Origin: Actinomycetes bacterium
Lineage (GTDB): Bacteria; Actinomycetota; Acidimicrobiia; Acidimicrobiales; Poriferisodalaceae
Direction of reading: 5' to 3'
Assembly (NCBI GenBank): GCA_024228575.1
Contig: JAAETH010000200.1
Span: 1-47,649 of the forward strand
DNA: 47,649 bases
How positions within the stretch are numbered: position 1 is the stretch's first letter; the number at the start of each line of letters is the position of its first letter. Below the pieces are notes generated by a model. It made no database searches and was not told the DNA's origin. It saw only the letters and a list, made by a program, of their open reading frames with translations. This document shows, in pieces, positions 1 through 47,649 of this stretch. Position numbers and translations under genes: made by a program.

Positions 1-60
1 CGCACAGGCCGCGAGAACGAGAGCAGACGCAGAAGCCAGGAACCGCCTACGAGAAATCAC
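1..60 (-). CDS. Tat-exported lipoprotein, N-terminus only (GlnH-like solute-binding protein by context)
   Basis: The gene runs off the left edge; only 20 codons are visible, read leftward from a GTG at 60-58. They encode a classic twin-arginine lipoprotein signal: S-R-R-R-F-L (SRRxFL motif), a short hydrophobic stretch, then a lipobox L-A-A-C. An AGAAGG ribosome-binding site lies about 8 nt before the GTG. The protein should be exported folded and anchored to the outer face of the membrane. In mycobacteria, glnH (amino-acid-binding lipoprotein) and glnX neighbour pknG. Here a GlnX-like gene is immediately upstream and a PknG-like kinase is 2.6 kb away, so a GlnH-like sensor is the likely identity. 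The signal peptide is seen directly; the GlnH assignment is inference from context only. Confidence 0.6.
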   Translation of the reverse strand, partial: MISRRRFLASASALVLAACA

Positions 61-63
61 CGG

Positions 64-206
64 TTCGCCTTCTGGCTCACTAACGCTCGCACCGTGCGGC
101 TCACTGCCCTACCTTCGCCTTCTGGCTCACTAACGCTCGCACCGTGCGGCTCACTGCCCTACCTTCGCCTTCTGGCTCACTAACGCTCGCACCGTGCGGC
201 TCACTG
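64..206. repeat. 50-bp tandem repeat, three copies (64-113, 114-163, 164-206)
   Basis: Three head-to-tail copies of one 50-bp unit; the third is cut at 43 bp and I see no mismatch among them. The array fills the gap between the GlnX-like gene and the lipoprotein gene. Read leftward, each unit carries an AGAAGG ribosome-binding-site-like motif and a CGCAC-G-GTGCG palindrome. The right-hand copy supplies the TGA stop of the GlnX-like gene (201-203), and the AGAAGG of the left-hand copy lies before the lipoprotein start. The unit length is not a multiple of three. Confidence 0.95.
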
Positions 207-1436
207 GTACTCATCGATTCTGGTTTGGAGCCCGAACCAGGCGCCGAGAGCGGCGATGACAGCGAACACTATTGAGGCCACCCTCAAGTACGACAGCGCT
301 CCTCGTGCAGAGTCGACGCCATCGGCGAACTGGCTGCGGTTATCCGACAAGACGCTCTCCACCGCCGTGTTGAAGCCATTGAACGCCGAGTTGCCGTCGG
401 CAGCCGCATACGACCGGGCCTCGACAACACTGTCCGAATCGAGCAGTGTCGCAACCTGCTGGCTGGTCGCCAGATAACGCTGCCACCGAATCGACAGCTC
501 GACAACTGCCGCATCTTCGCGGTCCGAATCGGCGAGACCGGCAGCCTCGGACAGGAGTGTTTCGACAATCGATGCGTGGTTTGCCAACTCGGGGTCCGAG
601 CGGCCCTCGACGATCGAGACCGCTTCAGCCGTCTTGTAGCTGAACCCGGCCTGCTGGATTCGGGCCGTCGAGGCGATCGCCTCGAAACCGCCGCTGCGCG
701 CCCGGTCCAGCTCGACACTTCGTGCCGACGAGGCGGCTGCAACCCACACCGCAAGGCCGACGAATAACACCGCTCCACCCACCAGGCCCAGATTGACCAA
801 ACGATTGGTCCGACGCCGCACAGAACGGTTCGCCGCCAACAGAACAAGGGCCGATAGCAGCGCCGCGGCCACCGCAACAACCGTCGACGTGAGCCCTCGA
901 GTGTCGTCATCGACCTGAGCATCGGCACGTACGGCGATCTGGTCGATCTCGGGGAAGATCCGATCTCGGACGGTGGCGAGTGAGACCGTGAGAAGCCCAT
1001 CGGCGTCGGCTGACCCGGCGATGCTGGCCGAGCGGGCCGACTCGACCTGACCGGAATAGACCACCAGCTCGGACGCGACCGACTTCAGCGCGGTGTGAGC
1101 CTCCTCGTCATCGCCGATGAGGCGGGCCACCTCCTCGACCTGGGAGACCGAGCGCGACAGCGATTCCTCGTACAGGAGTCGCTGGGCACGATCTTCGTTC
1201 TGGCCGGCCAAGAAGACCGATGTCGATGCGGCGTCGGCTTCGGCCACACTGGCCAGCACGTCTTGAGTCGCCACGAGAACGGGGCCCGAGTTGCGTTCGA
1301 TGCGGCGTGTGGAACTGACGAGACTCGACGTCGCTATGAAACTGAGCAATCCGGCCAAACCGACCGCGACAAGACACGCGAGCGACCACACTCGAAACAA
1401 CCTCGGTGTGGAGAGGGACTGCTTCGCCGACGACAT
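201..1436 (-). CDS. glnX: GlnX-like four-helix membrane sensor protein
   Basis: A 411-residue protein with hydrophobic helices at about residues 17-38, 186-205, 219-238 and 386-402. These flank two helical extracytoplasmic regions (about 40-185 and 240-383) rich in Ala, Ser, Asp and Glu, so the fold looks like a tandem pair of four-helix-bundle sensor units. GlnX of Mycobacterium has this topology and relays extracellular amino-acid levels sensed by GlnH to the cytoplasmic kinase PknG; a PknG-like kinase is encoded nearby on the other strand. I chose the ATG at 1436. An in-frame TTG at 1439 is possible, and a TAGGGT -10 box at 1451-1446 would make the mRNA nearly leaderless. The start overlaps the stop of the upstream HNH pseudogene. 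Assignment rests on topology plus context. Confidence 0.7.
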   Translation of the reverse strand: MSSAKQSLSTPRLFRVWSLACLVAVGLAGLLSFIATSSLVSSTRRIERNSGPVLVATQDVLASVAEADAASTSVFLAGQNEDRAQRLLYEESLSRSVSQVEEVARLIGDDEEAHTALKSVASELVVYSGQVESARSASIAGSADADGLLTVSLATVRDRIFPEIDQIAVRADAQVDDDTRGLTSTVVAVAAALLSALVLLAANRSVRRRTNRLVNLGLVGGAVLFVGLAVWVAAASSARSVELDRARSGGFEAIASTARIQQAGFSYKTAEAVSIVEGRSDPELANHASIVETLLSEAAGLADSDREDAAVVELSIRWQRYLATSQQVATLLDSDSVVEARSYAAADGNSAFNGFNTAVESVLSDNRSQFADGVDSARGALSYLRVASIVFAVIAALGAWFGLQTRIDEYQ

Positions 1437-2737
1437 CAAGCCAGCACCCTACTAATCGACTCCGTCGTATCGGTGCAGGGTCGGGATTCGTTGCTCGCCC
1501 GGTGTAAGTGGTTGGCAAAGTCGATGTCGATCAGGACTGGCCGTGATGGCGATGACTCGTCAAGGTCGAGAGGACGCCACATCGGCCGTTCCCGTCTGTC
1601 AACCTCGGGTAGCCGACCGAACACTTCGGGGGATGCCCGATCGTCGATAGGAACAGATTTGTCGTCGATCCGCCGTTGCCGGCAGTCCCGCTGCATCTCT
1701 CGACGACGTTTTCGCCTGCGATGGGCCTCGGCAGCCGTCTTTTGTGTGTGGGTGGTGCGACAACGCGGCACCACGTTCTCGATATCGGTGATCTGATCGT
1801 CTTCCCACGCAACGTCGTGGTCTGCATCGACCTGGCGGGCCAACAGCCCACATCCACGGTCGCACCACCGGTCGCGGTAGGCCATCGCCGTCTTCTGAGC
1901 GGCGGTGAACCATCGCTTCCCACTGCCGTGGTGAAGGACATCGCCCTGCTGGCTGAGTACGACCGAGTGGATCTTGGCATCGATCAGATGGTCGACGAGC
2001 TGGTGATAGGAAAGCGCCGTTCCGTCCTCGTACTCGCACTCGCACTCGCAGATGTCGACGGGAACCAGGTCGGGCTCGAGGTCCGACACCTTCTGGAGTA
2101 CCGACCGAACACACTCGGCCGTCGCCCTGACGTGGACGAGGGGCATCGCCATGTCGGTCCCGCCGGGAGCACCGTTGGAGCGGCGAGCCTGCTGGTCCTT
2201 CTCTTCCTTGAGGTCGGACTCGCTGTCGTCGGCAGCCGTTCGCCAAGCGTCGATCGCCTGTGCAAGGTTGTGCCAAGCCATCGAGACAGCCCAGCGGACC
2301 AGCTGGGCCTCGGCGTCGATGAAGTGTGAGTAGAACCTGGGCTGGGTTAGCTCGCCGAGAACACGTACATGGTCGATGGTGATGAGCCCGGCCTCGAACG
2401 CTCCGCGTACCAGCGGCATGGACGACAACTTGTCGGCACGGCTGGTGCGACCACCGAGCTGGCCACGATGTCAATTTCCCCGCTTGTACAACCAGGCCCT
2501 CAGTGTCGCCGATCCCCCATCGGCGGAGGTCGCGAAGACCGCCAGATCGTCTGCCGCGTCGACCACCCGAGTATCGAGCGCCTCGACCGAGTTGCGCAAC
2601 CACGTCATCGTGTCGAGACAGTCGCGACGCATCTCGACGGGCAGAAGCTCGAAATCGACCGTCAAGGCCTTGGACACTGCCACGACCAGGTCGGTCAACT
2701 CGGGCGGTTGTGTTGGTTCCCCGAATCCGCCCTCCAT
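1436..2737 (-). pseudogene. Decayed DUF222/HNH endonuclease (13E12-repeat family)
   Basis: Aligns from start to C-terminal region with the intact gene at 34494-35975. The ATG (2737) gives an N-terminus of exactly the same length up to the shared K-A-L-T-V. An in-frame TGA at 2473-2471 replaces the Gly codon within Y-A-T-S-N-G of the intact copy; the same frame then continues with R-G-Q-L-G-G-R-T. About 76 codons are missing after Q-Q-A-R, joined to S-N-G-A with only short microhomology. The HNH end survives as D-A-D-H...N...C-R-T-T-H, but a Cys of the W-C-N-C-G-C-G stretch has become Arg. Intact family members pair a DUF222 domain with a C-terminal HNH nuclease fold. The stop abuts the glnX-like start. 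Read-through is conceivable, but the deletion argues for a dead gene. Confidence 0.88.
1446..1451 (-). promoter_or_regulatory. Candidate -10 box (TAGGGT) for the glnX-like gene
   Basis: Read leftward, TAGGGT lies 6 nt before a TTG and 9 nt before the ATG of the glnX-like gene, the spacing expected for a leaderless actinobacterial transcript. No convincing -35 hexamer is visible. It lies inside the 3' end of the HNH pseudogene. Confidence 0.4.
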
Positions 2738-2749
2738 ATCTTGTACCAT

Positions 2750-2767
2750 AACAAACAGTTGTTTGTT
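2750..2767. promoter_or_regulatory. 18-bp AT-rich palindrome upstream of the HNH pseudogene
   Basis: Two perfect 8-bp arms, AACAAACA and TGTTTGTT, are separated by GT. The site lies just upstream of the pseudogene ATG in a clearly AT-richer patch, between the two divergent transcription units. It is operator-like in form. The intact HNH gene has a related TGTTTG-containing AT-rich promoter region but not the same palindrome. Confidence 0.5.
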
Positions 2768-2842
2768 TACCATATGAAAATCATTGTATTTCCAGATAGC
2801 GAGCAGATCGGTCTTCGCGAAGGGGCGGGACACCGGCCCGGT

Positions 2843-2848
2843 TAGTAT
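2843..2848 (+). promoter_or_regulatory. Candidate -10 box (TAGTAT) of the pknG operon
   Basis: TAGTAT ends 10 nt before the ATG at 2859, and no Shine-Dalgarno sequence lies in the usual window. This suggests leaderless or near-leaderless transcription of the first operon gene. No good -35 hexamer is seen. Confidence 0.4.
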
Positions 2849-2858
2849 CGACGAGCAC

Positions 2859-4082
2859 ATGAACGCGGACGAGATAGATGCACTGCTCGAGCGGTACCGC
2901 GTCGCCCACAGCCGAATCGCCGCGAACCTGGTCGATCTCGACGATCACCGTGCCTACGAGATGTTGTCTGGCGCAGAGGTGGGACCGGTCACCAGCGCGC
3001 GGCTCGGAGAGGGGTTCGACAACATCTCGTTGTTGTGGAGCGGACTAACACAACTGGGGCGAGTTCTCGACGAGGCCGGCGCGCTGCGAAGCCAAGGTCG
3101 CCCGCGGGGCGAGCGCGGCAAGCAACTCGAGGAGCTACTACTCAGCAACTCCATCGAGTTCGGCGCCCAAGAGCTCGAGTCCACCGGACTCGATCGGGGC
3201 GACCGCGGACTGCTCGAATCGCCAAAGAGATCGTTCACAATCGACGAACTGCTCGTGATGATGGCCTCGGTGTACGAGCCGATCCGCGATGCGATAGCCG
3301 AGATCGACGCTGTCTGGTCCGAGATACTCCCCAGGCTCGATGCGGCGAGGACCTCGATGTCGTCGATGCGCGAACACCTTTCCGGCGCCGACGAACCCGC
3401 TGAGGTCGAGGCGGCGCAGCTGGCCGTCGACGAGCTGGACCGGATCGTGTTGAGCGATCCGCTGGCCATCAGGCACAACGCCGGTCGCGACCTCGAGGCA
3501 GCGGTTCTGGAAGCAGCTCGCCGTGTCGACGCCATGGTGGCCGAACGTGCCAGCCTCGACGACGATCTTCGTTCTATCGACACGAGGCTGGCCGGTCTCC
3601 GACTGCTGCGCGCCAAGGCCGCAGCTGCCTATTCAGAAGCCCACGCCAAAATCCTCGATCCGTCGGACCTGGTCCGAGTTCCAGGGCCCCACGTCATAGA
3701 CGGTCACGGAGGCCTCGCCGAGCGGGCCAAAAACCTGGCGGGTGACAGCCGCGCCAAGAACACAGCGGCCGGCGCCATCGCGCTGACCGAGTATCGGTCG
3801 TGGGATCACCTTGCACTGGCTCTGCACGCCCAACTCGAGAGCGCCCACCGGAAGAACCGTGCCGGCCTCGACACGCGCGACGAACTTCGCGGTCGACTGA
3901 TCGCCTACAAGGCCAAAGCTTCGGCGCTGGCAATCGCTGCAGTGACACATCCCACCATCGCCGACATTGCTGAGTCGGCCCAGAACGAGCTGTTCACCGC
4001 CCCCATCGATCTCGACCGCGCCGCCGATCTGGTCGACCGTTTCGCGGAGGCTGTGAGCCGATCCGGAGGAGACCCGAAATGA
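2859..4082 (+). CDS. Coiled-coil protein, first gene of the pknG operon
   Basis: A 407-residue soluble protein rich in Ala, Leu, Glu, Arg and Asp with long helical stretches (roughly residues 140-260 and 320-370) expected to form coiled coils. There is no signal peptide or membrane segment. I recognise no catalytic motif. I chose the ATG at 2859 over an upstream in-frame start at 2784 because the sequence beginning M-N-A-D-E-I-D looks like a natural cytoplasmic N-terminus and a TAGTAT box sits just before it. The stop overlaps the PknG ATG by 4 nt, so translation is coupled. As lead gene of a kinase/phosphatase/VWA/FHA operon it could be a scaffold or substrate; that is inference. Confidence 0.8.
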   Translation: MNADEIDALLERYRVAHSRIAANLVDLDDHRAYEMLSGAEVGPVTSARLGEGFDNISLLWSGLTQLGRVLDEAGALRSQGRPRGERGKQLEELLLSNSIEFGAQELESTGLDRGDRGLLESPKRSFTIDELLVMMASVYEPIRDAIAEIDAVWSEILPRLDAARTSMSSMREHLSGADEPAEVEAAQLAVDELDRIVLSDPLAIRHNAGRDLEAAVLEAARRVDAMVAERASLDDDLRSIDTRLAGLRLLRAKAAAAYSEAHAKILDPSDLVRVPGPHVIDGHGGLAERAKNLAGDSRAKNTAAGAIALTEYRSWDHLALALHAQLESAHRKNRAGLDTRDELRGRLIAYKAKASALAIAAVTHPTIADIAESAQNELFTAPIDLDRAADLVDRFAEAVSRSGGDPK

Positions 4083-6376
4083 GCATTTCATGCGCCATCG
4101 CCGGGTGCGGAGGCAACGTCCTCAGCGACGGCTACTGCGACACGTGCGGCACGCTCGCCGCCAGTTCACCTACCCGATCTCCCGCTGGCTCGCCCACAGT
4201 TGTCAACACCTCGCCGTCCATCGCGGCCGCATCATCACCTGCGATCTCGTCGACCACCGGCGCGAGCCGACGCTCGGGGTCCGCTTCGTCGACCGGTTCA
4301 ACGCGCGGGACACGACGAAGTGGTCTGGGTGCCGGCCTCGTCGAGATCGAGCCGACCGAAGCAGGCGATCCGTCCAAGGCGGTGATGACCGACACCGAGA
4401 TCGCCGAGGTCATCGAGGCAACCCCGGAACAGGAACGTTTCTGCAAGTCGTGTGAAAGCGAGGTTGGTCGATCGACAGCCGACAGGCCCGGTCGCATACG
4501 TGGCTTCTGCTCGAACTGCCGAACACCTTTCGACTTCGCCTCGAACGCGCCTGCCCTATCGGCCGGCGAAGTGGTCGCGGGCCAGTACGAGGTGTTGGGT
4601 CCGATAGCACACGGTGGCATGGGTTGGATCTACCTCGGGCGCGACAAGGCCGTATCGGACCGCTGGGTCGTACTCAAAGGACTGCTCGACTCGACCGACC
4701 CCGACGCCGCCATCGCGGCTGTGGCCGAGCGTCAATTCCTCGCCCAGATCGAGCACGGCAACATCGTCAACATCTACAACTTCGTCACCCATGCCGGGTC
4801 GGGCTACATCGTCATGGAATACGTGGGTGGCGAGTCGCTCAACTCGAAGTTGAAGGCTCGGCGGAGGGCCAACAGCGGCATTCCAGATCCGCTGCCCGTC
4901 GCGGAGGCCATCGCCTATGTGCTCGGCATCTTGCCTGCCTTCGGCTACCTGCACGACCATGGGCTGGTCTACAACGACCTCAAGCCAGCGAACATCATGG
5001 CCGTCGACTCGGGGGTCAAGCTGATCGACGTCGGAGCCGTCATGCGCATCGACGACCACGACGCAGCGATCTTCGGAACCCAGGGTTTCCAAGCACCCGA
5101 GGTGGCGACGGCGGGTCCCTCGGCACAGTCCGACCTCTTCACCGTCGGACGGACCCTCGCGGTGCTCGTGCTGAACTTCGTGTTCCACAGCGGTTCCTAC
5201 CAGTACGCCCTCCCCGGACCCGACACCGAGCCCTTGTTCGCCCGGTGGGAATCTCTACATCGTTTCCTGCTGAAGGCCACTGCCCCTCACCCCGACGACA
5301 GATTCCAGACAGCTGCCGAGATGGCTCAGCAGCTCACCGGCGTGTTGCGGGAGATCGTGGCCGTCGAGTCGGGCACTCCTCGGCCATCGCCCAGCCACCG
5401 ATTTGGTCCCGACAGAAGTGCAGCCCTGCTCCACGATGGACTGACAGCCGTGATCGACCAGGTGGAATGGCGGGCCCTGCCTCGACCGGTCGTCGACCCC
5501 GAGGACCCAGCGGCTGCTTCGCTGATAGAGCTGCACGAAATCGAGGCCGACCAGGCGCTGGCCCTCATCGCCGAGGGGCTCGAGGCCGATGTCCTGCCCG
5601 ACTCGCGAGAGGTTCACCTCAGGCGGGCGAGAGCGTTGATCGAGGCCGGACGCAACGATGAAGTAGACCCGATTCTCGACACGATCGTCAGCGACGATCC
5701 GTGGGAGTGGAGGGTCGACTGGTACCGCGGTCTCGACCAACTGGCCAGAGGGAACGCTTCGGTCGCGGCCGAACGGTTCTCGAACGTCTGGACGTCGGTT
5801 CCCGGCGAGCTGGCACCTCAACTCGCCGTCGCCATGGCTGCCGAAGGTGCGGGCGAACACGTCAGGGCGGGGACCTTGTACGACCGGGTCATCAGCGTGG
5901 ATCCGACCGATGTCTCGGCGGCGTTCGGACTCGCGCGATGCCGGGTTGCCGACGGCGACCGATCGGGCGCAGCAGCGGCGCTGGGCCGAATCCCACGCAG
6001 TTCCGCCGCATACGGGAAGGCCCAGGCCGAGGTTGCGCGGCTGCTCGCCGCGGTCGACGCCGATGGCAACACCATGCCCACGCCCGACGAACTGGCCGCG
6101 GCAGCCCGGACGGTCGAACGCCTCCAGATCGACGCAGCGGAGAGGGCGACCCTGACATCGGAGATCCTCGAGCGAGCGCTCGTCGTTGCCGAGAAGGAAC
6201 CGCGTTCCCTCTCTGGAGTCGGCGTGACCTTGTTCGGACGCCCGCTCGACGAACCCGAGCTGAGAAAGGGCCTCGAAGCCGCCTATCGCGAACGGGCCAG
6301 ACTGGCGTCGACCGACAACGAACGCGTCGCCCTGGTCGATCAGGCCAATCGCGTACGACCCCGGACGCTGCTGTGA
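4079..6376 (+). CDS. pknG: PknG-type serine/threonine protein kinase
   Basis: A 765-residue cytoplasmic kinase with the PknG plan: rubredoxin-like domain, kinase domain, C-terminal TPR-like helical region. The paired Cys motifs are C122-x-x-C125 and C144-x-x-C147. The kinase has a Gly-rich loop A-H-G-G-M-G-W (177-183), ATP-binding K200, the PknG-specific Y-N-D-L-K-P in place of H-R-D (298-303), and D-V-G in place of D-F-G (317-319). Unlike my recollection of the mycobacterial enzyme, it starts with a further Cys cluster (C5, C10, C20, C23), then a Ser/Thr/Pro-rich linker to about residue 85. The C-terminal 330 residues are helical repeats. PknG controls central nitrogen and carbon flux in response to amino acids through GlnH and GlnX. 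GGAGGAGA precedes the ATG, which overlaps the previous stop by 4 nt; the stop overlaps the phosphatase GTG. Confidence 0.95.
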   Translation: MSISCAIAGCGGNVLSDGYCDTCGTLAASSPTRSPAGSPTVVNTSPSIAAASSPAISSTTGASRRSGSASSTGSTRGTRRSGLGAGLVEIEPTEAGDPSKAVMTDTEIAEVIEATPEQERFCKSCESEVGRSTADRPGRIRGFCSNCRTPFDFASNAPALSAGEVVAGQYEVLGPIAHGGMGWIYLGRDKAVSDRWVVLKGLLDSTDPDAAIAAVAERQFLAQIEHGNIVNIYNFVTHAGSGYIVMEYVGGESLNSKLKARRRANSGIPDPLPVAEAIAYVLGILPAFGYLHDHGLVYNDLKPANIMAVDSGVKLIDVGAVMRIDDHDAAIFGTQGFQAPEVATAGPSAQSDLFTVGRTLAVLVLNFVFHSGSYQYALPGPDTEPLFARWESLHRFLLKATAPHPDDRFQTAAEMAQQLTGVLREIVAVESGTPRPSPSHRFGPDRSAALLHDGLTAVIDQVEWRALPRPVVDPEDPAAASLIELHEIEADQALALIAEGLEADVLPDSREVHLRRARALIEAGRNDEVDPILDTIVSDDPWEWRVDWYRGLDQLARGNASVAAERFSNVWTSVPGELAPQLAVAMAAEGAGEHVRAGTLYDRVISVDPTDVSAAFGLARCRVADGDRSGAAAALGRIPRSSAAYGKAQAEVARLLAAVDADGNTMPTPDELAAAARTVERLQIDAAERATLTSEILERALVVAEKEPRSLSGVGVTLFGRPLDEPELRKGLEAAYRERARLASTDNERVALVDQANRVRPRTLL

Positions 6377-7293
6377 CGGACGGCGCTGGTGCGGCTGCGG
6401 CGACCGACCCCGTCGCCTGCCCCTCGTGCGGCGAAGTCGCCGACGCCGAGGCATCGTGGTGTGAAGCCTGTGGTTCAGACCTCACACACGCGCCGCCAGC
6501 GAGCGAACCCGACACGACCGACCTCGGCTGGATCGCCTGCGCAACCGACAAAGGGCTTCGCCGGTCCGCCAACGAGGACGCCGTTGTAGTGCTCGACGCA
6601 ACACCCGATGCCGGGCCGGACACGGCCGTTCTTGTCGTATGCGACGGCGTAGGCAGCACCGACTCTCCGGCTGCCGCCGCCAGGGCCGCGGCAACCACCG
6701 CAGCCCAGTCTCTCGAGTTGTCCGTCCGCGGCGGGACGGAACCGTCAACAGCCCTGGAAAGGTCAGCACGGGCAGCCCAGGAGGCTGTCATCGACGTCAC
6801 CCGCTCCGATCGACCCACCACCGGCGCTCTTCCGCCTTCGAGCACCTTTGTCGCGGCCGTGGCTCGCCGCACCGATACCGGAGTTGCCGGGTCGGTGGCA
6901 TGGCTCGGAGACAGCCGGGCCTACTGGTTGGGCACCGAAGCCCTCGTTCTGACCGACGATCATGTGTGGGACGGTCCGGCCGAGGCCGAACAGGCGGGCT
7001 CGATCACCCGATGGCTCGGTGTCGATGCCGTCGATCTGGTGCCTTCCGTCGTCGACTTCGAGACCGAGGGTGAGGGCAGACTCCTCCTGTGTTCCGACGG
7101 CCTCTGGGGATACCTGCGAGAGGCCGATGACATGGCCGGAAAGATCGGAGAGATCGGCGGGCAGTCCCCGGTCGCTCTTGTGGGAGCCCTGATCGATTTT
7201 GCCAACGCCGCTGGCGGGCGTGACAACATCGCGGTTGCGATCGCCGACTTCGCCCACGAGCCCGAAGACCAACGAACCAGGGACGAGCAATGA
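6373..7293 (+). CDS. PP2C-family Ser/Thr phosphatase with N-terminal zinc ribbon
   Basis: A 306-residue protein starting at a GTG that overlaps the pknG stop by 4 nt. Residues 16-33 form a zinc-ribbon-like cluster (C16-x-x-C19, C30-x-x-C33). The PP2C domain follows: N-E-D-A (67-70), metal-binding D91 in C-D-G-V-G, W-L-G-D-S-R-A, L-C-S-D-G-L-W and the closing G-G-R-D-N. These supply the Asp ligands of the two-metal centre, so the enzyme should be active. It most likely reverses phosphorylation by the adjacent PknG-like kinase on shared targets such as the FHA protein; that is inferred from the operon. The stop overlaps the VWA start by 4 nt. Confidence 0.93.
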   Translation: MTDGAGAAAATDPVACPSCGEVADAEASWCEACGSDLTHAPPASEPDTTDLGWIACATDKGLRRSANEDAVVVLDATPDAGPDTAVLVVCDGVGSTDSPAAAARAAATTAAQSLELSVRGGTEPSTALERSARAAQEAVIDVTRSDRPTTGALPPSSTFVAAVARRTDTGVAGSVAWLGDSRAYWLGTEALVLTDDHVWDGPAEAEQAGSITRWLGVDAVDLVPSVVDFETEGEGRLLLCSDGLWGYLREADDMAGKIGEIGGQSPVALVGALIDFANAAGGRDNIAVAIADFAHEPEDQRTRDEQ

Positions 7294-8603
7294 CCGATTC
7301 CATTCACACCGGGTTCAAGGCCTCGGTCTTCCAGAACGAGTACCTGCCCGCCGGCGGCACCTCGGTCGACGCCATCATCACCGTCGCCAGCTCGCACGAG
7401 ATGAGTCGCAACGAACCGGTCGGCGGGCGTGTCGAGGTCATCGTCATCGACACCTCCGGTTCGATGAAGGGCGACAACGGAGCGAAGATCGCGGCCGCCC
7501 GCCTGGCGACGATTGCCGCTGTGAACGTGCTGGCCGACGGCACCGAGTTCGCGGTCGTGATGGGCAACCACGAGGCCCGCATGTTGTACCCGCACCAGGG
7601 ACTGGCCGTGGCCAGCGGGCAGACGCGCTCCGAGGCCTGCGACTCGGTTCGGCGGGTTCAGGCCGATGGGGGTACCGCCATAGGAGCCTGGCTCCTCGCC
7701 GCTTCTGCATTGTTCAACCTGTCACCGGGTGGGGTCGCCCACTGCACCCTGCTGACCGACGGCAAGAACGAACACGAGAAACCCTGGCAACTGGATCAGG
7801 CGATCGCCCATTCGGTTGGCCGGTTCCAATGTGATGCACGCGGTCTGGGCACCGACTGGGACGTGACCGAGCTGCGCAAGATCTCTGCCGCCCTGCTGGG
7901 CACTGTCGACATCGTTCCATCGCCACACGAACTCGAGGACGAGTTCCGGGCTCTCACCATGGCTTCGATGTCGAAGCAGATCGGTTCGGTGGCGCTGCGG
8001 CTGTGGACCCCGAAGGGGTCGACCCTCGGGTTCCTCAAGCAGGTGTCACCCAACCTCGAGGACCTCAGCGACAAGGGATCGAGTATCAGCCCCCTCATCG
8101 CCGACTATCCGCTTGGCGCGTGGGGCGCCGACGAGGAACGCGACTATCACCTTCGCATCGACGTTCCCGTGGGTACCGTCGGTCAGGAACGGCTAGCAGC
8201 GCGCGTCATGCTCACCATCGACGGCGAGGAGCAACCCGCCGCGCTCGTCAGGGCGGTCTGGACCGATGACGATGTTCTGACGACGCGCATCAACGGCGAG
8301 GTCGCCCACTACACGGGTCAGGCCGAGCTCGCGGACGCGATCGCCGACGGTCTTGCCGCCCGCGAGGAGGGCGACGGTGCCACGGCCACGATCAAGCTCG
8401 GTCGGGCCGTGCAATTGGCCCACGAGGCCGGCAATGACGACACCGTCCGGCTGTTGTCGAAGGTGGTCGAAGTCGACGATCCCAAGACGGGAACGGTCAG
8501 GCTGCGCCGCCGCGTGGAGGCCGCCGACGCCATGGCTCTCGACGTGCGCTCCACACGAACCGTCAGGGTCAACCGTCGCCCATCGTCGGGTGATTCGACA
8601 TGA
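7290..8603 (+). CDS. von Willebrand factor A domain protein
   Basis: A 437-residue cytoplasmic protein. The VWA domain spans roughly residues 45-220, with a MIDAS metal site D54-T-S56-G-S58, the following G-G-T-A (third ligand) and L-L-T-D-G. The second half resembles the beta-rich region seen after VWA domains in other actinobacterial kinase clusters and ends in a basic tail. VWA proteins mediate metal-dependent protein-protein contact, so an adaptor role between kinase and FHA protein is plausible. The ATG overlaps the phosphatase stop, and the stop overlaps the FHA start, both by 4 nt. There is no signal peptide. Confidence 0.92.
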   Translation: MTDSIHTGFKASVFQNEYLPAGGTSVDAIITVASSHEMSRNEPVGGRVEVIVIDTSGSMKGDNGAKIAAARLATIAAVNVLADGTEFAVVMGNHEARMLYPHQGLAVASGQTRSEACDSVRRVQADGGTAIGAWLLAASALFNLSPGGVAHCTLLTDGKNEHEKPWQLDQAIAHSVGRFQCDARGLGTDWDVTELRKISAALLGTVDIVPSPHELEDEFRALTMASMSKQIGSVALRLWTPKGSTLGFLKQVSPNLEDLSDKGSSISPLIADYPLGAWGADEERDYHLRIDVPVGTVGQERLAARVMLTIDGEEQPAALVRAVWTDDDVLTTRINGEVAHYTGQAELADAIADGLAAREEGDGATATIKLGRAVQLAHEAGNDDTVRLLSKVVEVDDPKTGTVRLRRRVEAADAMALDVRSTRTVRVNRRPSSGDST

Positions 8604-9154
8604 CCCCGGACCAATGCCCGAAGTGTTCGACTCCACCGGCATCGGGCGATCTGTTCTGCGAGAACTGCGGTTTCGACTTCATCACCGGCAGCGACCCCGA
8701 GCCCGACACGGCGGCGGCAGCAATCGAGAATCCAGGGGTGGTGGCGATGATCACCGTCGACGTCGACCACCACCGCTACATGGACCCCGACGGCCAGCTG
8801 AAGGTGCCGGACCCGATGCCCGAGCCGGCATCGATCACCCTCGCTCCTGCATCGCTGATCGGGCGCCGCAGCCAAAGCAGGGGTGTCTACCCCGAGATCG
8901 ATGCTTCAGCCCTCACCGGCGACCCGGCAGCATCGAGTCGACACGCCATGTTGCGCCGGCGCGAAGACGGGGGTTGGGTCGTGTCGGACCTGTCGTCCAC
9001 AAACGGCACCTACCTACGACGTGAAGGCGACGACCCCAGGATGCTCGAACCGGGCGCCGAGGAACCGATCGACGAAGACACGATCATTCTGGTGGGCGCC
9101 TGGACCGCAATCCGACTCGTCAGCCCCCACATGCCAGAACCCCAAGGGCGATAA
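8600..9154 (+). CDS. FHA-domain protein with N-terminal zinc ribbon
   Basis: A 184-residue protein. Cys6, Cys9, Cys20 and Cys23 form a zinc-ribbon-like head. The C-terminal half is an FHA domain with the signature G88-R-R, S-S-R-H (112-115) and S-T-N-G-T (133-137), the residues that recognise phosphothreonine. It is the last gene of the five-gene operon and has a 4-nt overlap with the VWA gene. In mycobacteria PknG phosphorylates the small FHA protein GarA; this protein may be the matching phospho-switch, although its zinc-ribbon layout differs from GarA and I do not claim orthology. Confidence 0.93.
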   Translation: MTPDQCPKCSTPPASGDLFCENCGFDFITGSDPEPDTAAAAIENPGVVAMITVDVDHHRYMDPDGQLKVPDPMPEPASITLAPASLIGRRSQSRGVYPEIDASALTGDPAASSRHAMLRRREDGGWVVSDLSSTNGTYLRREGDDPRMLEPGAEEPIDEDTIILVGAWTAIRLVSPHMPEPQGR

Positions 9155-9174
9155 CACCGCCGACTCCGGGCGAT

Positions 9175-9588
9175 CTACTCGCGCCCGCCGATCTCGGTGT
9201 TGATCCAGGCGAGCAACTGCGCCTGGTTGCGGGTCTGCACCATGATCTCACCAGGACCGGTGAGGTGAAACACGAACCCCTCGAACCCCTCGCCCGACTG
9301 GACCATGCCTTGGGCCGCCTTCTCGAGCTCGAAGGTCACCGGGCAGTCTTGCGGCCAGATCGATCCAGCCGCCCTCAGGCGGGGCGGTGAACGTGGTGAC
9401 AAACGATGACTCGCCGCCGAGGACACTGCGCTTGAGGCCCTTCAGCAGGCCACCTTCCATCCTCGCCTCGAGTTGGACACCGACCGAATGTGCCATCATG
9501 GCGCCGGCCTCGACCTTGATCCCTTCTCCTGCGCCGAGCGTGCAGCGCTCTACGCCGAAACTGGGGTGTGACGGGTTTCGATGTCCAT
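9175..9588 (-). pseudogene. Frameshifted AIM24-family (TIGR00266-like) gene remnant
   Basis: Read leftward, an excellent AGGAGG ribosome-binding site precedes ATG 9588, giving M-D-I-E-T-R-H. That frame hits a stop within 12 codons. The homologous sequence continues one frame over: G-E-G-I-K-V-E-A-G-A-M-M, then G-G-L-L-K-G-L-K-R...G-G-E-S, typical of AIM24 proteins. After L-A-A-R-L-P-G-D the frame must change again to reach the C-terminal part, G-F-V-F-H-L-T-G-P-G and an end at 9175. The total is about 135 codons, well below the 220 or more usual for the family, so internal sequence has also been lost. It is convergent with the FHA gene and has no functional partner nearby. Confidence 0.75.
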
Positions 9589-9684
9589 ATCCGACCTCCT
9601 GTCGGCGGGCTTTCCACCAGGCTACGTCTGCTCCGTCCACCCAACGATTCGCGACTGCGCTAGCCGAACCACCAGACTGCTCCG

Positions 9685-11217
9685 ATGCCCACAGGTTCAG
9701 ACATCATGTTCAAGACCGCGCTCGCGGCGGGAATCGACACCTGCTTCGCCAACCCGGGTACCACCGAGATGGCGATGGTGGCAACGCTCGATCGAGTCGA
9801 TGGCATGCGTGCTGTTCTCACGATGTTCGAGGGTGTGGCCTCGGGTGCTGCCGATGGTTTCTGGAGGGCCAGTGGCCGCCCTGCCCTGGGGATGTTCCAC
9901 CTGGGGCCAGGGTTCGCGAATGCCCTGGCGAACAACCACAACGCGAGGCGGGGCCTCTCACCGATCATCAACCTGGTGGGCGACCAGACAACCTGGCATC
10001 TGCCGGCAGACGCTCCGCTCTCCTCCGACACGCAGAAGGTCGCCACCTGGGCGGGTTGGCACCGCTACGTCACATCGCCCAACGACATCTCGGCCGACAC
10101 CGCCGCGGCCATCTGCGCAGCGACAACCGGGCCCCGGGGCCCGGCCACCCTCGTCATCCCCGCCGATGTCACCTGGGAACAGGCTCCAGACGACATCACT
10201 TCCGTCGCGATCGGAACACTCGCCGCCCCCGACCCCGACAAGATCGGCGCCGCGGCCAATCTGTTGCACCAGCCGGGTGCGGCACTCATCGTCGGTGGTT
10301 CGTGGCTGACAGCCGAGATGGCCCACGACGCCACAGCCATCGCCGCCGCTACCGGCTGCAAGGTGTTCTCGTATCGAGTTCCCAATGCCGAGATCGGGCA
10401 GGGCATCCCACACATTGCGGACATCCCGTACTTCCCCGAGCAGGCGACACAGGTGTTGGCATCGGTCGAAACCGCCGTTCTTCTCGGCACGCCCGAACCG
10501 ATCACGTTCTTCGGCTACCCCGACGTCCCGAGCGAGACGCTGCCCCCGGGCGCCCGCCGGTTCGATCTGGGTGGGCCGGCGGCCGACACGGCCAAAGCCC
10601 TCGTCGCGCTGGTCGAACACCTCGGCGCCCAACGGCATGCGACAGGCCCGGTCGAATGCCCCGAAATGCCTACAGGCGCGCTCGATGTCGGTTCTCTCGG
10701 TGCCGCCGTCGTCGCCGGACTTCCCGACGACGCGATCGTGGTCCAGGAGGGAATCACGTCGGCTGCGGGACTGCGCAGCTACTCGGTGGCCGCTCCCCCG
10801 CACAGGACGTTCTCGCCCACGGGCGGCGCAATCGGGGGCGGGCTGCCCCTCGCCGTCGGGGCCGCATGTGCTTCACCTGGCCGGCGGATCGTTTCCTTCC
10901 AGGCCGACGGCTCTTCGATGTACACGATCCAGTCGTTGTGGACGATGGCTCGCGAACAGCTCGACGTCACCGTCGTCCTGTGCAACAACCAGCGTTATGC
11001 AATCCTCGAGGTCGAACTGCTCAGGGCGGGCATCGAGGTTCCGGGACCAAAAGCAGCGTCTCTCACATCGCTCGCCGATCCGGCGCTCGACTTCACATCC
11101 ATCGCAGCCGGCATGGGTGTGCCCTCGACGAGAGCAACGACGGCAGATGCCTTTGCGGCCGCCTACTCGCGGGCCAACTCCGAGCCGGGGCCACACCTGA
11201 TCGAGGCAATGCTCTGA
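9685..11217 (+). CDS. IlvX-like thiamine-diphosphate enzyme (acetolactate synthase large-subunit family)
   Basis: A 510-residue ThDP-dependent enzyme. The N-terminal Pyr domain carries the catalytic Glu49 in F-E-G-V-A-S-G-A-A-D-G, preceded by C-F-A-N-P-G-T-T-E-M. The PP domain has the ThDP/Mg motif A-D408-G-S-S-M followed about 27 residues later by C-N-N. The overall pattern matches the mycobacterial IlvX and benzoylformate-decarboxylase branch more closely than true acetolactate synthases, and no small regulatory subunit gene is present. It probably decarboxylates or ligates a 2-oxo acid; the substrate cannot be read from the sequence. It is translationally coupled to the MFS gene. Confidence 0.88.
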   Translation: MPTGSDIMFKTALAAGIDTCFANPGTTEMAMVATLDRVDGMRAVLTMFEGVASGAADGFWRASGRPALGMFHLGPGFANALANNHNARRGLSPIINLVGDQTTWHLPADAPLSSDTQKVATWAGWHRYVTSPNDISADTAAAICAATTGPRGPATLVIPADVTWEQAPDDITSVAIGTLAAPDPDKIGAAANLLHQPGAALIVGGSWLTAEMAHDATAIAAATGCKVFSYRVPNAEIGQGIPHIADIPYFPEQATQVLASVETAVLLGTPEPITFFGYPDVPSETLPPGARRFDLGGPAADTAKALVALVEHLGAQRHATGPVECPEMPTGALDVGSLGAAVVAGLPDDAIVVQEGITSAAGLRSYSVAAPPHRTFSPTGGAIGGGLPLAVGAACASPGRRIVSFQADGSSMYTIQSLWTMAREQLDVTVVLCNNQRYAILEVELLRAGIEVPGPKAASLTSLADPALDFTSIAAGMGVPSTRATTADAFAAAYSRANSEPGPHLIEAML

Positions 11218-12422
11218 CCCGCCACCCAACTCGCGAGCTGCTCGCTCGCCCTGATTTCAAGCGGTTCCTCGCAGCAGACTTCCTGATATCGACGGTCGGC
11301 GGCAGCCTGCGTTTCCAGTTCGTCTGGATGACAGAGGAGTTGACCGCATGGGACGGTGCTCCCGGTCTCGTGATCCTGGGTTTCGGCTTGCCCGCGCTGC
11401 TGCTGAGCCTCCCGGCTGGGTCGCTCAGCGACAGGACAGACCAGCGCCGCCTCATCATCAGGATGAGTCTGGCGGGTGCTGCGGTGATGGCGACGACAGC
11501 CGCAATTGTGGCGTCAGGCCATGCGACACCACGCTGGGCCACTGCCGTCGGGATGGCGGCCGGCGCAGCGATGGCGATGATGTCGCCGGCCCTTCAAGCT
11601 GCAATCCCACGCTTGGTCGAACCAGAACTCCTGATGAACGGCGTGGCCCTCGGGTCGATGGCCATGAACGTCTCGCTCATGGCCGGCGCCGTCGTGGGCG
11701 GGGTTACGATCGACTTGTTCAACATCGAGACGTCGTTTCTCTTGATGGGTGCGATCCTCCTCGCCGCTGCGTGGTTGATGCATCCGGTTCACATCCCGGG
11801 CCCGAGCGGCGTCCCTCCCGATCGAAGAGGGGCTGTGAGGGCTGGGCTGCGCCTGGTGGCGAACCTCGAACCGGTCCGCAGCCTGATTGTGTGCGGACTG
11901 GTGATCTCGATCGCGGGAGCCCTGGTCCAGATCTCGATGCCCGACATCGTGCGCGACGACATCGGCCTGGGAGCAACCCCGGCAAGCCTGTTGAACCTGT
12001 TCCTGGGAGTGGGCATGTTCATCACCACGGCATTCATTGCCAGCCGTACGGACCTCGCCCACCGGGGGCTGTGGATGGCGGTCACGTTCTCGAGCATCTC
12101 GGGATCGATGATGGTCGCGATGGGTATGTCCAGCAACTACCTCTTGTCTGCCGCGGCGATGTTCGTGTGGGGACTCGGCGGTGGGATCGTCTTGACGCTG
12201 CAGCGGACGCTCATTCAGGAACACACACCCAGCGAATACATGGGTCGAATCATGGGAGTGCTGACGCTGACGACGACGGGCAGCCTGCCGATGGCAGCTG
12301 CGTTGACCTCGTGGCTGAACGCATCGTTGGGCCCGCCCCGCACACTCGCCGTGACCGGTGTGTTCGTCTCCGCAGCCGCGGCGGCTATCACGATGCGCCC
12401 CGCAGTGCGCACCTCTGAGTAG
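11214..12422 (+). CDS. MFS transporter, probable CTG start
   Basis: A 402-residue protein with 10-12 hydrophobic helices and an MFS-type loop after helix 2 (L-S-D-R-T-D-Q-R-R). The family resembles major facilitators related to enterobactin/macrolide exporters. The reading frame has no ATG, GTG or TTG near its N-terminus. The first plausible codon is CTG 11214, which overlaps the TGA of the ThDP enzyme in a CTGA arrangement exactly like the ATGA/GTGA overlaps used elsewhere in this window. The first ATG is about 40 codons in, beyond the first helix. It may export a product of the coupled enzyme; that is inference. Confidence 0.85.
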   Translation: MTRHPTRELLARPDFKRFLAADFLISTVGGSLRFQFVWMTEELTAWDGAPGLVILGFGLPALLLSLPAGSLSDRTDQRRLIIRMSLAGAAVMATTAAIVASGHATPRWATAVGMAAGAAMAMMSPALQAAIPRLVEPELLMNGVALGSMAMNVSLMAGAVVGGVTIDLFNIETSFLLMGAILLAAAWLMHPVHIPGPSGVPPDRRGAVRAGLRLVANLEPVRSLIVCGLVISIAGALVQISMPDIVRDDIGLGATPASLLNLFLGVGMFITTAFIASRTDLAHRGLWMAVTFSSISGSMMVAMGMSSNYLLSAAAMFVWGLGGGIVLTLQRTLIQEHTPSEYMGRIMGVLTLTTTGSLPMAAALTSWLNASLGPPRTLAVTGVFVSAAAAAITMRPAVRTSE

Positions 12423-12507
12423 TCGCGGCAAGCCAGCGAGTGGACCGAGGAACACAATATGTGTGCCTGGCACCCATCGGGCATGTGCATAGGGCACACT
12501 CTCTGAC

Positions 12508-14913
12508 GTGAATATTCGTTGGCTCTGGTTTCCGGCGGCCATCGCGGTGGCGGTGCTGCTCGGTGTAGCTCTGGGATTCTTGACCGATACCAAGGACGAT
12601 CCCGTCGCGGTCTCGACTCCGACCAGCACTCCGGCCGCCGCATCGTCGACCACCGAACCCGATTCGGACTCACCGGGAACCACCACCTCGACGCCCGATG
12701 ACGACGTCACCACGACGACGACGTCGACGACAGCGCCACCGGTCATCGAACTGACCAGCACCCAGGGCTGGACCCTGTTGAGCAATGCCAACGGAACCGT
12801 CCCGGTGCCAGCCGAATCCGGTGAACAGACAGCGCTGCTGATCGCGGACATCGACGGCGACGGTATCGACGACACGATCATCGGCAGTCGGCGGGGTCCC
12901 AACGCTGTCCAGGTGATCATGAACTCGGCCGACGGCTGGACCACGACGGTCATCGAACCCGACGAGCTGGGTATCGAGGCCGGCGGAGTGACACACGACA
13001 TCGACTCCGACGGCGATCTCGACATCGTCTTCGGAGGCGATTTCTCATCTCAGGCGGTCTGGTGGTGGGAGAACCCGGCGCCGGACTTCGACGTGGATCG
13101 CTGGACCAGGCGAACGATCAAGAACAACGGTGGTCCCATGCACCACGACATGGTGTTCGCCGACATCAACGGGTCGGGGGTCGCCGAGTTGATCTACTGG
13201 AACCAGCGATCTGAGACACCCACCCTCTGGGCGGCCGAGATCCCCGGGGACCCCAAGGCGGTCGACACATGGGACCGTGTTGCCGTCTGGTTCGCCGGCG
13301 AACCGTACGAGGGCCTCGATGCCGGCGACGTCGACGGCGACGGCGACATCGATCTCGTCGCCGCCGGTCGCCTGTTCGACAACGACGGATCCGGAGCGTT
13401 CCACCTGACCACGATCTCGACGGAACACCAAGGGGGACGGGCTCTCATGGCAGAACTCGTCGAAGGTGGCAACCAGGAGCTGATCTTCGACTCGGGCGAC
13501 ACTATCGGGTCAACGGTCTGGTACGAACTCGATGGCGAGACCTGGGTACGCAACACCTTGCGGGAGACGACCTCTCACGGCCACAGCCTCGACACCGGCG
13601 ACTTCGATGGCGATGGTGACATCGACCTACTGAGCGCCGAGATGCACCTCGAAGCGGGCGACAACGCGAGGTTGACGCTGTACCGCAACGACGGTGAAGG
13701 CAGCTTTGCCTCTGTCGACTTGGCGGTCGGCATGGACAACCACGAGTCGAAGTTCGCCGACCTGGACGGCGACGGCGACCTCGATATCGCATCGAAGCCA
13801 TTCAACTGGCGTCTTCCCCGCCTCGACGTCTGGCTGAACGACGACGTCTCCGCTCTCGCGACGGGATGGAGCCGCACGGTCATCGATGACGCTCGGCCCG
13901 ACCGTGCGATCTTCGTCCTGCCAGGCGATCTGGACGGTGACGGCGACGAGGACCTCGCCTCGGGTCCCTACTGGTACGCCAATCCGGGCGCCGACGGCGG
14001 CTCGTGGACGCGCAGCACATTCGGTGACCCGCTCAACCAGGTTGCCCTCGTCGCCGACCTCGACGGTGATGGCGATCTCGACGCCTTTGGAACCCAGGGC
14101 ATCGGGTCGCAGGCCAACGCCGAACTTGCCTGGGCCCAGAACAACGGCGACGGCACCTTCGACGTCCTGACGAACGTCCCTGACGGCACAGGTGACTTCC
14201 TCCAGGGAGCGACAGCAGGTCGGTTCCAGGACGATGGACCGGTCCAGGTTCTGCTCAGCTGGCACGAGGAAGGGCGAGGCATCCAGTCGTTTGCGCCACC
14301 CCCCGGCGAGGAGGCGACAGGCAGGTGGGCTCGCGGCCTGGTGAGCGAAACGAGCCAGGACGAACAGGTGTCGAACGGCGACATCGATGGCGACGGCGAC
14401 AACGACATCATGCTCGGCACCCGGTGGATCGAGAATATCCCAAATGGGGCGACTCACACCCTGCACACACCCGGCTCGGGCACACCCGACCGCCACCGCC
14501 TCGTCGACATGGACAACGACGGCGACCTCGACGTGGTGGTGTCGTACGAGGACAAGGTCAACGGCAGGGTCGCCTGGTACGAGCAGGGCGAGAACGCCAG
14601 CGAGGCCTGGGCCGAACACCCCATCGCCAACGTGACGATGGGACTGTCGCTCGACGTTGGCGACATCGACGGCGATGGCGACCTCGATGTGGTCGTCGGC
14701 GAACACTCGACACAGGATCCATCATCGATGTCGCTGCTGGTGTTCGAGAACGGCGGCGACGCGGACACGTGGAAGGCCGGAACCATCTTCACCGGCGACG
14801 AACACCACGACGGCACAATCCTGTTCGACGCTGACGGAGACGGCGATCTCGACATCGCGTCCATCGGGTGGACCCACGGTCGGGTAGCCGTCTACGAGAA
14901 CCCTGCGAACTGA
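12508..14913 (+). CDS. Membrane-anchored VCBS/FG-GAP repeat protein with about 12 calcium motifs
   Basis: An 801-residue surface protein. Residues 7-26 form a single N-terminal membrane anchor (no lipobox), followed by a Thr/Ser/Pro/Asp-rich linker to about residue 75. The rest carries about twelve D-x-D-G-D-x-D-type calcium loops spread regularly, the signature of VCBS/FG-GAP beta-propeller blades. Conserved W-W/W-Y-E-N elements between them suggest one or two seven-bladed propellers. It should sit outside the membrane and bind calcium, with a possible role in adhesion or polysaccharide binding. It starts at a GTG, and its TGA overlaps the next ATG (TGATG), so it is co-translated with the Wzz-like and Wzy-like genes. 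Confidence 0.9.
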   Translation: MNIRWLWFPAAIAVAVLLGVALGFLTDTKDDPVAVSTPTSTPAAASSTTEPDSDSPGTTTSTPDDDVTTTTTSTTAPPVIELTSTQGWTLLSNANGTVPVPAESGEQTALLIADIDGDGIDDTIIGSRRGPNAVQVIMNSADGWTTTVIEPDELGIEAGGVTHDIDSDGDLDIVFGGDFSSQAVWWWENPAPDFDVDRWTRRTIKNNGGPMHHDMVFADINGSGVAELIYWNQRSETPTLWAAEIPGDPKAVDTWDRVAVWFAGEPYEGLDAGDVDGDGDIDLVAAGRLFDNDGSGAFHLTTISTEHQGGRALMAELVEGGNQELIFDSGDTIGSTVWYELDGETWVRNTLRETTSHGHSLDTGDFDGDGDIDLLSAEMHLEAGDNARLTLYRNDGEGSFASVDLAVGMDNHESKFADLDGDGDLDIASKPFNWRLPRLDVWLNDDVSALATGWSRTVIDDARPDRAIFVLPGDLDGDGDEDLASGPYWYANPGADGGSWTRSTFGDPLNQVALVADLDGDGDLDAFGTQGIGSQANAELAWAQNNGDGTFDVLTNVPDGTGDFLQGATAGRFQDDGPVQVLLSWHEEGRGIQSFAPPPGEEATGRWARGLVSETSQDEQVSNGDIDGDGDNDIMLGTRWIENIPNGATHTLHTPGSGTPDRHRLVDMDNDGDLDVVVSYEDKVNGRVAWYEQGENASEAWAEHPIANVTMGLSLDVGDIDGDGDLDVVVGEHSTQDPSSMSLLVFENGGDADTWKAGTIFTGDEHHDGTILFDADGDGDLDIASIGWTHGRVAVYENPAN

Positions 14914-15689
14914 TGGAAGCAGACGGCGCGGGATCGCCGCCTGCCCAACCCCCCTTCGTCGGGCGCGAAACACACAGAAGCCGCGATCGTCTCCTGCTTT
15001 CTGCCCTGGTGCCGGTCGTGCTCGCTGTTGTCGCATTCGGGCTGGCATTCGTAATCCGGTCCAGCGCGGACGCCCGATACGGCTATGCCGTCACTCTGTC
15101 AACTCGACACGACGGCACCACAGGGCCATTCGACAACCGGAGCCAGCTGATGGCGGTACTGACAGACGCCGCCTACCAACACGAACAAGCCGGCACGGAT
15201 TCATCGGTTGACCTGGTCGCTCGGTTCAACAACCTGATCGATATCAGAGTCGACTCCTCGAGCGCCGGCTCTGCCGAGGCGACCGCCCGACAGTTCGTCG
15301 ATCTGGCGATCAGCGACCGCAAGACTGCTTCGACAGCCCTCGCTTCCTCGAGGCTCGACGCGCTGATCAGTCAGGCCGATGCCACTCGAGAGACCCTCAC
15401 CAGGGCCGTCTCCGACCTGGCGGCACTGCCCGCCGGCGACGACTCGGGGCGACGTGACGAGGTGGAACACTCGATCGATTCGCTGACCACCGCGCATGAC
15501 TCCCTGAGCCGAAGCATCGAAGACGCCTCCACCGAGCTGGCAGCAGTGGTGGTTCCCGTGGACGTGACCACCTCTCACAGCCTCGGACAGATCGCACCGC
15601 GCAGTGGACGCGACGCCTCGATCGCTGCTGCTGTTGCTGCGCTGATCTCCCTCGTGACGCTGACCTTGACCGTATGGCGGAACGACTAG
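14913..15689 (+). CDS. Wzz-like polysaccharide co-polymerase (small, no kinase)
   Basis: A 258-residue protein with the co-polymerase topology: a helix at about 28-49, an extracytoplasmic region with a coiled coil at about 138-212, and a second helix at about 236-254 ending just before the C-terminus. It lacks a kinase domain and is too divergent for me to claim the canonical Wzz Pfam domain. Residues 30-135 resemble the N-terminal part of the fusion at 41525-43372 (shared A-R-Y-G-Y/P-R-Y-G-H stretch and similar spacing). The start overlaps the VCBS stop. The end overlaps the polymerase start by 16 nt, so the two proteins are probably made together and set polymer chain length. Confidence 0.75.
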   Translation: MEADGAGSPPAQPPFVGRETHRSRDRLLLSALVPVVLAVVAFGLAFVIRSSADARYGYAVTLSTRHDGTTGPFDNRSQLMAVLTDAAYQHEQAGTDSSVDLVARFNNLIDIRVDSSSAGSAEATARQFVDLAISDRKTASTALASSRLDALISQADATRETLTRAVSDLAALPAGDDSGRRDEVEHSIDSLTTAHDSLSRSIEDASTELAAVVVPVDVTTSHSLGQIAPRSGRDASIAAAVAALISLVTLTLTVWRND

Positions 15690-16933
15690 ATCCCCGGCGC
15701 TCGAAGCGCTCTGCGGCACTTGCAACAATTGCCGTTGCCATCCTCGCCACCGCCGATGTCGACGTGGAATCCATCGGCTGGGCGGGTAGCTCGCTCGGAC
15801 CGTGGCACCGTTTCACATCCCTGTCGCTCGCCTGGACGCTCGCAGTAGCCACCGGGCTCACATCGCTCGTTCGACTCGACCGTCGCACACTCAGATCGCT
15901 CGTTCCCGTGGCCTTCTTGCTGGCGTGGCTCGCACTCTCCTCGCTGACGGGTCTCCATCCGGGCCGATCGATGATCGTTTGGCTCGGCTGCACAGCCGCC
16001 GCCCTCGCCGCTTGTGCAGTCGCCGCCCAGGGCATGAGAACGGCGCTTGTCGCAGTCGCAGCTCCAAGCGCGGCAATCGTCTACGGATCGTTGTTCACGT
16101 GGTTCGTATTCGGTCGATTGGGCTCGGGGGTCGATTCGAGATTGGCCGGCTTGGTGTTCGAGCCGAACATGTTGGGCCACCTGGCCGGGCTGCTGCTCAT
16201 CGCAGGAGTCTCGTTCGCGCAGACGACAACACGCCCCGCCGCAGTGCTGCTCGCCACTGTTCCGGCCGCCGTGACAGCGATCATCGCAAGCGACACGCGT
16301 GCCGCCTACCTGGGAGTGTTGATCGCGCTCCTGGCGATGGTGCCCAGGAGAGTTTTCGTCGCTGTGGTTGCTGCAGCAACCGTCACAATCTCTGTCATCG
16401 CCGTGTTCGCTGCGCCGTCGGACCTGCAAGACATCCTTCGAAGAGACGCGGATGAGGAACTGGTTGAGCTGAGTGGTCGATCCCACATCTGGCCGATCAA
16501 TATCAACTGGGTTCTCGACGATCCGATCACCGGAGCCGGCCTTGCCAGCGGCCCCGCACAGTTCCACACGAACGCCCACCGCGACGGACTCATCCAGTTC
16601 AGCTTCAGCTCACACAATCTGGCCCTCGAAATCGCCCGCGAGGCGGGCCTTGTCGGACTCGGACTCGCTCTGGCGTCAGCCGTTGCGGCCAGGCCCTGGC
16701 GCAGCTCAACGATGCGCCCGTTGTTCGTCTATCTACTGATCACAGGGTTGACGATGCCGATGTCGGGCCTGCCCGGGATCATTGTGGCCACCTGGTTCGT
16801 CGTCATCGTCGTCGGGGCAAACACGCCGGCTCTATCACCTGTTCGCTCGACCGGGCCCGCTCCTTGTCGACAGGAACCGATAGGTTCGAACCGAGGGCAA
16901 GATGGACGAGAGTTTCCCATACATCAACCGTGA
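15674..16933 (+). CDS. Wzy/O-antigen-ligase-like polysaccharide polymerase (copy 1)
   Basis: A 419-residue polytopic membrane protein with about 11 helices. Family-type marks are F-E-P-N-M-L-G-H in mid-protein, S-G-R-S-H-I-W opening the large loop, and G-A-G-L-A-S-G-P followed by S-S-H-N-L-A-L-E-I-A-R-E. It is expected to polymerise or ligate lipid-linked oligosaccharide outside the membrane. The N-terminal stretch G-P-W-H-R-F and the loop are closely similar to the polymerase half of the fusion at 41525-43372. The gene overlaps the Wzz-like gene by 16 nt and ppk1 by 32 nt; its last ten or so codons are a low-complexity tail encoded over the start of ppk1. Confidence 0.85.
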   Translation: MAERLDPRRSKRSAALATIAVAILATADVDVESIGWAGSSLGPWHRFTSLSLAWTLAVATGLTSLVRLDRRTLRSLVPVAFLLAWLALSSLTGLHPGRSMIVWLGCTAAALAACAVAAQGMRTALVAVAAPSAAIVYGSLFTWFVFGRLGSGVDSRLAGLVFEPNMLGHLAGLLLIAGVSFAQTTTRPAAVLLATVPAAVTAIIASDTRAAYLGVLIALLAMVPRRVFVAVVAAATVTISVIAVFAAPSDLQDILRRDADEELVELSGRSHIWPININWVLDDPITGAGLASGPAQFHTNAHRDGLIQFSFSSHNLALEIAREAGLVGLGLALASAVAARPWRSSTMRPLFVYLLITGLTMPMSGLPGIIVATWFVVIVVGANTPALSPVRSTGPAPCRQEPIGSNRGQDGREFPIHQP

Positions 16934-18959
16934 ACTGAGTTGGCTCGACTTCAACGATCGCGTCCTTGCGATTGCCGATGATCCATCGGTTCCACTGCTC
17001 GAACGGGCGAAGTTTCTGGCGATCCACACGTCGAACCTCGACGAGTTCTTCCAGGTGCGTGTTGCTGGTGTTGTGAATCAGCTCGCAGCCGGTGTGGGCA
17101 AGTTGGGGCCCGACGGGATGAACCGCTCGGAGATTCTCAGCGGCATCAGGAGCAAGGTCACCCAACAGTACGAACGTATCGAGCGCATCTTCCACGACGA
17201 GCTGGTACCTGCTCTCGCCTCCGAGGGCATCTCATTTTCAAACTGGGAGAGCCTCGGCGACGAGGACCGCGACTTCCTCGACGACATGTTTCACGATCTC
17301 ATGTTCCCGGTACTCACACCGCTGGCCGTCGATCCGGCTCATCCTTTTCCGTACATCTCGAACAAGTCGCTGAACCTGGCCGTGTTCCTTCGCCACCCCG
17401 AGGGTGGAGCCCTCCAGTTCGCAAGGATCAAGGTTCCGCCGAACCTTCCCCGGCTTGCGGTCCTGCCAGATGGCGAACGATTTGTTCCCATCGAGCAAGT
17501 CATCTCGGCACATTTGGACGATCTGTTCCCAGGGATGGATGTGGTGAGCCACGTTCCATTCCGGGTCACACGCGACACAGATATCGAGATCGACGACGAC
17601 ACCGGCAACGATCTGATGGAAGAGATCGAGAGCCAGCTGGCGCGACGACGCTTCGGTGGCGTCATCCGCCTCGAGGTCGAGGCTCACGTCGACGATGAGG
17701 CGCTCGAGTTGCTGCAGCGTGAACTGCAGGTCGACCCGCAACACTCGTACCTGCTCGACGGGCCACTCGACATGACGGGCTTGTGGTCGTTATGTGCACT
17801 CGATCGCCCAAAGCTGAAGCACGAGACCTATACGCCGCAGATCCCTCCGGCCTTCCTGCGAGCGCGCGCTGCGGGACGGTCGATCTGGGCGATGATGCGC
17901 GACCAGGATGTCGTCGTCCATCACCCTTACGAGTCGTTCGCCGCCTCGGTCGAGGAGTTCATCAACCGCGCAGCACGCGATCCCTGGACCCTCGCCATCA
18001 AGATGACGCTCTACCGCACGGCCGAAGACTCGGCCATCGTCGAGTCGCTCATCGAGGCGGCGCAGGCCGGCAAACAGGTGGTGGTCCTGATCGAGCTCAA
18101 AGCCCGGTTCGATGAGGAGGCCAATATCGGGTGGGCCCGTCGCCTCGAGCGAGCTGGCGTTCATGTGGCGTATGGCCTGGTGGGGTTGAAGACCCATTCC
18201 AAAACCGCACTCGTCGTGCGCCAGGAGGGCGACGCCATCCGCCGCTACGGCCACATCGGTACCGGCAACTACAACGCCGATACGGCACGCGCATACGAGG
18301 ACCTCGGGCTGTTCACCGCCGACCCAGAGGTCGGGTCCGACTTGACCCAGCTCTTCAACTCCCTGACCGGCTACAGCGCACAGCAGGCGTTCCGCCGGCT
18401 CGTCGTCGCTCCTCAGGCTGTGCGACCCGCCATCCTCGAACTGATCGATATCGAGAGCCACTACGACGATGGCCACATCGTCATGAAGATGAACTCGCTG
18501 GTCGATCCCGAGGTCATCGAGGCTCTGTATGCAGCCAGCCAGCGCGGAACCCAGGTCGATCTGATCGTCCGAGGCATCTGCGGTCTGGTCCCCGACGTCG
18601 AGGGTGTGTCGGAGAACGTCAGGGTCATCAGCATCGTCGGGCGCTATCTAGAACACAGCCGCATCTACCGATTCGGCAGCGAGGCCAGAGGGCATCGTCA
18701 CCTCATCGGCTCGGCCGACATGATGCAGCGCAATCTAGATGGGCGAGTCGAGGCCTTGGTCCCGCTCTCGTCCACGAGCGACACCGAGCGACTGGATCGA
18801 ATGATCGACCTATACCTCGACGAGGACACCATCGCGTGGCATCTCGACAACGAGGGTGTCTGGAGCCTTCACCGCGACGAAGAGTCGTTCGACCTACAGG
18901 AAGCCATAGAGCAGGGTGCAGCGGCCGCTCACATCTTGGGCAGGCCAGAAACGATCTGA
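16902..18959 (+). CDS. ppk1: Polyphosphate kinase 1
   Basis: A 685-residue enzyme that makes polyphosphate reversibly from ATP. The N-terminus has the family hallmark N-R-E-L-S-W-L-D-F-N. The active-site histidine is H432 in T-H-S-K, matching E. coli His435; a second conserved His is H585 in E-H-S-R-I-Y. Other PPK1 elements include R-D-P-W-x-L-A-I-K-M-T-L-Y-R, I-E-L-K-A-R-F-D-E-E, G-T-G-N-Y-N and the final Q-R-N-L-D-G-R-V-E. Length is normal for PPK1. The ATG at 16902 lies inside the end of the polymerase gene, which places ppk1 at the end of the VCBS/Wzz/Wzy operon. It is convergent with the BY-kinase gene, separated by 23 nt. Confidence 0.97.
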   Translation: MDESFPYINRELSWLDFNDRVLAIADDPSVPLLERAKFLAIHTSNLDEFFQVRVAGVVNQLAAGVGKLGPDGMNRSEILSGIRSKVTQQYERIERIFHDELVPALASEGISFSNWESLGDEDRDFLDDMFHDLMFPVLTPLAVDPAHPFPYISNKSLNLAVFLRHPEGGALQFARIKVPPNLPRLAVLPDGERFVPIEQVISAHLDDLFPGMDVVSHVPFRVTRDTDIEIDDDTGNDLMEEIESQLARRRFGGVIRLEVEAHVDDEALELLQRELQVDPQHSYLLDGPLDMTGLWSLCALDRPKLKHETYTPQIPPAFLRARAAGRSIWAMMRDQDVVVHHPYESFAASVEEFINRAARDPWTLAIKMTLYRTAEDSAIVESLIEAAQAGKQVVVLIELKARFDEEANIGWARRLERAGVHVAYGLVGLKTHSKTALVVRQEGDAIRRYGHIGTGNYNADTARAYEDLGLFTADPEVGSDLTQLFNSLTGYSAQQAFRRLVVAPQAVRPAILELIDIESHYDDGHIVMKMNSLVDPEVIEALYAASQRGTQVDLIVRGICGLVPDVEGVSENVRVISIVGRYLEHSRIYRFGSEARGHRHLIGSADMMQRNLDGRVEALVPLSSTSDTERLDRMIDLYLDEDTIAWHLDNEGVWSLHRDEESFDLQEAIEQGAAAAHILGRPETI

Positions 18960-18982
18960 CCGCTCGCGGCGCTCATGATCGA

Positions 18983-20584
18983 CTAGTCGTCAGAATTGCC
19001 GTAGCCGTAGCCGTAGTTGTACCAAGACTCGCTGCTCTCGGAGGCGAACGTCGTAACGATGCCGGCGATCTTCACCTGATGCTGTTCGAGCTGGGTGAGT
19101 GCGTTGTCCAGCTGACGACGTGACGTCTTGCCCATGCGCACGCAGAGGATCGCGACATCGGCAGCCTTGGTGAGTACCATAGAGTCGCTGACCGCCAGAA
19201 CCGGCGGGCAGTCGACGACAATCGTGTTCCATTGAGTCTCGAGCTTGCCGTATACGGCCTCGACGCGTTCCGAGGCGAGCTCGTAGCGTGAGACAGGCAC
19301 CGATCCCGACGGGGATACGAGCAGGTGAACGGGCTGCTCGTTGGTGGGATAGGCGAACCACTCCTTGGTCGAAGGGTCGAGCTGGCCGGTCATCACCGCA
19401 GCGAATGCATTGTCGCCCTCGGCATCGAAGAGATCTGAAACGGTCGAGTTGAGCAGGTCACCATCGAGGACCGCCACCGAGCGCCCTGACCTGGCCATGG
19501 CGAGGGCATAGTTGCCTGCCGTGACGCTCTTTCCTTCGTTGGGGTTGGCGCTGGTGAATGCGACGACCAGCGGCGTCTGTCCCTGCGTCGCAACCTCGAT
19601 GGCCGAGCGAAGGTACCTGAAGGCCTCCGCCTCTCGCCTGGCGTTGCGACGCCCGACAACCAGCGCAGAAGAGCCGTCACGGAACTTCCTGCGGAACTCG
19701 GGGACCGTGGCCAGCACGGGGATGTCGGGTCCCGCCACCGCTCTGATATCGTCGAGCAGCGTCAGCCTGCCCCGAACACGCGACACGACGACAGCCGCGA
19801 TCAGAGCAAGCACCAGCGCCAACACGGCCACCTGAAGCGGTCGCATGAATGAACTCGGTGAGCTCTCGACAGCGGCACTAGCCAGGTTCACGACCTGAAC
19901 CTCGCCGCCGGCACTCAGTATCAGGAACTCCCGCTCCTGAATCGCCTTTTCATACTCGGCGAGCCTTCGCAGAGCTGCAGCGATGCGACTCTCGAGGATC
20001 GAGATCTCGTCGGTCGAAGCAGCATCCCCGTCCCTGAGCGACTCGAGTTCGAGTCTCATGTCCTCGATCGTCTGAAGTTGATCGTCGCGTTGTCCGGTCA
20101 GCGGGTTGAGCTCACGCTCGAGCGCTTCGTTCGCGTCGCCGACGCGCAGGTTCACAAACTGCTCCGTCGCTGCCACTGCCGCCGCCTCGGCAACAGAGGC
20201 TGTGCTGGCCACGGCTGTGATCGTGATGACAGGTGTGTCCTCGCGGTTCGTCGCCGAGATGGCGATCAGCTCGCCATCGGTCGTCACAATCGCCTCGCTC
20301 ACGGAACTCCGGAACTGGGCCGATTCGATGCGCAGCGTCTGGGCTTCGATCTCCTGCAGAGCGTTGTTGCGGCTGCGGGCAGCACCGATGCCGGCCGCCG
20401 TCTCGTCAGTGAGTTCTACTACCGCCTCGGATACGTAGGTTGATTCACCGACATCTTGGAGAAGGTAGGTCGCCAAAGCAGCGGTAACGGCGAACGCCAG
20501 CGCGATGGGAGCGGCCCTCCGCACGGCTCGCACAGAGCGGCGCGTGATCAGTTCGTCCTCGTTCAGGAATTCGTCCGTAGCCAC
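18983..20584 (-). CDS. Wzz-BY-kinase fusion (Wzc/CapB-type co-polymerase and tyrosine autokinase)
   Basis: A 533-residue protein. The Wzz-type half has helices at about 25-42 and 250-269 around a coiled coil (about 155-225). The cytoplasmic BY-kinase half has Walker A S-A-N-P-N-E-G-K-S (345-353), Walker A' V-A-V-L-D-G-D (370-376) and Walker B I-V-V-D-C-P-P (455-461). It ends in four alternating tyrosines, Y522, Y524, Y526 and Y528, the expected autophosphorylation cluster. All kinase residues are present, so this should be the active chain-length regulator of the locus. It starts at GTG 20584 with a GAGG ribosome-binding site. Its promoter overlaps that of leuA in the opposite direction. Confidence 0.93.
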   Translation of the reverse strand: MATDEFLNEDELITRRSVRAVRRAAPIALAFAVTAALATYLLQDVGESTYVSEAVVELTDETAAGIGAARSRNNALQEIEAQTLRIESAQFRSSVSEAIVTTDGELIAISATNREDTPVITITAVASTASVAEAAAVAATEQFVNLRVGDANEALERELNPLTGQRDDQLQTIEDMRLELESLRDGDAASTDEISILESRIAAALRRLAEYEKAIQEREFLILSAGGEVQVVNLASAAVESSPSSFMRPLQVAVLALVLALIAAVVVSRVRGRLTLLDDIRAVAGPDIPVLATVPEFRRKFRDGSSALVVGRRNARREAEAFRYLRSAIEVATQGQTPLVVAFTSANPNEGKSVTAGNYALAMARSGRSVAVLDGDLLNSTVSDLFDAEGDNAFAAVMTGQLDPSTKEWFAYPTNEQPVHLLVSPSGSVPVSRYELASERVEAVYGKLETQWNTIVVDCPPVLAVSDSMVLTKAADVAILCVRMGKTSRRQLDNALTQLEQHQVKIAGIVTTFASESSESWYNYGYGYGNSDD

Positions 20585-20629
20585 CCGTCACCTCACGCTT
20601 CGTGGTTACTTTTGGGTCCGTAGTCACGC

Positions 20630-20658
20630 AGAGTAGCTGGTAGCTTGCGCTGTGTAAA
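20630..20658 (-). promoter_or_regulatory. Promoter of the BY-kinase gene (-35 TTTACA, -10 TACTCT)
   Basis: Read leftward, TTTACA (20658-20653) and TACTCT (20635-20630) are separated by exactly 17 bp. The predicted 5' leader is about 40 nt and includes the GAGG ribosome-binding site. The -35 and spacer overlap the -35 of the rightward leuA promoter. Confidence 0.6.
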
Positions 20659-20673
20659 CAGACTCGCTATTGT
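20645..20673 (+). promoter_or_regulatory. leuA leader promoter (-35 TTGCGC, -10 TATTGT)
   Basis: TTGCGC (20645-20650) and TATTGT (20668-20673) are 17 bp apart. The predicted transcription start, 7 nt further on, coincides with the GTG of the leader peptide at 20681, giving a leaderless leader ORF. Confidence 0.6.
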
Positions 20674-20680
20674 CTCACAT

Positions 20681-20719
20681 GTGAGCCATGTCCGCGCGTC
20701 GCTTCTCATTCTCATGTAG
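20681..20719 (+). CDS. leuA leader peptide, 12 residues, M-S-H-V-R-A-S-L-L-I-L-M
   Basis: A short ORF, GTG to TAG, whose last codons are CTT CTC ATT CTC ATG: three leucines and one isoleucine within five codons. It lies 128 nt upstream of leuA and immediately before a strong hairpin and a terminator-like hairpin. Leu-rich leader peptides that sense charged leucyl-tRNA are known or predicted upstream of leuA genes, including in other Actinobacteria. The predicted transcription start falls on the GTG itself. The ORF and structures are seen directly; the attenuation mechanism is inference. It is too short to test by coding statistics. Confidence 0.7.
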   Translation: MSHVRASLLILM

Positions 20720-20746
20720 GTAGGTGCCCACATACAGGCACCTGCC
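20719..20746 (+). promoter_or_regulatory. Leader hairpin directly after the leader-peptide stop
   Basis: Arms 20719-20728 and 20737-20746 pair over 10 bp with a single G-U wobble around an 8-nt loop. The left arm begins at the final base of the leader TAG, so a ribosome stalled on the Leu codons would cover it. It directly abuts the terminator hairpin. Confidence 0.65.
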
Positions 20747-20787
20747 GAACCTCCTGCGCCCACGGGCCGGGGGGTTCTTTTGGTTTT
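20747..20787 (+). terminator. Attenuator-like intrinsic terminator upstream of leuA
   Basis: GAACCTCC (20747-20754) can pair with the G-run and TTC at 20769-20777, with a G-rich/C-rich loop region that may pair further. The stem is followed by TTTT-GG-TTTT (20778-20787), a broken U-tract. Its place between leader peptide and leuA fits a transcription attenuator. I could not identify an antiterminator pairing by eye. Confidence 0.55.
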
Positions 20788-20847
20788 GGGGATCAACCCG
20801 CGTTGTGCGCTCAACGTGCAGCCAACAACTCAGAGGTCAACACCGTC

Positions 20848-22530
20848 ATGAAGACGTCAGCTCAACAGCCGAGCAAGATGCCATTCGACAAGTACGTGCC
20901 CTATGCCTACGCGCCCGACCTGGGTGACCGAACCTGGCCGGGCAACCCCATCGTCAAGGCGCCAACCTGGTGCTCGGTCGATCTTCGCGACGGAAACCAG
21001 GCCCTGATCGATCCGATGGACGTGACGCGCAAGCACGAGATGTTCGAGTTGCTGATCGAGATGGGCTACAAGGAGATCGAGGTCGGCTTTCCGGCCGCAT
21101 CCCAGCCCGACTTCGACTTCCTGCGAGATCTGATCGAGGGCGACAAGATCCCCGACGATGTCACCGTTCAGGTGTTGACCCAATCACGCCCCGAGATAAT
21201 CGGGCGCACGTTCGAAAGCCTGGAGGGCTGCAACCAGGCGATCGTGCACCTCTACAACTCGACCTCGACCCTCCAACGACGTGTCGTTTTCGGCCTCGGC
21301 TACGACGGCATCGTCAACATCGCCAGCGCCGGTGCCGAACTCTGCGCAAGGCTGCGCGAGAAGACCGACAACCCCGGTATCCGCTTCGAGTACTCACCCG
21401 AGAGCTTCACGGGAACCGAGATCGACTTCTCGGTCGAGATCTCCGAGAGGGTGATGGATGTCTTCGGATCCAACGCCGACGACCCATGCATCATCAACCT
21501 TCCGGCCACGGTCGAGATGTCCACGCCCAACCGCTACGCAGACATGATCGAGTACTGCGGCCGCAGCTTCAGCGACCGCGACCGAGTGATCCTGTCACTG
21601 CACCCTCACAACGACCGAGGCACGGCTGTTGCAGCGGCCGAGCTGGGCCTGATGGCCGGTGCAGATCGGATCGAGGGCACGTTGTTCGGCAACGGCGAGC
21701 GCACGGGCAACGTCGACATCGTCACCTTGGGTGTCAACATGTTCAGCCAAGGAGTCGATCCCGAGATCGACTTCACTCGCATCGACAACGCTCGCCGCGT
21801 CTCCGAATACTGCAACCAGATCGAGATCCACCCACGGCATCCCTACGTCGGCGACCTGGTCTACACGGCCTTCAGCGGAAGTCACCAGGACGCCATCAAG
21901 AAGGGCTTCGAGGCGATCGGACCGGACTATGCCGAGTGGGAAGTGCCCTACTTGCCGATCGATCCAGCCCACGTTGGTCGCACTTACCAGGACATCATCC
22001 GGGTCAACTCACAAAGCGGCAAGGGTGGGGTTGCCTACGTCCTCAAGGCCGACTATGACCTCGACCTGCCTCGACGCCTGCAGATCGAGTTCGCTCGTGT
22101 CATCCAGGGCATCACAGACGACGGCGGCGAGATCGTTCCTGACGCCATCTACAAGGTGTTCCAGGAGACCTACCTGCACACGACACGGCCGATCACGTAC
22201 CTCGGTCACAAGTCGAGCTACGACTCCAGCGCATCGGACATGGTCGACGTTGAAGCGACCATCATGGTCGACGGGATCGAGCGCATCATCAAGGGCTCGG
22301 GGAATGGACCGCTGTCGGCATTCAAGCACGCTCTCGAAGAGCAGATCGGCATCGATTGCACTCTGGTCGACTACAACGAGCATTCGATGGGCAACTCGGC
22401 CGACGCCACCGCCGCCGCCTACGTCGAGATCGAAACGGCAACCGGAGAAGTCCAGTGGGGCGTCGGCGTACACCCCAACATCGTCACGGCTTCGATCAAG
22501 GCATTGGTGAGCGCGATCAACCGGGGTTGA
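20848..22530 (+). CDS. leuA: 2-isopropylmalate synthase
   Basis: A 560-residue enzyme that condenses acetyl-CoA with 2-oxoisovalerate in the first committed step of leucine synthesis. The catalytic TIM barrel opens with W-C-S-V-D-L-R-D-G-N-Q-A-L and has the metal-binding H-P-H-N-D-R-G-T-A and G-N-G-E-R-T-G-N-V-D. The C-terminal part, from about residue 430, is the LeuA dimer domain that binds leucine for feedback inhibition. Length and N-terminus (M-P-F-D-K-Y-x-P) match the long actinobacterial LeuA2 form. I chose ATG 20848, with AGAGG about 12 nt upstream. Expression is probably controlled by the preceding leader peptide and terminator. A polymerase/co-polymerase pair follows 71 nt downstream. 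Confidence 0.97.
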   Translation: MKTSAQQPSKMPFDKYVPYAYAPDLGDRTWPGNPIVKAPTWCSVDLRDGNQALIDPMDVTRKHEMFELLIEMGYKEIEVGFPAASQPDFDFLRDLIEGDKIPDDVTVQVLTQSRPEIIGRTFESLEGCNQAIVHLYNSTSTLQRRVVFGLGYDGIVNIASAGAELCARLREKTDNPGIRFEYSPESFTGTEIDFSVEISERVMDVFGSNADDPCIINLPATVEMSTPNRYADMIEYCGRSFSDRDRVILSLHPHNDRGTAVAAAELGLMAGADRIEGTLFGNGERTGNVDIVTLGVNMFSQGVDPEIDFTRIDNARRVSEYCNQIEIHPRHPYVGDLVYTAFSGSHQDAIKKGFEAIGPDYAEWEVPYLPIDPAHVGRTYQDIIRVNSQSGKGGVAYVLKADYDLDLPRRLQIEFARVIQGITDDGGEIVPDAIYKVFQETYLHTTRPITYLGHKSSYDSSASDMVDVEATIMVDGIERIIKGSGNGPLSAFKHALEEQIGIDCTLVDYNEHSMGNSADATAAAYVEIETATGEVQWGVGVHPNIVTASIKALVSAINRG

Positions 22531-22551
22531 ACACCGGCGCAGCGACGACAT

Positions 22552-22567
22552 GCGCGCTAAAGTGCGC
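22552..22567 (+). terminator. Short hairpin between leuA and the second polymerase gene
   Basis: GCGCGC and GTGCGC form a 6-bp stem (one G-U) around a TAAA loop, 21 nt after the leuA stop. There is no U-tract, so termination would be weak at best; read-through into the polymerase pair is possible. Confidence 0.3.
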
Positions 22568-22601
22568 CGAGGTGGCAGAGACGACCGGGGCGCATCGCGA
22601 C

Positions 22602-23921
22602 GTGACAGACGAGATCGCCCCACCGCGCAACAGACGGGCAAAACGCACCCGAGCATCAGAACCTTTCTACCTGCAACTCGTCCTGTCGATCTCGGTCGGG
22701 CTGTTCGCCACGATCGGAACGACGAGCATCGCGTCCTTCCACATCGACGTACCGCCGATGTGGACCGGGGGCGTTTCCGATGTGCTCAGCGACATAGACC
22801 CCCTGGACTTCGGCCCCAACGAGGTCGGCTTCAAGTTCGGCTTGTTTCTCGTAATCGGCATCATCGTTGCTTGGGCCGGTGTTCATCCCGTTCAACTCGT
22901 CCAGACCCGGATCAGGACCGTGGTGTTGATGGTGTTCGTCCTCGGGCTGGTTACATCGCCCTGGTCAGCCCACGTCTGGTTTTCGTTCTCCACACTCGTG
23001 CTGGCGTGGATCTCGTGGCTTCTCACGCTCGCGTTCATAGATCGGTACGGATGGGATCGGTTTGCCGATGTGCTCGCAGCGACCGGTGGCATCTACGTGT
23101 GGATGTCGTTGCTGACTCAGGTGTGGGGACTTCCGGGCCAACGCATCTACGCAGGAGGACTGACGAGTTCTCGTCTTGTCGGCATGTCAGTCCACCCCAA
23201 CACGCTCGCACCGATCGCCGCCGTGACGATCCTCCTACTCATCTCGATTGGTACGCGGCGAGCAAGTGCCCATCTGACGATCGCGGCTGCCGCGCTGGTG
23301 CTCGTCTTGACCGAGTCCCGGGTCATGTTGGTCGCGCTGGTTGTCGCAAGAGTCGTTCTCGCCATCGGATCTCGCAGAGCTCTCATCGTGCTCATCACTC
23401 TGTTCTCGTCTCTTGCGGTTTCTGTGGCCGTCGACGACAGCACGGCGGGTGTTCTCGAATCGATCAGTCGTGACCCCGAGTCGGCGGACGCCGTCACGCT
23501 GAGCGGGCGCATCAAGGTCTGGGATGACGGTCTCGAACGAAGATCCGAGTCGACACTTCTCGGAGCTGGTTGGGCATCATCGCCAGCCCAATACGCGACA
23601 GACGGTGTCGCAGGTACCTCACTGAATCCGGCTCACCCTCACAATGGATGGATTGCCGTGTACCAAGAACTCGGACTGATCGGTCTGGCCGCGTCGGTCG
23701 CCATCGTGATTGGACTCATCGGACGATCGACCGATCCTCGACGGCGCGCACTTTTGGCGTTCGTCTTGATCGCCAATCTGGGAGAGTCGCTGATGTGGAG
23801 CGCTCAGCGATCGCTTGTGGATTTTGTCTTCATGGGGATCATTGCGTCGATGAGCGCTACCTCTGGCCGGCACTGGCCTGAGACAACCTTCAAACCATCT
23901 GAGAGGATGATCACGTTGTGA
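22602..23921 (+). CDS. Wzy/O-antigen-ligase-like polysaccharide polymerase (copy 2)
   Basis: A 439-residue polytopic membrane protein with about 11 helices. Family-type elements are V-H-P-N-T-L-A-P in mid-protein, L-S-G-R-I-K-V-W at the start of the large loop, G-A-G-W-A-S-S-P and the loop histidines in A-H-P-H-N-G-W. It is expected to polymerise lipid-linked repeat units outside the membrane. Start choice is uncertain: GTG 22602, or GTG 22572 ten codons earlier; neither has a strong ribosome-binding site. The stop overlaps the GTG of the Wzz-like gene by 4 nt, so the two products are coupled. It lies 71 nt after leuA and may be partly co-transcribed with it. Confidence 0.82.
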   Translation: MTDEIAPPRNRRAKRTRASEPFYLQLVLSISVGLFATIGTTSIASFHIDVPPMWTGGVSDVLSDIDPLDFGPNEVGFKFGLFLVIGIIVAWAGVHPVQLVQTRIRTVVLMVFVLGLVTSPWSAHVWFSFSTLVLAWISWLLTLAFIDRYGWDRFADVLAATGGIYVWMSLLTQVWGLPGQRIYAGGLTSSRLVGMSVHPNTLAPIAAVTILLLISIGTRRASAHLTIAAAALVLVLTESRVMLVALVVARVVLAIGSRRALIVLITLFSSLAVSVAVDDSTAGVLESISRDPESADAVTLSGRIKVWDDGLERRSESTLLGAGWASSPAQYATDGVAGTSLNPAHPHNGWIAVYQELGLIGLAASVAIVIGLIGRSTDPRRRALLAFVLIANLGESLMWSAQRSLVDFVFMGIIASMSATSGRHWPETTFKPSERMITL

Positions 23922-24625
23922 GAGGCGCAGGTCGAATCGCCACAGTCGCACTAGCCATAGCCATTCTTCTTGGTGGCGCTTCGGCCATGGCCGCTGCACG
24001 GTGGCCCGGGATGGAGCAGGCAGAGCTGTTCCTGCGCGCGGACTCCGAAACCGGGCTGCGCAGCGAAGCAGTCCTGTCAGCAGACGTTTCGGCCGGACTC
24101 GAGGCCATCGGACTGGATTTCGACATCGAGTACGAGAGCGGCGGGAATGTCACGGTTGTCACCTACCGCTCAGAGGATGTCGACCCGTTGCGAAGTGCCG
24201 TGATCGAGGCGGTCAGCGCTGCCTTCGAAACAGCCCGCCTGAACGACGTCAATAGCCGGGTCGAGACTCTGCGCTCGGAGTTGAGCGATCTCGAGGCCGA
24301 CGTGGAATCGGCCAAACAGCTTCTCGAGGTGCACATCGAAGCTGAGACAATTCTCGAGTCAGAACAGGACAAACAGCTCGCGGCCGTGAAGCGGTCCGAG
24401 CTCACTGCCGACTTGAGAGCGGCCGATGCACTCGTGCGGTCGCACAAGTCGCCAATCGCCGATCTCGAACGAAGCCTCGAGCGCCCAATGATCGTACTGG
24501 AGATCCGGAACTCGCCGATCTCGCAGTCACGAGTACCCGCCCCGATGGCCGCGGGAGGCGGCGTATTCGTGCTGGTATTGCTGACGGTGTTTGTTCTCAG
24601 TCCGTCTTCAGCATCGAAACGCTGA
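23918..24625 (+). CDS. Wzz-like polysaccharide co-polymerase (small, no kinase)
   Basis: A 235-residue protein with the co-polymerase layout: N-terminal helix (about 5-27), an extracytoplasmic domain with a coiled coil at about 108-190 rich in Glu, Leu and Ser, then a Pro/Gly-containing approach (S-R-V-P-A-P-M-A-A-G-G-G) into a second helix at about 212-229. A proline-rich motif ahead of the last helix is typical of Wzz proteins. No kinase domain is attached. It starts with GTG in a GTGA overlap with the upstream polymerase and probably sets its product length. Sequence similarity to the 14913 protein is weak; the match is in topology. Confidence 0.75.
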   Translation: MRGAGRIATVALAIAILLGGASAMAAARWPGMEQAELFLRADSETGLRSEAVLSADVSAGLEAIGLDFDIEYESGGNVTVVTYRSEDVDPLRSAVIEAVSAAFETARLNDVNSRVETLRSELSDLEADVESAKQLLEVHIEAETILESEQDKQLAAVKRSELTADLRAADALVRSHKSPIADLERSLERPMIVLEIRNSPISQSRVPAPMAAGGGVFVLVLLTVFVLSPSSASKR

Positions 24626-24664
24626 CACGACACCCCGGCGGCCAAGTATCACCCAGTGTCAGCG
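24620..24664. terminator. Inverted repeat spanning a convergent gene junction
   Basis: Perfect 9-bp arms (24620-24628 and 24656-24664, CGCTGACAC and GTGTCAGCG) enclose 27 nt. The structure covers the stop codons of the Wzz-like gene (rightward) and the GT4 gene (leftward). It could act as a bidirectional terminator but has no U-tract on either side. Confidence 0.4.
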
Positions 24665-25695
24665 CAGACCCCCGACTCACCGTCGATGGCTGACACCCAT
24701 GAAGCCGTGATTGCACCCACGGAGAAGCGCGATCTGCGGCGCTGGGCGGTCGCCTCGTCGGACACGTCAATCGCCCCCATCAGGGCGGCCTCGACCGCTC
24801 GGCTGAGTGCTTCGGGACTTCGGTCGACCAAGACCCCCGGCACAAATTCGGGTATCAGCTCTCGAAGTGCCGGAATGTCGACCGCCACCACCGGCACGCG
24901 AGCAACACCCGACTCGAGAACCGCCAATCCGAACGTCTCGGATTCTGACGTACTTATGAAGACACCCGCTTTGGCAAGGTACGGGGCGACGTCAGCCACA
25001 AAGCCCGGTAGCCGCAGGCGATGAGAGACACCCAGGCGGCTGGCGCGGCTCTCGATCGCAGCGCGGTCTGGACCATCTCCGAGGATCAACATCTCCACAT
25101 CCTCGTCAAGCCCAGCCAACACATCAGGCAGGATCGTCATCTGCTTCTCGGGGACCAGCCCTCCGACGGCAACGACCAACCTGGCATCAGGAGTCGCGGT
25201 TCGGTCGTGGTCGAAAGAATCGGTCAGGAGATTGGGAATCACCTGCACCGGCGCATGCCCCGGGATCGTTCGCAGCTCACCCGAAACGACCTCCGAGACT
25301 GCGATGAGCTGGTCTGCGCGCCTGTAAAGCGACTCGGCGATGTGAAAAGAGCGCCTCACCGAAGCAGATCGAACGAGCCTTCCAGGGCTCATCGAATGCT
25401 CCCAGATGATAAGGCGACACCGGTGAACACCGCAAAGGCGGCTCACAGCCGCCGCCCAGACGCCCGAAACAATGATCGTGCGCGACGCATCGGCCAGCCG
25501 GCGGATCAGCGTGAGACGAGCACCGAAGCCAGACTTGATGGTGAAGGCCTCGGAATCCGGGCAATCCCCGCGTAGAACGAGGACCTCTACCGACATCTCA
25601 CGTGCCAACGCGTGCGCCAGCGCGATTGTGGCCCGCTCGATTCCCCTGTTCGGCTCCAGCCGATAGCACACGATGGTCAGCGGTAGTTCATGCAC
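24649..25695 (-). CDS. Glycosyltransferase family 4 (GT-B)
   Basis: A 348-residue GT-B enzyme using the GTG at 25695. An ATG at 25734 would add 13 residues and overlap the polymerase gene by 47 nt, so I prefer the GTG with an 8-nt overlap. The N-terminal domain contains the W-E-H-S acceptor-side motif. The C-terminal donor domain has V-A-V-G-G-L-V-P-E-K-Q, L-I-L-G-D-G-P, L-P-G-F-V-A-D-V and the E-x7-E-type signature S-E-S-E-T-F-G-L-A-V-L-E. It transfers a sugar from a nucleotide donor to the growing repeat unit at the cytoplasmic face. It is the last gene of the six-gene leftward operon. Donor and acceptor cannot be read from the sequence. Confidence 0.9.
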   Translation of the reverse strand: MHELPLTIVCYRLEPNRGIERATIALAHALAREMSVEVLVLRGDCPDSEAFTIKSGFGARLTLIRRLADASRTIIVSGVWAAAVSRLCGVHRCRLIIWEHSMSPGRLVRSASVRRSFHIAESLYRRADQLIAVSEVVSGELRTIPGHAPVQVIPNLLTDSFDHDRTATPDARLVVAVGGLVPEKQMTILPDVLAGLDEDVEMLILGDGPDRAAIESRASRLGVSHRLRLPGFVADVAPYLAKAGVFISTSESETFGLAVLESGVARVPVVAVDIPALRELIPEFVPGVLVDRSPEALSRAVEAALMGAIDVSDEATAQRRRSRFSVGAITASWVSAIDGESGVCADTG

Positions 25696-26926
25696 TGGCA
25701 GCCACCGCTCGCTGTTGCGGCTGGATCGCAGCATGCGGCATGGTCGAAACGAGAACCATCAGAAGGAACAGACTCGTATGAACGTTGACGGTTGCTGGAT
25801 TCCACGCGACCTCGGTCAGACCCACGAAGAGCCAGCTGACAGCGGGCAACATCGTGAGAGCAAGATCGCGTCGATCCGGGGCCTCGATCGAGGCGATGGT
25901 GACGCCCATTCCCAGGACGAACAGACCTACCGCAATGGCGCCACCGGCCACGGCCAGGAGTACGTACTGCGAGTGAGTCGACAGATCCGGGAGCCCCTGG
26001 ACCTCGAGGATCCGCTCCCACGCGTCCGAGCCAGCCCCGAAAACCGAGAACAGTTCGTCCGACTCGCGAGCCGCAATCCACAACCTTCCGCGACCGCTCA
26101 GGTAGTTGGGATCAGTCGCCCGAGCCGCCAGCAGTAACCCGCCCACCGCAACTGCTGTCACGAGGCCGAACACAATCAGGGGCCTGGGGCGCAACATCGA
26201 ATCTCGTGTCCGAACGCTCGTCCAGGCGATCGCCAGACTGGTGATCGCCCCAAGCGCAAGACCCACAAGTGAGGTCCGCGCACCCGAGGCCAACAAGAGA
26301 AACACGAACCCCGCGGCGAGCACCACGGCAGGCAAACGAGCGCGCGTCCTCGGGACCAATGCCAGACCTGCCAAGGCGATGAGGGATATCGCGTTCCCGT
26401 TCTCGAAGACACCTTGATATAGCGATCCAAAGACCGAACACTTGTCCGCCCTGCAATCAATCCATCCCTGCGACAGCTCGGAAGACCCCGCTATGACGAG
26501 GATCCCCAAGTAGACCCCCACCAAGGGTGCGGCGAACCCGTCGGCATCACGACGCTGGCGCCCGGCACCGGCCAGGGCGACACTCAACACAGCGAGCGTC
26601 GACCCCAGGAAAGCACCTGTGCGATCAACGTCAATACCCACCGCAGCGATATTCCGGAGCAACGTCCATCCAATGAGCGGCATGAAAGCCAGCGGGACGA
26701 GGCGCCGCCACCCGACTGCCCCTCGCCTCGGCACCTGGAAGAATACGACAAGGAAGACGAACGCTCCGGCAACAACGGCCAACATCGCCACCCCGGCATC
26801 CGCCAGACCGAGCACCGCGGCACACGAACCCGCAAAAACGAGAATACTCCACGCGGCCGCTCGGGACCTGAACAGCCGAGCCAGTGCCAGGGCTGGCAGT
26901 ATCAACAGTAAACCGACGATAGACAC
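25688..26926 (-). CDS. Wzy/O-antigen-ligase-like polysaccharide polymerase (copy 3)
   Basis: A 412-residue polytopic membrane protein with about 11 helices. The family pattern is present but diverged: F-E-N-G-N-A-I-S in place of the H/E-P-N motif, L-S-G-R-G-R-L-W opening the large loop, F-G-A-G-S-D-A-W and S-T-H-S-Q-Y-V in place of S-H-N-x-x-L-E. The GTG at 26926 has GGGAG 6 nt upstream. It follows the NKWYS-type gene by 28 nt and overlaps the GT4 gene by 8 nt. Unlike the other four polymerases here it has no adjacent co-polymerase gene, so the BY-kinase at 18983 may serve it. Confidence 0.83.
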   Translation of the reverse strand: MSIVGLLLILPALALARLFRSRAAAWSILVFAGSCAAVLGLADAGVAMLAVVAGAFVFLVVFFQVPRRGAVGWRRLVPLAFMPLIGWTLLRNIAAVGIDVDRTGAFLGSTLAVLSVALAGAGRQRRDADGFAAPLVGVYLGILVIAGSSELSQGWIDCRADKCSVFGSLYQGVFENGNAISLIALAGLALVPRTRARLPAVVLAAGFVFLLLASGARTSLVGLALGAITSLAIAWTSVRTRDSMLRPRPLIVFGLVTAVAVGGLLLAARATDPNYLSGRGRLWIAARESDELFSVFGAGSDAWERILEVQGLPDLSTHSQYVLLAVAGGAIAVGLFVLGMGVTIASIEAPDRRDLALTMLPAVSWLFVGLTEVAWNPATVNVHTSLFLLMVLVSTMPHAAIQPQQRAVAASA

Positions 26927-26954
26927 GACAACTCCCGCTAGTCAAAGCTTCCAC

Positions 26955-27719
26955 TCACGTGTACCGAGCCCAGACCTCGGCGATCTCGGCTGGATCGAAG
27001 AAATGTGATGTGTACTGTGTCGTCAGGAGTCGCTCGACAAGAACCTCTGGCAGCTTCAGTCCTTCTCGAAACTCCTCGTAGACGGGACCGTACCATTTGT
27101 CAGACGCCTCGTTCTCGCGCGTGAGCTTGATCGCCGAACCGACGAACTCGCTGATTAGTGGAAGGTTGTCATTGAGTCGATCCGATCGAAGCAGCAGCAG
27201 ATCAAACTGACCGCACGAGATCGAAGTGGCGCCTCGCGTGACATCAAATTCGACGTCAAAGACATCGATCCCAGTAAACCGCTTAAACTCCTGCTCGTAC
27301 CAACCCGTCACGTAGTCATGTGGAAAGATCTCGAGGAAGATACGTCGCAACAGGTCGGGTTGAGTCATTCGTGAGGTGAATTGCTTGGATCCGTACATGC
27401 CGACATCAAATGCTACTATCCAGTAGGGAAGTCCTTGGAAGAACATTGACACATTTCGACCAATCGGTTCTCGCACAATGGACAGAATACGCACCCGGCC
27501 CGATCGGTTCCGGATCTTCCATCGAGTCAGTGCGTCAGACAATTGTCGAGCACTCCGCTGATATTGATGCCGTCGACGCAAAGTGTATTCGGGCGGTGTT
27601 GGCATGTTTTGATAGAATGAATGTACGTGTATTGCATTCGGCAATGCTCGCTCAAGTGCAGACGAGCCTACTTTTCCTGATTGATAGATCAGAATCGGAC
27701 AATGGGAGGACATCTTCAT
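26955..27719 (-). CDS. NKWYS-family putative capsular polysaccharide synthesis protein (sulfotransferase-like)
   Basis: A 254-residue protein beginning at ATG 27719 in a 4-nt overlap with the flippase stop. The N-terminal I-Y-Q-S-G-K-V-G-S-S-A-L resembles the phosphosulfate-binding loop of sulfotransferases, followed by the second PAPS-type loop I-V-R-E-P-I-G-R-N-V-S. The motif D-K-W-Y-G-P-V-Y corresponds to the N-K-W-Y-S signature of the putative capsular polysaccharide synthesis family (PF10364). I infer that it modifies the polymer, probably by sulfation. Base composition is unlike its neighbours: five 60-base lines inside the gene (27241, 27421, 27541, 27601, 27661) total 139 G/C of 300, or 46%, against 62% in a leuA control line (21061). 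Confidence 0.75.
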   Translation of the reverse strand: MKMSSHCPILIYQSGKVGSSALERALPNAIHVHSFYQNMPTPPEYTLRRRHQYQRSARQLSDALTRWKIRNRSGRVRILSIVREPIGRNVSMFFQGLPYWIVAFDVGMYGSKQFTSRMTQPDLLRRIFLEIFPHDYVTGWYEQEFKRFTGIDVFDVEFDVTRGATSISCGQFDLLLLRSDRLNDNLPLISEFVGSAIKLTRENEASDKWYGPVYEEFREGLKLPEVLVERLLTTQYTSHFFDPAEIAEVWARYT

Positions 27720-28996
27720 CGATTCATTCTGCGCACCGACGGCATTGGGAAGAAGCCAAGTCGCTTCTTGACGAGGAAAGCTTGATACAACATCACCACG
27801 GTGAGTCCAAGCGTCCGAGACCAGGCAGCCCCAACTCCACCGAAGGCTGGCACCATGGCGACACAAGCGATGAGTGATCCAGAGGCACCGATCGCGTGAG
27901 CGACTGCCGCATCCCGCTCGTGCCTCGTCATCGCCAGGAGCCCCCCGACCGAACCCGACACAGCACTCACCACCTGGCCGATCGTGAGAATCACAAGCAT
28001 GCTTGCAGCCTCTTCAAAATCTGTGCCTACGAATCCAAGGATGTCGCGCCCGGCGACGACGACAACAATGAGCACAGCGACGCCGACGGAAGACGCGACA
28101 CCCGAGGCCAGTCGTGCCAGCTGCCGAAGCCGCTCTGACTCGCCGTTCTCGTACGCTGCGGCGAACTGAGGGAACACAACGCTGTTCATCACGACGAGAA
28201 TGACAGAAGCCGACATGGACAAGCGGAGCGCTACGGAGAAGAGACCGACCTCATCGTCGGACGCGACCGCAGCGAGAAACAGCTGCGGGCTCCACATCTC
28301 GACAAGCGTCAGAGCGACGCCGACGAGGAGCATGCGACTGCTCCGGTCGAGTGCAGCAGTGTCGACTTCCCCAGCCGAAGTCGTCCTTGTGCGCCGCCAA
28401 TCCGCCCATCCGATCAAGTAGGCAAGCGCTGTCGCTGCCAGGAATATGCACGCGGCACCGAGAGGACTGACACTGGCGCCGATCGCGATCAGGAACACGA
28501 ACACAGCGGTCCCGATACCCACGACGAGTGCGTTCTGATACATGTGAAACCGAACGAGACGCATCTCTCCCTGGAAAGCGTGTGAGATCAGCCATCGGCC
28601 GGAGGTCGCGACGGATCCGATCAACACCACTGCGATGACCGCACCGCGACCGCTGCTCACCGACCAGGCCGGGACAATCGCCATCGTGATCCACACCACG
28701 GAGGAGAGTACGAGTGTTGCGATCGAGGCGACGCGGACGGCGTGGAGTAGGACTGCCGATACTGTTGCATCATCGGACGCCGCGGCCACCTCACGAGTCA
28801 CCACAGCGTCGAAACCGACTCTGCCCAGAGAAGAGACGATCGTGAGGACTGTCAAAGCAACCAGGATCTGCCCTGCGCCTGCGCTACCCAACAAACGGCC
28901 GACGCTCCATGTAAACGCCAGGCCGGCAGACGCGGCGAATCCCTTGGCAAGGGCCGACGCAAACGCTGGTTTCCGAATATCTTTCGCCAGCTTCAT
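27716..28996 (-). CDS. Wzx-type polysaccharide flippase (MOP superfamily)
   Basis: A 426-residue membrane protein with about 12-14 helices and few soluble loops. The N-terminal F-A-S-A-L-A-K-G-F-A-A-S-A-G-L and helix-rich organisation match polysaccharide flippases that move undecaprenyl-linked repeat units to the outer face. I chose ATG 28996, which gives a 4-nt overlap with the GT2 stop; a longer ORF start at 29095 would place 33 non-membrane residues inside the GT2 gene. The stop overlaps the NKWYS-type start by 4 nt. It is the only flippase gene in the window, so it may serve more than one of the polymerases. Confidence 0.87.
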   Translation of the reverse strand: MKLAKDIRKPAFASALAKGFAASAGLAFTWSVGRLLGSAGAGQILVALTVLTIVSSLGRVGFDAVVTREVAAASDDATVSAVLLHAVRVASIATLVLSSVVWITMAIVPAWSVSSGRGAVIAVVLIGSVATSGRWLISHAFQGEMRLVRFHMYQNALVVGIGTAVFVFLIAIGASVSPLGAACIFLAATALAYLIGWADWRRTRTTSAGEVDTAALDRSSRMLLVGVALTLVEMWSPQLFLAAVASDDEVGLFSVALRLSMSASVILVVMNSVVFPQFAAAYENGESERLRQLARLASGVASSVGVAVLIVVVVAGRDILGFVGTDFEEAASMLVILTIGQVVSAVSGSVGGLLAMTRHERDAAVAHAIGASGSLIACVAMVPAFGGVGAAWSRTLGLTVVMLYQAFLVKKRLGFFPMPSVRRMNR

Positions 28997-29877
28997 CGCA
29001 CTCGAGCAAGTCCGCTCAGGGCGAGCAGGTGAGACCGAACCGACGGGCGCCCGCGAGAGTACGCCAGCTTCAGCAGGGCCCAGATCTCTCGCCATTCCCT
29101 GCGTGCCGCCGCATACCGAACCGTCTGACCCATCACAAAGTCAGCCGCCGTACGATCATCCATTTGTGGTCCGTGCCTGTCGTAGAACGTGAGGGACGTG
29201 TCGAAGTCCGAGGATCGCGAGATAGAACCCTCGCTCGAGTAGGCGACCGACACCAGAACATCATCGATCTGCTCAATACCGCACCACGTCTCATCTTCGA
29301 GACACCGGAGAAGGAAGTCCCAATCCTGGTGCCGTGGAAGACCCAGCTGCCACTGAACTCGTTTGGCGAGATCCGACCTGACGATGAGCGTCGAAGTTTG
29401 GATCGAATTGCGCCGGTTGTCGAGACGCCGTCGAGCAAAGAGGTATGTGGCGAGATTGTCATCTCGTTGAATCGTGCGGGCAGGAACGGCATCGGCGAGA
29501 CACCGACCGTGCGCCAGCAATCGGTAGCGGCACGACACGAGGCTTGCTCTGGAAGCTTTCTCGAGCTGGATCGACGCCCGTCGATGATCCCAGACATCGT
29601 CGTCATCGAGAAACGCAACCCAGGGGGCCGCTACAATCGCCGTTGCGTCGTGCCGCTCGGCACCGGCCGGTGCGTTGTCATCAATCTCGACGACCTGCAC
29701 CAAGCCTCGCCATGGCCTGAGACGTTCGTGTAGCCCCAGCTCATCGATAGTCGCGCTCCGCGACGCAACAAGAACGCGTTCAGGAGGATGGTCCTGGGCT
29801 GCAACGCTCGCGACCGCCTCCTCGAGGGTCTCCCGTCCGGTGGTTGGAATGACGACTTCGTAGGGTTCAGCTCGCAT
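28993..29877 (-). CDS. Glycosyltransferase family 2 (GT-A)
   Basis: A 294-residue enzyme. The GT-A fold is indicated by E-V-V-I-P-T-T-G-R at the N-terminus, an A-G-A-E-R-H substrate-side motif, and the metal-binding F-L-D-D-D-D-V-W, followed by W-D-F-L-L-R-C. There is no membrane helix. It probably adds one sugar to the lipid-linked repeat unit in the cytoplasm. I chose ATG 29877, overlapping the sulfotransferase stop by 11 nt, over the longer ORF start at 29964, because the GT-A strand begins immediately after this Met. It overlaps the flippase gene by 4 nt. Confidence 0.9.
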   Translation of the reverse strand: MRAEPYEVVIPTTGRETLEEAVASVAAQDHPPERVLVASRSATIDELGLHERLRPWRGLVQVVEIDDNAPAGAERHDATAIVAAPWVAFLDDDDVWDHRRASIQLEKASRASLVSCRYRLLAHGRCLADAVPARTIQRDDNLATYLFARRRLDNRRNSIQTSTLIVRSDLAKRVQWQLGLPRHQDWDFLLRCLEDETWCGIEQIDDVLVSVAYSSEGSISRSSDFDTSLTFYDRHGPQMDDRTAADFVMGQTVRYAAARREWREIWALLKLAYSRGRPSVRSHLLALSGLARVR

Positions 29878-30634
29878 CGTCGAGAAAACCCCCAAACTCG
29901 GAGCCAGTGAGAGACGCAGCAATCTCGTCATAGTTAGCAATCGAGTCGACCAGAAGCGCTGCACCGGTAGGCGTTAGCGACGAGGTTCCGAAATCGGCCG
30001 ATATGCCGAGGAAATGGGCGAGTTCTTGCTGCACGTCTGGCGCCAGCGCACCATCGACGATCAGTCTCTCGAATTGCAGTTCGAGGCCACCGGCCTGCCG
30101 TGTGAACGAAGCGAATCGCGCAACTGAGCGCTGGCGCCTCCGCATGAATCTCGTGGCCCGATCTAGATCAATCTCGACCGCTGCGACCCTTCTACCATCA
30201 CGCGAGTGGGCAACGCCGCGACCCGACTCTCGCACACGACGATGCATGGCTACGAGCGAGACGTACTGGCGCAGGAGGTTGCCCCTCGACAGATGAACCA
30301 CTCGAACGTCGTTTCTCCGAACCCACCGCAAGGTACGGGCTTGCACCTGGTTGTACATCACTCTGCATCCGATGACCGGTGCCAATCCCGACGAGTAAAG
30401 CCGGCCCAAGCGACGATTCGGCGCCAACAAACCTCCACCGGCGACGAACGACCAGCCATGGCTCACGAGCCGGCTGCGCTCGAGCCGGTCAGGAGCGGGG
30501 TGTGCATCGAACCCGTCGAGCCCGAGTAGTACCTCACCGTCACAGTGCACTTCGGGATGTGAACTCAGGGACTCTTGCAGAAAGACCGAACCTGCCCGCT
30601 GGGTTGTAAGGATGACATATGGCGTGCTGGTCAT
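29867..30634 (-). CDS. Sulfotransferase family protein (Stf0-like)
   Basis: A 255-residue cytoplasmic protein. The N-terminal T-T-Q-R-A-G-S-V-F-L-Q-E-S-L fits a 5'-phosphosulfate loop, and V-H-L-S-R-G-N-L-L-R-Q-Y-V-S fits the 3'-phosphate loop of PAPS-dependent sulfotransferases; in between lies H-C-D-G-E-V, as in Stf0-type enzymes. It should move sulfate from PAPS to a carbohydrate hydroxyl. It is the first gene of the leftward operon (sulfotransferase, GT2, Wzx, NKWYS, Wzy, GT4). I chose ATG 30634; the extended ORF start at 30670 is produced by a 20-bp tandem duplication and is unlikely to be the natural start. Confidence 0.8.
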   Translation of the reverse strand: MTSTPYVILTTQRAGSVFLQESLSSHPEVHCDGEVLLGLDGFDAHPAPDRLERSRLVSHGWSFVAGGGLLAPNRRLGRLYSSGLAPVIGCRVMYNQVQARTLRWVRRNDVRVVHLSRGNLLRQYVSLVAMHRRVRESGRGVAHSRDGRRVAAVEIDLDRATRFMRRRQRSVARFASFTRQAGGLELQFERLIVDGALAPDVQQELAHFLGISADFGTSSLTPTGAALLVDSIANYDEIAASLTGSEFGGFLDDAS

Positions 30635-30670
30635 CGGATGACCGAGCCGATCATCGGATGACCGAACCAA
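30631..30670. repeat. 20-bp tandem duplication at the sulfotransferase start
   Basis: Units 30631-30650 and 30651-30670 match at 18 of 20 positions. The start codon of the sulfotransferase gene lies in the left unit, so the duplication creates a second potential ATG and alters the ribosome-binding region. Confidence 0.85.
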
Positions 30671-30682
30671 GACGGGAGGGAG

Positions 30683-30756
30683 TGGGCGATACTGGATTTG
30701 AACCAGTGACCTCTGCCGTGTGAAGGCAGCGCTCTAACCAACTGAGCCAATCGCCC
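30683..30756 (-). tRNA. tRNA-Val (anticodon CAC)
   Basis: The 74-nt cloverleaf is complete. The acceptor stem GGGCGAT pairs with ATCGCCC and is followed by discriminator A. The anticodon stem CTGCC/GGCAG holds the loop TTCACAC with anticodon CAC (reads GUG). The T-arm has GGTTCAAATCC. The 3' CCA is not encoded. A TACGAT -10-like box lies 9 nt upstream (30771-30766). It sits between the glycosyltransferase-initiating gene and the leftward polysaccharide operon. Confidence 0.97.
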
Positions 30757-30966
30757 GAGCGCATCATCGTACCACTGGTCCTGCAGTGCCGGGATCGACA
30801 CCAGCCTGTCGCCACCGACTTGTTTCATGATGGCGGCATCGGTGGTGAACGGAACGCGGCTTCGGGTGCGACGACACCCACCGCCAGACGGACGCTGGCT
30901 GATGTTGATGGGGTCCATCCAGGGGGGAGTGTACCTCAGAGGTCGGACAACAACACGAGATCGGAG
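30757..30966. other. Gene-free interval between tRNA-Val and the phosphoglycosyltransferase gene
   Basis: A 210-bp interval. Leftward, a TACACT box (30934-30929) precedes an ATG at 30918, but that frame runs straight through the tRNA and is not credible as a gene. A 5-bp inverted repeat (GGGTG 30864-30868, CACCC 30875-30879) is the only hairpin I see, with no U-tract. Confidence 0.5.
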
Positions 30967-32487
30967 TCACTGCGAGCATCGGGTCGGACGCTCGGCCCTG
31001 TCGTTCGCTACCAGATCTACCACGACCTGATCGCCGGACCCGACCGACACTAGGGCCGCCTCGACATCGACATGTGCTTCTGCATATGCACCTTGACGGA
31101 TGATCGCCCAGACGGTCTGCACGATGAGCCTCAGGTCCGAGAAGAACGACCACTCGTCGATGTAGAGATTGTCCATTCTCACCCGCTCGTCCATGGGGGT
31201 GTCGCCACGAAGACCACGAACCTGGGCTAGACCGGTCAGCCCGACCGGCAGTCGGTGACGGTGGACGTAGCCAGCCACGCTCACCGAGAAATCGTCGACG
31301 AATGCCGGGCGTTCGGGTCTGGGGCCAACGAACGACATCTCGCCGCGAAGAATGTTCCACAACTGTGGGAGTTCGTCGAGGCTGCTCCACCTGATGAACC
31401 GGCCAATCGGGGTGAGGCTTGCCTCAGAAGAACTCGGAGTCCACACGGAGTCGCTATCTGTGTTGACAGTCATGGATCTGAACTTGAGCAGTTCGAAGGG
31501 CAGGCCGTAGCGACCGATCCGCTGTTGGCGGAACAGCACGGACCCCTTGCTCGTCAGCTTCACCGCAAACGCAGTCGCGAGGACCAGGGGGCTCAGGATC
31601 GTGAGAGCCAAACCGCTGCAGGAGATATCGAACAAACGCTTGAATCGAAGTCCGAGCACCGGGTGCGATGACCTGGCCAGTCGCACGAGCGAGTAGCCGC
31701 GGGCTTGGTCTGGATTCATCGGGTCGATATCGTGCGCCCAGCCGAACACCTGAGGCAGCACGAATACGGCGACACCGGGAACCGGAAGCTGCCGCAGGGC
31801 ATTCAGCACTTGCTCGTCATCACCCTGCCCGACGGTAACGATCACGCGATCCGAGTTCGTTAGCGACGTGAGCCTCACGATATGTTTGATGTTTCCGATG
31901 ATCGGGCCCGGAAGAACGCACTGACTCTCGAGCCCGCGAGTTGCGACATAGCCGGCGATATCCACCCCGTACCCAGGCTTGTGATCAAAGTCCACGCCCA
32001 GCTCGCGAGCGACTGAACCGGTACCCACGACGATCGCCCTCGACCGCAAGTGACCCCTTTTGCGAGCGAATCGCAACACACGAAACGAACACCAGCGAGA
32101 GGCCAGGAGAATCGCCAACAACCCAGCGGATGCAGCGACAACGGTGCTCGGGGTCGGAGGCCGAATACCGGACACGCCGATGACGACGATAACCGTGAGC
32201 GAGACAGCTGCGAGGGCCGAGAGCAGTGTCGCCATGTCCTCGCCGAAGTCTCGAGACATTCTCGTGCGGTAGTGACCGCGAATCAACAGGAGCAGGACCA
32301 TTAGCACCGCGAAGGGAACGCCACGCTTCAGGGTCCAGCGGAACAGTGGGAAGGCACAAGCGGTTGCAACGATGTCGAAGCCGAACAGGATCAGGGAAGA
32401 AGCGCGGGTGGGATGACGAAATGTCGAGGCGCCGAACCCCGTGCGCCGAGGTTGCATGATCTCGTTGACATGCACGCTGGCTGTCAT
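30967..32487 (-). CDS. WbaP/WcaJ-type polyprenyl-phosphate phosphoglycosyltransferase
   Basis: A 506-residue membrane enzyme that starts repeat-unit synthesis by moving a sugar-1-phosphate onto undecaprenyl phosphate. The N-terminal part has four to five helices (about residues 30-130), then a nucleotide-binding-like domain with V-V-G-T-G-S-V-A-R-E-L (about 150-260). The C-terminal catalytic bacterial-sugar-transferase domain contains K-R-L-F-D-I-S in the re-entrant helix, F-R-Q-Q-R-I-G, L-L-K-F-R-S-M, L-D-E-L-P-Q-L-W-N-I-L-R-G-E-M-S-F-V-G-P-R-P and G-L-T-G-L-A-Q-V-R-G. All core motifs are intact. AAGAAGG lies upstream of the ATG. It is the only initiating enzyme in the window. Confidence 0.94.
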   Translation of the reverse strand: MTASVHVNEIMQPRRTGFGASTFRHPTRASSLILFGFDIVATACAFPLFRWTLKRGVPFAVLMVLLLLIRGHYRTRMSRDFGEDMATLLSALAAVSLTVIVVIGVSGIRPPTPSTVVAASAGLLAILLASRWCSFRVLRFARKRGHLRSRAIVVGTGSVARELGVDFDHKPGYGVDIAGYVATRGLESQCVLPGPIIGNIKHIVRLTSLTNSDRVIVTVGQGDDEQVLNALRQLPVPGVAVFVLPQVFGWAHDIDPMNPDQARGYSLVRLARSSHPVLGLRFKRLFDISCSGLALTILSPLVLATAFAVKLTSKGSVLFRQQRIGRYGLPFELLKFRSMTVNTDSDSVWTPSSSEASLTPIGRFIRWSSLDELPQLWNILRGEMSFVGPRPERPAFVDDFSVSVAGYVHRHRLPVGLTGLAQVRGLRGDTPMDERVRMDNLYIDEWSFFSDLRLIVQTVWAIIRQGAYAEAHVDVEAALVSVGSGDQVVVDLVANDRAERPTRCSQ

Positions 32488-32560
32488 CGCTTCACTGATC
32501 CTTCTTGCCTAGGCGTCCACACGATCTGATCTTGCGCTCATCACTCCGCAAAACAACGCG

Positions 32561-32575
32561 ACCGCTCTTAGCGGT
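32561..32575. promoter_or_regulatory. Inverted repeat in the divergent intergenic region
   Basis: Perfect 6-bp arms ACCGCT and AGCGGT flank a 3-nt centre, midway between the divergent phosphoglycosyltransferase and LLM genes (185-bp gap). It could be a shared operator. I see no clear -35/-10 pair for either gene here. Confidence 0.35.
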
Positions 32576-32672
32576 ACTTCAAGCCACCCAAGTGAAGACA
32601 CGGGGTATGTTTCATCCCTGCCGCGCTGTCGGACACAATAGCGAGCATCGTTCTAGCCCACCTGGAGGCACC

Positions 32673-33710
32673 ATGAGACTAGCAACCGGAGCCGGATACT
32701 GGAGTTCGGGACCGCCCGCAGGCACCCTCGATGCCATCAAGGAGGCCGAACGCCTGGGGTACGACTCGTTCTGGACCGCCGAAGCCTACGGATCTGATGC
32801 CCTGACCCCCCTGGCCTGGTGGGGTTCGCACACAGACACCATCAAGCTGGGCACGGGCATCATCCAGATGTCGGCGCGAACTCCGACGGCGACAGCGATG
32901 GCCGCACTCACGCTTGACCACCTGTCGAACGGTCGCTTCCTCTGCGGCCTTGGCGTTTCGGGTCCACAGGTGGTCGAGGGCTGGTACGGCCAGTCCTACC
33001 CTCGCCCTCTGGCACGTACCCGCGAGTACATCAACATCATGCGTCAGGTGTTCGCACGCGAGTCTCCCGTGGAAGCAGACGGTGATTTCTACCAGCTGCC
33101 ACTCAAGGGTGGGATGGGCATCGGCAAGGCGCTCAAACCCACCGTACATCCCCTCCGCAAGGAGATACCGATCTACCTCGGGGCGGAAGGCCCGAGGAAC
33201 ATCGCTTTGGCCGGCGAGCTGTGCGACGGGTGGCTGCCATTGTTCTTCTCACCCGATGACGACGCCTTCTACCGCACGGCGCTGCAAACGGGCTACGACA
33301 CAGCCGGCAAAGGAACCTTCGGCGCGCCGGGCGGATCCGACTTCGACGTTGTGTGCCCGGTATCGGTGGTGCCGATGGACGACATCGAGAAAGCCGCCGA
33401 CATGGTCAGGCCCATGCTCGCCCTGTATATGGGTGGCATGGGAGCCAAGGGAGCCAACTTCCACCACGAAGTGTTCTGCCGCATGGGCCACGAAGACATC
33501 GCCGACACCGTGCAAGGCCTCTACATGAGCGGCCTCAAGAACGAAGCCGCCGCCGCGATCCCCGTCGAGGTCGTCGAGAAGGTCGCCCTCATCGGACCGA
33601 TCGACAAGATCAAGGCCGACCTCGCCAAATGGGAGGAATCGGTCGTGACTACCATGATGGTCAGCGGCCCGCCCCAGGTCATTCGGCTCATGGCCGAACT
33701 CTGCCTATAG
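32673..33710 (+). CDS. LLM-class flavin/F420-dependent oxidoreductase
   Basis: A 345-residue TIM-barrel oxidoreductase of the luciferase-like monooxygenase family. Supporting elements are A-E-R-L-G-Y-D-S-F-W-T-A-E near the N-terminus, G-T-G-I-I-Q, A-L-T-L-D-H-L-S-N-G-R-F, G-L-G-V-S-G-P-Q-V-V-E-G-W-Y-G and Y-L-G-A-E-G-P. The last patterns are typical of the F420-dependent actinobacterial subgroup rather than of FMN luciferases. GGAGG lies 4 nt before ATG 32673; an ORF start at 32505 would add 56 residues of unlikely sequence. The substrate cannot be predicted. It stands alone, transcribed away from the polysaccharide genes. Confidence 0.9.
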   Translation: MRLATGAGYWSSGPPAGTLDAIKEAERLGYDSFWTAEAYGSDALTPLAWWGSHTDTIKLGTGIIQMSARTPTATAMAALTLDHLSNGRFLCGLGVSGPQVVEGWYGQSYPRPLARTREYINIMRQVFARESPVEADGDFYQLPLKGGMGIGKALKPTVHPLRKEIPIYLGAEGPRNIALAGELCDGWLPLFFSPDDDAFYRTALQTGYDTAGKGTFGAPGGSDFDVVCPVSVVPMDDIEKAADMVRPMLALYMGGMGAKGANFHHEVFCRMGHEDIADTVQGLYMSGLKNEAAAAIPVEVVEKVALIGPIDKIKADLAKWEESVVTTMMVSGPPQVIRLMAELCL

Positions 33711-33833
33711 AGGTCGGCGACCCACGATCGCAGCTTCCCGCCGGATGGTCAGGTCTCTTCAGATGAGTGTCCCACCGTCCGCGTAGAGTGGTGGCAACTT
33801 CCCCCTCGATATTGACAAACCCCGGGGGATAAC

Positions 33834-34355
33834 ATGATCTCAGACGCAGATCGCCGACACCTGCACGACAAACTCGTACGGACGGTTGGCCCCAAAGCCG
33901 CCGAGGACCTCATGGAGCTACTGCCACCAGCAGGCTGGACTGACCTTGCGACGCGTACAGATCTCGCTGCATTCAGGACCAACATGGACTCCAAGTTCGA
34001 GTCCGCCCAGACGAACCTCGACATCGCCAGGACGGAACTGCGCATGGAGATGCAGGACTTGCGCACCGCCGTCGACGCGCGTTTCAGCCAGATCGACGGC
34101 CGTTTCACCGAAATCGACGCACACCTCACCGAGATCGATGCACGTTTCGCAGGCATCGACGGCCGATTCGTCGGCATCGACGGCCGATTCGTCGGCATCA
34201 ACGGCCATCTCGATGCCCTGAGTTCCAAGATCGACGGAGGCTTGGCCGAACTCGGCGGCAAGATCGAGTCGACGCTTGCCAGACAGATTGTGGCCAACAT
34301 CGCCGCGATGATCGCGATGGTCGGCCTGCTGATCGGGCTCAACGCCTTCGGCTAG
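33834..34355 (+). CDS. Small coiled-coil protein with C-terminal membrane anchor
   Basis: A 173-residue protein. The middle (about residues 85-135) is built of near-perfect heptads of the form I-D-x-R-F-x-x; two neighbouring heptads are identical at protein and nearly so at DNA level (21-bp repeats around 34150-34200). Residues 150-170 form a single hydrophobic C-terminal helix, so the protein should be membrane-bound with a cytoplasmic coiled coil. It resembles DUF1640-type anchored coiled coils, but I cannot assign a function. GGGGG precedes ATG 33834. It is flanked by the LLM gene and the intact HNH gene. Confidence 0.75.
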   Translation: MISDADRRHLHDKLVRTVGPKAAEDLMELLPPAGWTDLATRTDLAAFRTNMDSKFESAQTNLDIARTELRMEMQDLRTAVDARFSQIDGRFTEIDAHLTEIDARFAGIDGRFVGIDGRFVGINGHLDALSSKIDGGLAELGGKIESTLARQIVANIAAMIAMVGLLIGLNAFG

Positions 34356-34457
34356 CCCGAGCTCGTCGACCCGCACCGCGTGAAGTGGCGTGCCCGCCCT
34401 TCTTGCATGATCGATGCCGTTCCCCGATGAGGACTTCCGCGTTTGTTTGATACATAG

Positions 34458-34486
34458 TTGTTCCACGAACGTATGTTTGGTATCAT
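34458..34486 (+). promoter_or_regulatory. Leaderless promoter of the intact HNH gene (-35 TTGTTC, -10 TATCAT)
   Basis: TTGTTC (34458-34463) and TATCAT (34481-34486) are separated by 17 bp. The predicted transcription start, 7-8 nt downstream, falls on the ATG at 34494. The surrounding sequence is AT-rich, like that upstream of the HNH pseudogene. Confidence 0.6.
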
Positions 34487-34493
34487 AATGTTG

Positions 34494-35975
34494 ATGACTG
34501 ATAGCCGCCAAAACCAAGGACTACCCGTCGAGCTACTCGACGCGGTCGACGCCGTCGCAAAGGCATTGACGGTCAACTACCGCGTGTACGACACAGAGGC
34601 CCTTCGCAACTGCGTCTCGACGATGACCGGGCTTCGAAACCGGGTCGAAGCACTCGACGCGCGCGTGCTCGACGTTGCCGACCAGCCAGCCGTCTACGCC
34701 CAAGGGACCACCGGCGGATCTGCAACGCTGCGGTCATACCTCTATGCAACGAGCAATGGCCGTCGTGGCCAGCTCGCAGGCCGCACGTTGCGGGCCGACA
34801 GGCTGTCCTCCATGCCCCTGGTCCGCGACGCATTCGAAGCAGGCCAGCTGACACCCGACCACATCCGCGTCCTCGGAGAGCTGACTCAGCCCCGCTTCTA
34901 CCAGCACTTCATCGACGCCGAACAGACGCTGGTCGACTGGGCAACCACCATGGCCTGGGACGAGTTCGCCAAAGCAATTCAGGCATGGCGCAACGCCGCC
35001 GACGACTCCGAACCCGACTTGAAGGACGAGAAGGACCAGCAGGCGCGCAGCGTGCACTTGTCACGAGGCTGGAAAGACCGAGGCATGCTCGACGGCACCC
35101 TCACCCCCGAAGCCAGGGTCCTGGTCGGTGGAGAGGTCGACCGCATTGCGCTGCAACTGCTCAAGCACGATAGGGCCGAAGCCAAGGCCCGTTTGGGCAC
35201 GGACAAGATCACCAACAACGACCTTCAGCGCAGCGCCGCCCAGCGCAGGCACGACGCCCTGGTCATCATGGCGTGCCGTTCCAACGGCGCAGATGCCGAC
35301 ACGGATATGGCCTCCCCCATCGCCCACATCCGTGCATCGCTCGAGTGTGTTCAAGCCGCCCTCGCCAAAGCGGCAGGGCTCGAACCCGAGCCGGTACCAC
35401 CCGAGTTGTTCGAGTGCGAGTTCGACGATGGAACAGCCATGACCTACCACCAGCTGGTCAAGTACTTGGTCCAGGCCAAGGTCCACTCGGTGGTGCTTTC
35501 CCAGAACGGTGAAGTGCTGCACTACGGCACCGGCCGGCGCTGGTTCACCCCCAAGCAGAGGCAGGCCATCGCCTACCGAGACCGCTGGTGCAACTGCGGC
35601 TGTGGGTTGCTCGCCCGCCAGGTCGATACCGACCACGTTCTGGCAGCCGAAGACGGTGGGCTAACCAACCTCGACAACGGCGAACCCCGCTGCCGAACGA
35701 CCCATACCCGCAAAACGGCTGCCGAGAACCACCGGAGAGCCGAGCTGCGGCGCCAGAAGCAGTGGGCAGTCCGCGAAGAGCGCGAGCGAGAAGAGACAGA
35801 TTCCGTCGACCAGCGACCACCATCCGAAGTGTTTGATCGACCACCCGACGAGACCGGCAAGTCTCGCGACATGTGGTGTCAAATCGATCCAGACCGCGGA
35901 CCGCCACCACCGACGGAGACGCACGTGCAGATCCTCTATCGCCACCTCTACTACCCGGACGAAGAGACGTTCTAG
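34494..35975 (+). CDS. DUF222/HNH endonuclease protein (13E12-repeat family), intact copy
   Basis: A 493-residue protein. The N-terminal two thirds is the DUF222 region (L-S-S-M-P-L-V-R-D-A-F-E-A-G, G-E-L-T-Q-P-R-F-Y). The C-terminal HNH fold has C-N-C-G-C, D-T-D-H, N-L-D-N and C-R-T-T-H-T-R-K as zinc and catalytic ligands, with a lone His where many relatives have His-His. A Glu/Arg-rich tail follows. Family members are multicopy in many Actinobacteria; their biological role is unsettled. I chose ATG 34494 because a good promoter predicts transcription starting there and because the pseudogene copy then has an N-terminus of identical length. ATG 34488 and 34473 are in-frame alternatives. Confidence 0.9.
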   Translation: MTDSRQNQGLPVELLDAVDAVAKALTVNYRVYDTEALRNCVSTMTGLRNRVEALDARVLDVADQPAVYAQGTTGGSATLRSYLYATSNGRRGQLAGRTLRADRLSSMPLVRDAFEAGQLTPDHIRVLGELTQPRFYQHFIDAEQTLVDWATTMAWDEFAKAIQAWRNAADDSEPDLKDEKDQQARSVHLSRGWKDRGMLDGTLTPEARVLVGGEVDRIALQLLKHDRAEAKARLGTDKITNNDLQRSAAQRRHDALVIMACRSNGADADTDMASPIAHIRASLECVQAALAKAAGLEPEPVPPELFECEFDDGTAMTYHQLVKYLVQAKVHSVVLSQNGEVLHYGTGRRWFTPKQRQAIAYRDRWCNCGCGLLARQVDTDHVLAAEDGGLTNLDNGEPRCRTTHTRKTAAENHRRAELRRQKQWAVREEREREETDSVDQRPPSEVFDRPPDETGKSRDMWCQIDPDRGPPPPTETHVQILYRHLYYPDEETF

Positions 35976-36153
35976 CGGCACAGACACGCAATAGGAATCT
36001 GCCATCAGCGGCTGGAACGAAACAATCCGCCCGTTCTGGCGATGTGGCGCGCCCGGCGGTCGGCCTTTCGAATTGACGGTCACCATCAGAGTGCCCCACC
36101 AGAGTCTCGAGGCAGAATCGCGCTTGGGTCACGAGTTGATACAGACTGGTCGG

Positions 36154-37635
36154 GTGACAGTTCCCATTCCCCCCAGCACCCCAGTTCTCGTCGGGGTTGG
36201 CCAGCTCTCCCACAAACCCGGAGATCTCGACGATGCCGTCGAAGCACTCGAGCTGATGGCGCGGGCATGCGAACTCGCAGCTCTCGACGCCGGCTCGACC
36301 CAACTGCTCTCGTCGGCGTCGACCATCGCCGCGGTCAAGGGCGCCTGGAAATACAGCGATCCGGCTCGCCTGCTGGCCGATCGGTTCGGAGCCAGCGACG
36401 CCCGCACGGTCCTGTCGACCGATGGCGGCAACACCCCCCAATCGCTCGTCAACCGACTGGCGATGCGCATCGCCGAAGGGGCGACCGATGTGTCCATCAT
36501 CGTCGGCGCCGAGACGATCTGGAGCCGGCGTCGCGCTCGCAGGGCCGGTATGTGGATCGACATGATCGAACAGACCGATATCAAACCCGATGAGGTCGCA
36601 GGCGCCGACCTGGACATGGTCGACCCGTTCGAGCAATCGCGAGGCCTTTCCCAGCCCATCCACATGTACCCACTGTTCGAGTCGGCGGTGCGCTACTCCA
36701 ATGGCGAGACTCTGAACGAACACCGCGACCGTCTTTCACGGCTGTGGGCCGGGTTCAACGAGGTCGCTGTCGCCAACCCCAACGCCTGGTTCCGCACTCC
36801 GATGAGCGCCGACGAGATCCGCAACCCCTCCGGGTCAAATCGAATGATCGGATTTCCCTACACAAAGGCGATGAACTCGAACTGGGATCTCGACCAGGCC
36901 GCGGCGCTGATCCTCTGTCCGGCCGAAACAGCCGAGCAGCTTGGCGTCTGCCGCGACAGGTGGGTCTTTCCGCTCGCCGGTACCGACGGCTCTGACACGC
37001 AGACAGTGACGAACCGCGGGGTGCTTCACGAATCACCCGCCATACGTGTTGCCGGCGGTCGCTGCCTGGAGATGGCCGGTGTCGGCCCTGACGAGGTCGG
37101 CCATATCGACCTGTACTCGTGTTTCCCGTCGGCCGTTCAGATTGGCGCACGCGAGATCGGGTTCGGTCTCGACCGTCAGCTCACCGTCACCGGTGGACTG
37201 ACGTTCGCCGGTGGACCGCTGAACAACTATGTGACCCACTCGATCGCCACGATGGCAGGTGTGTTGCGCGACGACCCGGGTTCGGTCGGGTTCTGCAGTG
37301 CGAACGGCGGCTTCGTCACCAAACACGCATTCGGCGCGTACTCGACGGACCCACCGGCCAACGGCTACTGGACAGAGAACTGCCAGAACGACATCGACAC
37401 CCACCCGACCGCAATCGGAGCCCCCGACCACGTCGGACCCGTCGAGATCGAGGCCTACACCGTCATGTTCGACGCCGATGGTCCCGAGCGGGCACTGGTC
37501 GCGTGTCGAGTGGCCCCAGGTGTCCGCACATGGGCCAACTCGAACGACCCAGATCTGATGGCAGCGATGACCGAAACAGAGTTCATCGGAAAGACTGGTT
37601 CGGTCGACGGAGAGGGCGTTCTGACGGTTAACTGA
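36154..37635 (+). CDS. Thiolase-fold acetyl-CoA acetyltransferase-like protein (nucleophile Cys absent)
   Basis: A 493-residue protein of the actinobacterial thiolase-like family annotated as acetyl-CoA acetyltransferase. It contains V-G-V-G-Q, I-V-G-A-E, D-L-Y-S-C-F-P-S-A-V-Q, G-G-L-T-F-A-G-G-P-L-N-N-Y and S-A-N-G-G-F-V-T-K-H-A-F-G. At the usual nucleophile position the sequence reads T-D-G-G-N-T-P-Q-S rather than C-x-S, so it may not be a classical thiolase; I recall the same substitution in relatives. I chose GTG 36154 over the longer ORF start at 36073 because V-P-I-P-P-S-T-P-V-L-V-G-V-G follows at once. It lies 2 nt upstream of galE. Confidence 0.83.
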   Translation: MTVPIPPSTPVLVGVGQLSHKPGDLDDAVEALELMARACELAALDAGSTQLLSSASTIAAVKGAWKYSDPARLLADRFGASDARTVLSTDGGNTPQSLVNRLAMRIAEGATDVSIIVGAETIWSRRRARRAGMWIDMIEQTDIKPDEVAGADLDMVDPFEQSRGLSQPIHMYPLFESAVRYSNGETLNEHRDRLSRLWAGFNEVAVANPNAWFRTPMSADEIRNPSGSNRMIGFPYTKAMNSNWDLDQAAALILCPAETAEQLGVCRDRWVFPLAGTDGSDTQTVTNRGVLHESPAIRVAGGRCLEMAGVGPDEVGHIDLYSCFPSAVQIGAREIGFGLDRQLTVTGGLTFAGGPLNNYVTHSIATMAGVLRDDPGSVGFCSANGGFVTKHAFGAYSTDPPANGYWTENCQNDIDTHPTAIGAPDHVGPVEIEAYTVMFDADGPERALVACRVAPGVRTWANSNDPDLMAAMTETEFIGKTGSVDGEGVLTVN

Positions 37636-37637
37636 GG

Positions 37638-38705
37638 ATGATGCCAGAACAACACGATGGCCCGACGGCCGATGAGAAGGGCCTCATCCTGATCACCGGT
37701 GGCGCTGGATACATCGGAAGCCACACCGTGGTTGCCTTGCACGAAGCGGGGTACCGCTGCGTCGTACTCGACAACCTCGCGAACTCGTCCAGCAGCGTGC
37801 TCGGCGGCATAGCGAAGATCATCGGCACCACACCCGACTTCGTCGAAGCCGATGTGGCCGACACTCATACGCTTGACCAGGTGTTCGAGAGCCGACGAAT
37901 CGACGCGGTCATCCACCTCGCCGGCCTGAAGTCAGTCGGTGAATCGGTCTCGAGTCCCCTCGACTACTACTCGGTCAATCTCGAGTCGACTCTGTCGCTC
38001 CTGCGGTCCATGCACCGATTCGAATGCCACACTCTGCTGTTCTCGTCATCAGCCGCGGTGTATGCACCCGGACAGGAGTCACCGATCACCGAAACGGCCG
38101 CCATCCAGCCGACAAGTCCATACGGCCGCAGCAAGCAGATGATCGAGCAAATCCTCGTCGATACCGCCGCCTCAGATGACCGCTGGCGAGTCGGTCTTCT
38201 TCGCTGCTTCAACCCCGTCGGAACACATCCATCGGGAAGCATTGGCGAGAGCCCGGGCAGCAAACCAAACAACCTCATGCCATCTGTCATGGATGTTGCC
38301 GCAGGACGCGGCGAAACTCTGCGACTCTTCGGCGATGACTACCCAACACCCGACGGCACCTGTATTCGCGACTACATCCACGTGATGGACATCGCCCGCG
38401 GCATCGTTGCGGGGCTACAGCGAGTTCGCGCGATGACGGGCACACGTGTCTGGAACCTCGGCACGGGTCGCGGAACATCGGTGAGAGAACTTGTTTCGGC
38501 AGCCGAGGAAGCGACGGGAGTCGAGATCCCCACGAGCGTGACGGATCGTAGACCCGGCGATCAACCGGTCGCCATAGCCGCGATAGGGCGGGCACAACAT
38601 GAGTTGAGCTGGGATGCTGAACACGATGTCGCAACAATGTGCGATGACCACTGGAGATGGCACCGCCTGCATGCCGCACCCGCGACGACAGCATCTCCAC
38701 CCTGA
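37638..38705 (+). CDS. galE: UDP-glucose 4-epimerase
   Basis: A 355-residue extended short-chain dehydrogenase. The NAD-binding T-G-G-A-G-Y-I-G-S-H, H-L-A-G-L-K-S-V-G-E-S, S-S-S-A-A-V-Y, the catalytic Y-G-R-S-K and the GalE-type R-D-Y-I-H-V-M-D are all present. It interconverts UDP-glucose and UDP-galactose (or the N-acetyl forms), supplying donors for the glycosyltransferases here. The ATG is 2 nt after the thiolase-like stop, with only GAGG overlapping it as a ribosome-binding site. The substrate side-chain choice (UDP-Glc or UDP-GlcNAc) cannot be told from what I can see. A polymerase gene follows 57 nt later. Confidence 0.93.
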   Translation: MMPEQHDGPTADEKGLILITGGAGYIGSHTVVALHEAGYRCVVLDNLANSSSSVLGGIAKIIGTTPDFVEADVADTHTLDQVFESRRIDAVIHLAGLKSVGESVSSPLDYYSVNLESTLSLLRSMHRFECHTLLFSSSAAVYAPGQESPITETAAIQPTSPYGRSKQMIEQILVDTAASDDRWRVGLLRCFNPVGTHPSGSIGESPGSKPNNLMPSVMDVAAGRGETLRLFGDDYPTPDGTCIRDYIHVMDIARGIVAGLQRVRAMTGTRVWNLGTGRGTSVRELVSAAEEATGVEIPTSVTDRRPGDQPVAIAAIGRAQHELSWDAEHDVATMCDDHWRWHRLHAAPATTASPP

Positions 38706-38750
38706 CTAGACACAACCACTCGATTCACGAACTCGCGACGGGCGCCTGGC

Positions 38751-38756
38751 TAGGGT
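38751..38756 (+). promoter_or_regulatory. Candidate -10 box (TAGGGT) for polymerase copy 4
   Basis: TAGGGT ends 6 nt before the GTG start at 38763, and there is no Shine-Dalgarno sequence between them, so transcription probably starts at the GTG. No clear -35 is visible. Confidence 0.4.
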
Positions 38757-38762
38757 GTCCGA

Positions 38763-40127
38763 GTGCCCCCTGCTGTAGAAACGAGACCGCGCCAGGATGA
38801 GGCTGTCAATCCCCCACTAGCGCCCCGGCAGTCCCGGATCCCGGTCATGATCACCGTTGGAGTCGCTTCGGCCAGCATGATCGCTTGGTCGCCGATCTCG
38901 GTCCGGGGCGAATACGGCCTCACGGTCCCGATGCTCGCCCTTACAGCCGCCATCGGCTTCGAAGTCGTGTCTGGTCGGATGCCCCGCCACGTACTCGGAG
39001 TGGCATTTCGCTGGACGACCAGCCCCTTGGCTCTTTGGGTGATTGCGAGCACAGTTCTGATTCCGCTGGTATTCGCTGGTACCGCGGTGTTTCGCACCGC
39101 CGAGGGACAGGTTCCGCTCGGGCTCGGGGCTCGCAACTTCTTCCACCTGGCTCAATTGGGAGTGTTCGCTGCAATCGCTGGCTTCATCGGGCACCTGGCA
39201 AACAGCGGCGGAGTCAAACGGCGACAATTGGCTCGGTCATTCGTCGCTTCAGGATGGGTGTGTGCTGCCTTCGGGGTGCTACAGGTCAGCTATAACCTCG
39301 GCTGGCTCCCCGAGGTCGAACGGCTGTTCAACAACCCGAGCTTCGCCCACAACCCAGGCCAGAGGATCTCGGAATCGATTCCACGCCTGAGCGCCCTGCT
39401 GGTCGAGCCCAGCTTCGCAGCGGCCTTCATTGCCGGCTACACGGCCTTCGTCGCAATGTTGTTCGTCGGACGATCCTGCGTCGCCAGTCAAACAACGCTG
39501 GGTGTCTCGACAGGATTGGGTGTGCTCATGCTTGCTGCCACTGCATCCACAACCGGCGCAGTCGGGCTCGGAACGGTATTGGCCTCGCTGCTCTTCGCTC
39601 GGCGAGGCAGGACCATTGCCCATGACAGGCGGGCCCTTGGCATCCTCGTTGCGACAATCGCCGCTTTGGTAGTCTTCGTCATCGTTGCTGCCACCATGTT
39701 GGACGCGTCGATTGCCGACGGAGTCTCCGAAGTCGTAACCGAAAAAGCCGAATCCGACTCTGCGCTTTCGCGGGCAGAAGGCGAGCGGCTTGCCTTCGAG
39801 ACTCTGTTCGCCACAGGTGGGCTGGGCGCCGGTTGGGGCTCGGGTGATGCATTCTCGTTGGCGTCGAGCATCGCTGTTGGTCTTGGCATCCCCGGCATCG
39901 CTCTGGCGCTCAACGCGCTGTGGTGTCGACGTCACGAACTCGCCGACGACGAAGTTGCCCGCGCCGCCCGGACAGCCCTGGTCGTTTCTGTTCTGGCCGC
40001 CCTGGCTTCGGTTCCTCAGTACGTGTTGTTCCACTTCTGGATCCTCTGCGGACTCGGCCTGCGGCCAAGGATCGCACCGTTGTCGGGCACAAGCGCTCAG
40101 TCTCCTGGAATACTGCTCACGCCATGA
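38763..40127 (+). CDS. Wzy/O-antigen-ligase-like polysaccharide polymerase (copy 4)
   Basis: A 454-residue polytopic membrane protein with about 11 helices. It has V-E-P-S-F-A-A-A-F in the mid-protein position where the others have x-P-N, and S-R-A-E-G-E-R-L-A followed by G-A-G-W-G-S-G-D-A-F-S in the large loop. The S-H-N motif of copies 1 and 5 is absent, so it belongs to a different branch of the family. It is expected to polymerise lipid-linked units on the outer face. The GTG start is probably leaderless. The stop overlaps the start of the kinase-dead BY-kinase homologue by 4 nt, so the two are translated together and likely function as a pair. Confidence 0.83.
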   Translation: MPPAVETRPRQDEAVNPPLAPRQSRIPVMITVGVASASMIAWSPISVRGEYGLTVPMLALTAAIGFEVVSGRMPRHVLGVAFRWTTSPLALWVIASTVLIPLVFAGTAVFRTAEGQVPLGLGARNFFHLAQLGVFAAIAGFIGHLANSGGVKRRQLARSFVASGWVCAAFGVLQVSYNLGWLPEVERLFNNPSFAHNPGQRISESIPRLSALLVEPSFAAAFIAGYTAFVAMLFVGRSCVASQTTLGVSTGLGVLMLAATASTTGAVGLGTVLASLLFARRGRTIAHDRRALGILVATIAALVVFVIVAATMLDASIADGVSEVVTEKAESDSALSRAEGERLAFETLFATGGLGAGWGSGDAFSLASSIAVGLGIPGIALALNALWCRRHELADDEVARAARTALVVSVLAALASVPQYVLFHFWILCGLGLRPRIAPLSGTSAQSPGILLTP

Positions 40128-41689
40128 TCTCCACCTCGCGAACCGAGGACGAATTGCTCGGTCTCCGGGCAACGCGAGCCCTCGCAATGTCGATACCTCT
40201 GGCGCTACTCGCGGCACTTGCCACGTGGATGGCCAGCTCCACACTCGACAGTTCCTCGGCAGGGCCCTTCTCTTCGGAATCAACAATCGAGCTCACCGAC
40301 ACCGTCACCAACGGCGTCAACGTTGGCCTTTCGACGCCGATTGATCACCGAGAAACATCCGCGGCGGCTGCCTATGTCAATTCCTCGGAGTTTGACGAGG
40401 CCGTTCGGTTCGATTTGGGAGCTGACGGCGCTGCAGTCAATTGGATATGGGGTGAATACTCATCTTCGACACCACTCCTCACCATCGAGGTCAACGCGAC
40501 CAAGCGTGCGACCGCTGTGGCAGCAAACGAAATCGCCGTGGCGAAGTTCATCGAGTTTCGCATCGAAACAGAACTGACCGAGCTTCAGACAACGCTCGGG
40601 TCCCTCAGAGAACGGCGTGACATCCAGGTGGAGGTGGTGGACGGGCTCACGTCCGAGCTGGAAGCGGCGCACTCGGCCGAGGCGACCACAAGAGCCGGAA
40701 CGATCCAACGTCAGCTCAACGCCTCAATCACTCGCCTCGCTCAACACGAGGCTATGATCCAAGACCGCGAATTGCTGGTCGCTGGAGCCACCGGCCAGGT
40801 CACGGTTCTGGCGCGACCATCCAAGGCGGTCGACCTCGCCGCTCCACCCTCACACGCAGCGCGGGCAGGTGCAGCATTTGTTGTCTTCATTGTCGGCGCC
40901 CTGCTGGTGGGCCGATTCCGTAATCGGCTGGAAGTGGCCGAAGAGGTGGCAGCCATCGCAGGCGCCGCAGCCCCCGTCCTGGCAGTCATGCCAGAGTTTC
41001 AGCGACCCTTCCGACGTGGGAGCGAAACCCTTGTTGTCGGTCACCCGAGTTCTCCTCCCGAAGCCAATGCCTTTTGCGGCTTGTGCACTCGAATCGAAGT
41101 CGCCACCGAAGGCAGGACTCCTATCGCTATCTCCTTGATCAGCGCTTCGACGAGACTCACAAGCGCGGTCGTCACGGCGAACCTCGTCCTCTCGATTGCG
41201 CGGCTCGGCCGAAGCGTCGGAGTGGTTGACGGGACGTTTCCCCGTGGAATTGTCTCACAGCTCTTCGCGCCGCAGGGAGACAACGCTCTTCACAGCGTCA
41301 TCGACGGCTCCCTCGACCCGACCAGTGTCAGCTGGCCGCCGGCCGCCACGTCGGCCGGGCAAATCGAACTCCTCGTCTCCAGAAATCGGAGTGCGCCCGA
41401 TGAGACGCCCGAGGTCTCGCACGCTGCCGTCACAGCAGCATTCGAGCGTCTCCGGCAAGTGTGGGACGTCGTTGCTGTCGACTGCCCGCCGATCGGGACC
41501 TCGAGCTGGTCGACCTTGCTGGCTTCAGCCTCCGATGCGGTGATTCTGGTCGTGCCCTTGAGAAGGACGAAGCGCAGGGAGCTGGAGGATGCCCTTGCCG
41601 AACTCACCGGCATGAAGGCGCCCATGATCGGCATCGTCGTGACCCACGCCAAGTCGCGCTTCTCGTTCCGCAGCCTGATCGATCGATAG
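40124..41689 (+). CDS. Wzz-BY-kinase homologue with destroyed Walker A and no tyrosine tail
   Basis: A 521-residue protein that aligns along its whole cytoplasmic half with the active BY-kinase at 18983-20584 (shared P-V-L-A-x-x-P-E-F, F-R-x-G-S, L-V-V-G, A-x-L-G/S-R-S-V, V-D-C-P-P). The Wzz part has helices at about 21-38 and 247-263. Where the active protein has N-E-G-K-S, this one has R-L-T-S-A (344-348), losing the P-loop Lys and Ser. Walker A' V-V-D-G-T lacks the second Asp. Walker B V-A-V-D-C-P-P is kept. The C-terminus, F-S-F-R-S-L-I-D-R, has no tyrosine. The frame is fully open, so this is not an ordinary pseudogene; it is probably a kinase-dead co-polymerase for copy 4. The 3' end overlaps the convergent fusion gene by 165 bp. 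Confidence 0.88.
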   Translation: MISTSRTEDELLGLRATRALAMSIPLALLAALATWMASSTLDSSSAGPFSSESTIELTDTVTNGVNVGLSTPIDHRETSAAAAYVNSSEFDEAVRFDLGADGAAVNWIWGEYSSSTPLLTIEVNATKRATAVAANEIAVAKFIEFRIETELTELQTTLGSLRERRDIQVEVVDGLTSELEAAHSAEATTRAGTIQRQLNASITRLAQHEAMIQDRELLVAGATGQVTVLARPSKAVDLAAPPSHAARAGAAFVVFIVGALLVGRFRNRLEVAEEVAAIAGAAAPVLAVMPEFQRPFRRGSETLVVGHPSSPPEANAFCGLCTRIEVATEGRTPIAISLISASTRLTSAVVTANLVLSIARLGRSVGVVDGTFPRGIVSQLFAPQGDNALHSVIDGSLDPTSVSWPPAATSAGQIELLVSRNRSAPDETPEVSHAAVTAAFERLRQVWDVVAVDCPPIGTSSWSTLLASASDAVILVVPLRRTKRRELEDALAELTGMKAPMIGIVVTHAKSRFSFRSLIDR

Positions 41690-43372
41690 TCGGGCAGCCG
41701 AGGCCGCGATACAGACGAACCAGACAAATACCACGGTGCCCGGGATGCCGACGGACGTTCTCGTGACAGCCGTGACGCACAGATACGCGAGGACGGGACG
41801 AAGGCGACGCTGTCGCCAAGGACGCGCCATCACGAACGCTACAGAAGCCAGCACCAACCCGATCAATCCCGTCTCACGGGCGATCTCGAGGAGGAGATTG
41901 TGAGAGCTCGGTGCAAACACAACCAGAGCAGCCTCGGCCGACTCGCGACCAAAGTGGTCAGGGCCTGAGGCCAGACCCCACCCAGCCACCGGGCGTTGGG
42001 CAATCTGGTCGATGGTGAACTCCCAGATCTCGTCACGACCGTGCAGGGTCAGGAGCTCGTCAGACCCGCCTGCCGGCTCATCCCACAGACCCAGGGCAAC
42101 CACTGCTGCAAGGGCAACTACGGCCGCTGCAGCAACCGCTAGCGCCTGAGCCAACGGCCGTCGACCCAAGTCGACGACGTACACGATCGCCGACACCAGT
42201 ACTGCAGCGAGCGCCGTGCGCGTTTCGCTAAGCGTGACGACGGTCAAGCCCACGGCTGCAAGGAGGCCCAGTCCCAACTTGGCTTTCGTGCCCAACTTCG
42301 CCGAGCCTCGCTCCCGGGTGAGCAACAGAACACCGGCCAGGACGACGAGCAGCCCGCCTATCTGGCCCGCCACGTTCGGCTCTGCCGTCAGTCCGCTGAG
42401 CCGACCGGCGATCAGACCTCCAAGGGACCACCCGGAGTGCGTGGCATGTGCAAAAAGCGACGCCACGCTGATCAGTCCCGATGCAACAATGGCCACCAGG
42501 AGACCCGCCTTCAGAGGGCGCTCGCTCAGACCCACGGCGATCAAGGCCAGCGATGCGTAGCCGAGCCAGGCTACACCCGACCGAAGCGGCGCTACCGACA
42601 CGAACACCCCGGCGAGACCCCACAGCAGGAACCCGCCGAGAGGAGCAAGGTGCCTCAGTCCCCGAGAGCACCCGCGGAGAAGAAGTGCGGCACCGACCAC
42701 ACCCAAACCCCAGCAGGCAACCAGAACGGCCACACGATGCCACGGCGCCAGGGACCACACGCTCCAGGTCCAAGCTCTCACTTGTAGATCCGCGACCGCG
42801 ACGGCCACGCCAAGCACCACGATTCCCGGAAGCGGTGGTTCGACGAGTCGTCGGAGCGCAGTCCTGTCCCCGCTGACACCGACCAGCGCGACCAGCCCGA
42901 CGAGGACAACCGCCGAGGCAAGTCCCGCTTCCGCTAGAGCTCTAGGAGACACGATCCCACGCTCGATCGACGCGACCACCAGCACTGGCAGACCGGAGGT
43001 CAGGGCGAGTCGCTCCGCGACTTCGACAGCATCGCTGGCGTTGGACTGGCTATCGGCAACAGCACTGATCTCGATGAGATCGTGCTGCTTGGTGGCAACC
43101 AGCATCTCGACGTCCGGCCAATCGGCTCCATCGAGCGATTCGATCAGGATCGAGCGGTTCTCGACGACGCTGTGGGTTTCGGACGGAAGTGTCTCGAGCG
43201 TCAGGTCATGGCCATACCGAGGTTGATCCGTAGACCGCACAGCGAACACGCCGATGAACGCGAATGGAAGCAGAACAAACCAAGCCCACGCCGGAACCCT
43301 CGTCCACCGAGTGGACACCGCGGACCAAACCCGATCATCTGATCCGAGGGTCTGTCCTTGTTGTCGGTACAT
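41525..43372 (-). CDS. Fusion of Wzz-like co-polymerase and Wzy-like polymerase (copy 5)
   Basis: A 615-residue protein. Residues 1-170 form a small co-polymerase module: helix about 28-45, extracytoplasmic region with P-R-Y-G-H and E-N-R-S-I-L, second helix about 149-166. From about 175 to 560 it is a complete polymerase with A-P-W-H-R-V, A-E-P-N-V-A-G-Q, H-G-R-D-E-I-W, G-W-G-L-A-S-G-P and S-S-H-N-L-L-L-E-I-A-R-E. Both halves match the separate overlapping genes at 14913-15689 and 15674-16933, but the coiled coil of the separate Wzz-like protein (about 75 residues) is missing. The last 55 residues are encoded antisense to the kinase-dead BY-kinase gene. Start is uncertain: 43372 overlaps the GT4 gene by 38 nt; GTG 43318 is an alternative. 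Confidence 0.83.
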   Translation of the reverse strand: MYRQQGQTLGSDDRVWSAVSTRWTRVPAWAWFVLLPFAFIGVFAVRSTDQPRYGHDLTLETLPSETHSVVENRSILIESLDGADWPDVEMLVATKQHDLIEISAVADSQSNASDAVEVAERLALTSGLPVLVVASIERGIVSPRALAEAGLASAVVLVGLVALVGVSGDRTALRRLVEPPLPGIVVLGVAVAVADLQVRAWTWSVWSLAPWHRVAVLVACWGLGVVGAALLLRGCSRGLRHLAPLGGFLLWGLAGVFVSVAPLRSGVAWLGYASLALIAVGLSERPLKAGLLVAIVASGLISVASLFAHATHSGWSLGGLIAGRLSGLTAEPNVAGQIGGLLVVLAGVLLLTRERGSAKLGTKAKLGLGLLAAVGLTVVTLSETRTALAAVLVSAIVYVVDLGRRPLAQALAVAAAAVVALAAVVALGLWDEPAGGSDELLTLHGRDEIWEFTIDQIAQRPVAGWGLASGPDHFGRESAEAALVVFAPSSHNLLLEIARETGLIGLVLASVAFVMARPWRQRRLRPVLAYLCVTAVTRTSVGIPGTVVFVWFVCIAASAARLSIDQAAEREARLGVGHDDADHGRLHAGEFGKGILQLPALRPSQGHDQNHRIGG

Positions 43373-44546
43373 CGGTTGGGGGTCGATTCGATTGGGTCTT
43401 CATCGCTAAGAGGGCCTCAGCCCATTCTGACCGACGCGAGCTGCCGGAGTGAGCCAGAACTGCTCTCGCAGCCGCATCCCGGACCTTCTGGTGGAACTCG
43501 GCCGTCGAGAACCGGTCGGCGTGTTCGACGATGTCCGCTGTGTCGTAGTCGTAGGGGTCGAATCTCGACATCTCGATGGCTAGCCGACGTGGCGTCATTT
43601 CTGGATACAGAAGCCCTGTGACGCCGTCGACGATCGTCTCGCACGCTCCACCCTTGCCAAATGCCAAGCCAGGCGTACCACATGCCGCAGCCTCGATCAT
43701 GGTCATGCCGAACTCCTCGACACCCGGCTGAACGAGAGCTATGGCGCCCTGGTACAGCTCGCGCAGACGTTCGTCGGTTGGTGCTACTTCGAATTCAACG
43801 GTCGGCCCGGCCGCCTGGCGCAGATCGGCGAGTTGGGGACCGTCACCAGCGACGATCAGGCGCTCGCCGGCGAGATTCGCTGCGAGCAAAGCAAGAATCA
43901 CCTCCTTGTACGCGACCAGCCTTCCCGCAATGAGGAAGTAGTCACCACGCTCGACAGAGGGGTCTGGTCGCCAGAAATCGAGATCGATTGGCGGATGGAT
44001 TACACCCGCTTCGACCCCATAACACTCGCTTACTCGCTCCGCAGAAAACCGCGAGTTCCCGTAGTAGGCATGTACGCGACGGGACCAGCCACGATCGAGC
44101 CTACGAAAGACGGCGGCACCCAGCGGCCAGATCACGCGAAGGGGAAGGGGAAGCCTGCGAATCTCACTGGCCGGCCACCACGCATACCGCATCGGAGTGT
44201 GACACATGCTGAGGCGGACCGTGTCGGGGTGTGTCTTGACACTGTTTGCGCACGAATGGGCATTGGTGATGACGATGTCGTATCCACTCAGATCGAACCG
44301 CCTCCAGCCGAACGGCATGACCGGCAGCGCAAATGCCCAGTGTCGACGCACCCACCCCAACCTGCCGGGTCGCGTCATGATGATGTGTTGACTTGGAAAC
44401 AACCGACGGGCGAGCACCGGATCCGCGGTGAAAACGTAGACATCCTCGATATCGAGCGCGCGACATATCTCGACTGCGACCCTTTCGCTGCCTCCGCGCG
44501 TGGTGATCCACTCGTGACAGAGGGCGATACGTGGACCGTCAGTCAC
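43335..44546 (-). CDS. Glycosyltransferase family 4 (WbaZ-like)
   Basis: A 403-residue GT-B enzyme starting at GTG 44546. The opening C-H-E-W-I-T-T-R-G-G-S-E-R-V and C-H-T-P-M-R-Y-A-W match mannosyltransferase WbaZ-type proteins. The donor domain shows F-L-I-A-G-R-L-V-A-Y-K, V-A-G-D-G-P-Q and the E-x7-E motif E-E-F-G-M-T-M-I-E. Usual relatives have K-R after the Y; here it is K-E. It should transfer a sugar, perhaps mannose from GDP-mannose, to a lipid-linked intermediate in the cytoplasm; the donor is inferred from resemblance only. It is transcribed with the fusion gene and is divergent from the next glycosyltransferase across 65 bp. Confidence 0.9.
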   Translation of the reverse strand: MTDGPRIALCHEWITTRGGSERVAVEICRALDIEDVYVFTADPVLARRLFPSQHIIMTRPGRLGWVRRHWAFALPVMPFGWRRFDLSGYDIVITNAHSCANSVKTHPDTVRLSMCHTPMRYAWWPASEIRRLPLPLRVIWPLGAAVFRRLDRGWSRRVHAYYGNSRFSAERVSECYGVEAGVIHPPIDLDFWRPDPSVERGDYFLIAGRLVAYKEVILALLAANLAGERLIVAGDGPQLADLRQAAGPTVEFEVAPTDERLRELYQGAIALVQPGVEEFGMTMIEAAACGTPGLAFGKGGACETIVDGVTGLLYPEMTPRRLAIEMSRFDPYDYDTADIVEHADRFSTAEFHQKVRDAAARAVLAHSGSSRRSEWAEALLAMKTQSNRPPTDVPTTRTDPRIR

Positions 44547-44576
44547 CGGACAACACCCTCTGAGGCACGACGACGA

Positions 44577-44605
44577 TTGCGCTCACGACACATTCGCGGT
44601 TCACT
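44577..44605 (+). promoter_or_regulatory. Candidate leaderless promoter (-35 TTGCGC, -10 TTCACT)
   Basis: TTGCGC and TTCACT are separated by 17 bp, and the -10 ends 6 nt before GTG 44612. The -35 is identical to that of the leuA leader promoter. The -10 is a weak match. Confidence 0.35.
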
Positions 44606-44611
44606 GACCGG

Positions 44612-45619
44612 GTGAGTCGATCTTCTGGATACGCCGTCAACGGCCGAGTGATCTGGAAGCCCTTCGGCGGCATGACGACCTACTTCAACGGTGTCATGGC
44701 CCATCTGGGCGGCACGGTTATCGCACCGCCCAGACGCTTCGCTCTCGGGACGGCCGGACATGCGTGGGAGCAATCCCGCCTGCCTCTGCACACGCGTGGT
44801 CACGCTCTCCTGTCGACCGCCAACACAGGGCCGTTAGCCAAACGCGACCAAGTCGTGGTCATCCACGACACATCCGTGTTCGACTACCCACAGGGATTTT
44901 CACGCCGGTTCGCCGTTCAGCAGCGCCTGTTGACAAGGGCGCTCCACCGTCGCGGCATCCGAATCGTGACATCGTCGGAGTACTCTCGCTTGCGTCTGGC
45001 CCACCACCTCGGGCTTCCCGCCGAACGGATCCCTGTTGCGAGCTGCGGGGTCGACGTGACGACTCTCCGAGCCAAATCGGAGATCCCGACATTCGTCTGC
45101 GTCGCCGGCGACATGAGCGTGCGCAAGAATGTCGGAACCGTGTTGAGGGCGTTCCAACAGGTTCATCGGGCAAACCCCGACGCGACCCTCACGATCGTCG
45201 GCGAGCCCGGGAGTGCCAGGATCTGGTCGGGGGACGAGCGACACCAGGAGAACACTTTCGTTCACTTCGTCGCGGGCCTTGACGATGCGGCACTCCGCGA
45301 CCTCGTCGGGTCCGCTTGGGCAAGTGTCTTCGTCTCGCACTACGAGGGCTTTGGTCTTCCGGCTGTCGAGGCTCAGGCGGCGGGAACCCGCTGCGTGCTC
45401 TCGGGAATCGATCCGTTGCGACTGATCAAGGCCGACGAAGACATCGTCGTCGAAGACCGGGGCAACTCCGAGGCGGTTGCCGCAGCAATGACCGAAGCGA
45501 TCCGAAGCCCCCTCACCGCCTCACAGCGAGAGTGCATGTCGCGTCGCGCCGCGCAGTCGTGGAGCTGGAAGCAGAGCGCCGAAGTTCTGATCGAGCAGCT
45601 CCGTGATGTCGCTCAATGA
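44612..45619 (+). CDS. Glycosyltransferase family 4
   Basis: A 335-residue GT-B enzyme. The N-terminal half contains V-V-V-I-H-D-T-S-V-F and T-S-S-E-Y-S-R, and the donor domain has V-A-G-D-M-S-V-R-K-N, T-I-V-G-E-P-G and the E-x7-E motif Y-E-G-F-G-L-P-A-V-E-A-Q-A-A-G, as in mannosyl/rhamnosyl-type GT4 enzymes. It acts at the cytoplasmic face on the lipid-linked repeat unit. The start is a GTG with a possible leaderless promoter. The stop lies 17 nt inside the next glycosyltransferase gene, so the two form an operon. Confidence 0.9.
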   Translation: MSRSSGYAVNGRVIWKPFGGMTTYFNGVMAHLGGTVIAPPRRFALGTAGHAWEQSRLPLHTRGHALLSTANTGPLAKRDQVVVIHDTSVFDYPQGFSRRFAVQQRLLTRALHRRGIRIVTSSEYSRLRLAHHLGLPAERIPVASCGVDVTTLRAKSEIPTFVCVAGDMSVRKNVGTVLRAFQQVHRANPDATLTIVGEPGSARIWSGDERHQENTFVHFVAGLDDAALRDLVGSAWASVFVSHYEGFGLPAVEAQAAGTRCVLSGIDPLRLIKADEDIVVEDRGNSEAVAAAMTEAIRSPLTASQRECMSRRAAQSWSWKQSAEVLIEQLRDVAQ

Positions 45620-46862
45620 CGGGACGCTCCGGGGAGGAGCGCCAAACGCGAACGATCTGCCACACATCCTCCTCATCTCCGACGACAGGGCATGGCCCAT
45701 GACCTCTGGCTACCGACGGCGCATCGCCCAGCAGGTGCGCGCGCTCGCCCAGGTTGGAACCGTCTATTGGATCGTTGCCCCACGCGGTCGGCGAGACGAT
45801 GGTGAAACGCCAACGGTCCCTGCCGAGCTGTCCGGGCGTGTGGTAGCGGTACTGGTACCCGCTCCAACCCGGAGCCGGGCCTCCAGGGTCACCCGTTGGA
45901 CCACCGGCGACCTTCCGCGTTCGGTCGCAGCAGGCGATTGGGGTTCGGTGCTCGCACACCTGAGCAGGCTCGACTTGGCGGCATTTGACTTCGTCTTCTG
46001 CGTGGGCCTCGCCTCATTCGAACATGTGAAAGGCACCATCCGTTGTGACCAGTTCACCGTTGTGGACATGGTCGATCTCGAGAGCACAAAACTTGAGCAA
46101 GCATCGGACATCCGAACCCAGGGGATCGTCGGCCGAGTCCGATCTGGCCTGAATCGCTCAGAGGTTCGCCGCTGGCGTCGGCTCGAGAAATCGGTCGCAG
46201 CCGAGGCCACGGCCACCATCCTCTCGAGCGACAGCGAAACCGACACGATCGGGGGGAATGCACGGTGTGTTCCGAACACCTACGACGATCCAGCCCCCAT
46301 CCGTCGACGCATATCGAGTCCTCCGAACATCTTGTTCGTCGGCTCGCTCGACTACCCACCAAATGCGGACGGGCTCGATTGGTTCGTCTGCGGCATCTGG
46401 CCCACACTTCGGGCGCGAATTCCCGAGTTGAGCATGAGGGTGGTCGGTGAGGGTCTTTCCACACAACACTCGGCACGACGCTGCGCCGGCATCGAGGTGA
46501 TCGGCCCGGTCGCGGACCTTCGCCCCTTGCTGGAAGAGGCGACGCTGTGCGTCGTGCCACTGAGGTGGGCGGGTGGAACCCGGGTGAAGATCCTCGAGGC
46601 ATTCGCCCACGAACTACCTGTCGTATCGACCACCGTGGGTGCGGCCGGACTCGATGTGAGCGACGATTGCGAGCTACGGGTAGCCGACGACCCCGAGGGG
46701 TTCGCATCCGCCTGCGCCGAGATCATCGAGGATCCTCACCTGGCCGAACGAATCGCCGAGGCGGGTCGACAGGCGTTCGAGTCCAAACACGAGACAAACC
46801 ACGTGGTCCTCCAGAGTGCCGAGTGGCTCAGCCTTCTCGTAGATCAGGCCCGAGAGACCTGA
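45603..46862 (+). CDS. Glycosyltransferase family 4 (GT4_sqdE/EpsF-like type)
   Basis: A 419-residue GT-B enzyme. The donor domain carries I-L-F-V-G-S-L-D-Y-P-P-N-A-D-G-L-D-W-F, M-R-V-V-G-E-G and P-L-R-W-A-G-G-T-R-V-K-I-L-E-A-F-A, the pattern of the sugar-transferase group found in exosortase and EPS clusters. The conserved R-x-G-G-T-R-x-K replaces the more usual E-x7-E opening. Start candidates are GTG 45603 and ATG 45606; both overlap the previous gene by 14-17 nt. It ends 70 nt before the partial gene at the right edge. Confidence 0.9.
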   Translation: MMSLNDGTLRGGAPNANDLPHILLISDDRAWPMTSGYRRRIAQQVRALAQVGTVYWIVAPRGRRDDGETPTVPAELSGRVVAVLVPAPTRSRASRVTRWTTGDLPRSVAAGDWGSVLAHLSRLDLAAFDFVFCVGLASFEHVKGTIRCDQFTVVDMVDLESTKLEQASDIRTQGIVGRVRSGLNRSEVRRWRRLEKSVAAEATATILSSDSETDTIGGNARCVPNTYDDPAPIRRRISSPPNILFVGSLDYPPNADGLDWFVCGIWPTLRARIPELSMRVVGEGLSTQHSARRCAGIEVIGPVADLRPLLEEATLCVVPLRWAGGTRVKILEAFAHELPVVSTTVGAAGLDVSDDCELRVADDPEGFASACAEIIEDPHLAERIAEAGRQAFESKHETNHVVLQSAEWLSLLVDQARET

Positions 46863-46918
46863 GTCCGAAAGCACGTGTGACTCGAGCGTCCACGAGCGAC
46901 GACGGAGCCCAGGCGTTG

Positions 46919-46924
46919 TATCGT
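46919..46924 (+). promoter_or_regulatory. Candidate -10 box (TATCGT) for the edge gene
   Basis: TATCGT ends 8 nt before GTG 46933, again giving a leaderless arrangement. No -35 match was found. Confidence 0.3.
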
Positions 46925-46932
46925 CATGCCTT

Positions 46933-47649
46933 GTGCAAGATTCCTCGCAGGCGACACTGCGATCGATTGACGCCCGCTTTCTTCTCCCGCACCCGCCACG
47001 GACAGTCGCGCTGTTTGGCCGCTGGAGGCAGCAAGAGCGGAAGTTCGATGCCGTTGGCATCGATGTGCACAAACCGGCAAGCGGATCCTGGTCCGCGCAT
47101 AGGCCCGACACGGCCTTCTGCGACACCGGCAGCCTCCAGGAAGCCATGAAGAGCGACGCTCCGACCATCGTTGTGTCGGGGTGGATCAAGCGGTTGAATT
47201 CGCGCCGAGTGCATCCCGAATGGCACTCGGCGGACTACATCGTGCGCAAAGGAGCCCGGGGGCCGCGTTGGATCGCCACCGGGGACGGGGCACCGCGTTG
47301 GCACCTGGCCGAGAATTGGGTTTCGTCTCGGCCGTGGATTCTCCGGATCCGCAAAGCCCTGTTCACTAGCAGGCTGGCCATGGCTGCTACTTCGGTGCGT
47401 GTCCTCACGCGAGCTGACACCACCGTGCCATACCCACTGGCAATCGCTGCAAGGCAGATGACGTTTCCGGTGCCGGCCGCATGGATGGTGCTGTTCGGAG
47501 ATGGTTCCGATCGAGCAAAGATCGTGGCGTTCGCTTTCGACGACAAGGCGCGACATCCTCGCTGGGTCGTGAAGTTCGCGCGAACGACATGGCCCGAACC
47601 CGAAGAGGACCCCCATCCGTGGCCACTCATCCGCGAGTCCGAGACCGAG
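46933..47649 (+). CDS. Unrecognised protein, truncated at the right edge (possible phosphotransferase N-terminal part)
   Basis: An open frame from GTG 46933 that runs without a stop for 239 codons to the last base of the window. It begins M-Q-D-S-S-Q-A-T-L and contains V-A-L-F-G-R-W-R, I-V-V-S-G-W-I, a Trp/Arg-rich middle and, near the edge, W-M-V-L-F-G-D-G-S-D-R-A-K-I-V-A-F-A-F-D then W-V-V-K-F-A-R. The last pattern, a beta strand ending V-V-K, resembles the ATP-binding lysine strand of aminoglycoside-phosphotransferase-like kinases. This is only a suggestion, since the catalytic loop would lie beyond the edge. Codon use looks like that of the neighbours. Position suggests it belongs to the polysaccharide locus. 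Confidence 0.6.
   Translation, partial: MQDSSQATLRSIDARFLLPHPPRTVALFGRWRQQERKFDAVGIDVHKPASGSWSAHRPDTAFCDTGSLQEAMKSDAPTIVVSGWIKRLNSRRVHPEWHSADYIVRKGARGPRWIATGDGAPRWHLAENWVSSRPWILRIRKALFTSRLAMAATSVRVLTRADTTVPYPLAIAARQMTFPVPAAWMVLFGDGSDRAKIVAFAFDDKARHPRWVVKFARTTWPEPEEDPHPWPLIRESETE

Follow-up and report, generated by a model that had tools for sequence, protein, structure and literature searches.

A candidate BY pseudokinase co-polymerase in an exopolysaccharide locus of an actinobacterium

BY-kinases normally time the building of surface sugar chains, and it is an open question whether their work as co-polymerases needs the phosphorylation cycle or can be done by the scaffold alone. In the CapB octamer, about half of the interface is formed by the EX2RX2R motif and the other half by the tyrosine cluster (PMC3795738). 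Mutation of the cytoplasmic ExxRxxR in VpsO lessened oligomerisation and left no more polysaccharide than the deletion did, while the kinase-dead variant K551A yielded more oligomer and more polysaccharide (PMC7485978); such a protein is therefore not necessarily inactivated when only catalysis is lost. PssP2 of Rhizobium leguminosarum is a single chain with neither Walker motifs nor a Y-cluster, which forms homo-oligomers, binds the polymerase PssT as well as its paralogue PssP, and upon disruption alters the chain length of EPS (PMC4182512). EcpK (with EpsV, in Myxococcus xanthus) and HfsB (with HfsA, in Caulobacter) have been proposed to be PCP-2 scaffolds, and the paper on EcpK additionally mentions variants in which the pseudokinase is joined to the membrane part, e.g. 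SMc01795 (PMC12004946). Here we compare with these systems an actinobacterial gene, P0001, and its active paralogue, P0002, both located in a 47,649-nt stretch of DNA (the window).

Topology and motif losses of P0001

P0001 occupies positions 40124..41689 (+) and codes for a protein of 521 aa, which we assign as a putative BY-pseudokinase co-polymerase from its open frame, its homology to P0002, and its placement in a well-supported clade of active kinases. P0002, a protein of 533 aa encoded at 18983..20584 (-), is the active BY-kinase paralogue, and the two proteins are 34% identical across ~509 aligned positions (E 4e-77), with 27% identity between their N-terminal halves. An earlier note on this DNA described an open, kinase-dead paralogue of an active protein carrying NEGK, DGD and four tail tyrosines, and the alignment agrees on both counts: P0001 has an uninterrupted frame of 521 codons and can be aligned along its length to P0002, which has all of these features, including the tail that is absent from P0001.

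The order of parts in P0001, as seen in hydropathy and in a structure model, is that of PCP-2 proteins, with two membrane helices around an extracytoplasmic domain, followed by a cytoplasmic domain. Both helices, which the note had also recognised, were recovered: the first spans residues ~16-34 (40169..40225, +; helix 8-38 in the model), and the second residues ~245-263 (40856..40912, +; helix 244-264). P0001 yielded no Pfam match, and hence no Wzz profile match, and P0002 likewise lacks the latter; TIGR01007 matched P0001 with an E-value of 2.8e-16 and 59.7 bits, below its cut-off of 108.05, as is also the score of P0002 (98.4). An AlphaFold2 model of P0001, obtained from an alignment of ten of our own sequences, had a mean pLDDT of 71.5 and matched full-length Wzc from residue 11 to residue 511, and its kinase domain matched CapA1B1 with a Z-score of 26.6 (226 residues, 2.5 Å) and the Wzc kinase domain with a Z-score of 25.4. 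Since the underlying alignment was built from active relatives, the BY-kinase fold of this domain is predicted rather than independently proven.

Each of the functional motifs was then read against the relatives. The ring-contact motif EX2RX2R, which has the form E-x-F-R-Y-x-R in all eight complete active relatives, P0002 included (E-A-F-R-Y-L-R in the latter), with invariant E, R and R, is lost from P0001, where residues 315-321 (41066..41086, +) read N-A-F-C-G-L-C, corresponding to E315N, R318C and R321C. Walker A at residues 340-347 (SASTRLTS; 41141..41164, +) is degenerate: SANPNEGKS of P0002 is replaced by SASTRLTSA, so that the P-loop lysine is gone, and the reported change from NEGK to RLTS is plainly visible in the alignment. 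Walker A' at residues 368-373 (41225..41242, +) has changed from LDGDLL to VDGTFP, and the supposed loss of the metal-binding Asp applies to the second Asp, whereas the first, D369, stays in place. Similarly, Walker B was said to be kept, and its core is indeed intact at residues 451-456 (AVDCPP; 41474..41491, +), with D453-C-P-P unchanged, but the invariant Asp nine residues further on is replaced by Trp462 (41507..41509, +). The C-terminal YNYGYGYG of P0002 has no counterpart at residues 509-521 (41648..41686, +), where frame, alignment and other frames agree on the lack of a tyrosine cluster; the statement that P0001 has no tyrosine holds for its cytoplasmic part, but not for the extracytoplasmic domain, which contains Tyr84 and Tyr112, the only two in the entire protein. 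The EX2RX2R loss and the Asp-to-Trp462 change were absent from the note, as was the minus-strand location of P0002.

At 62 family-invariant kinase-domain positions at which P0001 has a residue, functional motifs hold 13 of the 25 lost positions versus 5 of the 37 kept ones (Fisher P 0.0014); the core residues G280, S340, D369 and D453 are among those retained. A sequencing frameshift hiding the motifs could be ruled out, because neither NEGK nor a tyrosine tail was found when the other reading frames of P0001 were searched. Judged by its sequence, the designation of P0001 as a pseudokinase is supported.

Origin of the loss and signs of selection

The family survey covered 39 genomes and yielded eight relatives in five other genomes, in addition to P0002 in the same genome. 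NEGK is kept in all nine of these proteins, and the tyrosine tail in all eight that are complete, with P0002 counted in both cases. In the order survey of 397 genomes, 54 distinct further BY-kinase-like proteins (57 loci, including three repeats) were read at the motif columns; this survey is a sample, as the search scored few candidates per genome. GK[ST] is kept in 53 of the 54, the exception being L140 (G306:C4:6800-8700), in which Walker A reads EGRT. With its AGD at Walker A' and no terminal tyrosine cluster, L140 may be another BY pseudokinase of the order. A further BY-kinase-like protein from the same genome as P0001, L004 (G000:C466), has an intact Walker A but lacks tyrosine throughout its final 80 residues, and adjoins a large 17-helix membrane protein.

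In the tree, P0001 falls inside the active clade of the family with support of 100/98, although its position within the clade is poorly fixed. Because it nests among active proteins and its relatives keep GK[ST], the loss of kinase motifs in P0001 is, as judged from the tree and alignment, derived, and among the family and order relatives surveyed the loss of Walker A appears nearly unique to it. The branch leading to P0001 is long, with 1.3 changes per column in this tree, and it is ~three to five times longer than the neighbouring branches in both halves of the protein. No P0001 orthologue in either motif state was found in the 39 family or 397 order genomes searched, and a contig scan with P0001 as the sole query returned no matches; a second contig scan, with an alignment query, sought NEGK-containing patterns and was therefore uninformative on pseudokinases.

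The absence of orthologues among the genomes searched and the length of the branch are both compatible with P0001 being a pseudogene in early decay, in which kinase function is gone while the frame is still unbroken, as is the loss of nearly half of the family-invariant residues in both halves of the protein. We examined this reading with a purpose-written codon model of the branch, in which fits with omega = 1 were run from several starts. On the P0001 branch, omega = 1 was rejected, at a cost of 28.6 log-likelihood units over the whole protein, 9.9 over the N-terminal part and 19.9 over the kinase domain; synonymous sites are saturated, and hence the model rejects omega = 1 without providing an estimate of omega. 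By this test P0001 shows past purifying selection over its branch, which argues against decay. The rejection does leave room for a terminal neutral phase, since 0.3 substitutions per codon of such a phase cost only 1.8 log-likelihood units, and the likelihood alone, which bounds it loosely, is compatible with a neutral phase of up to about that length. Other features speak against a gene in decay. About 1.4 stop codons are expected for every 0.1 neutral substitutions per codon, and P0001 has none; the 17 lost residues in and around the motifs require at least 29 nucleotide changes, which exceeds the expectation for a short stop-free neutral phase; and P0001 keeps its coding base composition, its codon-position GC being the same as in other genes of the cluster. 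Dividing kinase-domain identity by N-terminal identity gives 1.17-1.50 for P0001, inside the range of 1.00-1.53 for active proteins, and therefore erosion is not concentrated in the kinase domain. Early decay thus strikes us as unlikely, and retention of P0001 after the loss of catalysis is the favoured interpretation of its sequence. The earlier suggestion of a selected pseudokinase is sustained by the rejection of omega = 1, by the normal conservation of the kinase domain, and by the coupling of the gene to a polymerase-like gene, described below.

Genomic surroundings

Immediately upstream of P0001 is a gene at 38763..40127 (+), the stop codon of which overlaps the P0001 start (ATGA). Its product has eight hydrophobic helices and a collinear but weak match to a Wzy profile (40.6% probability), with no Pfam or NCBIfam match, and its relatives were found only in the same genome, apart from one marginal match in the order; we regard it as a putative Wzy. 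It is preceded by a gene for a GalE-like epimerase (37638..38705, +; PF01370, E 4.8e-55). The cluster further includes a Wzx-type flippase (27716..29095, -; PF01943, E 5e-13), an initiating sugar-phosphate transferase (30967..32487, -; PF02397, E 3.3e-60) and several glycosyltransferases, so that P0001 is linked to Wzx/Wzy genes.

On the other side, P0001 is convergent with a gene at 41525..43372 (-), in which a short co-polymerase continues into a Wzy polymerase (Wzy_C, E 3.5e-15), the latter being 35% identical to the Wzy at 15674. The fusion is a single frame comprising a two-helix co-polymerase (residues ~26-158) and Wzy (191-559), unlike the two overlapping genes that encode these parts in relatives and at 14868-16933, and its last ~55 codons overlap the 3' end of P0001 on the opposite strand. 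P0002 likewise faces, across ppk1, a short co-polymerase (14868-15689) followed by a Wzy (15674-16933), which together span 14868..16933 (+) and were recognised by profile match and by comparison with relatives. Active BY-kinases also converge on a Wzy of this type in genomes G009, G008 (twice) and G016, and ppk1 lies between the convergent BY-kinase and Wzy in G001, as it does at P0002. Given this convergent order in relatives, P0001 is situated in the usual BY-kinase place of an exopolysaccharide locus.

Several Wzy-like genes are present in the window (14868-16933, 22356-24625 and 38763-43372), each adjoining a co-polymerase-like gene, and two of these co-polymerase-like genes are short forms without a kinase domain. 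FG-GAP repeats abound in an 801-aa protein whose gene (12508-14913, +) adjoins the first co-polymerase/Wzy pair. Elsewhere in the window, a PknG-like kinase (rubredoxin, kinase, TPR), a PP2C phosphatase and a VWA-domain protein are encoded in a row at 4079-8603 (+), and a protein without a Pfam match is present in two copies, ~55% identical, at 34458-35975 (+) and at about 1547-2773 (-), with ~40 middle residues of the former missing from the latter.

Proposed function and comparison with known systems

We consider it probable, by a fair margin over even chances, that P0001 is a selected BY pseudokinase, i.e. a single-chain PCP-2 protein acting as a phosphorylation-independent co-polymerase. 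Among the options raised in the earlier note this one fits best, in view of the precedents of PssP2, EcpK and HfsB and of the ATGA overlap with the polymerase-like gene. From its sequence and surroundings we infer that P0001 would have neither canonical ATP binding nor autophosphorylation, would offer no cytoplasmic tyrosine to any kinase, and would assemble, most likely, via its membrane and extracytoplasmic parts. It could then assist the polymerase-like protein of 38763-40127, or the convergent Wzy, in chain growth, which would run without a phosphorylation-driven cycle of assembly and disassembly, and may thereby shift the chain length or the amount of one exopolysaccharide. The loss of both EX2RX2R and the tail makes a kinase-face ring of P0001, pure or mixed, unlikely, and, lacking ExxRxxR, a co-polymerase of this kind would have to assemble differently from VpsO. 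A more far-reaching version is possible, albeit doubtful: that a switch took place within the family from a kinase-controlled to a phosphorylation-free co-polymerase, in which catalytic site, tail and ring motif were discarded and the fold was kept, with assembly proceeding by an undescribed contact, and that P0001 may tune its active paralogue.

Alternatively, P0001 could be a regulatory subunit that enters mixed complexes with P0002 and damps or poisons its assembly/disassembly cycle. The two genes share a contig, 20 kb apart, and PssP2 and its paralogue PssP were recovered together on purification (PMC4182512), but P0001 has lost both of the motifs that make up the ring interface in CapB, its N-terminal half is highly diverged from that of P0002, it overlaps a different polymerase-like gene, and the authors of the EcpK study argue that pseudokinases of this kind do not rely on active kinases (PMC12004946). 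We therefore hold little expectation of such a role, and the mixed rings with the active kinase proposed in the note are weakened by the same losses and by the lack of a cytoplasmic tyrosine for P0002; a P0001-P0002 complex could still form through membrane or extracytoplasmic parts, by analogy with the PssP2-PssP pair. A new activity of the cytoplasmic domain, such as binding of another ligand or protein by the remodelled P-loop, could draw on the retained fold signature and core residues, and adaptation could explain the long branch, but it is very improbable, as the P-loop lysine and the second Walker A' Asp are missing and aligning P0001 with its relatives revealed no specific new motif.

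Returning to the phosphorylation-independent co-polymerase, comparison with described proteins can be made at several distances. P0002 and its family relatives are direct homologues of P0001, with similar length, domain order and convergent placement to Wzy, and keep every kinase feature, whereas P0001 does not. Wzc, Etk, VpsO and CapAB share with P0001 the topology, the cluster setting and, as predicted, the cytoplasmic fold (Z 19 to 27), but their Walker A lysine, second Walker A' Asp, EX2RX2R and Y-cluster are absent from it. P0001 thus combines a predicted BY-kinase fold with the lack of catalytic motifs and Tyr tail that characterises BY-pseudokinase PCPs, with the Walker B core Asp still present. 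Like PssP2, it has a single-chain Wzc-like topology, a short extracytoplasmic domain, no Walker motifs apart from the retained Walker B core, no Y-cluster, a Wzx/Wzy setting, and a paralogue with ATP motifs in the same genome. EcpK and HfsB are likewise BY pseudokinases lacking the Walker motifs and the tyrosine tail (PMC12004946), but they are separate cytoplasmic proteins, while the pseudokinase of P0001 is joined to the membrane part. PssP2 comes from a Gram-negative host and has demonstrated interactions and an effect on EPS, in contrast to the actinobacterial P0001, which is known from sequence. Since P0001 lies inside an actinobacterial clade of active kinases, its loss of kinase function looks independent of that in PssP2, with which it was compared by description rather than by sequence.

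P0001 is, then, an actinobacterial member of the already known type represented by PssP2, EcpK and HfsB. With P0002 beside it, one cell naturally combines an active kinase with a derived pseudokinase whose ring contacts have been lost along with catalysis, and both of them face Wzy genes. If the proposed function is correct, P0001 would extend the phosphorylation-independent PCP-2 group from the described Gram-negative examples to an actinobacterium, and would show that co-polymerases of this kind can arise directly from active single-chain kinases.
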